In this document: piece after piece, positions 1 to 64,000 of the stretch
Numbering within the stretch: the first letter of the stretch is position 1
Layout of the letters: the number at the start of each line of letters is the position of its first letter
Assembly (NCBI GenBank): GCA_950295325.1
Contig: OX485804.1
Location: forward strand, 32,240,001-32,304,000
Source of the DNA: Polytrichum commune
Taxonomy: Eukaryota; Streptophyta; Polytrichopsida; Polytrichales; Polytrichaceae
Direction of reading: 5' to 3'
Length of the DNA stretch: 64,000 bases
Translations under genes and position numbers: made by a program
Notes under the pieces: generated by a model
The model's database searches: none
Told to the model about the DNA's origin: nothing
Seen by the model: the letters and a program-made list of their open reading frames with translations, nothing else

Positions 1-224
1 ACTAAATATCATATTTAGTGTAGCTATGGCCTTGATTTGGATTTGTACAAATCGCAGGAATTCATATCCTAGGAGAAAAAGCAACCAATTCAGACCCATC
101 TACCTTAAAGCCTGTGATCAAACAGGTTAGGAGACTGCTCTTAATATATGTTTGTAATAATCTTGAAGAATCATGACACAATCTATTCAAGCATTTGAAC
201 AAATTTTAAATTTATGCATTACAG

Positions 225-472
225 GATCGGCATGCAGTACCTTGGCGTCCATTCTACACACGCAGGGCCAACATGAGGAAGCTTTGGACTTGTTGAAGAG
301 GGTGCTAGCCATTCAAGAGGAACTTGGAGCTGACGATCCAGAAATTGGGTTCACACTGGAACTTATGGTTGTAATGCTAGATGCATTAGACAGAAAGTCG
401 GAAATACCCGAGATACTACTTAAAATGGAGAGGCTTACAAAGGACCTTGGAACTCGATATGGTATCAATTGA
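225..472 (+). CDS. Terminal exon of a tetratricopeptide-repeat (kinesin-light-chain-like) protein
   Basis: Only the 3' end of this gene is in the window. An acceptor (ACAG at 221-224) opens an 82-residue exon that stops with TGA at 470-472. The peptide contains one clear TPR of the KLC/nephrocystin type (LASILHTQGQHEEALDLLKR, then VLAIQEELGADDPEIG), followed by a second helical hairpin ending in DLGTRYGIN. Such repeats are protein-protein scaffolds, and plant members are often organellar or cytoskeletal, but the partner cannot be told from this fragment. A possible upstream exon at 58-125 has an acceptor, a GTTAGG donor and a compatible phase, but its peptide is not convincingly TPR-like, so I leave it out. 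Confidence 0.6.
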
Positions 473-540
473 CCAATTAATATACTATGCCCATGGTTAT
501 GCTGCGCAATTAAATGTTTGCTTTCTCCAATTAGCGTGTC

Positions 541-745
541 TCCTAGGATATTCAACATGTAGTTAGGATGAGATGATTAGCAAATACAAACAAATCGAGG
601 CTGTAGCCATTTTCCTCATTACTTTCCGAGCTCACATGAATATCTTCACTATCAAAGTGAAGATTCTCTTCTTAAATGATCATGTAATTTCTCTCAATTA
701 GATTATGCGGGCTTATAACAGACACTTGTCACCGTTAAATAGGAT
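541..745 (+). repeat. Dispersed repeat, copy 1 (AATCGAGGCTGTAGCC family)
   Basis: This copy carries the family core: GATGATTAGCAAAT, then AATCGAGGCTGTAGCCAT, CTCAT, and ATCAAAGTGAAGATTCT. The same ordered blocks recur at 12.5 kb (minus), 51.6, 52.0 and 52.5 kb (plus) and 56.5 kb (minus). No coding capacity or terminal repeats were seen. It lies just downstream of the TPR gene. Confidence 0.6.
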
Positions 746-2331
746 TGTAAATTGTCTCGTCCACTTAGCAATTGTGAGCCCTGTTAAGTGTCCAAATTGG
801 GGTTGAGATAAAACACTCAGGACAGGTCAAAGTGGAGATACTTTCTCTTTAAGAGAGCACATAGCCCTCTCAATTGTGTGGAACCATTTAACCTTGAATA
901 CCATCCCTAGTTTGAGCACATAGGCCCATCCCTTCATAAAACATGTCTTTTTGGTCCTTGTCCTTGACCCTTAAGCATCCGAGAGGCAGCATGCTACTTT
1001 CACAAAAACATGTATTTGAACTACATACTGCCATTTTTGGTTAATTGAGTCATACTGGACCCTATCTAAATTAACTTATTCTTGAAGTGCATGTCTAGAT
1101 CAGTTGAATACCTTGGTGTTATTGAAAATTGGAGTGGAGCCTTAGGCCCCCTTTTGGGTGAAACTGTCAAAGGATTTCCAAGTGGTCAGCAAAGCCAAAA
1201 TCACCGCTTTGTAAGAGTTTGTAAGAGTTTAAAATACACCGGAATCATAGGTTGCTTTTTCTTCAGATTCAAATTGGAAAGAAATTATCTCACTTTAACC
1301 GTCCTTCTGCCTAAGCCTGACTTGAGATGTCTGTGTGCCAGTGTGGCGTATTTTACATTTCAACGGCCATTATAATCCGGCTAGGGATTAGTGGTGAGAC
1401 GTAAACTCATCCATTGCGGAGTTGACAACGCACTGAATTATATTATAGCCTGAGGCGATTAATGTCACTCTGGAAATGGCATTGGAGATCTAAAATTGGT
1501 ATAGTATAGCAGAGTGTAGCTGGAATGAACAAGCCCTGAACCTTATAAGGGACTTGCTTTCGCTAGAGCCCCTTTATCCGCAAAAGATGAGTTTAAACAC
1601 ACGCCACAAATCCCAAGCCCAAATCCAAGGTTCACAAACTACCAATTTTTGGATGAAAGGCAACCCATGGAACATAGATACCCCTCCAACTTCCAATCAA
1701 AGGATAACTTTATTTTGTTAATATGAATGCTGCAACACAGAAACGACCAGAATATGTTGTTGCCCTTCGTGCACTGAGTGAAAGAATTGACACCCATATA
1801 TGATCTACATTCGTGTTCAGAATCTTGTAATCTCATAATTTACCAACACTGTCATTTGAAACAATTTATAACCAAAGACCATTTCTGCCATTTACCTCGC
1901 AAGGTGGGATTGATATCAATGTACCCAGTACATTGAAAGAGTAGCCAATATCAGCAGCTTCATTGCCTACTCTTTTAGTGCTCCTGTGACAAATTCGGAT
2001 AGAGTTTACTTTATTGAATATGGTAATAGCCTTCCCTGACCAAACTTCAGTCCAAACTTTGATAATGTTTCTAGTCCTAACTATCCCAGGTGGCAGATTT
2101 GGTCCTCAATGATATATGAAGGTTCACACATACCAAGGGGCGAAGATTCACACAGCCTTAACGTATGTGACAAATGGGAAAAGTAATTCAGACCATAAGA
2201 ATATTTTTTACTGTACAGGAACAAATGCCCTCTTTTTTAACTCAATTATGGTACAACAAACATGTCTGAATCCGCTTCACAGGCTATAGACTACACCATG
2301 TACCTGACATGGCAAAAGTATCTGATTCAAT
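746..2331. other. Intergenic stretch, no gene supported
   Basis: I see no convincing exon, RNA gene or structured repeat. The few short open frames here have no recognisable composition. The right part is probably the 3' flank of the minus-strand gene that ends at 2,332. Confidence 0.4.
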
Positions 2332-5300
2332 TCAATGCCGCATTTGTTTTGCAGCAGTGATCTCTTGGTTTGCTTTCTCCCGTTGCGCTGGTGGCAAGTT
2401 ATAGAACATTTGACCAGTTTTCGTCTCCCACTGCCACAAGGATAGCACAACACGTTGAGCAGCTTGAGAATGAACAAGATCATTTGAAATGGCAAAAAAA
2501 GGAAAATCAACAAATAGGTGAAGAATCAACAAAGGACTGGGTGATTGCTATAGTACAAAATAATACACACCTCCACTAGAAAAGGCCGCAAATATTGCAA
2601 TCTTCAAATACATCAATGTGAAGATTGTCAAACTTAGAACGTTTGTCCTGATAGTTTATAAAGTCACACTTAGCAATTTCTGTTGGAGTACCTCTCTGAT
2701 GTCTTTCACAGAGTGGATTCTGGGCTCATACTTGGGCTTCGGCCGAAACTTGCGATTATGCTGCAAAAAATGAATCACCCACACATTACAAACTGCAGTC
2801 ATCCTTTTCTTGCAAGCACTTTACCATGATTTCTCCACCAATATAGGTTCACTTTGCCAGAGGTTAGTGCAATCTGAGAAAGCTGTACCTCTGCTAATAA
2901 AGTTGCTAAATCATCCCCTCCATTTCCAGTTTTCACGGCTTTCTTATCAGCCTGTGCAGCAGCAGAACCTATTTCATTCGCAGGTTTGCTACCTTGCTTG
3001 AAGGCGGCTGCAGAAAATACAGGCATACTGGAACGCAAGGCAGACTGCCTGGTGACCATCTTAGAAGAAGCATCCTGGTTATAGATGACAAGAAGCTGTC
3101 AGCATTGGCACCATGAGAGAATCTCATACATCTACCCAACTTGAACCTTCTACCTATGAATATCCTGGTCAAGTCAGCATATGGTAGCAAGGCTAATACA
3201 CAAGTCCAATTAATAACATCCCCCTAGCTTATTCGGGTACATATGAAGGAGAAATACCGTCACGGTGGTTGCCGGAACAGTCGCTTTCTTTCGAGAAACA
3301 CTATCGAGTCCGCTTACACTCTTCCTTGCACTAGAGGCAGTAGGTTTACAAATGTTCGCTTTACTAGGTTCTCCGACCCCGTTACTGGTTGGTTTGAGAA
3401 TAGATCCTCCACTTCCTGCACTTGAAGCTCTGGCATGAGCAGTAAACGTCAAGCTCGGCATACTCATTCGCAGGACAGACTGGCGGCCCTTCTTGGCCAC
3501 TGAGACTGTTGGGCCTGCTGAAACAACCAGTTTAAACTTCAGACATACGATATCTTCGGTGAGTGCAAAACTTCCAGTGTGTCCAAGTGTGTCAGGACAA
3601 GCCAGGCAAGACGATCTTCAATTTAGTACATAGATTCTCACGTACATAGTAGCACACATTTCCAAATACTTATGAGGCAATCTGCAAAATCTGCGAGTGA
3701 AATGAACCGACAATTTTCCAAAACTTCTTGCTGTCCAGGAGATGCCTCTCAAACTTTTGGTCATTACAGTAATTTTACATCTGTAGTGGATTGCATGGGC
3801 TGTAGACTTACTCAAACTGGGCTTCAACTTGGGTGGCGACTGAATGCTTGTATTCTCTTTGCCACCCTTGGAAGTTCGATTCACCCTAATTAACCTGTGA
3901 ACTGGGCCATGAGATTGGACACTTTGGCTTGCCCTTGGGGTAGGCCTTTGTTGAGCAGAACCGCTCAACGTGAAAGTATTGTCCGAGACATTTCCGTGCG
4001 TATGATCGAAGGACACTGAACGTCTATACGTCTTTGACGGACCAGCTGCAACTTTTTGAGGTGAAAACACTTCAAGGCTTTTCACCAAGTCCAATTCCTC
4101 CATCCTTTCAATGACGTTATGCACAGCACATTCAGCAACCAAACCCACTGCTTCCATTTGGTCCTCAGAAGATTTGTCGTTACTTTCAGGAGGGGACACT
4201 ACACTCGATGTGACTTCTGAAGAAATCACCGTTTCATCAAGTCGATTTGAAGGCGAATCTACCGCGCAGTCTTCAGGCAAAGCCGAAATAGGCCCAGTTG
4301 CAACATCTGTAGTTTCCTCAGAAACTGCAGGCCCTTTCTTATCAGGATCAACCTGACTAATACCAGGACCGTCATCAATCTTCACCCGTAATGCAGAACC
4401 CCAACTCTTCCTCATTCTACGAATATCATCAAATGCATGAACTGAAGAGTTCGTGCCCAATTTGCTGACCAGGCCCGCACTAGACTTTGAAGATTCTAGT
4501 TCAGGGCTAGTTTTCGATTCTCCATTTTTTTCAATGCCTGAGGTTGTCACCTTCTCACAGGTGACGTCTTGTGACATTGCTGGAGTCTCAAGCTGCACGC
4601 TCTGATGGACAAGCCTGGATTTTGGTAGAGCACCTGCATAAGATGGGAAAAAGCAATCTGGTCATCTCCCTTACTGTGAAAGTAGGCATGATTGTATCAA
4701 GGAATATAACTGATTACAAGAACATCCAAGACAATTTCTGAGTAAATGATAGTGCTTTCATGTCATTTCCGGGTTGGCAGGATTAAAAAACAACTACTTG
4801 TTCGAATGTCCGCAAACCTGCATTGAAAATGAAGCTACAAAATCACCTGCTTCTTTACGCTCAGTGCCAGTGGAATCCGCAGAGCCATCAATTTTCACCC
4901 TTAGTGCTGAACCCAAACTTTTGCGTAGCCTTCTCATGTCATTAAGCCTGGGAAGCATAGCTTCAATCCAGGGCGCACTTTGTGCAGATGGTCTGTCTTC
5001 ATCCCCACTAACTGCAGCTGATGAGGGTGTGGAGGACACAGGTATACAAGCTTCCGCATTATCATTACCACTGGCATCTTCGCTCATGTGGTTATCCTGT
5101 ACTGCATTTGAAACATCAAATACCGCACCAACATGATTTCCGCCAATAAACACATCAGTAGGAGTAGAGGATATGAATCTCCTGGAGGATGTGAATCCTT
5201 CGGGTGACTTACACTGAATAGGTGAGCCAATCTGGTCACCAGGGGATTCTTCAAATGCTTCGTTGTATCCCGGATTAAAATTTGCTTTAGGACTACTGTC

Positions 5301-6471
5301 ATTCAGTTCTTCTTTGCTATCTTTGTGATAGTTTGCCAAAGTTTGGCTTTCAAAAGCAAGCTTTGTTTTGGTAGAGGCGCGTTTCTTCCTCTCAATTTGC
5401 GGGGTCCTGACGCTTCCTCTTCTGTCTTTGCTGTCAGTTCCACCCGTAAGCTCTGTGAGCGGTACCTCATGGTGCCTGCATACCAACAATTTTTGAGAAA
5501 TCATTGTTACCCGTGGTATCGTACGTAACAAAAAATTAAATATTGAAACCGAAATGAGAAGTGAGCCTCAGGCACGTAAGAACTTACGTGTGGCTGCGGT
5601 AAAACCATGGATCGTCCCTGAAGAAACAAGAACGATAAGTGAGTGCGATACGCATACCTTCTATGCAGAAGGGAGAAACATAGAATACCATCAAGGAGAA
5701 GTAAGTCCTAAAGAATACACATCATGTGATGGCCTCATGACGTATGTATACTGTACGTGACATAACGAAATCAGTGGCCAAGCCAATTCCACATTGTATC
5801 CTCCTAACATATGGTAGGTGCATATGCGTCATCATATAAGGCACAGGCACTTGCTCAAGGGTTTGTAAACTGGTAGGGACGTGTCAGTACGGTCACCATG
5901 TTGATCACAATTACTGAGTTTCATTATTATTACTTTGTCATGATTCGATTTCATCACGACCAATGTTTTACCGATATTGCACCCTTTTCTACAGGTATAG
6001 ATGTTTGGCTCGTCTGTAATTTTGCGTAGGATCTGGTTAACAGTGAAACTGATATATAGAATATTATTAGAAATTTTTCAGGGCTTCATGTCTGTTTAAA
6101 AGAGAGAGAGAAGGCTCAGCGTATCAAACACGTACCCAATAGTTCCAGCTAATGCTTCCTCAGCCCTCAAGTCCGCCCACTGTGGTGCATCAATCTCTGC
6201 CTGCATCGAGAGTACACTGAGCACTGTTAAGATCCCACAAGCTGGTATTATTTCAAACAACTCCACTTCCAAGTTCCAAGCATTTCCAAAAAAATATTAG
6301 AATTGGTCTACACACATAGCTCTGCCAGTCAATCAAGGAGGTCAAAAACAAAACAATAAGAAAAAAAATTAAGAAAAAAAGACGTACCAGGAATGCCCAG
6401 TGTTTATCATTCTTTGCCGCTGTGGAAGCGGGAGAGAGTGACAAAGACACTAGCATAGCCTGCCGGTGCAT
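2332..6471 (-). CDS. Eight-exon gene for a ~770-aa basic, serine-rich protein of unknown family with a duplicated RRxRKSxGSALRVKID motif
   Basis: Exons read on the minus strand: 6471-6388, 6200-6136, 5475-4847, 4633-3779, 3514-3258, 3074-2853, 2760-2692 and about 2463-2332. All joins but the last agree in splice signals and phase. The first ATG is at 6471. The N-terminus holds KHWAFLAEIDAPQWADLRAE, a compact aromatic motif that I associate with plant proteins of unknown function. The middle is low-complexity Ser/Glu/Asp-rich and carries DMRRLRKSLGSALRVKID and DIRRMRKSWGSALRVKID, one at the end of exon 3 and one at the start of exon 4. This suggests a duplicated linear binding site. The C-terminus is basic (KFRPKPKYEPRIHSVKDIRE) and ends near PPAQREKANQEITAAKQ. 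Nuclear or chromatin/cytoskeletal binding is only a guess. Exon 7 may instead end about 23 bases further on, at CTAA|GTGTGA, which would fix the phase of the last exon. Confidence 0.72.
3514..3520 (-). promoter_or_regulatory. NAGNAG tandem splice acceptor of exon 5
   Basis: The intron before exon 5 of the minus-strand gene ends TTTCAGCAG. Both AGs keep the reading frame: one choice gives Cys-Pro at the junction, the other Ser-Gly-Pro. NAGNAG acceptors commonly yield two protein isoforms differing by one residue. Confidence 0.5.
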
Positions 6472-7440
6472 GATGATAATCCGTTAAGGCGCTCGCATCA
6501 TTCTATTTAGGGCTCTCGTGATTGCTTAGGTTCGTCCAGATTGGCGGCTTCAAGTCCTGTGGTATCAAAGTTGCCTTCCTGGAATTCCATCACATCGTGT
6601 AGGAATTCACCTCTTTAAGTGTGACCCATATATTCCACTTCAATTTGCTCCAGGAAGTGCAATTTACACCTCCTGATGTTGTTTGTGGTTTATGTGATCC
6701 TGCCAAGAGACACACAATTTAGGAACCCTCGCAGTTTCTGATTCCCTCCCCAAAGTGCGTATTCAAAGTAAGTATGATAGTCAAAAAAGAGCAGACACTT
6801 ACATCCATGATTTCCACACCTCTAGATTCTGCTCTCTTAAAGATATTGCTATTTATGACATCAATTCGTTGAAACGCTCTAAGACCAATTACTTAGAATT
6901 TCACTTTGCGCTAACTAAAGATCTTAATGCTGCCCCAGTTAATTAATCCAGGATACGAGGATGAAAGAAGACGAGGAAGAAAAGATGAAGAGGAATTTAC
7001 ATATACGTTTCCTGCCATTTGTAGAACAGAGGAAATCGTGATAAACCAGTTTACTATGTGTGAAGTTAGGAAGAGATCGCCAGAGCAAGATTCACAACAT
7101 TCGAATGCTCAAAGGGCTCGGTATCTTAAACAAGCAGCTTTTTATAGGTTCTTGGAGCAGTAGGTCACATCAATTTTCACTTTGCCTCACATCGCAAGAT
7201 CTTGATATGAAGGCCCAAAAAACAACCGATGTTCTGGAAGAGATGACCTTGAAGCCAAAGGATTGTGGCACAATGGAAATCTTCAGAAAATATTATCCCT
7301 GACCTTGAACATTGCACCTGTGCTTCCCAATCGTAATCTAGATTATGTCGTACACATCCTCTGTCCTGACACTAAAATTGGTTTACTCCTCCTAACTTCG
7401 CAATCTCGACGAAAACTTATTGAATTGAGAAAATCCGAGG
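6472..7440. other. Upstream flank of the minus-strand gene, no gene supported
   Basis: This is the probable promoter side of the gene starting at 6,471. Several overlapping plus-strand open frames between 6.75 and 7.65 kb have no coherent composition or splice pattern, so I treat them as chance. Confidence 0.35.
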
Positions 7441-8470
7441 CTCATCAAGTAAACCTCCAAGACAAAAATTGCGTCGGTTTTTCAAACTCTGTGCTCTGCT
7501 TCCTCCTTCAAACTTCCTCAACATCTACGTCAATCTAATGAATACCAAATCTCCAACCAATCACACCTCAATAACGACGACACAGGAAGGCGAAACACCA
7601 CCCGACTGTCGGAGCCAAATCACACAACCTCAGTGCTCTGCAGCGCTTATCTGAAACCAGATATCTCGTAATCGCAGCTGCGACATAGCCGAAAACTGAT
7701 CGAGTGGAAGACAGAAACCTGCACGACAAAAACTACGTCAGAACATAAAGGTATTTCAAAACTCTGTCTGGGCCTCCTACATCAGGCTTCTTCCTCAAAC
7801 TCCATCTTGAAACAGCAATATATTCGTCAATCGAACGAATTCCGAATCTCATTACCAACGCTCCAACCACATCACAATCATGACGCCACGAGAATAATAG
7901 GAGAGAAACACAACCCAGTGTCGGCCTAACACCTCACATAATTACCTCAATGCTCCGCCGGAGTTCCTCCAATCTGACACCAGAAATCTCGTAATCGCAG
8001 GTTCGACATAGCCGAAAACTGATCGAGTAGAAAGACAAAAACCTACACGACAAAAAATAAGTCAGAAAATAGAGAACTTCCAAAACTCTGCCTCGGCTTC
8101 TTCCTCTATCTCCATCCTGAAAGAGCAATATCTTCTTCAATCCAACGAATTCCAAATCTCGTTACCAATACTCCAACCACATCACAATCACGACGATACG
8201 TGAACAGACGAAAACGCAACTCCACGTGTCGGAGAAAAACACCTCATACCTGAAACTGCAATATCTTCGTCAACCTAATGAATTCCAAATCTCATCACCA
8301 ACGTTCCGACCACACTAAAATCACGCCGACGCCGAGAAGGAGAAATGCAACCCTCAAGTGTTGGGAAAAAAAGACGCCTCACACAATAACACCTCAATGC
8401 TCCGCTGCAGTTCCTCCTCCTATCTGATCCAGAAGAAGTCTCGCACTTGCAGCTGCGTCATAGATGCAAA
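7440..8470 (+). repeat. Degenerate tandem repeat, period roughly 300 bp
   Basis: The phrase CGTCAATCTAATGAATACCAAATCT and its variants recur near 7528, 7824, 8134 and 8266. A second phrase, GCCGAAAACTGATCGAGT plus a downstream CACGACAAAAA block, recurs near 7689 and 8009. Spacings are about 296, 310 and 132 bp, so the last unit is truncated. The units are diverged and contain no consistent reading frame. Confidence 0.6.
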
Positions 8471-8890
8471 CCTCGTGTAGAAAGATGAGGCGCCTTTATG
8501 AAGCTTCCGAAAGGGAGGAACAACATCCACTCCGCCAGCTGAGTCCCTGTTCCGTCCTACAAATTGCAATTGTGGACCGTTCTACGCCCCGTAAAAACCG
8601 ATCGGGAGCTCTCGGCCCGAGGCACCGATCTCCTGCTGCCGGTAACTTTCCATTTGCGGAACGGGCGAGTCATTTCGAAGCTCAAGGCTCTTTGATGATG
8701 ATGACTCATCACCCACAGCAAGGCAAGCAGCAAGCAACGACTAGCAATCGCCGAACGCGTCCCACTTTCGTGATCCAGCTTGGCGCGCGGCCCACCCCAC
8801 CCGTCCATTCGCCGGGCCACCCGAACGGGCCCGGCCCGGCTCCACCCAAGACCCGGTCTCCCTCCCCAAACTGGCAAACCCCCTCCTGAA
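8471..8890. other. GC-rich island without supported gene
   Basis: This tract is markedly richer in C, G and CpG than its surroundings. It is open in several frames on both strands, which is what base composition alone predicts. The translations are Pro/Arg/Ser low complexity with no motif. It could be a CpG-rich promoter or an unrecognised first exon. Confidence 0.3.
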
Positions 8891-9099
8891 AATAATTATT
8901 TAGCCCCCCAATATCAATATTAGAAAACGCCTTTTACACTCAATGGGGATGAAGAGCGCTTCCTATTGGCTACACTGCTCAGTTTCCAATGCGGAATAAC
9001 AGTAGCACCTAAAGCTGCCTGTTTAACAGGGGCTACTGCTTTCCTTTCTGGGACGGGTGTCCACCTCTAGGCCGGGTCAACCTGCGACCCGGTGGAACG

Positions 9100-9200
9100 C
9101 CGGGTTACCGTCGCATCAGTGGGCCCGCGTCACCTTCAAATATTTGAACCACGGAAGTACAGGTGGTCGGGGGTTCGAATCGCGGGGAGGAGCGTGGGAC
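9100..9200 (+). repeat. Possible tRNA-derived (SINE-like) tract
   Basis: GGGTTCGAATCGCGG at about 9171 matches a pol III B box (GGTTCGAATC). A weak A-box-like TCGCATCAGTGG lies about 61 bp upstream. The spacing suits a class II tRNA-like head. No cloverleaf, poly-A tail or target duplication was found, so this is not called a tRNA gene. Confidence 0.25.
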
Positions 9201-11552
9201 TGCACGAGAAGTGCTTTGATGTGGCAGAGGTACCCTAGGTTAGTGTGCCATTCGTCACTAATTAATTCAAACCAGGTACAAACGTATGTACACTGCGCTG
9301 ACGTGGCAGGGCCTCGGCTGCCTGAGGTACCGTAGAGGCTTCTCTATTCCGACACAAAGTCATTATTTACCCCTCACGGTTTGCCACGTGTCGTGCTTAG
9401 GGTTGCTAGGACCCCTCGCATCCCACGTGGAGACTACACTCCGGCATATATGAAGATGAAATAGAGAACCCTCTATAGTATAAGCGTCCAGGAGTCGTCT
9501 TATTATGTGCAGATTCAACCCCACATAAGGTTGACGGGTCTTGAATGGTATATTTTTCTTAATCGTTGTGAAATATAACTCCAATTCATGAACTCTAAAT
9601 TAGTGTAGTTGATCCACAAATGCAGATGGAGAGGTTAGGCTCAATCGCATAGGAATTTGGAGCCCACTCCAAATTGATATGAATTTTTAAAGTTGACGGT
9701 CAGATAGCTTCCCTCCCCGTCCCCTTCCAAAATACGTCGACTATTGAGTAGAGTAGTAGTCCAATATGTTTGGAATACATGTATTTTTGGTGTTTGTTCT
9801 TAGATGCACACCTAACCATGCACCACTGAAATATAGGTGCCCATTCGTGATGAGTATCCAAATCACTCCCGCTTAGTTGACATCTATGTTGTTGGAACGA
9901 CTGTGATAATGTCTCGCTCACTTAGAAAATGTAAATGACAAAGAATGTTATTTTCAATTTCATATTCGTAGTTGAGATGAAAATTTATAAGAACTTGATT
10001 TTACTATATACGTGATGGAGTAGGCCCTCCCGATTGTGTTAACTAACTATTGAACCTATAGTGCTTAACATGTTTAGAGCAAATGGTTAATCTTATATCA
10101 TTATACATGTATTTTTGTGTCCGTTCATAACTAGAAGCCCTACCATATAGTCCCGCATATGGTGTATACCTCTCAAATGTAAGTGTCTAACCCGGGTTTG
10201 ATTGAGATGAATGATCACATAGTAGGGTCCTAATACTTTATATTTGAGTGGGATATAAATATATGACAAGACTTGTAGTTTATAATGGACACATGTTACA
10301 ATAAGTTTGGATTATGTGTTCAAAAATAGATACCATTATAAGTTTAATAAGTTAAACATAATTGGGAGAATCTATGTGATCACTTGAAGAGTAAGAATCA
10401 ATTGTTTTCAACTTTGAGCTCTCATGCTCATGGTTTGTTTTTAAGGTTTGTACTCCATATATGGCAATTAAAATATACAACATTTGTGGCTTCACAATTT
10501 CTAGGTGGATGAGGCAATTCCAAATATAATACAACAACATAGATATATGTGGAGTTGGAAGTGCCTACAACATGCCCATGTGTTGGGAGAAAATCCAACT
10601 TGTTAGTAGTAACAAATCTAATGGCAATTGATCCATATGACTTTGTGTCATCCAATTCTTTTGGAAACAAGCAACTTTGCTTGGCTCAACCCAATGTTGG
10701 TATGGTATATAGGTTGATTGCATGGTAATGATAATCAACAACATAATATCAGACAAATATTCATATTTGATGGGTATGTCAAGGTGAGAGAATCTTTGTA
10801 TTGTACATTGAGATATTATTTGGGTCAGTACCATTCGAGACCATATTGATATTAAGACCATTATGCATGGGTATGAAAGTTCTCGAATGGTATATACACC
10901 TGAATGATAACAAAAGCAAGACTTCACCATCAAATATCCATACCCTATCGGTATCAAAAAATATGAAATCCTCATTCTAGATACCAAATGGTATTGAAAT
11001 AAGACAACACCAAAACCAACATTGGTTCGAACTTGATGATTGATTGTTGTAGATGAAGTGACGAATGATTGAAGAATTCAAAGTAAGCCTAATGAAAGTG
11101 AGGTGGCAATCAACCCAACAATTATTTTTGTTATGCTCATGATGAACTCTTTAATGACATATGGTGAGTATGGTTGGGAGTTCATTAAGCAATGACTGAG
11201 TTCCGTTGAGTTCCATTGAGTATGTAATGATTGCTTTAGTGAAAAAATGAACAACAATAGGATGAATGTCCTTAATTAGCGACTCAATTGATGATTAACT
11301 TAGTGGACAAAAGAGATGACAACATGCCTTATAATAGGTTTCTCCACTTAGTGTGGTCCACCTTAATTTCTTGGAGCCTAAGGTACTCCAAGTTCGGACT
11401 AAGTGGGGTCACTAATAATTTAACACCGCCACATACTAATTAAGTACTTTGATTAGTAAGGATGCTTGCTTAGTATGAGTCTATAACATTATTAAGCGGG
11501 GGAGGACTTCAATAATTGTTGTAGTTAGTGTCACTTACTATCTGGGAATACG

Positions 11553-11554
<2 letters not shown>
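9201..11554. other. AT-rich intergenic stretch, no gene supported
   Basis: No exon, RNA gene or inverted repeat could be supported. Weak similarity to the trailing part of the dispersed repeat family appears around 10.0-10.2 kb. Confidence 0.35.

Positions 11555-11585
<31 letters not shown>
11555..11585. repeat. (AT)n microsatellite
   Basis: Fifteen or so AT dinucleotides in a row within AT-rich intergenic DNA. Confidence 0.95.
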
Positions 11586-11589
<4 letters not shown>

Positions 11590-12529
11590 TGTATGTCTCA
11601 TGTTTTGTCAATGAATGTCAAATTGGTTTGTATGGACATTATAGAACATTGAAAATTTCACTCGATAAAAAAAAATTACATCAATAGTCAAAATATATAA
11701 CAGTGTGTACCTCCAGAGAGTAAGTGACACTAAATACAACACCTAGTGTTGTTTTCTTTTCATATAAATATTTTGGGCAAGTTTTTTTGTTTTTTGTTTA
11801 TATAAATTGGAATTGATTTCAGCTTAAAACTTACGATTCAATCATAAATAATGAATTCACAAGAAGGAAGTCATCTCCAAATGACAAAGTTTTAACCTCA
11901 TTCAAAAGAGGGGCAATATACTTACTCAAATTAGCTCACAAATCTTGAAATCATTATTTTAGGATTTTTTGGGGAAACTTTGCAATTTGAGGCAACGATG
12001 CCACAATTGCGCACCTTCCACATGGATGTACACCCACCAACACATGTCCAACTAAAGAATCCAACTGTGGATGTTTAGGATATGTTGCGTTTGAGTGTCA
12101 TGCAAATTTTCAAATCAATTGGGAATAATTTGCACATAGGGATCAACATAATAACTTGTTTGGGATCTGCTGCCCCTAAATTGCGAAGGTGACAAATGTC
12201 AAGTTTTGGTTTGTGGACCGGTTTTATTGTAAACCAGTTGAGAGCATACTCTCATACTTGAAAGGATCCCAAAATAGTTAGCCTTGTAGAATCACAATTA
12301 TTCACGGAGAAAAACATACGAGACTTGAACATGAACAAGAGGAGTAGTTAAAACACAGTTAAAACAATCAATAAACCATCCGAACTAGTGTCAAAGGGGT
12401 CAGAGTGAACTACTCAAATAATGGTCGCATAGGATATCTAATTTGGGGTTAAGAGAGATTGGACTATGTGCTAAAAATTTGTTAATCATTCTAGGCTCAA
12501 TGTTGAACACAAGTGGAGGGACCTATATG

Positions 12530-12665
12530 ATCGTTTCATGAGAAAGAGAATCTTCACTTTGACAATGCATAAGATGTTCATACGACCTCATAAAATCATG
12601 AGGAAAATGGCTACAACCATGACTTGGATTTGCTAATCATCTTGCACTAATCACGTGTTAGGGGC
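12530..12665 (-). repeat. Dispersed repeat, copy 2 (inverted)
   Basis: Read on the minus strand it gives CACGTGATTAGTGCAAGATG, then ATTAGCAAATCCAAGTCATG, GTTGTAGCCATTTTCCTCAT, and TCAAAGTGAAGATTCT. These are the same blocks in the same order as the copies at 0.54, 51.6, 52.0, 52.5 and 56.5 kb. Confidence 0.6.
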
Positions 12666-12899
12666 CTAGTATGAGAAGTGGGTGCATAGCAAAAGTTTCC
12701 CATTTAAGGTCCACTTACCTTATGACATGCTAGAAAGGGTTGTTTCATAACATTACTCAAACCATATGGATAGTGTGATTCTATATTAAGCATATGATAA
12801 GGGGCCTCCACCGTCTTACTTCATGGGAACAAATGTAGATATTGGGAAGAAATTGACGCTGGTACAAATAGTGAATAATGCATGTATAATTAAAACAAA

Positions 12900-13170
12900 T
12901 ATTATGAATAGTGCCAAGATCAATGATGAATAGTGCCACTAATAGTGTTTCTAATGAATAATGTTGAGATGAACAATGCTTCCGAGAATATACTTCCTAC
13001 CAAATTTCCAAGTGTCAACTTATGTGTATACACAACAATTAAATATAATAGTGAACAATACCAATATAAATAATATGATATTATGGATAGTATTGGTATG
13101 AACATTAAATAGTGTTGCTAACAGTGTTTCCAGTGCATAGTGTTGGGATGACTAATGCTTCCTATAAACA
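12900..13170 (+). repeat. Diverged tandem duplication rich in AATAGTG
   Basis: CTAATAGTGTTTCTAATGAA followed by GATGAACAATGCTTCC near 12940 recurs as CTAACAGTGTTTCCAGTGCA and GATGACTAATGCTTCC near 13110. The period is about 170 bp, with many scattered AATAGTG words between. Confidence 0.45.
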
Positions 13171-13874
13171 GTGTCGGAACGAACTAACTTTTTCCCTTTT
13201 TTTATATTATTCTATATAGTAACTTCATATTACTTTGATTGAAAATTCTCAATTCTCCATGAACTATTTTTCTTACCTCAAAGTGTCTATTTATTCTTAA
13301 TACAATCTTAGAAGTGCGGACTATAATTTATTTGCTTATATTTACCACACTTAGTTGAAGTTTAATAATTCTAAATTGAATATTAACAAATCATGAAAAC
13401 CACTATATATAGCTACCGTATTGATGTCGTCTTAGAACCATTAACAACAACTTTTATTTTAAGTACAATAAAAATCAAGCTCTAGAAAGCTTACTTTTGA
13501 GATGATCTAATGAAACCACAGCATGCTCCAAGAAGTGAAGGATTCATGCTCATGCAACTACATTCAATCATTTAAGGTACTTTGAATTTTTTATTTATTT
13601 ATTTTTTTTTATTTTTTTTGGTTGGACACTCAAGGAAATTAATTTCCCAAAAATTTAGGCACCTTCAAAAATATTTATTTTCTGCCCAAGCTATTAGAAA
13701 GCTACGGTATCTACACATGGGAACTTTAAAGTCCCACATACGTTTCACCAATTCCCTTGAGGATGGTTATTCTCAATGTGCCAAAAACATAATAAATGAA
13801 GCTATGTATGGGAGTGCACATATAAATCTCTAGGCATGTATGTACTAAATCGTTTTGTATGCATAACAATGAAG

Positions 13875-14273
13875 CCCTAAGGCCGGTTCACATGGGGTCC
13901 CGAGTCCTAAGTCCCAAGTCACTTGAGGTCAATCTCAGTCGTTGAGAGCATGGAAGTTGGGACTCACTACTTCACACGGTGTCCCAAGTCCTAAGTCCCA
14001 AGTATGACACAGATGCCAACATGGCAACACTTTTTGGATGTGAGCTTTGGGACTTATGTTGAGAGTTGGGTCGAGCAAAAAGCTAAACCGACTCTCAACA
14101 CAAGTCCCATAAATATTTTGCATAAAATAATTAAGATCTCACATTACTGAATGTAAACATTATTTTAATGGTTTGTGGAGGCTCAGAGGTTGGGACTTTG
14201 CCTCCGTGTTGGGACTCACTACTGACATGAGTGGGACTTGGGAGTTGGGACCCCATGTGAACTAGCCCCTAAG
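13875..14273. mobile_element. MITE-like element with terminal inverted repeats and 7-bp target duplication
   Basis: The left end GCCGGTTCACATGGGGTCCC (from 13882) pairs with the right end, whose complement reads GGCTAGTTCACATGGGGTCC (from 14266 leftward). Both continue into diverged copies of AAGTCCCA. CCCTAAG flanks both sides (13875-13881, 14267-14273). The body is about 385 bp and non-coding, with internal copies of the TCCTAAGTCCCAAGT word. The near-8-bp duplication would fit a hAT-derived MITE, which is an inference. Confidence 0.7.
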
Positions 14274-14851
14274 CATCCAGAGGCCCCATCCAAACCTCTC
14301 CATGTGCAAGAATGTGTATTTGAGCAACACATTTTCATTGCCAACCAAGTATGTGAAAAGTGACCCCAATCTAAATTGATTCAATTTTTGGTGCACTTCT
14401 CAAATTGGTTTAAAACCTAAATGTTATTGTAGATTTGGGTTTAAATGCATAGTCTATGTGCCTTTGAATACAACTCAATACTTAGTATATTGATCATCTA
14501 CATCACATGTGAGTATGTTTTGTTGTTTTCCTTGACATAATAAGATGATATATAAAATAATACACATATCATACAACAATATATAACAATAAAGTGTTCT
14601 ATGGAGTTGATGAGGTTTGTAGAAAATGTGTAGTTGGCGATATATTTACTTCTTGATCTTTAAGAGTCAAAGCCATTGAATCCACAACTATATTATCAAG
14701 GGAAGAAAAAAATTGATAGATTGGATGGTTCAAGATTTGGAGGCGTGACTCACATCCAACGGTCACATTCCACTCATAAATCATGACTCTTCTCCCAATG
14801 TTTCACAAAATGGCATTTTCAACTGTAGGAATACAATTGAGCATGTACCTA

Positions 14852-14959
14852 TTTACATGATAAGAGGAGGAGAAACTTCGGTCTCCGGTAGGAGACCGAC
14901 GTGAATGAAGTGTCTGTTCGTTCCACCCCTAGACCTATGTCCATGTTTACATGATAAGA
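14852..14959. mobile_element. Small hairpin-bearing insertion flanked by 14-bp direct repeats
   Basis: TTTACATGATAAGA occurs at 14852-14865 and again at 14946-14959. The 80 bp between contain the hairpin CGGTCTCCGGTAGGAGACCG (8-bp arms). Direct repeats around a hairpin suggest a short snapback insertion or its footprint, but a simple local duplication cannot be excluded. Confidence 0.4.
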
Positions 14960-17900
14960 TGCTTATGCAGAAGCATATCATCCCTTGCTAACTTTTAAAC
15001 ATTCATCATGCGTGACATCTATTAATTTAAAATCTTAGCTAAAGTGACATAATTTAAATGGAGTGTAGTTTTTAAAAGTGTTTATGATATAAATATCACC
15101 CATGGGAAGGTCACTCCTTCTTTAATTAATGCATACACGTGCGCTCAGGACCTATTTATCGGGGGGCTATTTACCTTGCAGAAAAGATGATAAGGTTTGG
15201 TATTTTTCATAATAAAGGTAAATGCTTGTATTTTAATACACCCTATCAATCATTATAATTTGTTGGGGGAATCATTTTAAAATACCCTATTTTTTTATAC
15301 TCATTTTTTTTCTTAAACCCCAAGTAACCACCCTTTTTGACTTTACCCCATTTTTTTTTTCTCGAAGCCCAACTGTTGTCCAATTTTTTCCTTAAACCGC
15401 ATTTTATTTCGTATACCCCATTTTTCTTTAGTTATGTAATCGACAATTTTTTTTCATGAAGGACATTTCTCTTCTTACAATCATGAATTGTGAAGTTAAG
15501 CCACAATGCTAAACTCACATGAACTAAATCAAAACAATAAACCTAAGGTCTTAGACTGTGAAATAAAGTCAAACAAAGCACCAAAATTTTGCCTCCCGGC
15601 ACGTGGGTACAAACCATCAACTCCACATTGGAACCGTTGGTTCAACAATGTTCAAGCAAGCCGGTGTGCGAAGTCCTCCATCCAAGCATTTTCAACATAA
15701 ATTTGCATTTTTTTTTATCCATTGGCACAAACCCTACCCGAGAACTGCTACCCCTAGTCATCGTTTCCACGTTATCATACATGTACTGACTAGATAAAAG
15801 AGGCCATTATACGTGATGGTATTTAACATGTAAACAAGTTTCACTATTTTGAAAACCCCTATATTAGATGTATTTTTTTGCAAAATTTACCTACAATGAA
15901 TATATTAGACCTTATTTTATATTGCACGTTGTTTCTACGAATTTTGCCAGTGACCTCCCTGTGACATCACCAAAGATTGTAATTGTGTATCAGGATTTTT
16001 TTTAAAGACAATATGGTAGGGGTCAAGTCCCGTGTACATGTCTATCCATCTACTTTGTGTACTAGCAAGGTCAAAAAAACCAAGTGCTTAATGTTAAGTC
16101 CCATGGTCCCAACCAACAACTCCACCCATTGAGAGAGAAAAAAACATTTTGATGTCGTCAATAGAAAAGGATGACATCACCCGTATTTGAGCAATGCTTC
16201 TCCATATGAAGCACTTGGTCCACTCTTTAAGCTTCAAAATTGACAAATAAGTGTGGATTTGGACACGCATGGCACCAAAGCGACCATTTCTCGAAGGACA
16301 CCATGAATGAATCATTGGTCAAGAGGATAATGCAACCTAGGGTAACGGGATTGGCACCTATCCATTCCTTTCATTAATGGGTCCTTATAAATGTGGTACT
16401 CCAAATGGACCATCCACCTTTCCTTTATCTTTTTTCCTTTTTTTGAATCACATTAGGTGCATGGGACCTCACATACAATGCACATGTACATATTCATAGC
16501 ACTAGACCTTAGATGATTGGTTCCTTTGGACATAGCATTACTCATCATGGAATGCCTTCTCCACGTTACCCGACTTTGTAACTGCTAAAACATGATAATA
16601 TTTTAGATAAAATTTCATGACCTGACAAGGTGATCCAACAATAACTGTTGGAATAGCACTATAGCGATGTGGTCTTGGAGATTTTGTACTAGGATTAGAA
16701 AAAAGGAGTGAATAGTGGTGATCTCTCAGTAACGTAGTGGGAGTACCACATGAATAGGGACCCCAAATGGGTGGTCTCCATTAGAGTTCTTCCCTGCATC
16801 TTTAGGTTGCACTATTCTCTTGGCAATAAATGAGAAAGCGTAATGTGTGAAAAGTGTAATGTGCAAGATTTGCATAAATGCATGCCCCTCTCATGGAAGT
16901 GCCTCTAGAGTGTGCGAGGCCATGGATGAAAGGGGTTACCATGGTGGGGAGCATTTGTGAGCACAAAAAGATGCTTGCAAACCCCTTGCATGGAATTTGA
17001 CCCAAAAGGTTGGTGTCTCAAGTGGGTCAGTCATCCTTAAGTTATGGAACCACATGCCAAATCGAGTAGTTAGAAGGACTTGTTGTTGTTGTTTTTTCTT
17101 TTCTTTTTTCTTCATTTTTTAGCACTATGCTCTTGTATAAATGAATACATTTCCCATATTTTGGTGTGGCTATTATGTGAGCAATGAGATTGTGAGTGGT
17201 GAGCATATGGATGAAACCATGTGTTTTTTTTGTCCAAAATGTGGATGGATAGTGATAAATGTTGGATGAACAACAAACAATTTTTAGTCAAACTTTGTGA
17301 GCAATGGTTCAAGTTAGCATCACATTTAGGTTTCGTGAAGATCACATCTTAAATGTGTAATATAAAAAATTATACCTAATTTTCACGCACCCACATGTTG
17401 AAATAAATGACTATTTTCCTCGTAGTTGTCATTGTCCACATCTTAGCTGTCTTAGTGATCATAGTTGTCATACCTTTTATGTACATATTGGAACAAGTTA
17501 TAGACACAACGATCAAAATTGCATGCAATATGAATTATAGTTGTTGCGATTAATACTTGGTGATCCCGCTCATGTATAAAGTTTAGTAGGCTTATATACA
17601 ATTGGGGATATACGGTAGTATATATTTTGTAAGTGTTTATAATTACAAGATTGAATCAACAATTCATCTATTTCATCTTCTATTATTTTTGTTGTGCACT
17701 TTGTACATAGATGATTGAATCCAACGGTATTTGGCTCAATACTCCTACAAATAACGCTATCTACAATAATGATAAAATCCTCACAACTTCCATAACCTCT
17801 GTCCACATAGATAAGGTAAATAATTATAGATATTATGAACCATGTCTCATACTAGAGCAAGCATAAACAAAAAGCCTTTTCATCCACACAATACCAACTT

Positions 17901-17999
17901 TTATTGAGGGTGGGTTTTATTATAGGTATCCAAATTATATATAGTAGATGGGGTTGGTAGAGGGGTATTACATATACTTCGTGGAAGGAGATTGTCACT
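14960..17999. other. AT-rich intergenic stretch, no gene supported
   Basis: I found no exon with splice signals, no RNA gene and no convincing inverted repeat. Short open frames near 15.6 kb overlap in three frames and are judged chance. Confidence 0.35.
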
Positions 18000-18002
18000 T
18001 TG

Positions 18003-18085
18003 GAGCTTAGTAGGATGGTTGGAGGGTGACTGGTGGTGCTTTGGCGTGTTAACACAGAGGTCCAGGTTTGAATCCCAAGAAATCA
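18003..18085 (+). repeat. Possible tRNA-Leu/Ser-derived (SINE-like) head
   Basis: GGATGGTTGGAGGGTGACTG (from about 18011) resembles the A-box arm of class II tRNAs (GGATGGCCGAGTGG). About 51 bp later GGTTTGAATCCCA matches a B box, the spacing expected of tRNA-Leu/Ser. The stems do not close, so it is not a functional tRNA. Confidence 0.35.
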
Positions 18086-18635
18086 TGAAGAGAGTTATTG
18101 AAACACAAAATTTTGCTATCCCTTAATTTAGACTGTTACCGGGACATACCAACTACAATGTTTTGTCTAATAAGTGTGGACCAAACTCATTCCCAATTAC
18201 CCATACTATTTATTTATTTATTTATTACAATATGAAGTGGTACGGTCCACTGTAATTTCCATTTTGAACAATGAGTGTGTGTGTTTTCGTCTGCATATTT
18301 GAATGAGAACTCAAGCCCATGCAAGTACTACAAAGTTACTAATCTTAACCAAGGAATGTACTAATTTTTTTTAGTGTGGGCCACACTAAATTCAAATCCA
18401 CGTGAATTTCCCACCCACAATAATCATACAAAACATTGTACTTTCGCAACTTTTGAATGTTGTTTGATCATTGTGTGAGGGACTTGTGTTTTGTAGAGTT
18501 TACTTCTACTCATATTATATAGACTTTTCCATCTATGCTAACTCAAGTTTGCATTAACTTCAATTTTCATCACCTATGTATTTGAATTTGAAGTTATCCA
18601 CCCACATGGTCACAATGAGTTTGATTTAGCATGAC

Positions 18636-18876
18636 TTAGGCCAGGTTTACATTAAATTTGGGTCCAAGAAACTCGAGGTCCAAAACAACCATCAACATAC
18701 CTGCTTTTTGGAGCCAAGATTGGACCCCCAAGTTTGTAAATTGGTTTCTCAAATGAGAAACAATATTTTTCTTTTCACTTGGGATCATACGAGATTTAGT
18801 GGGAAAGGGATACCACATGAGTGCCACTTCCTTTTCTCATACATTGGACCTAGACCCTAGTGTAAACTTCAAGGAG
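18636..18876. mobile_element. Small inverted-repeat element (MITE-like)
   Basis: The left end GGCCAGGTTTACATTAAATT then TGGGTCCAA pairs imperfectly with the complement of the right end, TTGAAGTTTACACTAGGGTC then TAGGTCCAA. The element is about 230 bp, with no coding sequence and no clear target duplication. Its end structure resembles the 13.9-kb element, so the two may be related. Confidence 0.45.
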
Positions 18877-20009
18877 AAGTGGACAAAACATGTTCTTCAA
18901 CTTATGACATAACGATGCGGATGCATATCTTTGAAGCAAACACCATCCAGTGAATAAGCTTAAAATGGACACTAAAATTCCTAACCCTTAAGGGTCCAAG
19001 AGGTCCACTTTGGACCTAGAGAGTGTGTGGAGGTATTAAAGATGACATATTTTTATTTTAAGCTATATTTGAAAATCATTATATAAAATTTTACTCATTT
19101 ATGAAATGGGATAAAGTTTGGCAACCAACCAAACTCGGCCACATATATATGATATTAGTAATTTCCTTTTTAAGTGGAGTCCAATTGCAAATGCTTGTTG
19201 ATATAAAGTGGTCTCTAAAATGAACCAAAGTTTGGTCTTGGTTGGATAGCCAACCATAATTGACCATATGTACAAGATAATACTAGGGCAAAGCACTCTT
19301 TCAACTAGCCACTTGTTAATTACATTCCTCCATTCAAAATTTACATGCATTCACAAAGAATTACTAGTATGATATATGAGCTCTTATAAATGACTAGATT
19401 CAAATACATTCAACACATCGCTTATCATGGTTGTCACATATATTAAGTGTGTTTTTTCGCTCCCGCTCTTTATATTAGGTTATGTTAAACATAATTCATT
19501 TCTCATAGACCAAGTAAAATATAGATTATGTACTTGTCTGGGGCTTACATAAATTATCACACAAGTGAGACCATAGAAAGCACACTGGTGCCTTTAAGGA
19601 ATAGGATGGCTAACCAATGCTCTTAGATTTGCATTCTAAATGAAGAGACAATGCAAGGTTATAGAAGATTATGAACACTTTGCTTGAGTATAAAGGGGGA
19701 CTATCACGTTCCGAGTCAATTGATTCCTCTATTGATGATGTTTACAAGGCATGTGGGTGTTATTCAATTCATTTTCTTGATCAGACCCTTATATTTGATT
19801 GGTGTGTTGTTCGGTGAGAATCAAAGAACAAACATCATAACTACACAAATTTAAAAGAGATTGGACTACGTTTTCATATTTTATTAGTTATTTCACACTT
19901 AAGAACGAACACCATTAGGAGGACTTATGCATTCATTGAAGAATGAAATGAAATTGATTCAAAGTCAAGGAGGCTAAAAGGTTAACGGGATTGCAAGTAC
20001 ATCATGATG

Positions 20010-23000
20010 GTTTCAAAGTAGCTAATTATTTAGAGTGGCCGAGTGCAGTACCCTCTGTGAGATAAAGGCTAACACCACCTTGGTGGTCCAATTGAAGGAA
20101 TAGACTTGAGGCTTCCTATGACTACATTCTTAAACAGTGATGAAAACTTATCTCGTGACTTATCTCTAATGGGCTATATTAGGGGAAATTCCAACACAAA
20201 ATGTGCCTCATTTCCACCTGCATTATAGGAGGAAAAGTGGCATAGTCTAGTGTATCTATAGATAGGGATAGTTGACCATTATCCAATTTCAATGGCTAAT
20301 CTAGGGTTTGAGGTGCGGTAAGCAACAATGATCTTGCATTGCGGTGGTTTCAATGGTTGCTTCAAGTACAATTCACATTCGTATTTGAGAAAATCCTTGA
20401 GGTGGAGGTAATCTAGTTTCTTTCTTGAGAAATGGAATGACTTTAGCAAGAAAGGCCCCCTTGATGTCATCATATGTTATTATGGATGTGTTGGTTTGTC
20501 ATGGGTGTCCCAATGAGATAGACCTTGTGATGTCTCCCACATGGTTGATGATTATTGCTAGGTGTTAAATCCTTGTTCTATCATGTGTTAAAATCCCTAT
20601 CTGCTAGGTGTTGAATCCATGTCCTGCCAGGTGTTGGGAAAATGAAGTTGTTCTATTGACTAACCAATAGGGGTTACGTGGGCAAGCCATTGTTGAAAGC
20701 CTATAGTGATATTGAGAGCGTGTAATTCTATGGGAAATTCTCCAAATTCGGCATACAAAATATGTTAAGTTGTCGAAGAACACACTTTGAGATGAGACAT
20801 CATATGCATCTACATGCTCTTCTCGAGAACCTTTCAATGAGCGTTTTTCAAGTCGCCTCCCCAAATTTTAGAGTCATATGTGAAAGTTGGAATTACCAAA
20901 GCCTTGAACATATAGGATTTGAGTTCACAACATGTGACTCCGACTACTGCTTCTTTTCTTAAAGTGTCCATCACGGCTTTCATGTCTATGATACTTTGCA
21001 TTTTACTAGATGGCTCAAAGTATCCATGTGAATAAAAATCAGTCCCAAGGTATTTGTATTCACGGGTGATCTCAATTGGGTCATTGTCTTAGTAAAATGC
21101 CTCTTGGTTTAATTTCCTTTTGTTGCGGCCAAATATCATGATTTTTTGTCTTAGATAAATTGACTTCAAGCTAGAAGAAGTGAAAAACTCATATAACTTG
21201 TTCAAAAGTCTTTGTAGGCTTGCTACAAATTTAAAGAGTAGGACAACATTGTCAGCGTAAATAAAAATGACAACCATCATAAAGTAAAATAAAAAGTAAC
21301 GCCCATAGCTAGGTACTGGAATGATTGTGAGCCCATTAGCCCATTACTAATCACGGTCATCCGTGATGCAACAAGAGGTGTAATGCCTCTTGTGAAGTGG
21401 GCTTGTTTGGTGTACAAATTATTCTTGTTCATTAAGGTGGGAGGACAAGTGTTTGTTTGTTTTCAAGTTTCCTTTTGTTTAGGATAAGGTATGTGAGGTA
21501 TTTGATGGCATTTTGGTGGATTTTTTTCATGAGGATTTTGATGGTTGGTTTTAGGATTTTTAGGTTTGTACGTTTGTTAATGGAGTGTTTGTGTATGGTG
21601 CCTCTTACTCCGGCTGTAATGATAATAAGGGGGTTGCTTTTCCATTCATTGTTTTGTATGGTGTTGATTAGGGGGTCATATTTAGTGTGTTTATGTGAGG
21701 GCTTGATTAGGGAATCTGTCATGATAGTATGTGAATTCGATGAGTTGGGTTGTGAGTGTGGGGCAAAGGTGTTGTTGGGGTTTGTGTGTGGTTTGGGGCT
21801 CCAACTAGACATAGTATGTCCGGTTGTAATTTGGCTAGGCAGTGGCATGTTGGTTGTAAACATGTACATTTAAGGAGCCAATATGGGATTGTTTGTTCAT
21901 GTGGTTTGTTGTTAAGGTTGCTTGCATTGGTTAGTGTGTAAAACTGGGTGTTTTTATTAGCTTGATGAGGTGTACGACTTTGTTGTGTTGTGCAATTCTT
22001 AGGCCTTTTAATTATGAGTGTTCGCATTTTGATAGAAGGTGGGGCCATGTGTCTCTGTCATTGAGGTGACACAATATGTAATTGAGGTTTTGATGTGTGA
22101 GGGACCAAAATATGGTCTTTATGTGGTTACCCATGTATTGTGCGTATCTAAATTTTAACGTTTGGGTGATTTGGGCATCTGTCACGTTTTCATTTTTCCA
22201 TACGTGGTTGGATAGTTTTTGGTGTATTTGGGTATTTGATAACCATTTGTCCACGTATGGGAATTTGGTTTTGGTTGTTTCCGCTTCACGGTTTTAGTAT
22301 TCTCTTATTATGAATGTGTGGAGATTGCGGATGGCTCCATCATGTGTGGTTGTTGGGCAACTTGCTAGACAATATGGAGTGGGGTGTGCCGTGTGTATGC
22401 GTGGGGTGGTGGTTGGTGACAACCATCATCTAAAATAAACACGGAGAATCCATGTTGATCTTGTCCAAATATATTTCAAGTTCATCAATGTACAAGCCAA
22501 ATAATGTGAGAAGGAGGGCACATCCTTGTTTAACACTATTGTTGGACATTACTTCACCATGTGTGTCGCCATTTATTCAATCTTTTGTGTAGATTGCGGT
22601 GTACATGGCTTTCACAACATGTTGTCAATGAGTTGGTACACCTAATTGTTTAGGCGTGCCCAAAACTTGTCAAGTGGGATTGTGTCAATTTTGTTTTGAA
22701 ATCAACAAAACAAGAATAGAGACATTGACCTACAAATATTCTTGTTTGATAAGAGTACATAATGTGAGGATGTGGTCCAAAATTGACCTACTTTCCTTGA
22801 AACATGCATGTCCTCTCGCTATGACCCCTTTCAATTTTGCCCATCGACTACTTATTTTCTCTAAACCAAAGCCATAAGTTTGCCAAAGATTGTTCCGAGG
22901 ATTATGATCCTATAGTTCCCCAAGGAGTGTCTTTCACCACCAAATTTGAAGTTCATTTGAATGATGTTGATATATAGTCCATGAAGTTGGGATACCCTTT

Positions 23001-23430
23001 TTAGCAACCAAATTAAATAGCGATGTGATTGGTTCACACAAATCATTTTGTCTTGAGGTGTGTAGTTTTGTGCAATAATCTATTGCTTCTTGTGGCGTAA
23101 ATGGGAGGGTTGAATCATCTTTTTCTTCAAAGCTCTTCCAAAATAAGTTTGGTTCACTTTTGAGTGGGAGATGTAGTGCTTTTTGTTTGCGCTCCAAATA
23201 AGAACGTTTCTTATACCGGATCATCATGCGGTATTTTTTGAAAGCCATAATGGAGGTATTGTTTCAAGGGACTAGAGTTTATTACCATATGGAAGTTTCG
23301 CCGGGCCTTTTGACAATCGCTATCAAACCATGTGTTGGATGGTCTGCCTCGTGTTTGCCACATAGCTATTTAGAGAAGCTAGGTTGGCTGCACGTAGTAT
23401 CAACTCGGGGAGTTCACTGCGATAATATTA
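20010..23430 (-). mobile_element. Degenerate non-LTR retrotransposon (LINE) reverse transcriptase, interrupted by a nested insertion
   Basis: Read from 23.4 kb down to 20.0 kb, broken frames follow one LINE polyprotein. The order is a KKRSYLERKQKALHLPLKSE segment and TPQEAIDYCTKLHT (near 23.1 kb), SLGNYRIIILGTIFGKLMAL (22.9 kb), then a palm segment (22.6-22.85 kb). After the interruption come FIYADNVVLL (21.25 kb), NKLYEFFTSSSL, KIMIFGRNKRKLNQEAF, LDYLHLKDFLKYECELYLKQ, AYRTSNPRLAIEIG (20.3 kb) and a decayed CHFxSYN...NEAHFVLE zinc-knuckle region (20.2 kb). The catalytic YADD box reads YADN, and there are several stops and frameshifts, so it is dead. Bases 21281-22429 are a foreign insertion. 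Confidence 0.82.
21281..22429 (-). mobile_element. 5'-truncated LINE 3' end nested in the older LINE, with 13-bp target-site duplication
   Basis: TGACAACCATCAT lies at 21268-21280 and again at 22417-22429. Removing one copy plus the intervening DNA restores the interrupted LINE frame across MVVIFIYADN. The insert, read on the minus strand, has a C-terminal LINE-type peptide: RDTWPHLLSKCEH with a zinc-knuckle look, QTIPYWLLKCTCLQPTCHCL, KHTKYDPLINTIQNNEWKSN, PLIIITAGVRGTIHKHSINK, and a run ending NKRKLENKQTLVLPP (stop near 21432). An A-rich tail lies at its 3' end near the duplication. It differs from its host LINE and is 5'-truncated. Confidence 0.82.
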
Positions 23431-23874
23431 GAAAACAACGTGCGGGAAAATATAGGGTAATTTATATTCACAAAAGAAAAAACTTAGAATTTTCTTAGAA
23501 GTAATATAGGTGAGTATGTATGATAAAATTTGTATTATAAATAATATAGGCTTGATACAAATAATGCATATTTTAAAAATATTTGTAAAAATATACTGTA
23601 GGATTTAAGGATCCTAGGTTTTTTTTTAAATAGGGTGTCCTTTGTGTTCAGAGGCGGGAAGATTTTGGATGAAAAAATGGGATGAAAGATTGATGAGGGC
23701 GGCTGACGGATTAGGGTTTAGGAAACATTGGGGGAGAACTTTGCTGGAGGATTAGGTTTTGGGAGTTTTTTTTCACCGTTCTAAGAGGTGGGGTTTGCGG
23801 TTTAGTGTTGGCGAGAGTTTTTTCTTCGATGCTGTTGATATTCTGAGAGGTGGGGTTTGCAGGTGGCTTGTGCA

Positions 23875-23880
<6 letters not shown>

Positions 23881-23905
<25 letters not shown>
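23881..23905. repeat. (TC)n microsatellite
   Basis: A run of about twelve TC dinucleotides in non-coding DNA. Confidence 0.95.
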
Positions 23906-24590
23906 ACTTTGAGTGGAGATCGAATCTTCATAATGACCACACAAGTCCAACTTTTGAACTCGTGCTTGCATGTAGGTCCCATTTCACTCCCAAATCTTGA
24001 GTCCAGACCGTCGGTTGCCCTCCGCTTGTTGTTGGTGTTTTGAGTGTTTTTTTTTTTACACTCAGTATCGTTGTGTTTAATTGTGCGTGTAACTTGATTG
24101 AAGAACATGGGCTGATTTTGTTGTTTGAAATTGCTTATGAACACTCTTAATGTAAAACCTTGTTGTGCCTTGGATTTTGGTGACTTAGTACTTTGAATGC
24201 TCTTAAACCCTTTGGAGCAAAATCAAATAATTATAATGAACATACCTAGCTTAAAATTTAAGCTTCATCAAATTTAAAAGTAATTATAGGGTCATTTAAA
24301 AAACAAGAAATTAGCAAATTATATAATAATACGGTACAAAAAATTAAGGATGGATAATTAAATACCCCTTGAATAAATACCCTTGTCACGCACGTGTATA
24401 CATATACACATGTCTAGTGAACTCCCCGAGAGTATCAAGTGTAACCATGCTTGAGCATGGTCGTCTAATGAGGTGTATGTCTCTTTTTGCATAAAAAATG
24501 AGTTCATACTTGACATTGAGAACATATTGGGTTGCCTCTTAGGATTGGGGCGGAGAACTTGACCTTGACTAGGTGGAGATGTAAGCCTTG

Positions 24591-24985
24591 ATCCTATACT
24601 ATGCCTTGGGCTAGATCACATCTTCATTCGGCTGGGCCCTGCCCCTCCCAAATCACTGCCCGATCTTCCTGCCTACACTTGCTTGGGAACTCTTCCTCAT
24701 TGGGAGCCAATGTGATAATACCCGGTCAAAATCACACATATTCAAGTTGACATCACTTTCATTATTCCCAAGTTATTCGATGGAGTTCCTTCACATGCCA
24801 AAGGAGCTTAATGGCTTAAGTGACCAGACACTTAATGGCTCATGTGACGGGGTATTATCAAATTGGTTCCCAATAGGGAAGAGTTCCCACGCAGGTGTGG
24901 GCAAGAAGACCAGGTAGTGAAGGAGGCGTGGGAGGGGCGGAGCCCAACCGAATGAAGATGTGATCTAGCCTAGGGCCTATACTAT
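24591..24985. mobile_element. Fold-back element: ~135-bp inverted arms around a ~120-bp loop
   Basis: The left arm 24591-24724 and right arm 24848-24985 are reverse complements with scattered mismatches. Shared blocks include GGTATTATCA, TTCCCAAT, GAAGAGTTCCCA, CCGAATGAAGATGTGATCTA and TATACTAT. A transcript through it would form a long hairpin. There is no reading frame or obvious target duplication. It could be a fold-back transposon or an inverted duplication of one LTR-like end. Confidence 0.7.
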
Positions 24986-25133
24986 GATTTGTTTTCAAAG
25001 AAGAGAGGGCAGTGATTTGAATCAGGTCGTTTATTACCTATGGAGAAATCGGAGATAGAATTGTGAAGGGAGTTGGGATCACCTATGAGGTAGTCAACTA
25101 CACTAGACCCACCCATACTGGAAAATCAAGCAC

Positions 25134-25615
25134 TTAAGGGTGCTTCACACTATGGCTGAAGGTCGAGAGGCCGTCGATTTCCACCAATCATATTGCACGA
25201 AACCAAGAGTTCGGCCTCTTGACCCTTCACGCTAAGGCCAAAGTCCAAAGGCCGTCGCAGTTTAAAATGATTACTTTTTGAAGAAGGCAAAGGACTCTCG
25301 AAGAAAGTTTGGGTCGGACGAGAATGGAAACCTAAACTTTGGTCGAGAGGCCGTCGATTTTTTTCATAAAAAATCAATCATTGACAAGATCTTGGCCATT
25401 GGATTGGAGGGGTTGTTTTGGGCAAGGAATAAAGTGGGATGCTCCTTTGGGCTTAGCCTTTGGAGGCTTCACACTATGCCCGGCTCAAGGCTCCAATTCT
25501 TATATTTTATTGGTTATTTCCAATCCAGCCCATTTCTTTGGACACTCAACAAAGTTTGGCCACTCAATCCCACAGCCTCTCGCCTTCGACGGCCACACTG
25601 GAAAGTGACCCTTAA
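25134..25615. mobile_element. MITE-like element flanked by TTAA (Harbinger/Tourist- or piggyBac-like)
   Basis: TTAA at 25134-25137 and 25612-25615 flanks a 474-bp non-coding segment. Its left end starts GGGTGCTTCACACTATGGC. The complement of its right end starts GGGTCACTTTCCAGTGTGGC, an imperfect inverted pair. Internally, GGTCGAGAGGCCGTCGATTT occurs twice (25161, 25341) and an inverted relative sits near 25580. GGG ends with a TTA-containing duplication suit PIF/Harbinger MITEs, and TTAA would also suit piggyBac. Confidence 0.5.
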
Positions 25616-27279
25616 AATGAACAAACATGCACTTATGATAACCATAAAATAAGTGCAGGAAGGTCCGATTTTCAATCCAATTTTTGCTAATGCTTCATCG
25701 TAAATTTGCTGATGCAATCGAGTTCCGTCATGTAAATCTAATCAATAGGAGTTGGAGAAGATGACAAAACGAACCCCATACCACCCCACATATTTTAGGC
25801 TTCTCCCACATGATCGTCTACATAGGCGGCAGGCAAAAATGAGGTGGGTGGGTACAACGTTACCGTTAGCCTTGGGAGTCCCAACTGTTTGTGGTCATTT
25901 TGCAGGCTCTGTTTTTGTTCTCATTTTCCTATTGTCTCACCATGTCTACATCTAGAAAGTGGGAGAGACGGAATTATCATATGCGATCATACCTCTCATC
26001 CATCCAACAATTATTATTATTATTTTATTTGGGTCAACTACATTATGTTTTTCAAAGTTCAAGTGCATTCCACAAAACCGAAAATTGAGTCAGCCTTGAA
26101 AAAAAGATGTCACATGTGAATGTGACGTTTTCACCAATACTATGTTAATAGTTTTCCAGGCAATATATATTACCCATCTTCGAACCATGCTCAAGTGGCC
26201 ACATCAATTAAGATTTTTTTTAATTTTTTTAATTTGAAGTCAAATGGTCCTAGAATTAGTTGAAGAAAACCACTAATAATGTTGCTAGTTCCAACCATAA
26301 AGATGTAGGCTAAAATTCACCTTGTACAACCTTCTTTTGTATGTTCACTTCAAAGCAAGCATGTGCATTGAGTTACATTTCATACTCCATCTATGATTTG
26401 ACTTGGAATTCCAATGCTTTTGAATGATTGCTTTACCCCTAAATTCTTTCATTTGACTTTATATAGGGTAATATCAAGAAGCACAATATTTTTGATGTTC
26501 TTATTATGAAAATGATTATTCAAAGTGAACATGTAGGAGACAATTTTTACTACCCTTTAATGGTACATGTCAATAATCAAATACCCAACTTATACACATC
26601 TCAATATCTAGATAAATAAATGAATATTCTAAAAATATACATCCTAACTCCTAAAATATAAATACCAACATTATTTGGTTTTTTTCCTTTTTTTCCCTTT
26701 TTTTTCCTACTTAAATCATATATCAATGTCAATGGTTGAATGGAGCACGATAGAGCCTCCAATGTAGTATTAATGGATATTCCCAAACACCTCCAATAAC
26801 ATTGTCTTAAAATTCTCACTTTTGGCGCAGTACTAAAAGGTCAACAAATTAACTAGGAACATACTTTGGAACTCTAAATGAAAATTTGAAGATGCTTGAT
26901 AAACTCTTTCTAAGTGGCAAGTGTTCCTCAACACTTTAGGGAAATGAAGTTATGCATTTCAATTTGGAATCTTCTAGAATTTGGTTGACATGTTTATGTG
27001 TGTGTTGTTCTTTTGATCGGAACGAATAATTATACATTCTACTTTGCCATCCATGTTTGTTAAGTTTTTGAATTGCTTGTACAAATTTGTAATAATGATC
27101 ACGCATTTTGTAAGTCTTTGTAACCAATATTGCATGCTACAAAAACAAGGGACCATGAATTATAAATAATCTCAATAACTCACAAAATCTACCATGACAA
27201 CCAAATATGAATGCTTGGTAAAGTAATGTGTACACAAAAACATGAGGGGTTGTGACTGTCAAAACAATGACTAAGGTGA

Positions 27280-28090
27280 TTTATAGCGTTTTTGCCCAAA
27301 TGTTATTGGGCCCAAGTGTGGTTTTAAACTAATAGGATGAGTCTAGGACGTGAACCCATAAAATTTGGCTTTCCCCAACAACGTTGGAAGCGCCCTCCAA
27401 AATTGCTAGTATTGGTTTGTAATGTTTCTTACCAAAATTTCTCCCATGCAAAGACATAAAATACACATATAAGTATGGGGGACCCCAAAACTCATGGCTA
27501 GGAGGGTGCCCCAAAACATGGCCGCCAACGGCCATCTCTCCCAATGTTGGAAACAGCCAACCAACACTGCCAATGTCGGTTTGCAACGTTTTTGCCCAAA
27601 CTTTCTTGAAAGGGAGGTGGATATGAAATTATATTAGGAGGCTTGAAGGGTGCCTCAAAGCATGGCCACCAACGCCCATCAATTGGGGCCATTTCTCATG
27701 CTGTTGGAAGTGGCCAATCCACATTGCTAGTGCTGGTTTGTAACGATTTTGGACAAACATTCTTGGGATAAAGGTTGAGTTGAAAATTATGATATGTGGC
27801 TTAACGGGTTTCCCAAAAACACACTCACCAATGGACATCAGTTGGGGCCAACTTTCCCACTATTGGGAGCAGCCCTACAACATTGCGAGTGTTGGATTGT
27901 AACAAATTTGCCTAAAATATTTTGGGGCCAAAAGGGACTTGAATATATGATATGAGGTTTGGAAGGTGCCCCAAAAAATGGCCACCAAAGGCCATAAATT
28001 GGGGTTTCGATGGTCGAAACGGCTAGTCAACACTGCAAATGCTAGTTGGTAACATTTTTGTTGAAACTTTCTCAGGGTTCTTATAAATTG
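27280..28090 (+). repeat. Tandem satellite-like repeat, ~159-bp period, about five diverged copies
   Basis: The block GTCGGTTTGCAACGTTTTTG and its variants recur near 27411, 27571, 27730, 27889 and 28042. Each is followed by an ATGGCC(A/G)CCAA(C/A)G(G)CCAT block and a CCAA(T/C)GTTGGAA block. Spacings are 160, 159, 159 and 153 bp. A partial unit begins near 27280. Open frames across it are not conserved between copies. Confidence 0.75.
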
Positions 28091-30270
28091 AACATTTGAC
28101 TATGAGGATTTTTCCTCAAACTGATTTATTTATTTTTATCTTCAAAAAATTTCTCGTTCTTGAACTTTTACCTTTAAAATAGAAGGTGGATTATTTTGAG
28201 TTTCTTTTATATATTTTTATTACTTTTAAATTGTGATTTGTGAATTGCCATAGTGGTCCACCACTTTGCGGGGTTACTTTTAGTTATGATTTTAGAAGAA
28301 AAAAATAGAACTGATAAGGAATTGGGGAAAAAATTAATTCATTTAGCATTTAATCCCAAGAAGGAGAAAGTGAATCACTGAGGACTTCGGGCCTTCACCT
28401 GTGAAAGGAAAAAATACTCGTTAAGATAAGGTTAATCAAAAGGAAAACTAACTAGAGGTAGAAAATAACAAAATTAGAAAACATTACTAATTAGGAAAGA
28501 AACTAGCTTAGTGGGAAAAAATACTAGCTAGTAACAAAAACTAGTTAAGATGTTATGTTAGTAGATGCTAGCTAAGTAATGATTAGTTTGTTATTAGTAT
28601 GGGCTACACAAGACAAGTGAAGGTGTTCAACCAAGAGGACGAAATTGGCGTGAAGATTTTTAAAATGAAACCAATGGCGGAGGGGTCTCACTTATTTGTG
28701 AGAGGGATTAAAAATCTCCTCCTTCCACATTGTAAACTCTCTCTTTTTCCTGTCACTTGGATGAAACCCTACCTATGTGTAGTTAGGCAAAAAAACTCTC
28801 TTTGTTCTTCCATTTTCTTTGTGGTAAGGCTTGAACAAGCTCTTTTCCTACCTTCTCATAGTTCGTTTGTGTGTTTATTAAATACACAAAATCTCTCTCT
28901 CCCTGCCATTTAGAGGTAGGTTAGAAAGCATGTCTTAAGAGTTGAGATATTAGAGACCTTGGTAATTAATGATATAAATGCTCAGTTTATTGTCTTCATT
29001 CATTTTTTAATTTTTAATTTTTTTTTTCCTGTAGGGATTTCTTTGTAGCTATTCATAGTTGTTTGTGATTTGGTTGAGGGAGCAAAGAGTTATGAATTTC
29101 TAAAGTATGAGTACAAAATAAGGTAGCAGCTGTTGGATCAGACCTACTGGCCTAAAGAAAACTTCAATATCTATTATTATATTTTTCCAAAGTAGAGCTC
29201 CTATCTGACTTGGTAGGATTGTTTAGAACGTGTGATTTGATCGAGAAATAAATTTCCAAAGTTTGAATATATAGTTTGAGCATTGTTGCCTAGGTGTATA
29301 AAATCAATGTTGCCATGTGTGAGGTGGATGTGCAGACCTAGTTGATATTTTTTCCCTATTGAGAACTATATGATTTTTTTAGATTTAGATTTCAGGATGG
29401 AATTTGAATGAGATATACATTGAAGAGGTTTATTTTTTTCAAATTGAATATAGTCTAGGCTTCTAGTTGACTGCTTGTATTAGAATGAGGCTGTTAGATC
29501 CATCTCGGTTTACCTTCCTAAGATCCATTTTTTTTTCTAATATATATTTTTGTTAGTTTTTCAAAGGTGCATGATAAGCTCCAATCCGAATAAAAATGAA
29601 TTCATTATGGATTCTTAAATTCAAAGGTTAGATAGGTGGAGGTGGAAGGATTGGTTGAATGAACATTGTGATTCCAAACCCCATAAATTTTAGAATTCTT
29701 ATCTAGTTGGAGTGGATCTTAGATCTCTAAAAAGCTCATGATGCGTATTAGTGGATTAAATATCATAAAGCCAAAATTATATTGTTTAAAAAATAATACT
29801 CTGACCATTGAGTAATTTAGCTACAAAGAAAGAAGTAAAGTCAACTCTTGGGAAGTGGACCAAAAAATGTAAACATCCGTTGAAAAGTTCATAGAAGCGT
29901 TTGGAACACATTTTGAGGATGAGAAATATGATAAGGACTTAGCGTCTCGGCCTACATCAAACCCAAACCAAACAAGAAGCACTCATGTAAGTCAACCAAG
30001 TCCAACCTTCAATTTAGGATCGGAGGGAATGTGGCCAAGGTGTGTATTCCTAAACCCATTCACCTATCTCGTAAGGTCAAGTATTTCAACCACTTGACTC
30101 CAAGCGGGGTATCGAACTCCATTGTTCTCGGGATCCATTGATATGTTTCGTGGTAATAGTTTTGATTGTTAAAAAATTTCGTATGTAGTAAAGTGGGATT
30201 AATCACTGGTACGACTGTTCTGCATGTTGTTGGTGGAAAGGTGGGATTAATGATCCACAAATTCATTAAA
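28091..30270. other. AT-rich stretch up to the CACTA element, no gene supported
   Basis: A 104-codon open frame at 28.6-28.9 kb has no recognisable domain and lies in sequence resembling neither flank. It could be an LTR remnant (promoter-like C/T-rich tract at 28.73-28.9 kb), but no polypurine tract, primer site or gag/pol was found. Confidence 0.3.
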
Positions 30271-30296
30271 CACTATATTCGTTAAATTGAGACTTT
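30271..30296 (+). repeat. Left terminal inverted repeat of the CACTA element
   Basis: CACTATATTCGTTAAATTGA followed by GACTTT. It is an exact inverted match of the right end. The next 30 bp contain their own small inverted pair, GAGACTTTCTCTAGTCTC. Confidence 0.85.
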
Positions 30297-30799
30297 CTCT
30301 AGTCTCAAATTAATATATGGATCAAACAACATTCCGTGTTCCGAAACTATATTGCGAACAATCTCAAATATATTATATGTTCTAATATCCCAAATCTATG
30401 GGGTGTGGACATAAGCACATATGGTAGAGCACTCAACACCAACTTCATCAACAAAAACACTTTGGGTAGAGCACTCCAAACTAGTTTCACCCAAAAAACA
30501 TATAAAATGATTTCTATTATTAGCACGGTCAATAAAATATAGACATTGCAACATACAAAATACATGCAATAAATGCATTTTTCTTCAATGGAAAATTTAG
30601 TCCCAAACTTAATAAAAAAATGAACTTCACAACTGTATTGAAATATATAAAATGAATATTCATCCAACCCCAAACAATATAGCATTCGCAAGTTCTACCC
30701 AAACTTTGCCCCAAGTTTGAGGAGCACACATATGAGTAATATATATTCGTCGAATTACATATTACACTATAATCATGCTAACACAATCCTACCAACTTC

Positions 30800-33700
30800 T
30801 CATTCAACGTGGGTTGCTTCTTCTGCGATCCGAGCAAGGTTGTCTTTTGCAAAAGTTATGTACTTTTGAGGGATGGACACTGATCCACTATGATTTTTCC
30901 GTGGTTTCCATGCTATGAATATGGAATCTGTATCTACCCAAGACGGACCGTGCTCAGAATCCACCTTCCACCGAAAGTGTTGGTTTGTATCCCAGCCTGT
31001 ATAATGCCGAACAACATCTTCATTCCGTGCTGTCAGTCGGTAGTACTCTACTTGTATTTGTCGAAAATGAGGGCTGGAAGTTACAAAATTTGGTTTCGAC
31101 AAAGCTCTTGCCACCCACACTGGCTTTGCATATGTCTCATCTCCAGGACGCAAAATGAGCATATAACCTTCATGACAATCCACTGCAATGCGGAAAGATG
31201 GTGGCGGACGACTACTAGCAGGCCCCACATAATGGTCGTCCACATCAAACTCCTCTCGAACCTCTCCATTTCCCAAAAGACTAGCCTCCGAAGCTTGTAC
31301 ATTGACACGTGTTTGTGGCCAAAACCCATGCCTTAAAGTAAGGGGTGTATCTTGATGAAGGTTTGCCAAAGCACCACGAACACGTGTCCAATATTGTATC
31401 CAACTTCCGTAACGAAGCCAACACGATCCACCAACATCCGCTACCCTCAAACTCTCCCAATATTGTATGAAGCCTGATATGCCTTTACAAATGTCCTCCA
31501 AATTCTTCATTAGTATTGGTTTGCAAGGCTTAGGCTCTCCGTCAGGCAACATCGTCCTTCCCTCCCCATCAACACGCCATACAAGGAGACCCTCCGGCGG
31601 GCTCCAGTCTTGTGACGTGCACAACAACTTGTATTGCATGGCGGGGACACCATCGTCACGCACGTAGAACCGAAATTGTTGTGCCTTCGTATGTCTGATC
31701 AATCGGTGAGCTCCGCTTCGAATATACGGTTCTATAAATGCCTTGAAGTCTGGAACCTCCTCGATCATATGGGGGATGACGGGAATGTTCTCCAAATCCA
31801 TGTACGACTTCATCAACAATGGGATTGTCGGAAAATCCTCCTCGCGCAACTTCATGCTCCACCGCCCAAAAGATGCATCGATATCGTCGTGCGTGTAGCC
31901 TACCAATAGAAAGGATACAAAAACCTCCTTGAAAATGCCTTTCGCAACCAACAACGACCAATATGCAAAAACATATCTACTTTTATTGTCCTTCGCACAA
32001 TTGTCCAATTGGACACGCAGAGTTGGGGGCAAATTCTTGGCAATCACATCTTTACTTGGTGGCTCCGGCAAGGAGTGCACGCATACATCTCTTCCATCCA
32101 AGACCGCTTCATATAGAGGTGTTGATCCCGAGTTTTCAAATAACAATCTTGATGAATAGGACGGCGGTTTCTCCAAATCACGTAAAAGCTTTGCAAATGA
32201 CCCTATCGTGTGGTTTGAATCCGCCGGATACAAATCAAGAGCATAATGAGCATACTTGACATCACCATGTCCATGTGCAATCATCCCTGTAAAGCCAACC
32301 CAATGGTTTAATATTCAACTATAACACCAAAAAATTCACATGGTGTACATCTATGGCCCCAAATACAAACCTAAAGCACAAATTTGTGTTTAGGTAATGC
32401 AATGCAATTGTTATCGAAATCACCTGTAACCGATACAGGAAGCTTAAAAAGGCCGTCCGTGGCTTTGATTCGATTTGCAAAACATGGTGAGGCTATTTTG
32501 GCATGGTCCATTTTGTCATGGATGATTGTAAGGACCTCCAAAGGCCTAGAGATGGACAAAGCTCTATTTGTGTAGTAATCATTACGGTGTGCCTCTTGCA
32601 TGTTCACATGCTTGAAATAGTTCATTTGATGTGCGGCATAGGACTCTGTCCCCATCGTGTGTGCATCTCGAAGGCGTTTCAACTTCTCGCATTTGGAACA
32701 ACGGGCAAATTTGTCGCCTCGTCTTTTTGTGATGTATTCGCTAAAGTGAGATTTTTTTATTGCACTCAGTTTCGACAACGAAATAGGGTCCAACCCAGCC
32801 TTTTCGCCAACTGCGTTTACGTCCAACAATATGTCTTTCCATTTCGTGCCTGTAGGAAGAACCTTCTCCACAACCTTTTCACCGGTTGCGAGTGTGCGTG
32901 TTTTGTGCGGCATTGCATCGGCAAGGGGGACAATGATGGTTGCCAGAGTGGCGGTTGCTTGTCTCGTTGCTTCCCTTGGTTTCTTTAAGCCCGTATTCCC
33001 ATGGTGACGGGACCGGCGGCCCTCCTTGGCATACGCGGCTTGTCTATAAAATTCCGCTTTCGACACACCGTGAATGATGTACCATGCGGTACAACACACG
33101 TCTATGCTCTCAAGGGTGATGACCTTGCGACCCGCTCCGTTCACATGTATCGCCCTATGGACATCAAGCTTTTTGGTGGATCTTAGACGGAAATCTCCAA
33201 GCCACATTTCCTCGCGGATGGCCTTCAATTTATCCCTTGGGAACAATTGGCAACAACGATGTACACAACAATCCTTTGTGACAACTTCTCTAATGGACTC
33301 CTCACAAAGCAACCTTTGACGTTTACACTCATTTGCAGACAGAGTAGGACGTGCCAATGTATCGTACTTCCGTAGGCCTTTGCGTGGCCGAATGTTTGCT
33401 TGGAGCTCTTCTTGGATTTGGATGTGTCGTCGCTCATGCTCATGCAAATTAACCCCATCAATTCTCACATTCCTCAACGGCCACCTTCGCAACGAGAACC
33501 TATGAGTTGGATTCACTTCAGAATGTACGAGTGATTCCAATATAACAACTCCAACGTCCTCGGTGCCAAGGGGATTTTCATCAATGCAATCTTGTGGATG
33601 TGTGTTACGACAAATACCCTCCGCCACAGCAACTCCACTGTCATTAACAAGTACTACATCCAAATTCACCCATGAAGCTCGTGAAAGCCCAGCACATTCC

Positions 33701-33867
33701 ACAGTGGGGCAAGAAGGGGCAGATGGCGAAGGACTCCCCAAGTCACCTTCATCTGCACTGTCATCAAAACTATCCTCCCCAACAATGTCTAGCTCATCCC
33801 CAGACGTAGATTGGGTGTTGCCCATGTCGTCAGAGAAGGAATCCCCTCTTCCACCAACTCCCTCCAT
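30800..33867 (-). CDS. CACTA-type transposase, DUF7869-like catalytic domain (976 aa, two coding exons)
   Basis: Coding exons are 33867-32424 and 32286-30800. The join uses ACAG|GTGATT and TTACAG|GG, with matching phase, and restores KLPVSVTG-MIAHGHGDVKYA. ATG 33867 lies five bases after an acceptor (GTGTGTAG), implying a non-coding 5' exon. The N-terminus is acidic, and residues ~230-330 are Cys/Arg-rich and probably bind DNA. The catalytic core carries DKMDHAK (D~454), VQLDNCAKDNK (D~576) and GYTHDDIDASFG (D~615-618), the acidic boxes of DUF7869-type, RNase-H-fold transposases. SSWVDTD and other basic/aromatic tracts close the C-terminus. Frames are intact, so it may be functional. It is transcribed toward the left end, away from the cargo unit. 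Confidence 0.82.
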
Positions 33868-34035
33868 TGCGCCTACACACATGGAAAGAATGTAAGGGTC
33901 CAAAAGAATCAAATATCGGAAAATGCAAGACACCATGATCAATGGGGACACCGAGGATGAAGACATTTCCAACACAACTACAATGTGAACTCCCAACACT
34001 GTGTGCAAGTCCAAAACAAGTTCCAGAAATTATTT

Positions 34036-35185
34036 TGGTGCGGGTTTGGGTCGACCGGCCCAAACCTCATAAGGGTCGGACTGAACCCCTAACACACTGG
34101 GGTAGGGGTTTGGGTCGACCGACCCAAACCTCACAAGGGTGCATCCACCCACACCAGGTAGGGGTTTGGGTCGGTCGACCCAAACCTGATAAGGGTCAGG
34201 AAAAAACCCTAACACACTGGGGTAGGGGTTTGGGTCGACCGACCCAAACCTCACAAGGGTGCATCCACCCACACCAGGTAGGGGTTTGGGTCGGTCGACC
34301 CAAACCTCATAAGGGTTAGGAAAAAATCCTAACACACTGGGGTAGGGGTTTGGGTCGACCGACCCAAACCTCACAAGGGTGCATCCACCCACACCAGGTA
34401 GGGGTTTGGGTCGGTCGACCCAAACCTGACAAGGGTCAGAAAAAAAACCCTAACACACTGGGGTAGGGGTTTGGGTCGACCGACCCAAACCTCACAAGGG
34501 TACATCCACCCACACCAGGTAGGGGTTTGGGTCGGTCGACCCAAACTTGATAAGGGTCAGGAAAAAACCCTAACACACTCGGGTAGGGGTTTGGGTCGAC
34601 CGACCCACACCTCACAAGGGTGCATCCACCCACACCAGGTAGTGGTTTGGGTCGGTCGACCCAAACCTGACAAGGGTCAGAAAAAAACCCTAACACACTG
34701 GAGTAGGGGTTTGGGTCGACCGACCCAAACCTCACAAGGGTACATCCACCCACACCACGTAGGGGTTTGGGTCGGTCGACCCAAACTTGATAAGGGTCAG
34801 GGAAAAACCCTAACACACTGGGGATAGGGGTTTGGGTCGACCGACCCAAACCTCACAAGAGTACATCCACCCACACCATGTAGTGGTTTGGGTCGGTCGA
34901 CCCAAACCTGATAAGGATCAGGAAAAAAACCCTAAGACACTGGGGTAGGGGTTTGGGTCGACCGACCCAAACCTCACAAGGGTCAGACATAAACCCTAAC
35001 ACACTAGTGGACAGGTTTGGGTCGGTCGACCCAAACCTGATAAGGGTCAGACAAAAATCCTAACACACTGGGGTTGGGGTTTGGGTCGACCGACCCAAAC
35101 ATGTTAAGGGTCAGACATAAACCCTAACACACTAGTGGACAGGTTTGGGTCGGTCGACCCAAACCTCATAGGGTCAGACTCAAAA
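34036..35185 (+). repeat. Array of 20-bp near-palindromes in a 120-bp tandem repeat (about 19 copies)
   Basis: A ~120-bp unit carries two near-palindromes about 59 bp apart in opposite orientation: TTTGGGTCGACCGACCCAAA and TTTGGGTCGGTCGACCCAAA. The first kind lies at 34109, 34229, 34349, 34470, 34710, 34831 and onward. Spacer words AACACACTGGGGTAGGGG and GGGTGCATCCACCCACACCA are nearly invariant. The last units near 34950-35160 use a different spacer, CATAAACCCTAACACACTAG. The array lies between the transposase start and its likely promoter, so it would be intronic or in the 5' UTR. Open frames across it are by-products of the repeat. Confidence 0.92.
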
Positions 35186-35469
35186 CCCGCCAACACTAGT
35201 GTAAAGGTGAAGGTTCGCCCAAGTACACCACAAAATCCGGCGTATAATGCGGCGGATATTGCGTGGTGTGTTGAATTTGAGCTCATTGCAAAGTTCACGG
35301 TGGGGTTGCATGGTGTGGATAGGTGCTCATGAACTTGCATGCTATGGATAAGTGCTCATGAACGGCAGCATGCACGAACCTTGAAGTACAGCTCCTACTA
35401 AGAGTTCTCTCTACGAATTCGACAGCGGGAGAAGAGAAAAAAATGACCGACTTTTGGGGGGTGCGCCCC

Positions 35470-35475
35470 TTTATA
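35470..35475 (-). promoter_or_regulatory. Candidate TATA box for the transposase transcript
   Basis: Minus-strand TATAAA sits within GATAGTATAAAGGGGCGC. It would start transcription about 30 bp downstream, leaving a 5' exon of roughly 270 bases that ends near 35165 (ATGAG|GTTTGG), just before the palindrome array. The coding ATG at 33867 follows an acceptor, which fits a long 5' UTR intron. Confidence 0.45.
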
Positions 35476-35899
35476 CTATCCACCTCCGCTTCCCAGACTT
35501 AGTCATTGGATGCCTTCCCCGCCTTCTTCTCTTGCAGAGGTTATTTCAAACCTCCTGACAAAATTCCCCGTTTTCTGTTTATAGTAGAAAAATGCGCATC
35601 TATCAATGCCCCTCTGATACCCCAGCCGTCATATGACTTAGTCTATGTTATTTAATCTATTTGTTTTGTTTTGTGTGGATATGACATACGCCATTGGGAG
35701 GAAGGGTGGCGGCCACATTAATTTTTTCAAGTATCATCAAGGTATATTTTAACCAATATGTAGACCCAAACACAACTCCATTCAATGCTTTCAAGTGTAA
35801 ACCTATTTAGGTGGGGTTTGGGCCATTTGGAGGCTGCAATTATGAGAGAGTTTCCAAGGCTTGAGGCCATTGTCATGATGAATAGAATTATTTATTTGT

Positions 35900-35925
35900 C
35901 CCCCCTAAACCCTAAACCCTAGAAC
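35900..35925. repeat. Short telomere-like tract
   Basis: CCCTAAACCCTAAACCCTAG: two and a half plant-type telomere units inside the transposon. Confidence 0.6.
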
Positions 35926-36044
35926 CTTGCTCTATTATCTCGCATGCAAGAGTGGCAATGACGAACGTATGTGGACGTTGTTAAGGGGATACTAATTACC
36001 AATGTCCCTTTCTAGTTCAATCTTTTAATGTTACTTGAATCCAT

Positions 36045-36900
36045 CCTCAAGTTTACTAATGTGTGAGAGCAAAACATCCAAGATTGGACCCTAAACCCTT
36101 ATAACATCCACAACATGAAATACGCATTGACTAAATACAAAACCAATTAGGATATCATGTTTAAACGTCCCATATAACATATTAACATGATCAAGATTGT
36201 ATTTACTATGACCTTCCGATTAGACTCTTCTTCATATTATGCAAACAATATCTGTTATATCTTCCTCCATTATCTAATACACGTGGAGAGAACAATGAAT
36301 AACAACATGATGTTGTGCTTCTCCGATTTACTTTTACATGACATTCCATATATTAAATACATCATGAACGATGGTTTATTAGCGACTAATATGTGATTCC
36401 CTAAAGTGAGCGAAACATCCAAAGTTGGACCCCTAGCCCCTATTAACATCCACAATATTTCATGTTATTTGAATAAACACACGACCAATCAATATATCGC
36501 GTTTAAACGTCTCGAATAACAAATTAACATAATCAACATCGTCTTCACTATAACCTTCCTATAAGACTCTTCTCACGAGTAAGACAATGTTATACATTGA
36601 CATTGGATAGATTAATATGTTGTAACCCTATCTCCTATCTCCTAAACCCTAAACCCTAAACCCTAAACACCAAATGTAGTTGTGGTTCACTGATGCCCCC
36701 ATATACAAACAACATCTATTTTATCTTGCGCCATCATCTAATATACATGGAAGGAACAGGGAATAACAACATGATTGCTTGAATGGCTTCATTTGATGTT
36801 GTGCTTATCCCATTTACTCTTATATCACAATCTATATATTAAATAAATCATGAACCATGATTTATTGGCGACTATGTGATTCGTGAAAGTCACGATCTAA
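36045..36900 (+). repeat. Diverged direct duplication (~350-470 bp units)
   Basis: Unit 1 (36.05-36.41 kb) and unit 2 (36.40-36.90 kb) share, in the same order, AACATCCAAGATTGGACC, TGTTTAAACGTC, GACCTTCC...AGACTCTTCT, AACAATATCT...TATCTTCC, GGAGAGAACAATGAATAACA, TTGTGCTTCTCCGATTTACT and a TTTATTAGCGACTA block. Unit 2 is longer by about 120 bp, and that extra part contains the telomere-like tract. Confidence 0.65.
36641..36668. repeat. Interstitial telomere-like repeat (CCCTAAA)4
   Basis: Four consecutive plant-type telomere units, ending CTAAACACC. They sit in the extra segment of the second duplicate copy at 36.6 kb. They are too short and too internal to be a chromosome end. Confidence 0.85.
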
Positions 36901-37397
36901 GGGATGTACTTAAAACTTGAGCATGTTCGCATTTTCAAATAAGGATCGTGCATTTCAAAACCCTTGCAAAATGCAGTTGGGGAAGGTATTCATTTATTAG
37001 GCTCCACACTCAATTATTCTAAATTGTTCCACATGTTGGGGGGTGTGGGTAATCTTTTTTTTTTCATTCAATATCGTGTGAATTGTTGGCATCATTGGTA
37101 AGGACTAAATGTGAATGGTTACATCGTTAAATATAACGCAATTATATGGTTTAAATTTTCTAACATGCTCAAACAAAAGAGAAACCAATGCCTTCAATGA
37201 TTTTGGAAAATTTAGGGTATGGTGTCATGTAAGTAGGGGATAAGTATTAGTTTAGCATAAAGTTTTGTTGTAAGAATGCGCTGGCTATATAAATGGTTAG
37301 TTTTGTAGAATAACACATTTTATGTAGCACCTTAGGGTACTCCATAGTTCTTTTGAAAAAACTAATAAGGGTTTAGAGCAGGGTCCAAAAGAACCTA

Positions 37398-37658
37398 AAC
37401 CCTAAAATTCGCTAATTTGAGATTTTCTCTTCTCTCAAATTAATATATGGACCACAACAACATAGTGTAATGTTTGGGTCGTCCTACCTAAACCATCTTC
37501 ATATGAGATCTTAATTGCGTTCTTGATATGAACACCCGCTTCAAAGTATTTGCATCTTACAACATTCTCCAATGTACGTGCAATTTTATCCATGCTCTTA
37601 TATTTGTAACTTTCTCAAAATGCCGAAAAAATCCCAAATTAACGAATATACCGATTAA
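37398..37658. mobile_element. Termini-only derivative of the same CACTA family, nested inside the element
   Basis: Its left ~60 bp (ATTCGCTAATTTGAGATTTT, then CTCAAATTAATATATGGACC) copies the element's left end at 30277-30332. Its right ~190 bp (AACACCCGCTTCAAAGTATT, GCATCTTACAACATTCTCCA, CAAATTAACGAATATA) copies the right end at 46910-47090. Both halves are diverged and the terminal CACTA itself is lost. It is therefore an old deletion derivative (MITE-like), or a junction between two related elements. Confidence 0.65.
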
Positions 37659-38599
37659 AACAAATGCAGCCTACAAAATTAGTGACTTAGCCTATAAAAT
37701 TTTGAAAGTGTAGGACAAAGAGCCTATGGACAATTTAAAAACATAGGATATCAACCTATGTGATAAAAACATTTAGGAAATTTTGCCTAAATTTTTTTTA
37801 AAAGAAAGGATTTTAGCCATTCATCCTTCTTCAAATTGGGAAATTAGTTGGCCGAAGTACATATCTTTAGGCTATATCTTGCAGGAAGAGTAGAGGTCGA
37901 ATGAGAACATGGTGAGAACTTTCACCCTTAAACTCATTTGAATTTTAGCAACCTTTCAAAACTTATAATCAACTCTTTAAAAAAGACTTGGTTAATCCTT
38001 GGCCTTCAAACGTGGTGAAAGGCTTAGCCAGGTTCAATTCCTGCCAACTTGAAGGATCCCACTTAGTACTCAAATTTTGATTTTAAAACCTACAACATTA
38101 AAAGATATGAAGGATTTTAACCTACTAAAATTTAGTTTTGAGGCAATTGGCGAGGAACTTACAAACTCAAAAGGTTTCAACTTACAAAAAGTTGATATTG
38201 TAGAATGCAACCTATGCTATGAGGCAAATAGCCTATGTACTCTTAAAGAGGTAGGCCCGCTAAGGGTTTAGAGTCAAGCGTTATGATTTAGGTTTTAGGG
38301 TTCCCTGTAACCCTGTTTCCGTGGGTGCCCTAATCCTGTGGGCACCCTATTCATGCGGTTGGGGGCCAATGCCCGAGGTAAACAAAACCCCAACCGTCGC
38401 ATTTCTCATTTCTTTCTCTTTCTCTCTCTCCGCGCCTCGCTTGGAAGCGCCGCAGCGAATCAGGCTTGGTGTAGGTTAACCCTTCATTCTCATGCGTTCA
38501 TTGCTTTCTTCTGCATCTTCTTTTCCCTCCTTTCTTTTGCTCTTCAATAGAATAGCCCTTGTGCAATCTTAGAAGTTAGGAAGAGTTTTGAAAGAAACA

Positions 38600-39184
38600 G
38601 AAACATACGGAGGAAGGTTTTAGAGCGTGAGAGTGAAGGAAGTTAGCAAAAGAGTGTTGAAGAGTATTGGAAAGTGCTGAAGGAAGTTAGTAGAACATTC
38701 GGTAGTAGATAAAGCTTCGGTTTGGGAGGTCCAGGTGTTTGTACTGGAAGTTTTAGGAGTGCTTGTGAAATTCAAGAGTTCTTTAAGAGTATCAAGAGTT
38801 GTTTGAGAGTTTTCGAAGTCGTTTGAGAGATTCAGTAGTTTTGTGAGGGATTCAGGAGTGGGTTTAGACATTTCGAAGTCTTTTGAGAGGTTTAGTAGTT
38901 GTGTGTGAGATTCAGGAGTTGGTTTGGACATTTCGAAGGCTTTTGAGAGGTTTAGTAGTTGTGTGTGAGATTCAGGAGTTGGTTTAGACATTTCGAAGTC
39001 TTTTGAAAGATTCAGTAGTTCTGTGTGAGATTCAGGAGTTGGTTGAGAGATCCAAGAGCTATTTGAGAGAGTTGATACTTGTTTGAAAGTTTCTCATTGA
39101 ACTTTCTCACAGTTTGTTTGATATTGAGAATTATTGGAAGAACAACCTGCTCTACTCCAAATTGTCTGCACAACATCTTTGAAA
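38600..39184 (+). other. Candidate non-coding first exon of the cargo gene, with a 60-bp tandem repeat
   Basis: A C/T-rich, GC-richer promoter-like tract (38.38-38.57 kb) precedes this segment. The segment ends in a plausible donor, GAAAG|GTATTG, at 39184/39185. The next acceptor, TTTCTTACAG, lies directly before ATG 39797. From 38758 to 39075 about five 60-bp units repeat (TTCGAAGTCTTTTGAGAG, then AGTTGTGTGTGAGATTCAGG, then AGTTGGTTTAGACAT). On the minus strand they read as a 20-residue repeat, but with no gene signals. Confidence 0.45.
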
Positions 39185-39329
39185 GGTATTGTGTTTTATT
39201 TTAACCAATATGTGTTTGTATATTCACGGTTTTGTAGCATACACAATGCATAAGCATTGTATATGCTAGATGCCAAGTTTAAAAAATATATTAAAATAAT
39301 AATGTTTGGGGAGACGACCCAAACACAGC

Positions 39330-39515
39330 CTCTTGTTTGGGTCGACCGACCCAAACACAGCCTCCTGTATGGGTCGACCGACCCAAACACAGCCCCAAAC
39401 ACAGCCCCTTGTTTGGGTTGCTCGACCCAAACACAAAACAAAGCATCATGTTTGGGCCGAACGACCAAAATATAACACAAAGCATCATGTTTGGGTCGAA
39501 CGACCCAAACTAAGT
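39330..39515 (+). repeat. Palindrome cluster in intron 1 of the cargo gene
   Basis: Two good copies of TTTGGGTCGACCGACCC (39340, 39370) and three variants (TTTGGGTTGCTCGACCCAAA, TTTGGGCCGAACGACC, TTTGGGTCGAACGACCCAAA) are spaced by about 30-40 bp. A further variant lies near 39750. All are within the inferred intron 39185-39796. Confidence 0.85.
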
Positions 39516-39796
39516 CTTCTAATTATAAACTCATAAAGAAATCCATGATTTTTGCATCAATATAAAATTCACATCAACCTAAAATAATAATCAAGGAATG
39601 CATCAAGGAAAAATATCAAGGAATCCTGCATGTCACAAACAATATAAAATGCAAATCCACCCAATAATCACAACATTCTTATTATCATTACAAATGATGC
39701 TGAAATATATAAATACACAATCCACCTAAACCTATTCATGTCGTAGATGTTTGGGTCGAACGACCGAAACTAACTTTGCGCATTATTTTCTTACAG

Positions 39797-42700
39797 ATGG
39801 CTCCAAAGAAAAGACCCGGCGAAAGGTGGTTCATGCTTGCGCCGGACATGTTGTGGCAGGAGCACGAAACCCCGCAGGATGACTCCTATTCCCCTAAGGA
39901 CGGGCTTGTCCTCGCTTGGTCTATTCAAGTAGTCAAAGCCTCAACATACAAAATGATTTTTGTTGTCAAGGTGGGAACCGTGGAGAAACACACCTGGGCG
40001 ACTCTTACGGGATGGGAGGTCGCATCGGTACAGTTTCTTGGAGACTATACTGACGTCATCCTCGAGAACTCGGCTGTGCAGAACGCGCATATGTTCATGC
40101 ACCAGTTCTCCGAGCCTTTCGACGCACTCTATGTAAGAGAGTCATGTGTCGAACCGGAAGTTATCAAGCCGGAGACAATATTTATCGATGGGAGTACATC
40201 GAATACCAAGGTCTCAAGCCGGTTCACAAAACTAAAACATGCAATAACCGTGCTGAACAGGGGCCTGCAAAGCAAAACCAAATCACAGCAACCTGTGAGG
40301 CGGAAAGCTCCCACAGAGGAAGGAGCAGGGTCGTCAAGACCTCAATCGGTGAGGATGCCGCTACCAGTACCGGCTGACTCGCGTAGGACCACTCCCTCCC
40401 AAACACCTACGAATAGTGAGACCCCTACACCTTCTGGGAGCCGTCAAACAACTCCATCCAAGAGGGCGAGAGAGTCATCTGTGATGACTGACGAGCCAGT
40501 CTCACCGGAGTTGCGCATGCCGAAGCCCGGCGAAGAGGTGGATGCAGGGGAGCTGCAGAAAATCGTGAACAATTTCACGACGAAATGCTCCCATTGTTTT
40601 TTCATAGGCAGGGATTTCAAGTTCGATGTGAACATCAGCCAGTGCCATCTAGCGCCACCGGAGAAGTGTGTCCGGGCAAAGGAGGACGCCTACGTTGACT
40701 GGATAATCGCGCAGATCGTTTGCGAGCAGTTTAAAGACGACAGGCAAACGATTGTAGTGATGCCACAGGGTCTCAAGAAAATGCCTACACCTGAAATGTG
40801 GCCAACAATTCAAAAGGGCGATTTTTGGCTGATAGACGGCCAACACAGCGTGGAGGCATCCAAGAAAATCCAACTCATGAATGAGTGGGACGATCCCAAC
40901 AATCAGAAGGAAAAGCTGAAGGTTTGGAAGACACTGGTGGTGTGGTCTGACGACGAGACCAAGCTCAGCGACATCTCCCGGTACTTCAATATGGGAAACA
41001 AGAAGAGGGCCTACCAAGCTTCCTGGATAAGGAATATCATGGCCTCGCGGGAGGTGTGGGAGTTCTATGGTAGGCCTCCCAAGGAGAGGGAGAATGCGAA
41101 GGACAAGAATCCCAAGTGGGAGGTGAGTATTGTTTGGGTCGACCGACCCAAACTCCTGGTGCAGTCTTGTGTTTTTTTAGTTTGGGTCGATCGACCCAAA
41201 CAACTGTTGCAGTCTTGTGTTTTTTTTCAGTTTGGGTCGACCGACCCAAACTCTTGTTGTAGATGTTGGTCATGATATGGTTTGGAAATCACATGTACTT
41301 AACTAACACGCATTCAAATGTTATGTTTTGTTCACGTGTAGGATTTCAAATACCAAATGATCAACAAATTCTCCTCCATTGATAATTCGAGCCACAAGTA
41401 GAAGAAATACAGCGACCTCAAGGAGGAGATTTACTTGATTACAGCATCGGACTCAGTTTGGAGGAAGTGGAAAACCGTGTTTGAAAAACACGAGACGGGG
41501 GATTTGATCGATCCCGACACTGGCATTTTCTTCAGCCAAACCTCGCGCTTCAAGCAGATGAAGCCTCTCGTGAGAGAGTTCTTTAGAACTCTTCAAGGGC
41601 TGTCAGAGACGGAGGTGGAGAAGGCGGCATCGCACATCCTGCACGTGGCACCCACGGCCAAGAGGTGCTGGGTGCACCCGAAGATTGTCTTCGTAAAGCC
41701 CAAATCCTTCGTTCCTTCATGCTACACCATGAAGGAATGGACGGAGAACAGGAAAAAAAAGACGACTATCGTGCAGGAGCTGCATAAATTGGTGCCAGAG
41801 AGGAATATTGTCGTGGACGGCGAGGTTCATGGGGCTAACTGGAGAGCATTCAAAGATGAATATAAGTTCACCAGTGCCTCCATGGCGGCTCTAATAAGGG
41901 AAGCAGGGGACGACTTCTTGCGGGCCAAGATGGTGAAGGGTGGGAAGAACCGGGCGCTTCCGGATCACACAGCGCGTACGTTCTCGAACTTCATCAAGGA
42001 GAAGAAGATTGTCCAGTTTGAAGGGGACGCTTACTTCAACCTTGTCACCTTCGGGCCTTTGAAAATTCAGGGCTGGCCAGGTCAAGACGCCAGAATGGCG
42101 ATAAGGACAAAAGCAAGGGACCGCTTTCCTTTTGGGATGATTGATTTTAGAAATATTCCTAGAAGCTCATTTGAGGGCACGATGAGCACCCTCTTCTACG
42201 ACCCCTTCTTAACTAAGTTCGTCGATTATGCAAGCCCTAAGTTCAGGGAGGTAGATATCTGGCTTTGGATAGTCGAGGATAGAAGGGCGGAGCAGGTGTA
42301 CGAGCTTGTCCGGAAACTGCAGCCGGAGTATGCAGTGTCCAAGTCTCACTACATCGCCGCACCGGCGGAGGGGGCTTACACAACGTTGAAGGACAAGAAG
42401 ACCAAGTTCGTCAACGTCTTGTGTTTGTACTTCGTGTACAAAGCGGAGTTGCTGAAGGTGCCAAACCACCCTATATCCCGGATGGACAAACTCTTCCAAG
42501 TTCTAGAAGGGTTGGGTGCGAACAAGTGCCTCTACGATGAGGCTAAATACGCGAACTATCCTGCAGATGAGCTGCGGATGGAATTTTACATGAGAATGAT
42601 GAGGACGCTGACGAGGAGAGGGGACTGCATCTTCAACGTCTTCGGAGGCTCAAAACCTGTCTATGCTGCTATGGTAAGTGACTTTCTATAGCTCGTAAGC

Positions 42701-44566
42701 AGTTTGGGTCGATCGACCCAAACTAGGCTCTTTGCAGGTTTGGGTCGACCGACCCAAACTACACATTGTACTTAGTCTTGTTTATGTGATTGCCTCGACA
42801 AATTCTAATTTCCCTATAACTTGGATTGTGTAGATGTCGGGGCTGAATATATACTCCTACATAGAGGATGGCGATCTGCCATTTTACAGGGTGCAGAAAT
42901 CGCTGGCGAAGAAGATGGACATCCTCGATTGGATCCCGGGTAGCTACGTCGACGAGGTTGTTCAGGGTGGCGAAAACCCTCTTGATAGGGTGAGGCGCAT
43001 CAACCCGGAGGAAATGGCCATGAGGGCCACGACCCAAGTTCCCGAACCTCTAGTCGGGTTGCATCCGGGCAATCCGTCCCGCACAGAAGGTGGCGAGGTT
43101 GAGGAGGAGGAGGAGGAAGAAGAGGAACACGAGGAGGCGGAGAAGGAAGGCGACGTCGAGGAAGGGGCAACGGGCTTCACGCAACAATCCGAAGCCCCTC
43201 AACGGAAGAAGGCGATGCGGGCGGCAACCCCGCAGAATAAGCTTGTGCCCGTCCTGACTGTGGACGATGCACGGGACATGTACTCCAGGGACGCCACCGC
43301 GACGTTCAGGGAGAGGAGGAAGTTAAAGGGGAAGAAGCTGTATGGCGACTACTCCGTGGAGGAGACCATTGCCATAAGTAGCGAGGACGACGATGACATT
43401 GAGCTCGCCAAACGGCTAAAATCAGATCCCCCGTCCCCGACAGCGTTCGCTGGCATGGTTAGGGTGAAGCCCGAGGTCCTGACTGTGGAGGAGGCGAACG
43501 AGAAGATGAGGAGGGACGAGGAGCAGCGAGTCCGCCTGCAGAAGGCTGCCGCGGAAGAACCCTCAATGCGGAACGAGGTCGCAGAGCTGAGGGCTCTCCT
43601 GTTGGAGCAGGAGCGTCAAAGGGCGATGGCCCAACCTCCGTCCCACGCCGACTTGATATCACAAGTGATACAAGGAATGTGGGCGCAAGGTTTGGTGGTG
43701 GCTCCCTCCAGCTCCTTCCCGCACTTGCCCCCCGGCTTCCCTCCGCAGAGCATCCCTCAGCAGCCTGTGCCGCAATCGTCTTTCAGCTTCCAGCACTTGA
43801 TGCGGCCCCACCAAGTTCCGTACGCGCCGGTCCAGCAAGTGGATGACCCCAACATCTGGCGCGTTTCTGGAGCCTCCTCCCCTTTGGGCCCTCCACCACT
43901 TCGGCCCCCCATAGTCATGGCGCCACCCCACCAATCGGACGACCCCAGGATGTTTGGGTCGACCGACCCAAACCCACCATCCACTGTAGTGTCCGAAGGG
44001 CCCTCTCCAGATGCAGGACAGTTTGGGTCGGGCGACCCAAACCCCGTTGCAGCGCAGTCCTCCCTTGACCAACATGGGTGTCAACTAGACACGGCCATGC
44101 TAGATGTTGAAGGCCTGCAAGGGCCTGGTGATACCTCTACTCCTAACCAAATCGATGAACCCATGCATGATGCACATGCGGAGATTGGTTTAGGACAAGG
44201 GCCTGATGCCGATCGTTTGCAGGAGAAGGTTCCTGACGTCGTCGGAGAAGGCGGTGGCGAGAGAGGCGGGGCAGCGGGGACGGTGGAGGCTTCCATATCG
44301 TCGAGACATGACCAGGGCGAGGTAATACACTGAGCCCTCCCAGTTTGGGTCGACCGACCCAAACTTCCTGGGTCACTGTCTTGTTGGCGTGGTCGTGTCC
44401 CCCTTGCTAGGAGGAAATGCACACCCCCTGCCCCCCCTGGTCTACACTTGCTCCCCCTCCCCCCAACGTGCCCCCCCGCGATCCCCTTCGTCTCACCTGC
44501 ATTCGACTACGCTCGACCTTGGCGGCGCGCAACCAATTTTGTAGATGTAGAATTAGGATAGTGTGA
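39797..44566 (+). CDS. Large cargo protein: DGQH (ParB/DGQHR-like) domain plus degenerate beta-class DNA-methyltransferase-like region
   Basis: Exons 39797-41122, 41342-42673, 42834-44321 and 44411-44566 are all phase 0 with canonical splice signals (~1,433 aa). ATG 39797 directly follows an acceptor. Residue ~345 onward reads DFWLIDGQHSVEASKKIQ, the DGQH signature shared by ParB/sulfiredoxin-fold and DndB/DGQHR proteins. At ~728 is YDPF. Across the exon 2/3 join is GDCIFNVFGGSKPVYAAM, then MSGLNIYSYIED, which has the layout of a beta-class N4/N6 methyltransferase (DPPY box first, FxGx SAM box last). The key residues are altered, so activity is doubtful. Residues ~170-260 and exon 3 are Pro/Ser/Glu-rich linkers. 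A TAG at 41399-41401 interrupts exon 2 in frame (SSHK*KKYSD), so this copy may be a pseudogene. The methyltransferase reading is inference. Confidence 0.62.
41133..41250 (+). repeat. Three palindrome copies in cargo intron 2
   Basis: Copies lie at 41133-41152, 41181-41200 and 41231-41250. The middle one, TTTGGGTCGATCGACCCAAA, is a perfect 20-bp palindrome. They are separated by a repeated spacer containing TGCAGTCTTGTGTTTTTTT. Confidence 0.92.
42703..42758 (+). repeat. Two palindrome copies in cargo intron 3
   Basis: A perfect palindrome at 42703-42722 and a near-palindrome at 42739-42758, inside the 160-bp intron 42674-42833. Confidence 0.92.
43953..44041 (+). repeat. Two palindrome copies inside coding exon 3
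   Basis: 43953-43972 reads in frame as FGSTDPN. 44022-44041 (TTTGGGTCGGGCGACCCAAA) reads as FGSGDPN. Both sit in the Pro-rich linker and keep the frame open. Confidence 0.9.
44344..44363 (+). repeat. Palindrome copy in cargo intron 4
   Basis: TTTGGGTCGACCGACCCAAA lies 22 bp into the 89-bp intron 44322-44410. Confidence 0.9.
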
Positions 44567-44818
44567 ATGCCCTCGTTCACCGCGCCCCCTCCCCCCCCCC
44601 CCCGAATCAAATTGTACATAGAGATTTGTAAAAATAAAATTATTATTTTTGGCGCCCATATGTTTGCATCCGTGTCCCAATGTATGTTGTTCCCTTGTAT
44701 GTTTTTGTTGCCACCAATGGTCCAATTCTTCTTGTGTTTGCACAAAATTTCCGTTCTGCTTGAGATGGACATAGCATAACATAGTCCTCGCCGCCTTCTC
44801 TCGCTCGTCGCCGCAGGG

Positions 44819-45629
44819 TTCGGAGCATAGCGTCGCGGCTCCCCACCGATCCTCTCCGAAGAGTGTGGAGGACAGCGCGGTGGTCCCCCCGATTTTGCCC
44901 TCGCCACCTTCGCCTCCCAAGACCCGGTTCCTGGTGCTAGACCTCAACGGGGTCCTTGTCCAGTGCGTGCATTGTCCGAGGGTCCCAACGGTGCCTTTCT
45001 GCAAGCCCGAGAACGCCAACTACGATGGACCCCCCGCGTACATCAAAAGCAAGCTAGTGTACCTCCGCCCGTGGCTTCGGCGCTTCCTACAGGTCGCCCT
45101 ATCCAAATGGTGGGTGATCATTTGGAGCTCCATGAAGTCCGAGAATACCCAGGCCGTTGTGGAGTTCATCTTCAAGGGACTCCAACCCCCGTGCTTGGTC
45201 CTAGGACAGGATTCTTGTAAAACATTGTACACCCCCGAGGGCAGGGTTGTGAAGAAGCCCAACAACCCCGCCGTAAACCAATTTCTTAAGGTCTTGAAGC
45301 CAGTCGTATGGGACCAGCGTCCGACCATGGTCGGCTGTCCCTACGACGTTCGCCCCACCCTTGACAACACGTTGATGGTGGACGACAGCGCTTCCAAAAA
45401 CATTTTGAACCCGACCTCCAACTTCATCGTTTGCCCCACGTGGACGGTCGAGAAGGTCCGAGACCGCTTTTTGTTAGACCTACTTAAGTACATTCAAACG
45501 CTCGTGGGGAGCGGACTACCCGTGCCCCGGTTCCTTAGTTGTAATCCGATAGGCGAAAGATACATAGATCCGAAGGACTATATGTACAGAGAGTTGTACG
45601 CTCACGCGAAATATAATAAACTCATTTGA
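44819..45629 (+). CDS. FCP1/NIF-type HAD phosphatase-like protein within the CACTA element
   Basis: The frame opens after an acceptor (TCGCCGCAG, ending 44818) and runs 269 codons to TGA at 45627-45629. HAD boxes are visible. FLVLDLNGVLVQC is box I, with Asn in place of the second Asp, a form common in plant FCP1-like proteins. WVIIWSSMKSENTQ is box II. TLMVDDSASKNI is box IV with the DD pair. FCP1-domain enzymes dephosphorylate Ser/Thr of the RNA polymerase II CTD or related targets. There is no ATG before box I in this exon (SVEDSAVV begins with GTG), so it must be spliced to something upstream. An ATA|GTGTGA donor at 44563/44564 would fuse it in phase to the methyltransferase-like protein. 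Whether fused or separate is unresolved. Confidence 0.68.
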
Positions 45630-45748
45630 GATACTACATGGTGTGCCATTGTGTGTGATATAGTATGCCTCAATTGTATATCGATTTTCTCATGCTCCCC
45701 CCTTGCCCCCCTCCCCTTGGGTTTTGTTTGTTTTAATTTTGCCATCAG

Positions 45749-46101
45749 CGTTTGGAGCCCTCGATTGAGATCGTCAGCGAATCAAACTTGGGGAGCTTCT
45801 TCTACGAGACCGTCTACGATGCCGCGTCCACCATCGACTACTCCAAGGAGCCTCTTGACGCCGGCGTCGTCGATAGCCCCCCACCCAAGCAAATCTTCCG
45901 GCGATCTCCGTCCCCGTCGCCGCTCAAGGGCATAAATCGCAAATGCGTCCGGACGTCCCCCTCTCGGCCCGGCGGCAGTAGTACACCTCAACGGCGGCTG
46001 CGGATGGACGCTCGGCCTACGAAGAGTGGCACCCTTCCTATTCCTTTGCGGGACGCATTGCCCCTCCTCGCCGACTCCGACGGGAACGCCCCCGGTGACA
46101 A
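45749..46101 (+). CDS. Probable exon of unknown product downstream of the FCP1-like frame
   Basis: It lies between acceptor GCCATCAG and donor GACAAG|GTGAAT, phase 0 at both ends, and encodes 117 residues starting RLEPSIEIVSESNLGSFFYE. The remainder is Arg/Ser/Pro-rich (PPPKQIFRRSPSPSPLKG). The GC-rich codon use resembles the preceding exons. It may belong to an alternative form of the cargo transcript that skips the FCP1 stop. No domain was recognised. Confidence 0.45.
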
Positions 46102-46257
46102 GGTGAATCCCCCCCCCCCCCCAAAACATGGTTAACCGCGCATTACAATCATCCGGCACTTAAAAAATGAACGTGTGACACGTTTGGGTCTTCCTCCCTA
46201 AACTAACACGTGTGTTCTTGCATTCACGCGTTGCATGTTGCTCCCACCCGTAGACCT

Positions 46258-46554
46258 ATGCGGGCTAGTGCGTCCGTCGAGTTGGAGCGTTTCTACTCCA
46301 TGACCAGAAATGCAAGACAGTCCACTTCATCGTATTCGAATTCTTCGTCGTATAATTCGGGCGGCCGACGGAATCCAAAATGTGTTATTGATGGCGGTCA
46401 CCCCAAGAATGGCTATAGTCGCGGGGCGGAGATTTTCAGGAATGTTGAAGCAATGCGAGCAAAAGAAGCCGCAGCAAAAGAAAAAGAGGCAAAAGAAAAA
46501 GAGGCAAAAGAAAAAAAAGCAAAAGAAAAACAGGTAGTCTCCGAGGCTAGATAG
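46258..46554 (+). CDS. Small lysine-rich coiled-coil protein or last exon
   Basis: Opens just after an acceptor-like CACCCGTAG, with ATG at 46258, and encodes 98 residues. The first half is Ser/Asn-rich (STSSYSNSSSYNSGGRRNPK). The end is a repeated AKEKEAKEKEAKEKKAKEKQ helix, typical of a charged single helix or coiled coil. TAG at 46552-46554. It could be the final exon of the unit before the element's right terminus. No function can be assigned. Confidence 0.4.
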   Translation: MRASASVELERFYSMTRNARQSTSSYSNSSSYNSGGRRNPKCVIDGGHPKNGYSRGAEIFRNVEAMRAKEAAAKEKEAKEKEAKEKKAKEKQVVSEAR

Positions 46555-46711
46555 GCCATAGTAGGCGTAGGGTTTTGGGCCATAGGCAAGAACATTTTGG
46601 GTCGCACTATCCAATGGATGTGTTGTGTTAGCATGCTATGCATTTTACATGCCACACTTTGTATGTTTTTTTTTTTGCAATAATATAAGTGTCACATGAT
46701 TTCCCCTTCCA

Positions 46712-46960
46712 TATGGTCTAAGGTTTGGATTGCCCTACCTAAACCATCACAAATATGAGTTTGGAATATTTTGTATGTTATATTATATTGGTTCACATAT
46801 TTCCCCTTCAATATGATCTATGGTTTGGATTGCCCTACCTAAACCATATTCATACAAGTTTTTGTGCGATAATATGAATGTTTTAAGATTTCCCCTTCAA
46901 CTTGGCCTAAGGTTTGGATTGCCCACCCTAAACAATCCCAAATATTGAGTTATTAACGGG
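46712..46960 (+). repeat. Subterminal repeats near the right end of the CACTA element
   Basis: Three ~85-bp units near 46710, 46798 and 46888 carry TTTCCCCTTC(C/A)A, then GGTTTGGATTGCCCTACCTA and AACCAT. The word is a decayed version of the internal palindrome (TTTGGGTC...CCTAAA), with a related one at 37469. Subterminal repeats of this sort are typical of CACTA elements, where they bind the element's own protein. Confidence 0.7.
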
Positions 46961-47068
46961 GTTCTTGTTCTAAACACCCGCTTCAAAGTGTTCGCATCTT
47001 ACAACTTTCTCCAATATGTGTTCCATTTATCCTTGTTCTTATTTCTGTGAATGTCTCAAAATGCCCAA

Positions 47069-47094
47069 AAAGTCTCAATTTAACGAATATAGTG
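47069..47094 (-). repeat. Right terminal inverted repeat of the CACTA element
   Basis: Its complement reads CACTATATTCGTTAAATTGA then GACTTT, identical over 26 bp to the left terminus. Confidence 0.85.
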
Positions 47095-47860
47095 TTAGTG
47101 GTGTTGGAACCCCTTATTTTGGATGAATTGAAGCTTAAGGTGATTGACTAACTTTGGCCAAGAGATGGTCACATAAAAATGAACTCCTAGGCAAACTTTC
47201 AAGAGCACCATTTTAGGTGTTGGGTGCAAGCATGGTGAAGTGGACATCTCTTGATCCATGCCTAGGTTTAAGTGAAAGTAATTCAAAATTATACACTTAA
47301 GTTGAATTTTGTGAAGAAAAGTTTCATAGACATGTTTAAATACATATTGATCTACAAAGCCAAGCAATTTATGATGAAAAACATAATTCCAAGAAAAGTC
47401 TACATATTTTAGAAGACAGTACAAGTGGTGTGCAAGTAGGTGATATCAAACAAGTAACTATCTATATTTTATTAAAATAAGATAAAATTACATTAAATTT
47501 TTTGGCATCTACAAAACTTTGTGATGAATTCAAGGAATATTAAAAAAAATTCCAACTTCAAAGGTCATGAGATTTACGTTCAAAACCAAATTCAACCATT
47601 TGCTTTTGAGCATCAATTTCAAGGATAAGTTTTGAAGATCTCAACTTTATATTCTACATTTTAGCATTTAAAACGACAATAGTGGTCATCATGGAAAAAT
47701 TCCAATTTAAACACTTTGGTAATACTTTTAGGCCTTTGACCAAAAAAATTATGGTTTTAGTATACTAAAGCATTTTTTTGGTCCACTTTACCATGCTATC
47801 ACCCTACTCTCAAAGGTTTGTCATTAGATACAATTTCATATAACCATCGTTTTGGCCAAA

Positions 47861-48412
47861 GTGAACACCTTCCCTACATTTCACCAAAATTGGGGGGTTT
47901 TTTTGGGGTGAAACTCCCTACCAAAACATTAGTTTTGGAGAGACTTTAAGGATAACTCTATTATCATCGCATTGGATTGGCAACTATCTCATCCATGTCT
48001 CATCCACAAAGCAATTGTGAATTCATCATGAAGTTCATCATTTTTTAGTTTTTAGAATTGGAGTTGTCATATGCAAAAGTTACAAGAGGTCCAAGTGAAC
48101 ATAAGTCATTTTCTTATTACAGTTGTCTAAAGCCTCCCAATTACGTCATGTATAGAATCTGAAACAGTGTCTATATTTTGAGCACATGATTCAATCTCAT
48201 CATAACACATGTTTGGTCAATGTTCGTACTTGACTACAAGCCTTGCAATATAGTACCATTCAAATGTAGGTGTCCAATTAAGAAGAGTGATCACATAAGG
48301 TCGGCATACCGCAAGAACTATTAGAAATATCCTTAAAATCTCAAAATCTCATGTTTTGGTGAGGAATTTCGCCCCACTTTTGACATTCCATAATGTTTAA
48401 GGAGTGTTCAAG
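47861..48412. mobile_element. Fold-back / inverted-repeat element
   Basis: The left arm 47861-47960 and right arm 48320-48412 are imperfect reverse complements. Shared words are GTGAACACCTTCC / GTGTTCAAGTGGTG, GGGGTGAAACTCCCTACCAA / GGGGCGAAATTCCTCACCAA (complement), and TTAAGGATA with an interrupted continuation. The spacer is about 360 bp and non-coding. No target duplication was identified. Confidence 0.5.
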
Positions 48413-49980
48413 TGGTGTCCAACACCTTCCATTTCCTAGACACCCAGTGTGATTAGAAACAGCTATTATGACTCTAGATTTTCTTAGTCACATTCCTTGA
48501 TGCAATTTACTCCAAAAGTCATCACATTGTGAACACATATCCTACTGAATTGCAATGTAGTTGCATTCACAAAAGCACAAGCTCAATGTAGATCTCACAC
48601 ACCTAGAATGTCAATGTCATAGGTGTTAACTGCGCTCTGAGAGTGTATAATTAACCCATGACTGAACTGAATTAAGACAACATCTTCAAATGGTTCCAAT
48701 GGCATGGCTGCATAAGGCGGCTGTAAATGCTACCAACACTTTATATTGCATGATAGATTACTTAAGAACCTAAGACCTTCGTACTATTGTTTAAGATAGA
48801 TCGTAAGCGCAGGATTCACAGCTCTATTATTTTCTAATGCACGCAGACCAATATTTAACTTATCAAGAAAGAAATAGCAAAGACACACAATCACTTTGCA
48901 ATAATCATTCTCAAATCAATTGAAACACCAACAAGTTGATCGTGTACATCAAACATTTTGCAATTCTCATACTTAAAACAGTTAGTCCAGAAAGAGGTTG
49001 ATTCCTATGATTCCTTCTAATTCTACAAAGGTAGGTTCTGAATACTAGATGCACTGAAACTCTCACAATTCTAGACTTTGATGTTGACCAAGCGCTAGTG
49101 TGTTTAGATTCCTCTGATTATGTTTCAGATAGAGCTGTGTCTGTGAGCACACAGCATTCAAAATTTCAAGAATTTGAACAATAGTCGGATTATGTAGAAG
49201 ATGCCAGTTGAATAACTGCAAATGGGACAAAAACATTTCTCAACGTCCTGTTCATGATATTTTAGAAGAGAATAGACTGGATTGCCTCTCAAGAACATGC
49301 CACTAAGTTAGAACCCCTTAATTGGTGTCACAGAGACCCTGCAAAATTACTCGAGGCTCTATATTTACTGATCCTAGAACATCCCTCTCAATCACAAGCT
49401 TTATCTCGCAGGGCTTTGCTGTGATTGTCCGAAGTTACTACGTGTGGTGGAGCTAAGTATAGTCTCAAAGCCAGAGAAAATCCTGCTCAGAATCTATAAA
49501 GCAAGAAGTACATCATTGCTATAACATAAGCTCAGTGCATGCCACCTCGATTTGTTGTCTATAATTCTTGACATGAATGATGGAAGGTCGCTACCGAGCT
49601 CAATGAATTTAATAGAATCATACTGAGAGTCACTATAACCTTCCACTGTGTAGATTTTAACCGCCAAACCTTAAAATGTTCACAAAACTTCTTAGACACG
49701 AGTCTAATCACTGTACATGCTCAGACAACCCGTATTAGTCCAGTGGGCTCAGTGCAAGTTGGGTTCCGAGCCATCCTCAAGCTCAACACAAGAATGAGGG
49801 CCTTAAACTCTGCAACCAGTAACAGTTTTGTGCGCCAGGATGAAGCCAGTCAATGTCAATTACTTCATCAGTATTTGACAAAAACATATGTGGAATCACA
49901 CTCACACAAAAGAACCCAATTGTGAATTCACAATGTGAATTGCACGCGACAAACAACCCCCAAAAGACATTCATTTCAAA
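48413..49980. other. Intergenic stretch, no gene supported
   Basis: No exon, RNA gene or repeat structure could be supported. Short frames near 49.8 kb occur on both strands and look like chance. Confidence 0.35.
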
Positions 49981-49984
49981 ATGC

Positions 49985-50455
49985 TTGGAAAGAAATTCAT
50001 CACATATCCTTTAAACCTAACAACCTGCTATGAACCACATGTGAAAGACAGCCAAAGAAGCCACCAAGAGATTGAAGAAGTAGCAGCGACAGAAACTAAA
50101 ATCGATCCATATTCAGTCTGCATTAAGTTTGAAATCCGGAAGTGACACAAATTCATAACTGATGCTTTAAAAAATGTAAGAGGGCTCGTCTAAATCTCGC
50201 TCACAGTTAAAAGTACAAAATCTCACAAGGATCAGGAAAAATTTCACCACATATCCTTCAACAACCCGCTCATGAACCCATAGGAAAGATAGCCAAAGAA
50301 GGCACCAAGAGATTGAAGAAGTAGCAACACGAACCAAATTCAGTGTGCATTCATTCAGGTTCGAAATCCGAAAGTGACTCAAATTCATTACAGATGATGC
50401 TTTATAAAAAAAACAAAAGGGCTCTCAGAGTTAAATGTACAAATTCTCAGAAAGG
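49985..50455 (-). repeat. Tandem duplication of the PRAT gene's 3' flank (~245 bp)
   Basis: GAAAGAAATTCATCACATAT then CCAAAGAAGCCACCAAGAGA, TTGAAGAAGTAGCA and TTTGAAATCCGGAAGTGACA near 50.0-50.15 kb recur with few changes near 50.24-50.40 kb. The inner copy runs to the stop codon of the gene, so the 3' UTR and polyadenylation region may be doubled. Confidence 0.7.
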
Positions 50456-51112
50456 TTTCGGACCTTGTTGATCGGCGAAGGGGAAAAAGCCTGCGAGGGA
50501 AAGAGGGGGTGGCAGCGTGAACGGCGGGAGAACTGGCAAGTTAAGGTGCAAATGGAGATGGTTGATGTTGATGTTAACACCACCTTCTTTCCTTGAGGCA
50601 GCAGGGACAGCTAAGGAATCCTCCGACGTTGTGGCAGCCAAGGCAGCACGGGGATTATTCATGTACTCCAAAACAAAAGAGAATGCTCCGAAACTAAGAC
50701 AGCTCTGGGCAAGCGCTTGCGGTGTACCCGGGGTGCTCAGGGCTAATCCAGTGGCGCAGCCTGCCAGACCTGCGTTCCATGCGTCTTCTTTACCTCGCAG
50801 CCTCTTCAAGTAACAAGAAACGATGCTGTGCACACCTGACAAGAGCGCAAACGTCTTGGCCGAAGTGCCACCCTCCCGCAACGCGACTTTAAATCCCTGC
50901 CTCTTGAACAACCCGGAGCCGAAGCCGAAGACGGAGCCCATTAGCCCCCCCGCAAACCCGTCCGCAACGCCCTTGAAGAGGCAGAAAGTAGGGTGCGAGG
51001 GTCCTCCAAGTGCAGCCGGAGATTCAGAGCTTCCTACATCAATCACATCCCCGCTCTCGCCGTAGCTTCCCTCCGTGTCGTCGCCGCTGGGATTGGCGGG
51101 CACCATCGCCAT
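50447..51112 (-). CDS. Tim17/Tim22/Tim23 (PRAT) family membrane protein, 221 aa
   Basis: Intron-less and apparently complete. ATG 51112 ([12 protein letters not shown]) is the first in-frame methionine; the open frame upstream has only non-ATG codons and is taken as 5' UTR. From about residue 42 come [60 protein letters not shown], and [20 protein letters not shown] with [20 protein letters not shown]. These are four glycine-rich hydrophobic segments with the PRAT spacing. The sequence most resembles plant PRAT proteins of the TIM22-like/PRAT2 group, which sit in the inner envelope of plastids or in mitochondria and act in protein or metabolite import. The C-terminal tail ([20 protein letters not shown]) is unusual. 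Location is inferred from family only. Confidence 0.85.
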
Positions 51113-51569
51113 CGCCACTGCCTTGGCAAGCAATTCCCGAATCACCAAACCCTTGCAAGCAAACCCTAGAATTCCTCTTCCGGAGCAGCCCGGTTCGATG
51201 AAACAGAACACAACAGTTTTAATCCTTCCAGTTCCTGCCTCCCGCCAGCCTTCTCTCTCACATGAGTCGACAGCTTGTGACGAGTATCGGATAAAGTTGA
51301 CTGTACCCACACTATTTATGTCCTCCACCCCCTTTTCACACGGTCATGCCAGATGCGTCTTAAATGGTTACTTTTCCCAACTACACTGATTACCCCAATT
51401 GCTATAACACTTTAATCGGAATGTAAATATTTTACCAAGCAAAGTCATTTATGTCCTATGATGTCCGAACAACTTATTGAACACTTTCGTTAATACAATT
51501 TGAACTCCTTAGTAAGACGTTCCTGCACTGCATAACTCCAAATAGTAACATGCACTAATTGGGATAAAC

Positions 51570-52640
51570 AATGTTGCCCACTTCTCCTAGGCTATGGAAA
51601 CACACAATTAGTTTTCCAAGTGGTAAATGAATCCAGATCGAGGCTGTAGCCATGGTCCTCATAATTTTTGGGGCTCATATGAAGATCTTGATCATTATAA
51701 AGTGAAGATTTTCGTGCTCATTAAAATGGTCAACATTTTGGGTTGCTCCCAATTGTGCTAACTTTTGAACCTAGAATGGTTATCATATTTTGAACACATG
51801 TTCGTTCTTTTGGTATCCGTTCTTGGAGCCACGCCTAATCATACACCACTCAAAATTTATTACATGTGTTTAATTAAGATCGGTATTTGAATTAGGCATG
51901 TGTACTTAGTAGGGTAGAGGGTGCTAAAACCAACACCCTAAAAGCTTGCACTAGTACAAGGTATTTGATGGGTCTTAAATGGTTACTATTTTTTTTGGAC
52001 ATGCCATATTCTCCCAGGATATGAAACACGTGATTTGTACAAGATGATTAGCAAATCCAAATCGAGGTTTTAGCCATTGTTCTTGTAAATTTTTGGACCT
52101 CATATTATCAAAGTGTAGATTCTTGTGCTCATTAAATTATCATATAGGTCCCCCCCCCCCCAATTATGTTGGCTTTTTGAGCTTAGAATAATTTTGAGCA
52201 CGTGATGAAACCTCTCTTAAGTATGTCATGTCTTTATGGTGACCATTGTCAGGTATGCACCTAGCCACCCACTACTCAAATACAGGTGTTTGATTAAGAC
52301 AAGGAATTGAATTAGAGCCACTTATCTTACCAATGAGCACAATGTGTCCTCTCTCAAAATAGTGCAACAATTCAAGAACTACAATAGGGCAAGAGGGAGT
52401 TATAAGATACAACTAGAATGTAAGGGGGCCCTAAATGCACACTTTTAGCTCTACACTCACTTCTTGTAGGTTGCAAAACACGTGGTTAAGTGCAAGATGA
52501 TTGCCAGTTCCAAATATCGTCCATAGCCATTTTTCTCACATCTTTTGGATCTCATATGAATATTTTATTCATGATTATCAAAGGGTAGATTCTTGTGGAC
52601 ATTAAATGGGAGTCATTATGGTCCCCCCCCCCCCCACACA
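51570..52640 (+). repeat. Dispersed repeat, copies 3-5 in tandem
   Basis: Three diverged copies begin near 51575, 52006 and 52460, about 430-450 bp apart. Each has a TATGGAAACACAC / TATGAAACACGTG lead, a GATGATTAGCAAATCCAAAT block, a CGAGGCTGTAGCCAT block, an AAAGTGAAGATT-type block and GTGCTCATTAAA. Two copies are followed by poly-C runs (52149, 52622). Confidence 0.65.
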
Positions 52641-52849
52641 CACACTCCACTAGATTATTTCGGTTGTTTTAAGCCCATAATGGTTATCATGTTTTGACCA
52701 CATGGTTCAATCTCTTTTAAACACATTCCTTTTTCATATTGTTCTTAGATCCACATACACCTGCCCACACATCACTTAAATATAGTTGTGATCTGATTAA
52801 AAAAATTTAACTCATGAAAGGCATGCGTACCACACCTCACGTTCATCCA

Positions 52850-54170
52850 ACATAAAAGTTTGACCCCCTATATATAGCTTTGTGGCCGAGTCATCTGAAA
52901 CGACTTGAACTAGACGATTTCATGACCTTTAATTTGTTTTATATTAATTAAAATTTACGGGTTCAAGGCTTTATTTCTAGCATTATCCAATGTCACAAAG
53001 AAAACATAATCCCATAGTTCAATGTGACATTGATAATGGATGTACTAAGTGTGTATTTGCATCCAAGGGCACCTAACACGACACATATATCTGAACTTGA
53101 ATCTTCATTTACATGAAGATATTCGTCCAATTCAGAAAATGACTTGATGAACAAGTCCAAATTTAAATAGGGTCACAATTGAAACACTTGGCTAGAAATC
53201 TAAGTGTGTAGCTTAGATTCACGTTTTTTTTTTGTGTGTGTATGTTGATGTCCATAATCCACCTGGATAGGGCCTCTCCATACAGAAAAAAATGCATTCT
53301 CATTTCCATGTTTAGCTAATTATGTACAAAATAGACCCTTGGAAAAAATTAAATCATTTATATCAAATGAACTTTGGAAACAATTGAATAGCTTAATATG
53401 TAGAGAAGGGCATTTTCCAATGTCAAGTTCGCACTGACCTAAAAGGGGTCCATTGACCAAGCAACTATTGGGTATGGGGAGCTTTTTAGTGAACAAACCA
53501 CATGAGAAGTGTAAAAGGGGCCAAGTAGGGGTGATGGGGGATTGGTTTCTCTCCGATTTGCAATTACTAAGAATCATGTATGAGAGATGCTTAATAGCAA
53601 TATGATGGACGGGTGGTTGTAAAAGCAAATTTATATTGGGGGAGGGTAGTTGAAAGTTGTCAATAGTGTTGTTATCTATTGCATTAACATGTGTGAGAGT
53701 AAACTTAAGCGACGAGTGGAGGGATGAGAATTCACGAGAGTCATGAGCATTTAAGCTGCTTCATTATGACAATGGGTTTGGGGATAATGTGTTTTAAGTG
53801 TTCAACGAAGTTGGTTGGAGCAACATATAAGGAGGTTGAGCCACGTATCTAGTGGTGTTGGTATTAGATATGCCCAAATGCATGGGAAACCATAAACAAA
53901 CTCTTTCGGCCCCCAATCCATCCTAACCCAATTTGTATTTAATTTTAACGTTAAATTGCCCCAAACTTCACTACATCATTCATTCCTACAAAATTAGGTG
54001 GAGCAATACTCATCCCATGTATATAACATTGTAAGCCAAGTAATGAAGCCTTTGGGGATACATATGAACGGTTTGCAGAGAGTCCAAGTGTGAGGTCTAG
54101 TTACAAAACTTGGAGGATGGTGATGACCGTCAACGGTGTTCATCTCTACTTGTATCTAACTAATTTGAGA
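52850..54170. other. AT-rich intergenic stretch, no gene supported
   Basis: A 102-codon minus frame at 53.3-53.6 kb lacks motifs or splice signals and is not called. No structured repeat was seen. Confidence 0.35.
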
Positions 54171-54262
54171 TGTGTCATCGTGGGACATCCCTCCACCGTC
54201 CACTCAACATGCAATCGTCGACGGCCAACTATTTTGGAATGATAATGTCGTCGGTGGTCAGC

Positions 54263-54684
54263 AATTTTGGAACTATGGAACGGCGACTGCGTCAATGCCC
54301 ATGCTCCCGCACCATTCAAAGTTCCAAAGATCTACAGCGGATCATCTAGAGGCTTCAAGTTCAGGAAATTTTGGAACTATGGAGCGACGACTGCGTCACT
54401 GTCCATGCTCTTGCACCGTTCAAAGCTCCCAAAATCTACAGCGGATCATCTAGAGGCTTCAAGTTCAGGAAATTTTGGAACTATGGAACAGCGACTGCAT
54501 CAATGCCCATCCTCCCGCACCGTTCAAAGTTCCCAAAATCTACAGCGGATCGTCTAGAGGCTTCAAGTTCAGGAAAATTTGGAACTATGGAACAGCGACT
54601 GCATCAATGCCCATCCTCCCGCACCGTTCAAATTTCCCAAAATCTACAGCGGATCGTCTAGAAGCTTCAAGTTCAGGAGAAGTG
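54263..54684 (+). repeat. 104-bp minisatellite, about four copies, abutting the helicase-PARP stop codon
   Basis: AATTTTGGAACTATGGAACG begins units near 54263, 54367, 54471 and 54575. Each ends CATCTAGAGGCTTCAAGTTC AGG. The last unit runs into the stop codon region (54673-54675) of the minus-strand gene. Because 104 is not a multiple of three, the overlapping open frames across it are artefacts of periodicity. Confidence 0.9.
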
Positions 54685-57600
54685 CACAACATATTTGGGG
54701 AGCAGCTGGGACGCATCTTTGATCACTAATACGTCTTCGGTTCCGCCGTGTGTGAAGTCCTTCCCCTTCTGTCCAAGAATAGCAACTGAAAGCAGCATCA
54801 TTTTGGATCTCTTGCTGTAGGGCACTGAAATGTCAGGATCTATTGCTGTGTAAACGCCATGGCCATAAGTATCCCCACATTTGATGGGTACTCCCTCACC
54901 TCCAATTTTGAAGCCCTCTGCAATGATTTTGTCTACTGCACTGGCATCAGTGCCATGGAAAACCCACCTCTCCTCACATGCTGTATCCTTCTCCTTGAGC
55001 TCCTTCATAATCTGAAACCTGTTGAGTAGCGACTCGTTGTAAATAAACTCAACCTTTGTTACCTGCATGGCCAGAGCAATGTTAGCCACTATTTCTTTCC
55101 AAGTGAGTATGGACTAGAAGCACCTGCAAATGCCATCTACCTGACTTATCTTTAATTTTCTATGACATGCTTCTAAGTAGTTTCAAGTCCAGATAATCTC
55201 ATTGCAAATGTGTGTCTAATACTTGAAAGTTGTCAGCGTTCTGAGAAACCCATAAGGTTTCAAGTTGTAATCAGCTAGATGAATTTACCTTACACATCCT
55301 CTTCGACGACATTCGGAAAAACTGCGATTCGGCCATGCGGTAGTGATACTCCTCTGCGCTGTCACCTTTGAAGTTCGAGTTAGGAGTCAAAGAAATCCGG
55401 CTAATGCCATTAGCATCAGCTTGCTCTTTGCCAAAGTCGTTAAGCAAAACTTCTCTGCTGCGTGCCACAAGCTTGTAATGAATAATATAACGAGGAAAAG
55501 CCTGGTAGGCATTGTAGATCACATGCTGTTCAGGTTTTGCCGATTCTCCATTGCAGTTGTCCTTGGCCACAGTCACAGAGTCGGCGCCCTTTTTGTTAAG
55601 TGTTTCGAGATTCAACTTCTCGTCGAGTTCCCTGACCCTGACATCCCAAGCAAACAAGAGGACACCATGGTCAAGCATCTACTATACAACAAACACCGTG
55701 GTGGTGGTGGTGGTGGTGGTGGTGGTGGTGGTGGCCGTTGCCCCACCGTTCTTGACAAAAAAACAATAGAACAAACAGGTTCTAAAGAAAAAGGATCACA
55801 CGCCAATGATTCCTCCTCAAAAATCATGTCACAAACAACGTCCGGGGAGATTTTTTGGGTGTAATCGGTAAAAAATCCTAGTGTTTCCGAGTCCAACTAG
55901 TTACATGTTGTGATCTTTCGGGTTTTCTTAAATAATATGAGGTATATTCCACAGATTCCAAAAAAAAATGGTCAGTAAGTTTCCTGCAGTCTTGAACTTC
56001 ATTGGTGACAAAATGAAAATGGAAACCTAGGGGGACCACGGTTGCTAAAGGTGAATATGGAAGGGGGGAACTTGGGGGAGGTGGCGGCCATGGGGGGTGG
56101 AATGGATGGTGCAGGGTCATTGGGGGACTTATGGGCATGGGCATTCATGCCCATGGTGGGTACATTTGAACATGGGGGCAGATGCTGGCATGGGTTTAAG
56201 GGGTTAGCATTGCCTGGGATATTAGTTCATATGCATATATAAGTGCAACAAGCCAAGATGGCACGGATCCACACCAATCCTTTGACAATGCAAATAAGTG
56301 GGCCTAATTCGGTTACTTGTCTAAATTGGACACCTATTCTTTTGAGCGATGTGTGGTTAAGTGTGGATCTTATCTTGATCGGATGCCTCTATATTTTAGC
56401 AATGTGTGGGTTGGTGTGGACATGAGATTGGACACCGAAAAGACGCTTGTTAAAATGAATTGGACTTCGTGATCAAAATTTCTTCACTATTCTAGATCCA
56501 TAGTCAACATAATATGGAGGACTTATATGATATTAAGGAGGAAGAGAATCTCCACTCTAGGAATGGCTATGGCCTCGATTGGATTTGCTAACCATCTTGT
56601 ACTAATCTCATATGAATCGGGTGGTCAACATCCTAGAAGAAGTGGGTGCAGAGCTAAAAGTGCGGCCATTGTACATAATATCTTCCATGCAGATTCGGAA
56701 ACATGATCAAAATCAGAGTACACGACCCATTTACCTCCAAGTCTTGCCTAACGCCACTTCACAGAGCAGAAGTTTGGTGTCTTTGGCCCCACTAAGAGTA
56801 GTGATCCTTGATGAGTTGACATGAAAGGAGAGTGCCTGCCGAACAAATCACAAACATCAGTTGTCCAGCCGTTCACATTTATACATCGGAATGGGCCTGC
56901 AATGTGTACAAACCAAGCATCCCCTCGGGGTGGCAACGTCCCCTTTTAGAACAAGTTGTTTCTAGATCACTTCTAATACTTCTAGTGGATTGACGATTTG
57001 CTCTTTCACAAAGAGGAGAAACATGCCTGGAACGAGGGCATTCACAGGATGTCACTGCTATGATTTGTGTTTGAATTAGAGAAAGGTTTGCATTTTATAA
57101 ATCAGGGGTCACCATCCAAACCCCAGTGTTGAATTTCACTTCCAAGGACATATACAAGGTTGCTTAGACTTTTTAGTCTTAAAAGAATGCTTATAATACG
57201 AAAGTAACTCCCAAACTATGCTTCCTGGAAATGGTTTAGCAACTTCAAATTAAGTTTAAAGAAGGTGACCCCCCTGCGAGTGCGAATGCTATAGATAGTG
57301 GCCACCCCGGGAGAATATCATCCTTACTTTGCTCCCTTTCCTGGGTCGAAAAAAGCCTGTCGCCACAATTTGCTCGAGTAGATGCTCTCGAACACCATAG
57401 AAAAGCCAGTCTGTAACCTCCACTGGACTTAGAAGGTCTTTCTGCGCTTCCAAAAACTTCAGCTGAAGTTGCAGGTTCTCAATCTTAGTCACTCCTGTCA
57501 CCACGGGCATCATTTTGCAATGGTTGTCGACGTACTTCTCTACCCTGTCTTTCGCCTGCAATATGACACATCAACATGTTTAAGCTAACAATTCAAACTT

Positions 57601-58246
57601 TTCCACATTTGCAATAGAGTTATCCGCAAAGTCTAACGCTCGTTAGACTGTCTTGTGTTGTAGTTTAATTTTTGAAAGTTGGGTGAAACACTTGACCTTG
57701 TTTTCAATCTCAAAAACTTTGAGAGAACTTTACGATCTAAAATTGATGTGGATGTCCGCAGTTGGTTGTAGAAGGTTGTCCTTAGGGGAGATTTAACTGC
57801 CGGTTGGCTAGTCTGCGCCTGTTTAAGGTGTTCACTTTGAAAGAAAGCAAGATTCTTCAAGGTCTCTCTAATTCTCGTGATGTCCAGTTCAAAATTACCC
57901 ACATCCCATGGGAACCTCAATGAGGTTAAGATTCCTAAAGTTGGAGTAGTGCTTGAATGGGCACGACTTTCCTAGCACTTGATTTCCAGTGGATTCAACC
58001 ACTGTTATTCACCCTACCATAGTGGACGTATGCAGGTGAACCGGATGATTCAACAAACCATGTGGATATTCTAGGGGCTTGCCAGCTTGGGGGAGAGTAG
58101 GTGCGGGATCAGCTTGTTTGCGCCCATTGAAGGTGTTCACTTTTGAAAGTAGACAATATTCTTCAAGATCCCTCTAAGTTCATTCTCGTGATGTCTGCTT
58201 CGAAATTACATAGAAAATTAGACAAACTCAAAGACGAAGCAATACC

Positions 58247-58290
<44 letters not shown>

Positions 58291-61200
58291 CAACATACCA
58301 TATAGTAATCCTTTGCAGTGTCATCGTGTGGGTGAAGCTCTCTCAAAACAATTCCCTGGTCGCTCATGACCTTCAATCTCTGAATCTCTTCAGCAAGCTC
58401 CTTCTGCTTGCTCTCGATAGCTTTGAGATGGTTCAGTTTCTGAAGTCTCTGTTTCTCCTGCTCAATCTTCAAGCAAGATGGGCATGGGGTCCCGGAGCAG
58501 TCATCCGAGCAGAGCAAACTGCAGGGGTGACCGCACTGGAGTTCCTTCCCACACGGAAATTGGCATCTGACTGACCTCTTCCCACGGCCATTGATAATCC
58601 CGCACTCCTGTTCGGAGAGGTGGCCACACACCTCAAAACGGTAACTGATTCTAGTATTACAACGAAGAGAATCCTCGTCTTCAAAGCACATCTTCTTCCG
58701 TGAGTGTCCACATGCCGGAAAAGTATCAATAACCGGAACTTCACACTTGCAGTGGCTTCCACCGTGACAAGTTTTGGTGCAGACATGGCCACACGACATG
58801 ATTCCTTTGCACTTGTATTTGCAGACAGAAGATGGATCAAAGGTGGCAGCGTCCGAGGAGCTGAGGTAAAGTGGTGGCTCATTCGGGTGCCGAGGGCAGC
58901 GAAGAGGAATGGCATGGTCGAGGGCATTCTGGCCTTTGAAGTATTGGAGCAAGGTCATCCAATGCGGTGATTTTTGTAGCGTTTGATGGTCTCCACACAT
59001 GTATACTCCACAACGTGCTCTGGATGCCGCAACGCACAATCGATTGCGCATCCCAAGATGCCCAATCCTGCCCATTAGGTTCGACCGCACAAGCGAAACT
59101 ATTACAATAGGACTCTCCGCTCCCTGCAGATATGGTTGTTCGCACAAATTTCTAAATCAGATGAATGCAAGTCTATGTTAGTACTTTGAAGTTGTAACCA
59201 TATCACGTACATATCATCGGATTCAAGCCAAACATATGCCAAGAGTCGGAGGGAAGAACCTGGAATCGGTCAATAGTGTGGACTTCAATGTTTTCTGTTT
59301 CCGGAGTGCCTTTGAGAAGCTTATGTAGCAGAGTGACCTGGACACACATGACATGACTACAAGTCAGACATTCAAGTTCTCGCTCCTGGCATTCCAACTC
59401 TGTAGACGTATCAGCAATGTGGTAGGGGCATTTTGTACCGAGATGAATTTCTTGAATGCGTAGGGTAATGGCATCATATTCTAGGTGTTGCGTGGTTCAT
59501 GCTCTGTTACCGGTGGTTATTGTAGCTTACAATTCAAAGGTAGAAGCAAAGAGTGACCAATCTTACAAGAAACACGCACTAGAATGGCAGATTGTCTGTC
59601 CATGCGTATCTGAGGAGTGTCATAAGAGAGATTGCTGACAAGTGCAGTAGCTTTGTGAATGATGGGGTCTTCGAGCTATGATTCTCTAAGACTCGATAAA
59701 ACCCCTTTTCGGAGATCACTCACCTGGCCATTATAGGCAGCCAGGACTTTGATTTTCCCAGGGTCTTCGCCTTCGGTAACAAGCCAGCGAGCAAGAGCAA
59801 CCACCATTTTAGCCTCCCCTTCATTGAAGTAGCTGCGTTGTGGTGTCTCTCCAAATTGGTGCGACCAGAAGTGCATTGCCCTCGCCATGCAAACAGGGGC
59901 TTGATTCCTGGCCCCGGATACCAGCTCCTCGTGGGATCCCAAGGTTGGATACATGGGGAGTAACATGGGGACAAACTCCTCTCGCATTCGGCACTGCAGG
60001 TTGAGCGCTTGGTAGGGTAGTTTGTTGTGCTCCACCAACCGCTCAAACATGGACACTCCAAATCCATTCCTTTCCAAAACCACGCCAAACACAGTGGAGT
60101 GAATCTTCTAATCTTTCTCGATGACTTCATCAGGACTCTAATGTAATCAAGAAATTCGTTCTCTTTCTCCCTCAAAGGTCCACCGTAATTTAGGGTTGGT
60201 AAATTTTATAACTTGACGCAAGTGCAAGATAGCTTATCTGTTTTGCAATAGGTTTAAAGATCAAACAAACATTGAGAATGGGTCGACTGTGGAGTGAGGG
60301 ACTGGATTTTGTCTACCATTTTTCTAAGTCGTAAGATTCGACCGAAGGTTGAAGCTGGTGGTGATCGCCAATGAGAATGAGGTGCTGAAGATCCGGGTTA
60401 AGCACAGCCAACACCTGTGGCTCCAGCATCTCTGCTGCCTCCTCCACAAAAAGTACCGCTGGAGACAATGACTTCAACACATTTTGATGTATGGCTGCTC
60501 CCTGCAGAAATTACAACTCCGAATGATCGGCTCGAATTCAGCGTTTCAATCATCACATGCATGTGGAGCTGTGCCCGAGACATAAACTGGATGGGAAGCA
60601 TCTTCAACTTATGTTGATGTAATTTAGATTAAAGACTGACATGCGATTCACAGAGATTTATCTCAATAACACACTTGTGTTCAATGAGCCCAACAGCATG
60701 CTTACGGTGGTGGTCATGCCAATAATTGTGGCCTTCCGGAGAACCGAAAGCTTCTGACGTTGGATAATCTCATTCATGTCGTGCACGAGAACATCATACT
60801 CTGCCTTGACGCTTGCATATTGTTGGCACGCTTCCTCTACACTCCTTTGCCACAACATGTGCGCTAGAATTGCACGGTGTTCCATTGACAAGTGCCATGG
60901 ATTCTCTAAAGCAATCCAATCAAACTGACTAAAATCTGTCTGCATATCACAAGAAATTGCTATCAGAATTAGGTTTCAATATGGCTTCGACGAGAGTTTT
61001 GATTCCCTTGTTTTCTGCTATCAGATTTCAACGGCGTTAAAGATTCAGAATCTTTTGATAGAGATTCTGGGATCTGGAACTTGGAGAATCAAATCCTATA
61101 TGCTCATCGACTTACATCCAGACGCTTTAAATCAACTGATGTAGGATCACCAGCATCGTCCTTTTGCGAAATCGGCATGAAGTTGTTCCCCATCCATTGG

Positions 61201-64000
61201 GAGGCTTGTTTATCGCTTTGATGGCGTCCACCTAATCTGTTATCCGTGTCCACCTCTGCTTTTATGTCCTGGTAAGATATTCACGAACATGTCAAGTAAC
61301 AATCTCATCATGCTGGAATTGTGCACCACGATGGTTATGTTCACAGATTTAAAGAGCTGGAATGACTTGGTTCAGTCCAAATTAACCTGGCGGATATTTT
61401 CGTATGCATTTCTTTCTTCGTCTACCTCTCTTGATCTTTCCTCATCCCGCTCGTTTTGATCGTCTCCGCCATGATCCTCATGTCCATGACTTTTATGGAT
61501 TCCAACATCGAGTACTTGTCTTGTAGTAGAAAACAAAGCCTCCACGCTTTGCAATACTTCCTTGCTGGGCATCCACCTTCGAATCTCCCACAGTAGAATG
61601 TTTCTGTACTTAATTCGAAATCTGCTCTGTTGCTCTGCATTTTGTAAAGATTCTCCTAATATGTTTCCCCCAGAATTAAGCACGTCGAGGCAGCTGTCCG
61701 CAACAGTGGAATTTCTTAGGCCAGCAAGGAACTGGCGGAGTTGCAACTCCGATGCTTGTGAAATGATCAGAAAAGGATCGAAGTGCAGCTGACACTTTTG
61801 GAGTGATCGAAGAGATTTCTCAAGATCCTCTTGAATGTCTCTCATTTTCCTGTGATTGTCAAGATAGTCAGAACTAAATGCACCCTGTCTCACCATGTGA
61901 GCTTGTAAATTGTACTTTAGGAGTGTCTCATTCTTGGATCGGCCCCCTACTCGCACAATACTGCCTTCGCCCTCACAAAAGTCCAGGCATTTCTCAAGGA
62001 ACTGGTCAAGCGCATGGTTCTTAAATGTGATCACAAGAATAGGTCTGCTTCGTGGATATGTGCTTGCGGAAAGTAGCAACTGCAGAATCTTCACACCGAC
62101 GTATGTTTTGCCTGGCGAACATGGTTAAAGATCACAACAAGAGTCAGCCAAGGCCTCCCCAGTCCCAGGCACTTTGTAATCTACCGAAATTGAAATCAAC
62201 AAACATGTCGCAAAACAAAATTTCCTCAACATTAGAACGGTAGTTTGATTGTTCACCTGTTCCGGGCGGGCCTTGTATCAATGCCATGCGGCTTGTGATG
62301 GCCAACTCCACAGCTTTCAGCTGGCTGCGGTCCAGAGTGGTGGTATATCCCTTCTTCCCGAAGGAAGCCAACACGTCCATCCCTGCCCGAATCTCAGTGC
62401 ATTTAAATCCTCCCTTCGACTTGAAGATGCAACTCCAATCAAGAGTTGTGGTGGGGCTGCTTAGATACTCCGGAGCTTCATTCGGCCATTTTGCAAACAC
62501 AAGCTCATCCTTGAAAGGAATAGTTTGTGGCTCGGTAGCCTGCAGGGCAATCAAAACCGGTTGATAAGCTCTGTAGTAAGTGGGGCTCTCCACCATCACC
62601 ATGTCCACTCCTTTCATAAGCCTGGCACATTGAGAGGCCTCGGAGACCCCTCTTGCTTCCTCAGCCAAACGAAATCCTGCGGTTGCGTCTTGCAGAATTT
62701 CAATGAAGCAGATGCATGCATTCGGGGCATCGATTTCTTCACATCGGCCGACCACACCCCAAATGGGCGAGTGGAAGCGGCCACCGTCATCGGAAACACA
62801 CACCAAGCTGCCACCAAGAGGGAAGGCTAAGTGGCGGGTTTTCTTGCCCTTTTTTCCTTCGATGCGGAGTGCAATGGTAACACCCGGCGAAGATCTCTCA
62901 AAATGAATCCCTACCGCACACACATTGAACCAGACCTTCATGTCGCTGGCATCCAAAGTCCCCTTGCGTAACGCCTGGATGCCTTGCCTCACCCCTGCAA
63001 GACAATCTTCCCTCAGCAACCGGAAATACGTGTCGATGTAATTCGCCGGGCTGCCATAGCTTCCTTTCCGTAACACGACAGGAAGTGTGGAACTATGAAT
63101 TCTTGGCGACATTGGAGCGGTGTTCAGTTCTCTTCGAGATGGCAACAACGGCACTTGTAACCATGACACATCCCCAGATGAATCATATTCACCAACTCCT
63201 GAAAGCACAGCAAGCACCTTGAGTAAAAGCCCACCACCTTCACAAGGCAGGGGATGCGAATTACCCCCGACTTTGCCAACGAGGCTTGAATTAGGTTTGT
63301 TGCAGCCTGCCATTCGCCTCAGAACGGGGATGATGGAATTCAATTGAGACGGAACATACTCCAGTAACTGAACCACAAAAAAGTGCAGCAACTCTTTTCT
63401 TTCGTTGCTTGGATCGCGAGCAAATTTCAGCAATCCAGATTCGGAGAGCAGAAACTTGGAATTGCAGAAGAGTGTAAAAGTCTGCTTCAATCTTGATGTG
63501 TAGAGGCCAGCGTCTTTGGTTGTCGTGAGAATCTGACAGAGTTGAAGGGTTAGCCCCACAAGCTCCAAAGAGGGGTTAGGATGGTCCAAGACAAGGAGGA
63601 AGCCTACTGGACACTTGGTGATCGTCCTTAACACAATCTCAGTGTCCACTTTCGCAGAATCCACCAAGCTTTTCGCATAAGTCACCAACGCCTCCAATGT
63701 TCGGCGCTCGCACTGAGACAACCTCGCGAACACTGCTCTCGGCCTGGACCCCTTGTTATCATCGTTCACCAGATACTCCATGACATCTCCCTTGATGAGC
63801 ATCAACCCTCCCGTTAATGTGCTCGATGCGGCGTCCGGTCCAAGTCTAAAATGAATGTCGACACTTTTCACAACCGTGTTTTCAGAAGCACTTGCTGCTG
63901 CGCCGGAGGGTAAAGGATGTGTGGGTGTGGCGATGGAAGACAGAATTCCAAAACATTTATCCGCTTGAATGTGCACCACCTTCCCTTTCTGCAAAGTCTC
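54673..64000 (-). CDS. NFX1-type zinc-finger SF1 helicase with two C-terminal PARP-like modules (5' end beyond window)
   Basis: Phase-consistent exons: >64000-62257, 62111-61387, 61268-61116, 60939-60706, 60501-60317, 60069-59724, 59337-59260, 59123-58299, then 57555-57328, 55678-55289 and 55062-54673. Helicase motifs run in order: GPPGTG|KTYVG (I), ILVITFKNHALDQFLE (Ia), VLFVEEAAEMLEP (II), LILIGDHHQLQPS (III), TIDRFQ|GAESPIVIVSL (V), NRLCVAASRARCG (VI). Then come NFX1 fingers (CGHVCTKTCHGGSHCKC, CGKELQCGHPCSLLC) and a coiled coil (EKQRLQKLNHLKAIESKQKE). The first PARP-like module has WLFYGVREHLLEQIVATGF and later YNAYQAFPRYIIHYK. The second has WVFHGTDASAVDKIIAEGF, YGHGVYTAID and LPKYVVHF. 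ZNFX1-type helicases bind RNA in silencing and antiviral responses. At least one exon of the first PARP module (57.3-55.7 kb) is unresolved, as is 57.64-57.92 kb. Confidence 0.82.
55698..55734. repeat. (GGT)n microsatellite in a helicase-gene intron
   Basis: About twelve GGT triplets; on the gene's strand they read (ACC)n. They lie about 20 bases upstream of the acceptor of exon 55678-55289. In one frame they would encode polyproline. Confidence 0.9.
56490..56640 (-). repeat. Dispersed repeat, copy 6, inside the helicase-PARP gene
   Basis: On the minus strand: GAGATTAGTACAAGATGGTT, AGCAAATCCAATCGAGGCCA, TAGCCATTCC, GAGATTCTCTTCC. This is the same order as the other family members. It sits in the long gap between PARP-like exons, where an exon appears to be missing. 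Confidence 0.55.
57638..57920 (-). CDS. Possible exon between the zinc fingers and first PARP module
   Basis: An open minus frame includes NFELDITRIRETLKNLAFFQ and TTFYNQLRTSTSILDRK, a plausible helical linker. Its phase does not fit the flanking exons, and a stop-containing near copy lies at 58120-58206. It could be a real exon with unrecognised borders or a decayed duplicate. Confidence 0.25.
57818..58206 (+). repeat. Local direct duplication (~90 bp, offset ~300 bp)
   Basis: AAGGTGTTCACTTT...ATTCTTCAAG...CATTCTCGTGATGTC...AAATTAC blocks occur at 57818-57902 and again at 58120-58206, with small indels. Both lie in the gap after the zinc-finger exon of the helicase gene. Confidence 0.7.
58251..58286. 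repeat. (TC)n microsatellite at an intron start
   Basis: About 18 TC units. On the gene strand it is a GA run beginning 12 bases inside the intron after exon 59123-58299 (donor GTATGT). Confidence 0.95.

Follow-up and report, generated by a model that had tools for sequence, protein, structure and literature searches.

The closest described systems come from several sources. In the VANC/VANDAL (MuDR) elements of Arabidopsis, a short element-specific motif occurs in tandem upstream of genes and in introns, and array size is described as differing between copies and motif type between related VANC proteins (PMC5735166, PMC10398659). An architecture combining ParB-like and methyltransferase-like parts is otherwise reported mainly in phages, according to the account in PMC12704722. 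Fungal DNA transposons that encode TET/JBP proteins carry DNA-modifying cargo, for which an escape from silencing has been proposed, and the passages of the same source on the CMCT group overall allow target duplications of 2-5 bp and mostly 5'-CA termini (PMC12730594).

Positions 30269-47096 of the window, which is the whole 64,000-nucleotide stretch of Polytrichum commune DNA analysed here, represent one member of a high-copy transposon family of ~17 kb. Exact 28-bp inverted repeats, beginning with AACACTATATTCG, flank a two-exon DUF7869 transposase and a cargo gene on the opposite strand. Unexpectedly, a 22-bp palindrome, GTTTGGGTCGNNCGACCCAAAC, is repeated in an array next to where the transposase begins and is found again in the introns of the cargo gene. 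The features of the window copy are as follows.

30269-30296, plus strand: 5' terminal inverted repeat, 28 bp, AACACTATATTCGTTAAATTGAGACTTT, 100% complementary to 47069-47096
30800-32286, minus strand: transposase exon B with DUF7869, through the stop codon (open from 32286 to 30803; Pfam PF25273, E 1.6e-40)
32424-33867, minus strand: transposase exon A, starting at an in-frame Met and supported by its open frame and splice borders
34045-35163, unstranded: 19 copies of the palindrome GTTTGGGTCGNNCGACCCAAAC in an array, on the upstream side of the transposase start codon
37400-37653, unstranded: fossil mini-element built from both element ends (direct repeats D12, D15 and D16)
39336-39769, unstranded: six palindromes immediately ahead of the start codon of the cargo, in a probable leader intron (splice-like borders read by eye)
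39797-41122, plus strand: cargo exon 1, with a weak PH-like domain (residues 15-160) and a ParB/sulfiredoxin-like domain (residues 274-404, DGQHS), from predicted-structure model mc91a9b7b9bd3 and fold searches
41123-41341, plus strand: intron 1, three palindromes
41342-42673, plus strand: cargo exon 2, covering the helical middle part of the protein and the bulk of the methyltransferase-like domain, from model m4de7fd749640 of relative P0003 and fold searches
42674-42833, plus strand: intron 2, two palindromes
42834-44321, plus strand: cargo exon 3, with the probable end of the methyltransferase-like domain, an acidic/helical linker and two coding palindromes
44322-44816, plus strand: intron 3, one palindrome
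44817-45629, plus strand: cargo exon 4, with the HAD/NIF phosphatase-like domain (DLNGV) and the stop codon (Pfam PF03031)
45737-46554, plus strand: further open stretches with splice-like borders, which may be alternative 3' exons
47069-47096, minus strand: 3' terminal inverted repeat, 28 bp, 100% complementary to 30269-30296

A preliminary description of this DNA had given the element 26-bp CACTA termini. The exact inverted repeat was borne out, but its length and start were not: the 26 bp are contained within a 28-bp repeat. All 18 clade-A ends that were read have AA immediately before CACTA, and the repeat start AACACTA is found in 8/8 paired copies and in the clade-B copy. The 3' end reads GTGTT in the window copy and in eight of ten chosen copies, those in which the 3' end was caught; the other two were left out of the comparison of ends and duplications. 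The target site duplication is 4 bp in all nine scorable copies, including the clade-B copy, and not the 3 bp that had been expected. In the paired copies, two bases separate the duplicated target from CACTA. The window copy itself has no target duplication, with ATTA on one flank and AGTG on the other. The 4-bp duplications and the AA outside CACTA rule out a standard CACTA element, and the original CACTA label is not supported. A Pfam search likewise gave no match to any CACTA transposase model up to E 1, with DUF7869 the only transposase model found, a result compatible with a remote relation. The fossil mini-element lies at an identical position in 4/4 copies, window included.

The first 130 bp of the element are present at full length and 100% identity in at least 27 places, window included (40 scored of 998 candidates), and cargo exon 2 in at least 98 places (98 scored of 1216 candidates). 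Termini, transposase and cargo are found together repeatedly, in keeping with the original reading of a single recurrent mobile unit; the outcome named there as refuting it, transposase and cargo never having common termini, is not what the copies show. The transposase had been called intact, and both of its exons are indeed open in the window, the second giving the PF25273 match. Over the part read, exon A shows 93-98% identity in six of six copies, one of which has a stop, and exon B is 94-98% identical in the six of six copies fetched, three of them with one stop, so that four of the six transposase copies carry one stop each. Exon 2 of the cargo gene has a stop in 24 of 98 listed copies and none in the other 74, by a recount by eye. 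Many copies are thus not autonomous, although the family presumably is. The DUF7869 protein presumably carries out the cut-and-paste reaction; no paper on DUF7869 was found in the literature searched.

Joined at their GT..AG borders, all in phase 0, four plus-strand exons of the cargo gene make up a frame of 1653 codons, stop included, and the divergent multi-exon unit noted earlier is this frame, opposite in strand to the transposase. In the window copy, exon 2 is interrupted by a single in-frame stop (41399-41401), a codon that is open in 29/29 other copies compared; in the exon-2 listing, the window row begins 3' of its own stop. Exon 4 is 97-98% identical and without stops in all four copies fetched.

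Structure comparison supports the ParB-like and methyltransferase-like folds proposed from the outset, and Pfam does the same for the HAD domain. The predicted model supports a ParB/sulfiredoxin NTP-binding fold for the exon-1 region. A beta-class DNA amino-methyltransferase fold is supported for the exon-2 region, where the top fold matches include M.BceJIV, CcrM, a rotifer N4-cytosine methyltransferase and MTA1, with weak Foldseek E-values (best 0.013, none <=0.001) and a model that reaches pLDDT 80 in just 12 of 23 ten-residue blocks. P0054-P0069 of the 119 relatives, mostly fragments, were excluded from both the exon-2 model and the exon-2 tree, and the exon-3 protein P0007 was also excluded from the tree. 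For the HAD domain, the Pfam match is clear (NIF, E 3e-14) and above the curated cut-off.

The reference motif of ParB-like proteins is DGQHR, while the catalytic motifs of beta-class amino-methyltransferases and HAD/NIF phosphatases are (D/N/S)PP(Y/F/W), for example DPPY, and DxDx(T/V), respectively. All three signatures are altered in the cargo protein. DGQHS is conserved at >=90% in the 39-row alignment A6, into which 36 of 50 exon-1 matches were taken (the 14 left out are mostly fragments), and has Ser where DGQHR has Arg, a position matched by motif resemblance only. DFR[NS]IP stands at the presumed place of DPPY in 7/7 rows of alignment A1 and is near-invariant in 55 rows, the place being assigned by strand order in the model rather than by residue-level alignment; the SAM loop of the family is FGG[ST]K. 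The HAD motif is DLNGV in the window and in 4/4 copies, with Asn replacing the second HAD Asp. Because all three enzyme-like domains are altered in this way, the cargo protein is probably a binding platform or clamp and not a methylase. The conserved Arg of the ParB-fold nucleotide-binding motif is described as important in PMC12704722.

The array beside the transposase numbers 19, 16, 16 and 11 palindromes across four copies. Near-perfect sites keep to the interior of the element, in the array, the leader, the introns and exon 3, and none lies less than 2.7 kb from either end, degenerate repeats aside. The subterminal repeats at ~46.7-46.95 kb, like the site at 37473, resemble the palindrome in degenerate form; such repeats near the ends would suit the transposase. 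Two of the 34 sites in the window copy are coding (exon 3), a location not required for binding by a regulator. Both observations speak against the explanation preferred below. The geometry is kept, with arms of 9-10, a variable 2-nt centre and, in 249 of 251 exact sites, flanking G...C, as would be expected of a dimeric DNA site.

The same genome contains a sister clade (B) with another palindrome, of core TACGAACGNNCGTTCGTA, and many copies of both clades. The palindrome type follows the protein clade without exception. Exact 22-bp B palindromes are scarce, with one site in one of eight clade-B loci, and the 18-bp core is the conserved part. One clade-B element was read whole and has the same anatomy and gene set as clade A. 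The best reading is that each clade encodes a protein recognising its own palindrome, a logic resembling that of VANC but built from other folds.

As an account of the whole, we consider it an even chance that the element combines a DUF7869 transposase with a palindrome-reading cargo protein that acts on element chromatin. The transposase would cut and paste the element via the 28-bp AACACTA repeats, giving the 4-bp target duplication. The ParB-like/methyltransferase-like/HAD protein would bind, in dimeric form, to the palindrome characteristic of its family and act on the chromatin of the element; most likely it would keep host silencing from closing the two transcription units there, with an effect confined to the element's own kin. 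That the cargo protein is a palindrome reader, binds as a dimer and has an anti-silencing outcome is what we infer from these data. Several further observations weigh against this account: the altered signatures, the divergence of the transposase between clades, the scarcity of exact B palindromes, the weak fold scores of the methyltransferase-like region and the stops in many copies. The comparison with VANC anti-silencing was a mere guess in the preliminary description; it is now better motivated, since clade-specific palindromes are located in the leader and in introns, and their type tracks the protein clade. More tentatively, and somewhat short of an even chance, a superfamily of eukaryotic transposons with a transposase type of its own may have built a ParB-parS-like self-recognition. 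Palindromes of 20-22 bp, spread across the element's own genes, would be read by its ParB-like/methyltransferase-like protein, with at least two mutually exclusive pairs of palindrome and protein, alike in geometry (CG-NN-CG core), arising in a single genome and each clade protecting or activating only itself.

Alternatively, the palindromes could serve the transposase itself, as sites for regulation or transposition, with the cargo acting elsewhere, which we consider unlikely. Subterminal sites serve TnpA of Spm, and degenerate palindromes are present in the subterminal repeats and at 37473. The largest array adjoins the transposase start codon, and the transposase, which is 63-64% identical between clades A and B, co-diverges with the palindrome type and could therefore be the reader itself. 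However, the near-perfect palindromes keep their distance from the ends. It is also rather improbable that the palindromes act in RNA, as leader or intron hairpins controlling the splicing or export of element transcripts. They do lie in probably transcribed stretches (leader array, leader, three introns and exon 3), but two nucleotides make too short a loop for a full hairpin, and the constant geometry of arms, centre and flanks fits a dimeric DNA site.

Similarly, there is little to recommend the idea that the cargo is an active DNA amino-methyltransferase marking its own palindromes by N6-adenine or N4-cytosine self-labelling. The predicted beta-class fold and its top matches would agree with such an activity, as would the enrichment in phages of ParB-N6/N4 methyltransferase fusions described in PMC12704722, but DFR[NS]IP in place of DPPY, as positioned by the model, and the FGG[ST]K loop argue against it. 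Least probable is a captured passenger gene with no role for the element. Plant transposons do capture genes, but the median dN/dS of exon 2 over copies is 0.22 (44 of 435 pairs with dS <=0.02 dropped), which shows purifying selection on this exon; the frames are mostly open, as in the 74 stop-free exon-2 copies; and there are two deep clades, the single clade-B element that was read carrying the same genes.

If the preferred reading of a palindrome-reading cargo protein is true, the sequence-specific self-recognition of transposons known from VANC evolved independently from a ParB-like and methyltransferase-like protein. The palindromes supply candidate protein-DNA pairs open to direct testing, and two mutually exclusive specificities in one genome make a natural experiment in silencing escape and in switches of DNA-binding specificity. 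DUF7869 can also now be assigned to a complete mobile element.

Among known systems, the element resembles CACTA/EnSpm (CMC) transposons in the CACTA pentamer near its ends, its large size and its repeated motifs, but differs from them in the AACACTA start, the 4-bp instead of 3-bp duplication and the DUF7869 transposase. No cargo relatives were confirmed in GTDB genomes (one pattern scan) or IMG/VR (one alignment scan). Like the phage and prophage ParB-fold/N6_N4 methyltransferase fusions described in PMC12704722, the cargo unites both folds in one protein linked to mobile DNA, whereas here the setting is a eukaryotic transposon, with added PH-like and HAD parts and changed signature residues. 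With the TET/JBP fungal transposons it shares a cargo related to DNA-modifying enzymes; those have another enzyme fold and other transposases, and the relevant passages of PMC12730594 mention no clade-specific palindromes. The element is like VANC/VANDAL in having element-specific motif arrays in non-coding DNA, both ahead of genes and within introns, the two coding sites apart, in array sizes that differ from copy to copy, and in a motif that changes with the protein clade. The cargo is set apart from VANC by its ParB-like, methyltransferase-like and HAD folds, a distinction drawn at the level of folds. The transposase of VANDAL elements is MURA-like, in contrast to DUF7869 here. Finally, the VANDAL motif is the 9-base YAGTATTAY (PMC5735166), whereas that of the present family is a 22-bp palindrome.

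The transposon at window positions 30269–47096 is a member of a transposon family in the genome from which the window was taken (407.8 Mb, 64 contigs), which was searched for copies. Its main features are the following.

30269–30296 and 47069–47096: terminal inverted repeats, 28 bp, perfect
33867–32424 and 32286–30803, minus strand: two-exon transposase, the second exon matching Pfam DUF7869 (E = 1.6e-40)
Plus strand: four-exon cargo gene with GT..AG borders, all phase 0, and a frame of 1653 codons including the stop
Plus strand, last cargo exon: HAD/NIF domain (E = 3e-14)

A preliminary description had given the element 26-bp CACTA repeats, which are present but nested within the 28-bp repeats and hence not their full extent; the HAD phosphatase-like product that it proposed is borne out by the domain in the last exon. 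The window's cargo has a single in-frame stop (41399–41401), at a codon that is open in all 29 other copies compared. Positions 37400–37653 hold a fossil mini-element built from both element ends, found at the same internal site in four of four copies including the window, and the probable cargo leader contains, at 38743–39093, a tandem repeat of 20 bp in 11 overlapping registers. Beyond the HAD stop codon, open stretches with splice-like borders and a Lys/Glu/Ala-rich tail at the end (45737–46554) could, judging by sequence, be alternative 3′ exons. Outside the element, minus-strand open frames at 58218–62124 resemble what we take by eye to be an NFX1-type zinc-finger helicase, and another at 50447–51343, also recognized by eye, looks like a plant Tim17-domain import protein.

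The first 130 bp of the element occur full-length at 100% identity in at least 27 places (best 40 of 998 candidates) and the last 150 bp in at least 16 (best 40 of 918), the window included in both, while cargo exon 2 is found in at least 98 places at 92–100% identity (best 98 of 1216), 74 of these 98 listed matches being free of stops. Among the matches listed, at least 18 of 40 5′ ends have a same-strand exon 2 located 8–45 kb downstream, and at least 14 of these 18 also have a 3′ end. The start-to-start distance between end matches is 16.3–17.5 kb in 11 of the 14, corresponding to elements of about 16.4–17.7 kb; the remaining three measure about 20, 27 and 38 kb. The 22 unpaired 5′ ends are not counted as losses, since only the best matches for the 5′ end, exon 2 and 3′ end were listed. 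The transposase is kept over the whole stretch read behind seven of eight 5′ ends, one of the seven having a stop; at the eighth (fetched stretch L005), just 40 residues are visible. It is also present in all six copies fetched deliberately, two of them of a more diverged 92% type, with one stop in the part read in four of the six. The HAD exon is stop-free in four of four fetched copies. The joint recurrence of termini, transposase and cargo that had been proposed is thus upheld. Three same-strand exon-2 copies about 84 kb apart (G000:C3:10601879, 10685654 and 10769496), which score equally and carry a single TGA stop apiece, look like a large tandem segmental duplication.

The median dN/dS for exon 2 across 30 loci including the window is 0.22, from the 391 of 435 pairs (not independent of one another) with dS > 0.02. 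Compared with each of the other 29 copies, the window's exon 2 gives values within 0.16–0.38.

The element is studded with a palindrome, GTTTGGGTCGNNCGACCCAAAC, which occurs at 34 sites with at most two mismatches in its 20-bp core. At this threshold, the core is found nowhere else in the 64-kb window and in none of 100 shuffles. The sites are distributed as follows.

19 sites: array upstream of the transposase start codon
6 sites: before the cargo start codon
6 sites: in the three cargo introns
2 sites: within coding exon 3 of the cargo
1 site: degenerate, in the fossil mini-element

The transposase-side array numbers 19, 16, 16 and 11 sites in four copies. Exact core sites accompany all 30 exon-2 loci including the window, and are flanked by G...C in 249 of 251 cases in the sequence examined, with a variable centre.

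Since many metagenome relatives are translated on into introns, their repeated peptides disclose the underlying DNA. Peptides of the window's branch, clade A (VWVxRP, LGRxTQ, FGSxDPN and variants), are found in 28 of 119 relatives, some within exon 3, and a second set (FTNxRS, LRTxVR, YERxFV) in 23 of 119 (shuffling mean 0.08 proteins), with zero overlap between the two lists. Three reading frames of the second set converge on TTTACGAACGNNCGTTCGTAAA, of equal length to the clade-A palindrome and with an identical CG-NN-CG centre. In an exon-2 tree of 53 rows, 29 of which carry neither motif, the 7 A rows and 17 B rows take one change each (support 100/100), and 0 of 500 shuffles were as low. 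Among the proteins P0041 and P0043–P0046 of clade B, the sister branch, some have other read-through peptides (FTDARP, LRPRGRK). These hint that there may be a third palindrome, its two arms changed to match. The longest contig among all matches, at 270 kb, is that of P0117, a distant exon-1 relative with 30% identity.

To check the predicted B palindrome in DNA, the genome that contains the window was searched with clade-B protein P0022, which matches at least 92 places at 82–97% identity (best 92 of 1172 candidates). The exact 22-bp form is rare (one site, in one of eight fetched loci), and at most three mismatches give 4–6 sites per locus in all eight. The A motif is absent from these eight loci, and the B motif, at up to two mismatches, from 30 clade-A loci and the window. 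An open palindrome search of three of the eight returned mainly the B motif. One clade-B element was read piece by piece.

L077:4198 to L079:3096 (G000:C2, about 65817197–65833595): clade-B element, 16,399 bp

It contains 32 B sites and no A sites; in the sequence read beyond its ends there are 11 A sites and no B sites. Its DUF7869 transposase, on the opposite strand, is 63–64% identical to that of clade A, with two stops in the second exon; its cargo is 34% (exon 1) and 43% (HAD) identical. Next to it lies an exon 1 in reversed orientation that shares 80% identity with that of the window, and so the element was apparently inserted into a clade-A-type element.

In each of the 18 clade-A ends read, CACTA has AA directly before it (L001–L008, L049–L055, L064, L065 and the window), and the clade-B element has AACACTA at both ends. 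Both ends were caught in eight of ten chosen copies, the 3′ end of the other two lying outside the stretch fetched, and all eight have a 4-bp direct duplication (ATGA, CCTT, TTAA, TCAT, ATTA, CTTG, TCAT, CCAT), as does the clade-B element (TAGA), instead of the 3 bp originally expected. The window copy has no duplication (flanks ATTA versus AGTG), so it may have undergone recombination. Duplications of 4 bp and ends that begin with AACACTA argue against the original assignment to the standard CACTA elements, which is disfavoured. A distant tie to CMCT/CACTA may exist, since Kojima's CMCT group, in the available part of PMC12730594, allows duplications of 2–5 bp and has mostly 5′-CA termini.

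By analogy, the cargo product is most likely a dimeric reader of the palindrome. The ParB-like/methyltransferase-like/HAD protein would bind it as a dimer and, once bound, maintain the genes of the element in an open state. Interference with methylation might naturally take place at the CpGs on either side of the palindrome centre. In the main competing reading, the transposase is the palindrome's reader: it, too, co-diverges with the palindrome type, and the subterminal repeats look like degenerate palindromes.

Transposons that counter silencing are already known as a kind. Fusions of ParB folds with N6_N4 methyltransferases are phage-enriched according to PMC12704722, in whose main text, as far as available, word stems for transposons, plants, fungi, algae and moss are absent. 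A literature search, with subscription journals mostly outside its scope, gave no paper for DUF7869 and none for CACTA transposons that combine ParB with a methyltransferase domain. The pattern has a close likeness in VANC of the VANDAL elements, for which the accessible portions of PMC5735166 and PMC10398659 describe arrays of a motif that lie upstream of the element's genes and within their introns, variable in copy number and with a motif that changes with the protein: the placement of the arrays, their variable copy number and the change of motif with protein are all shared.
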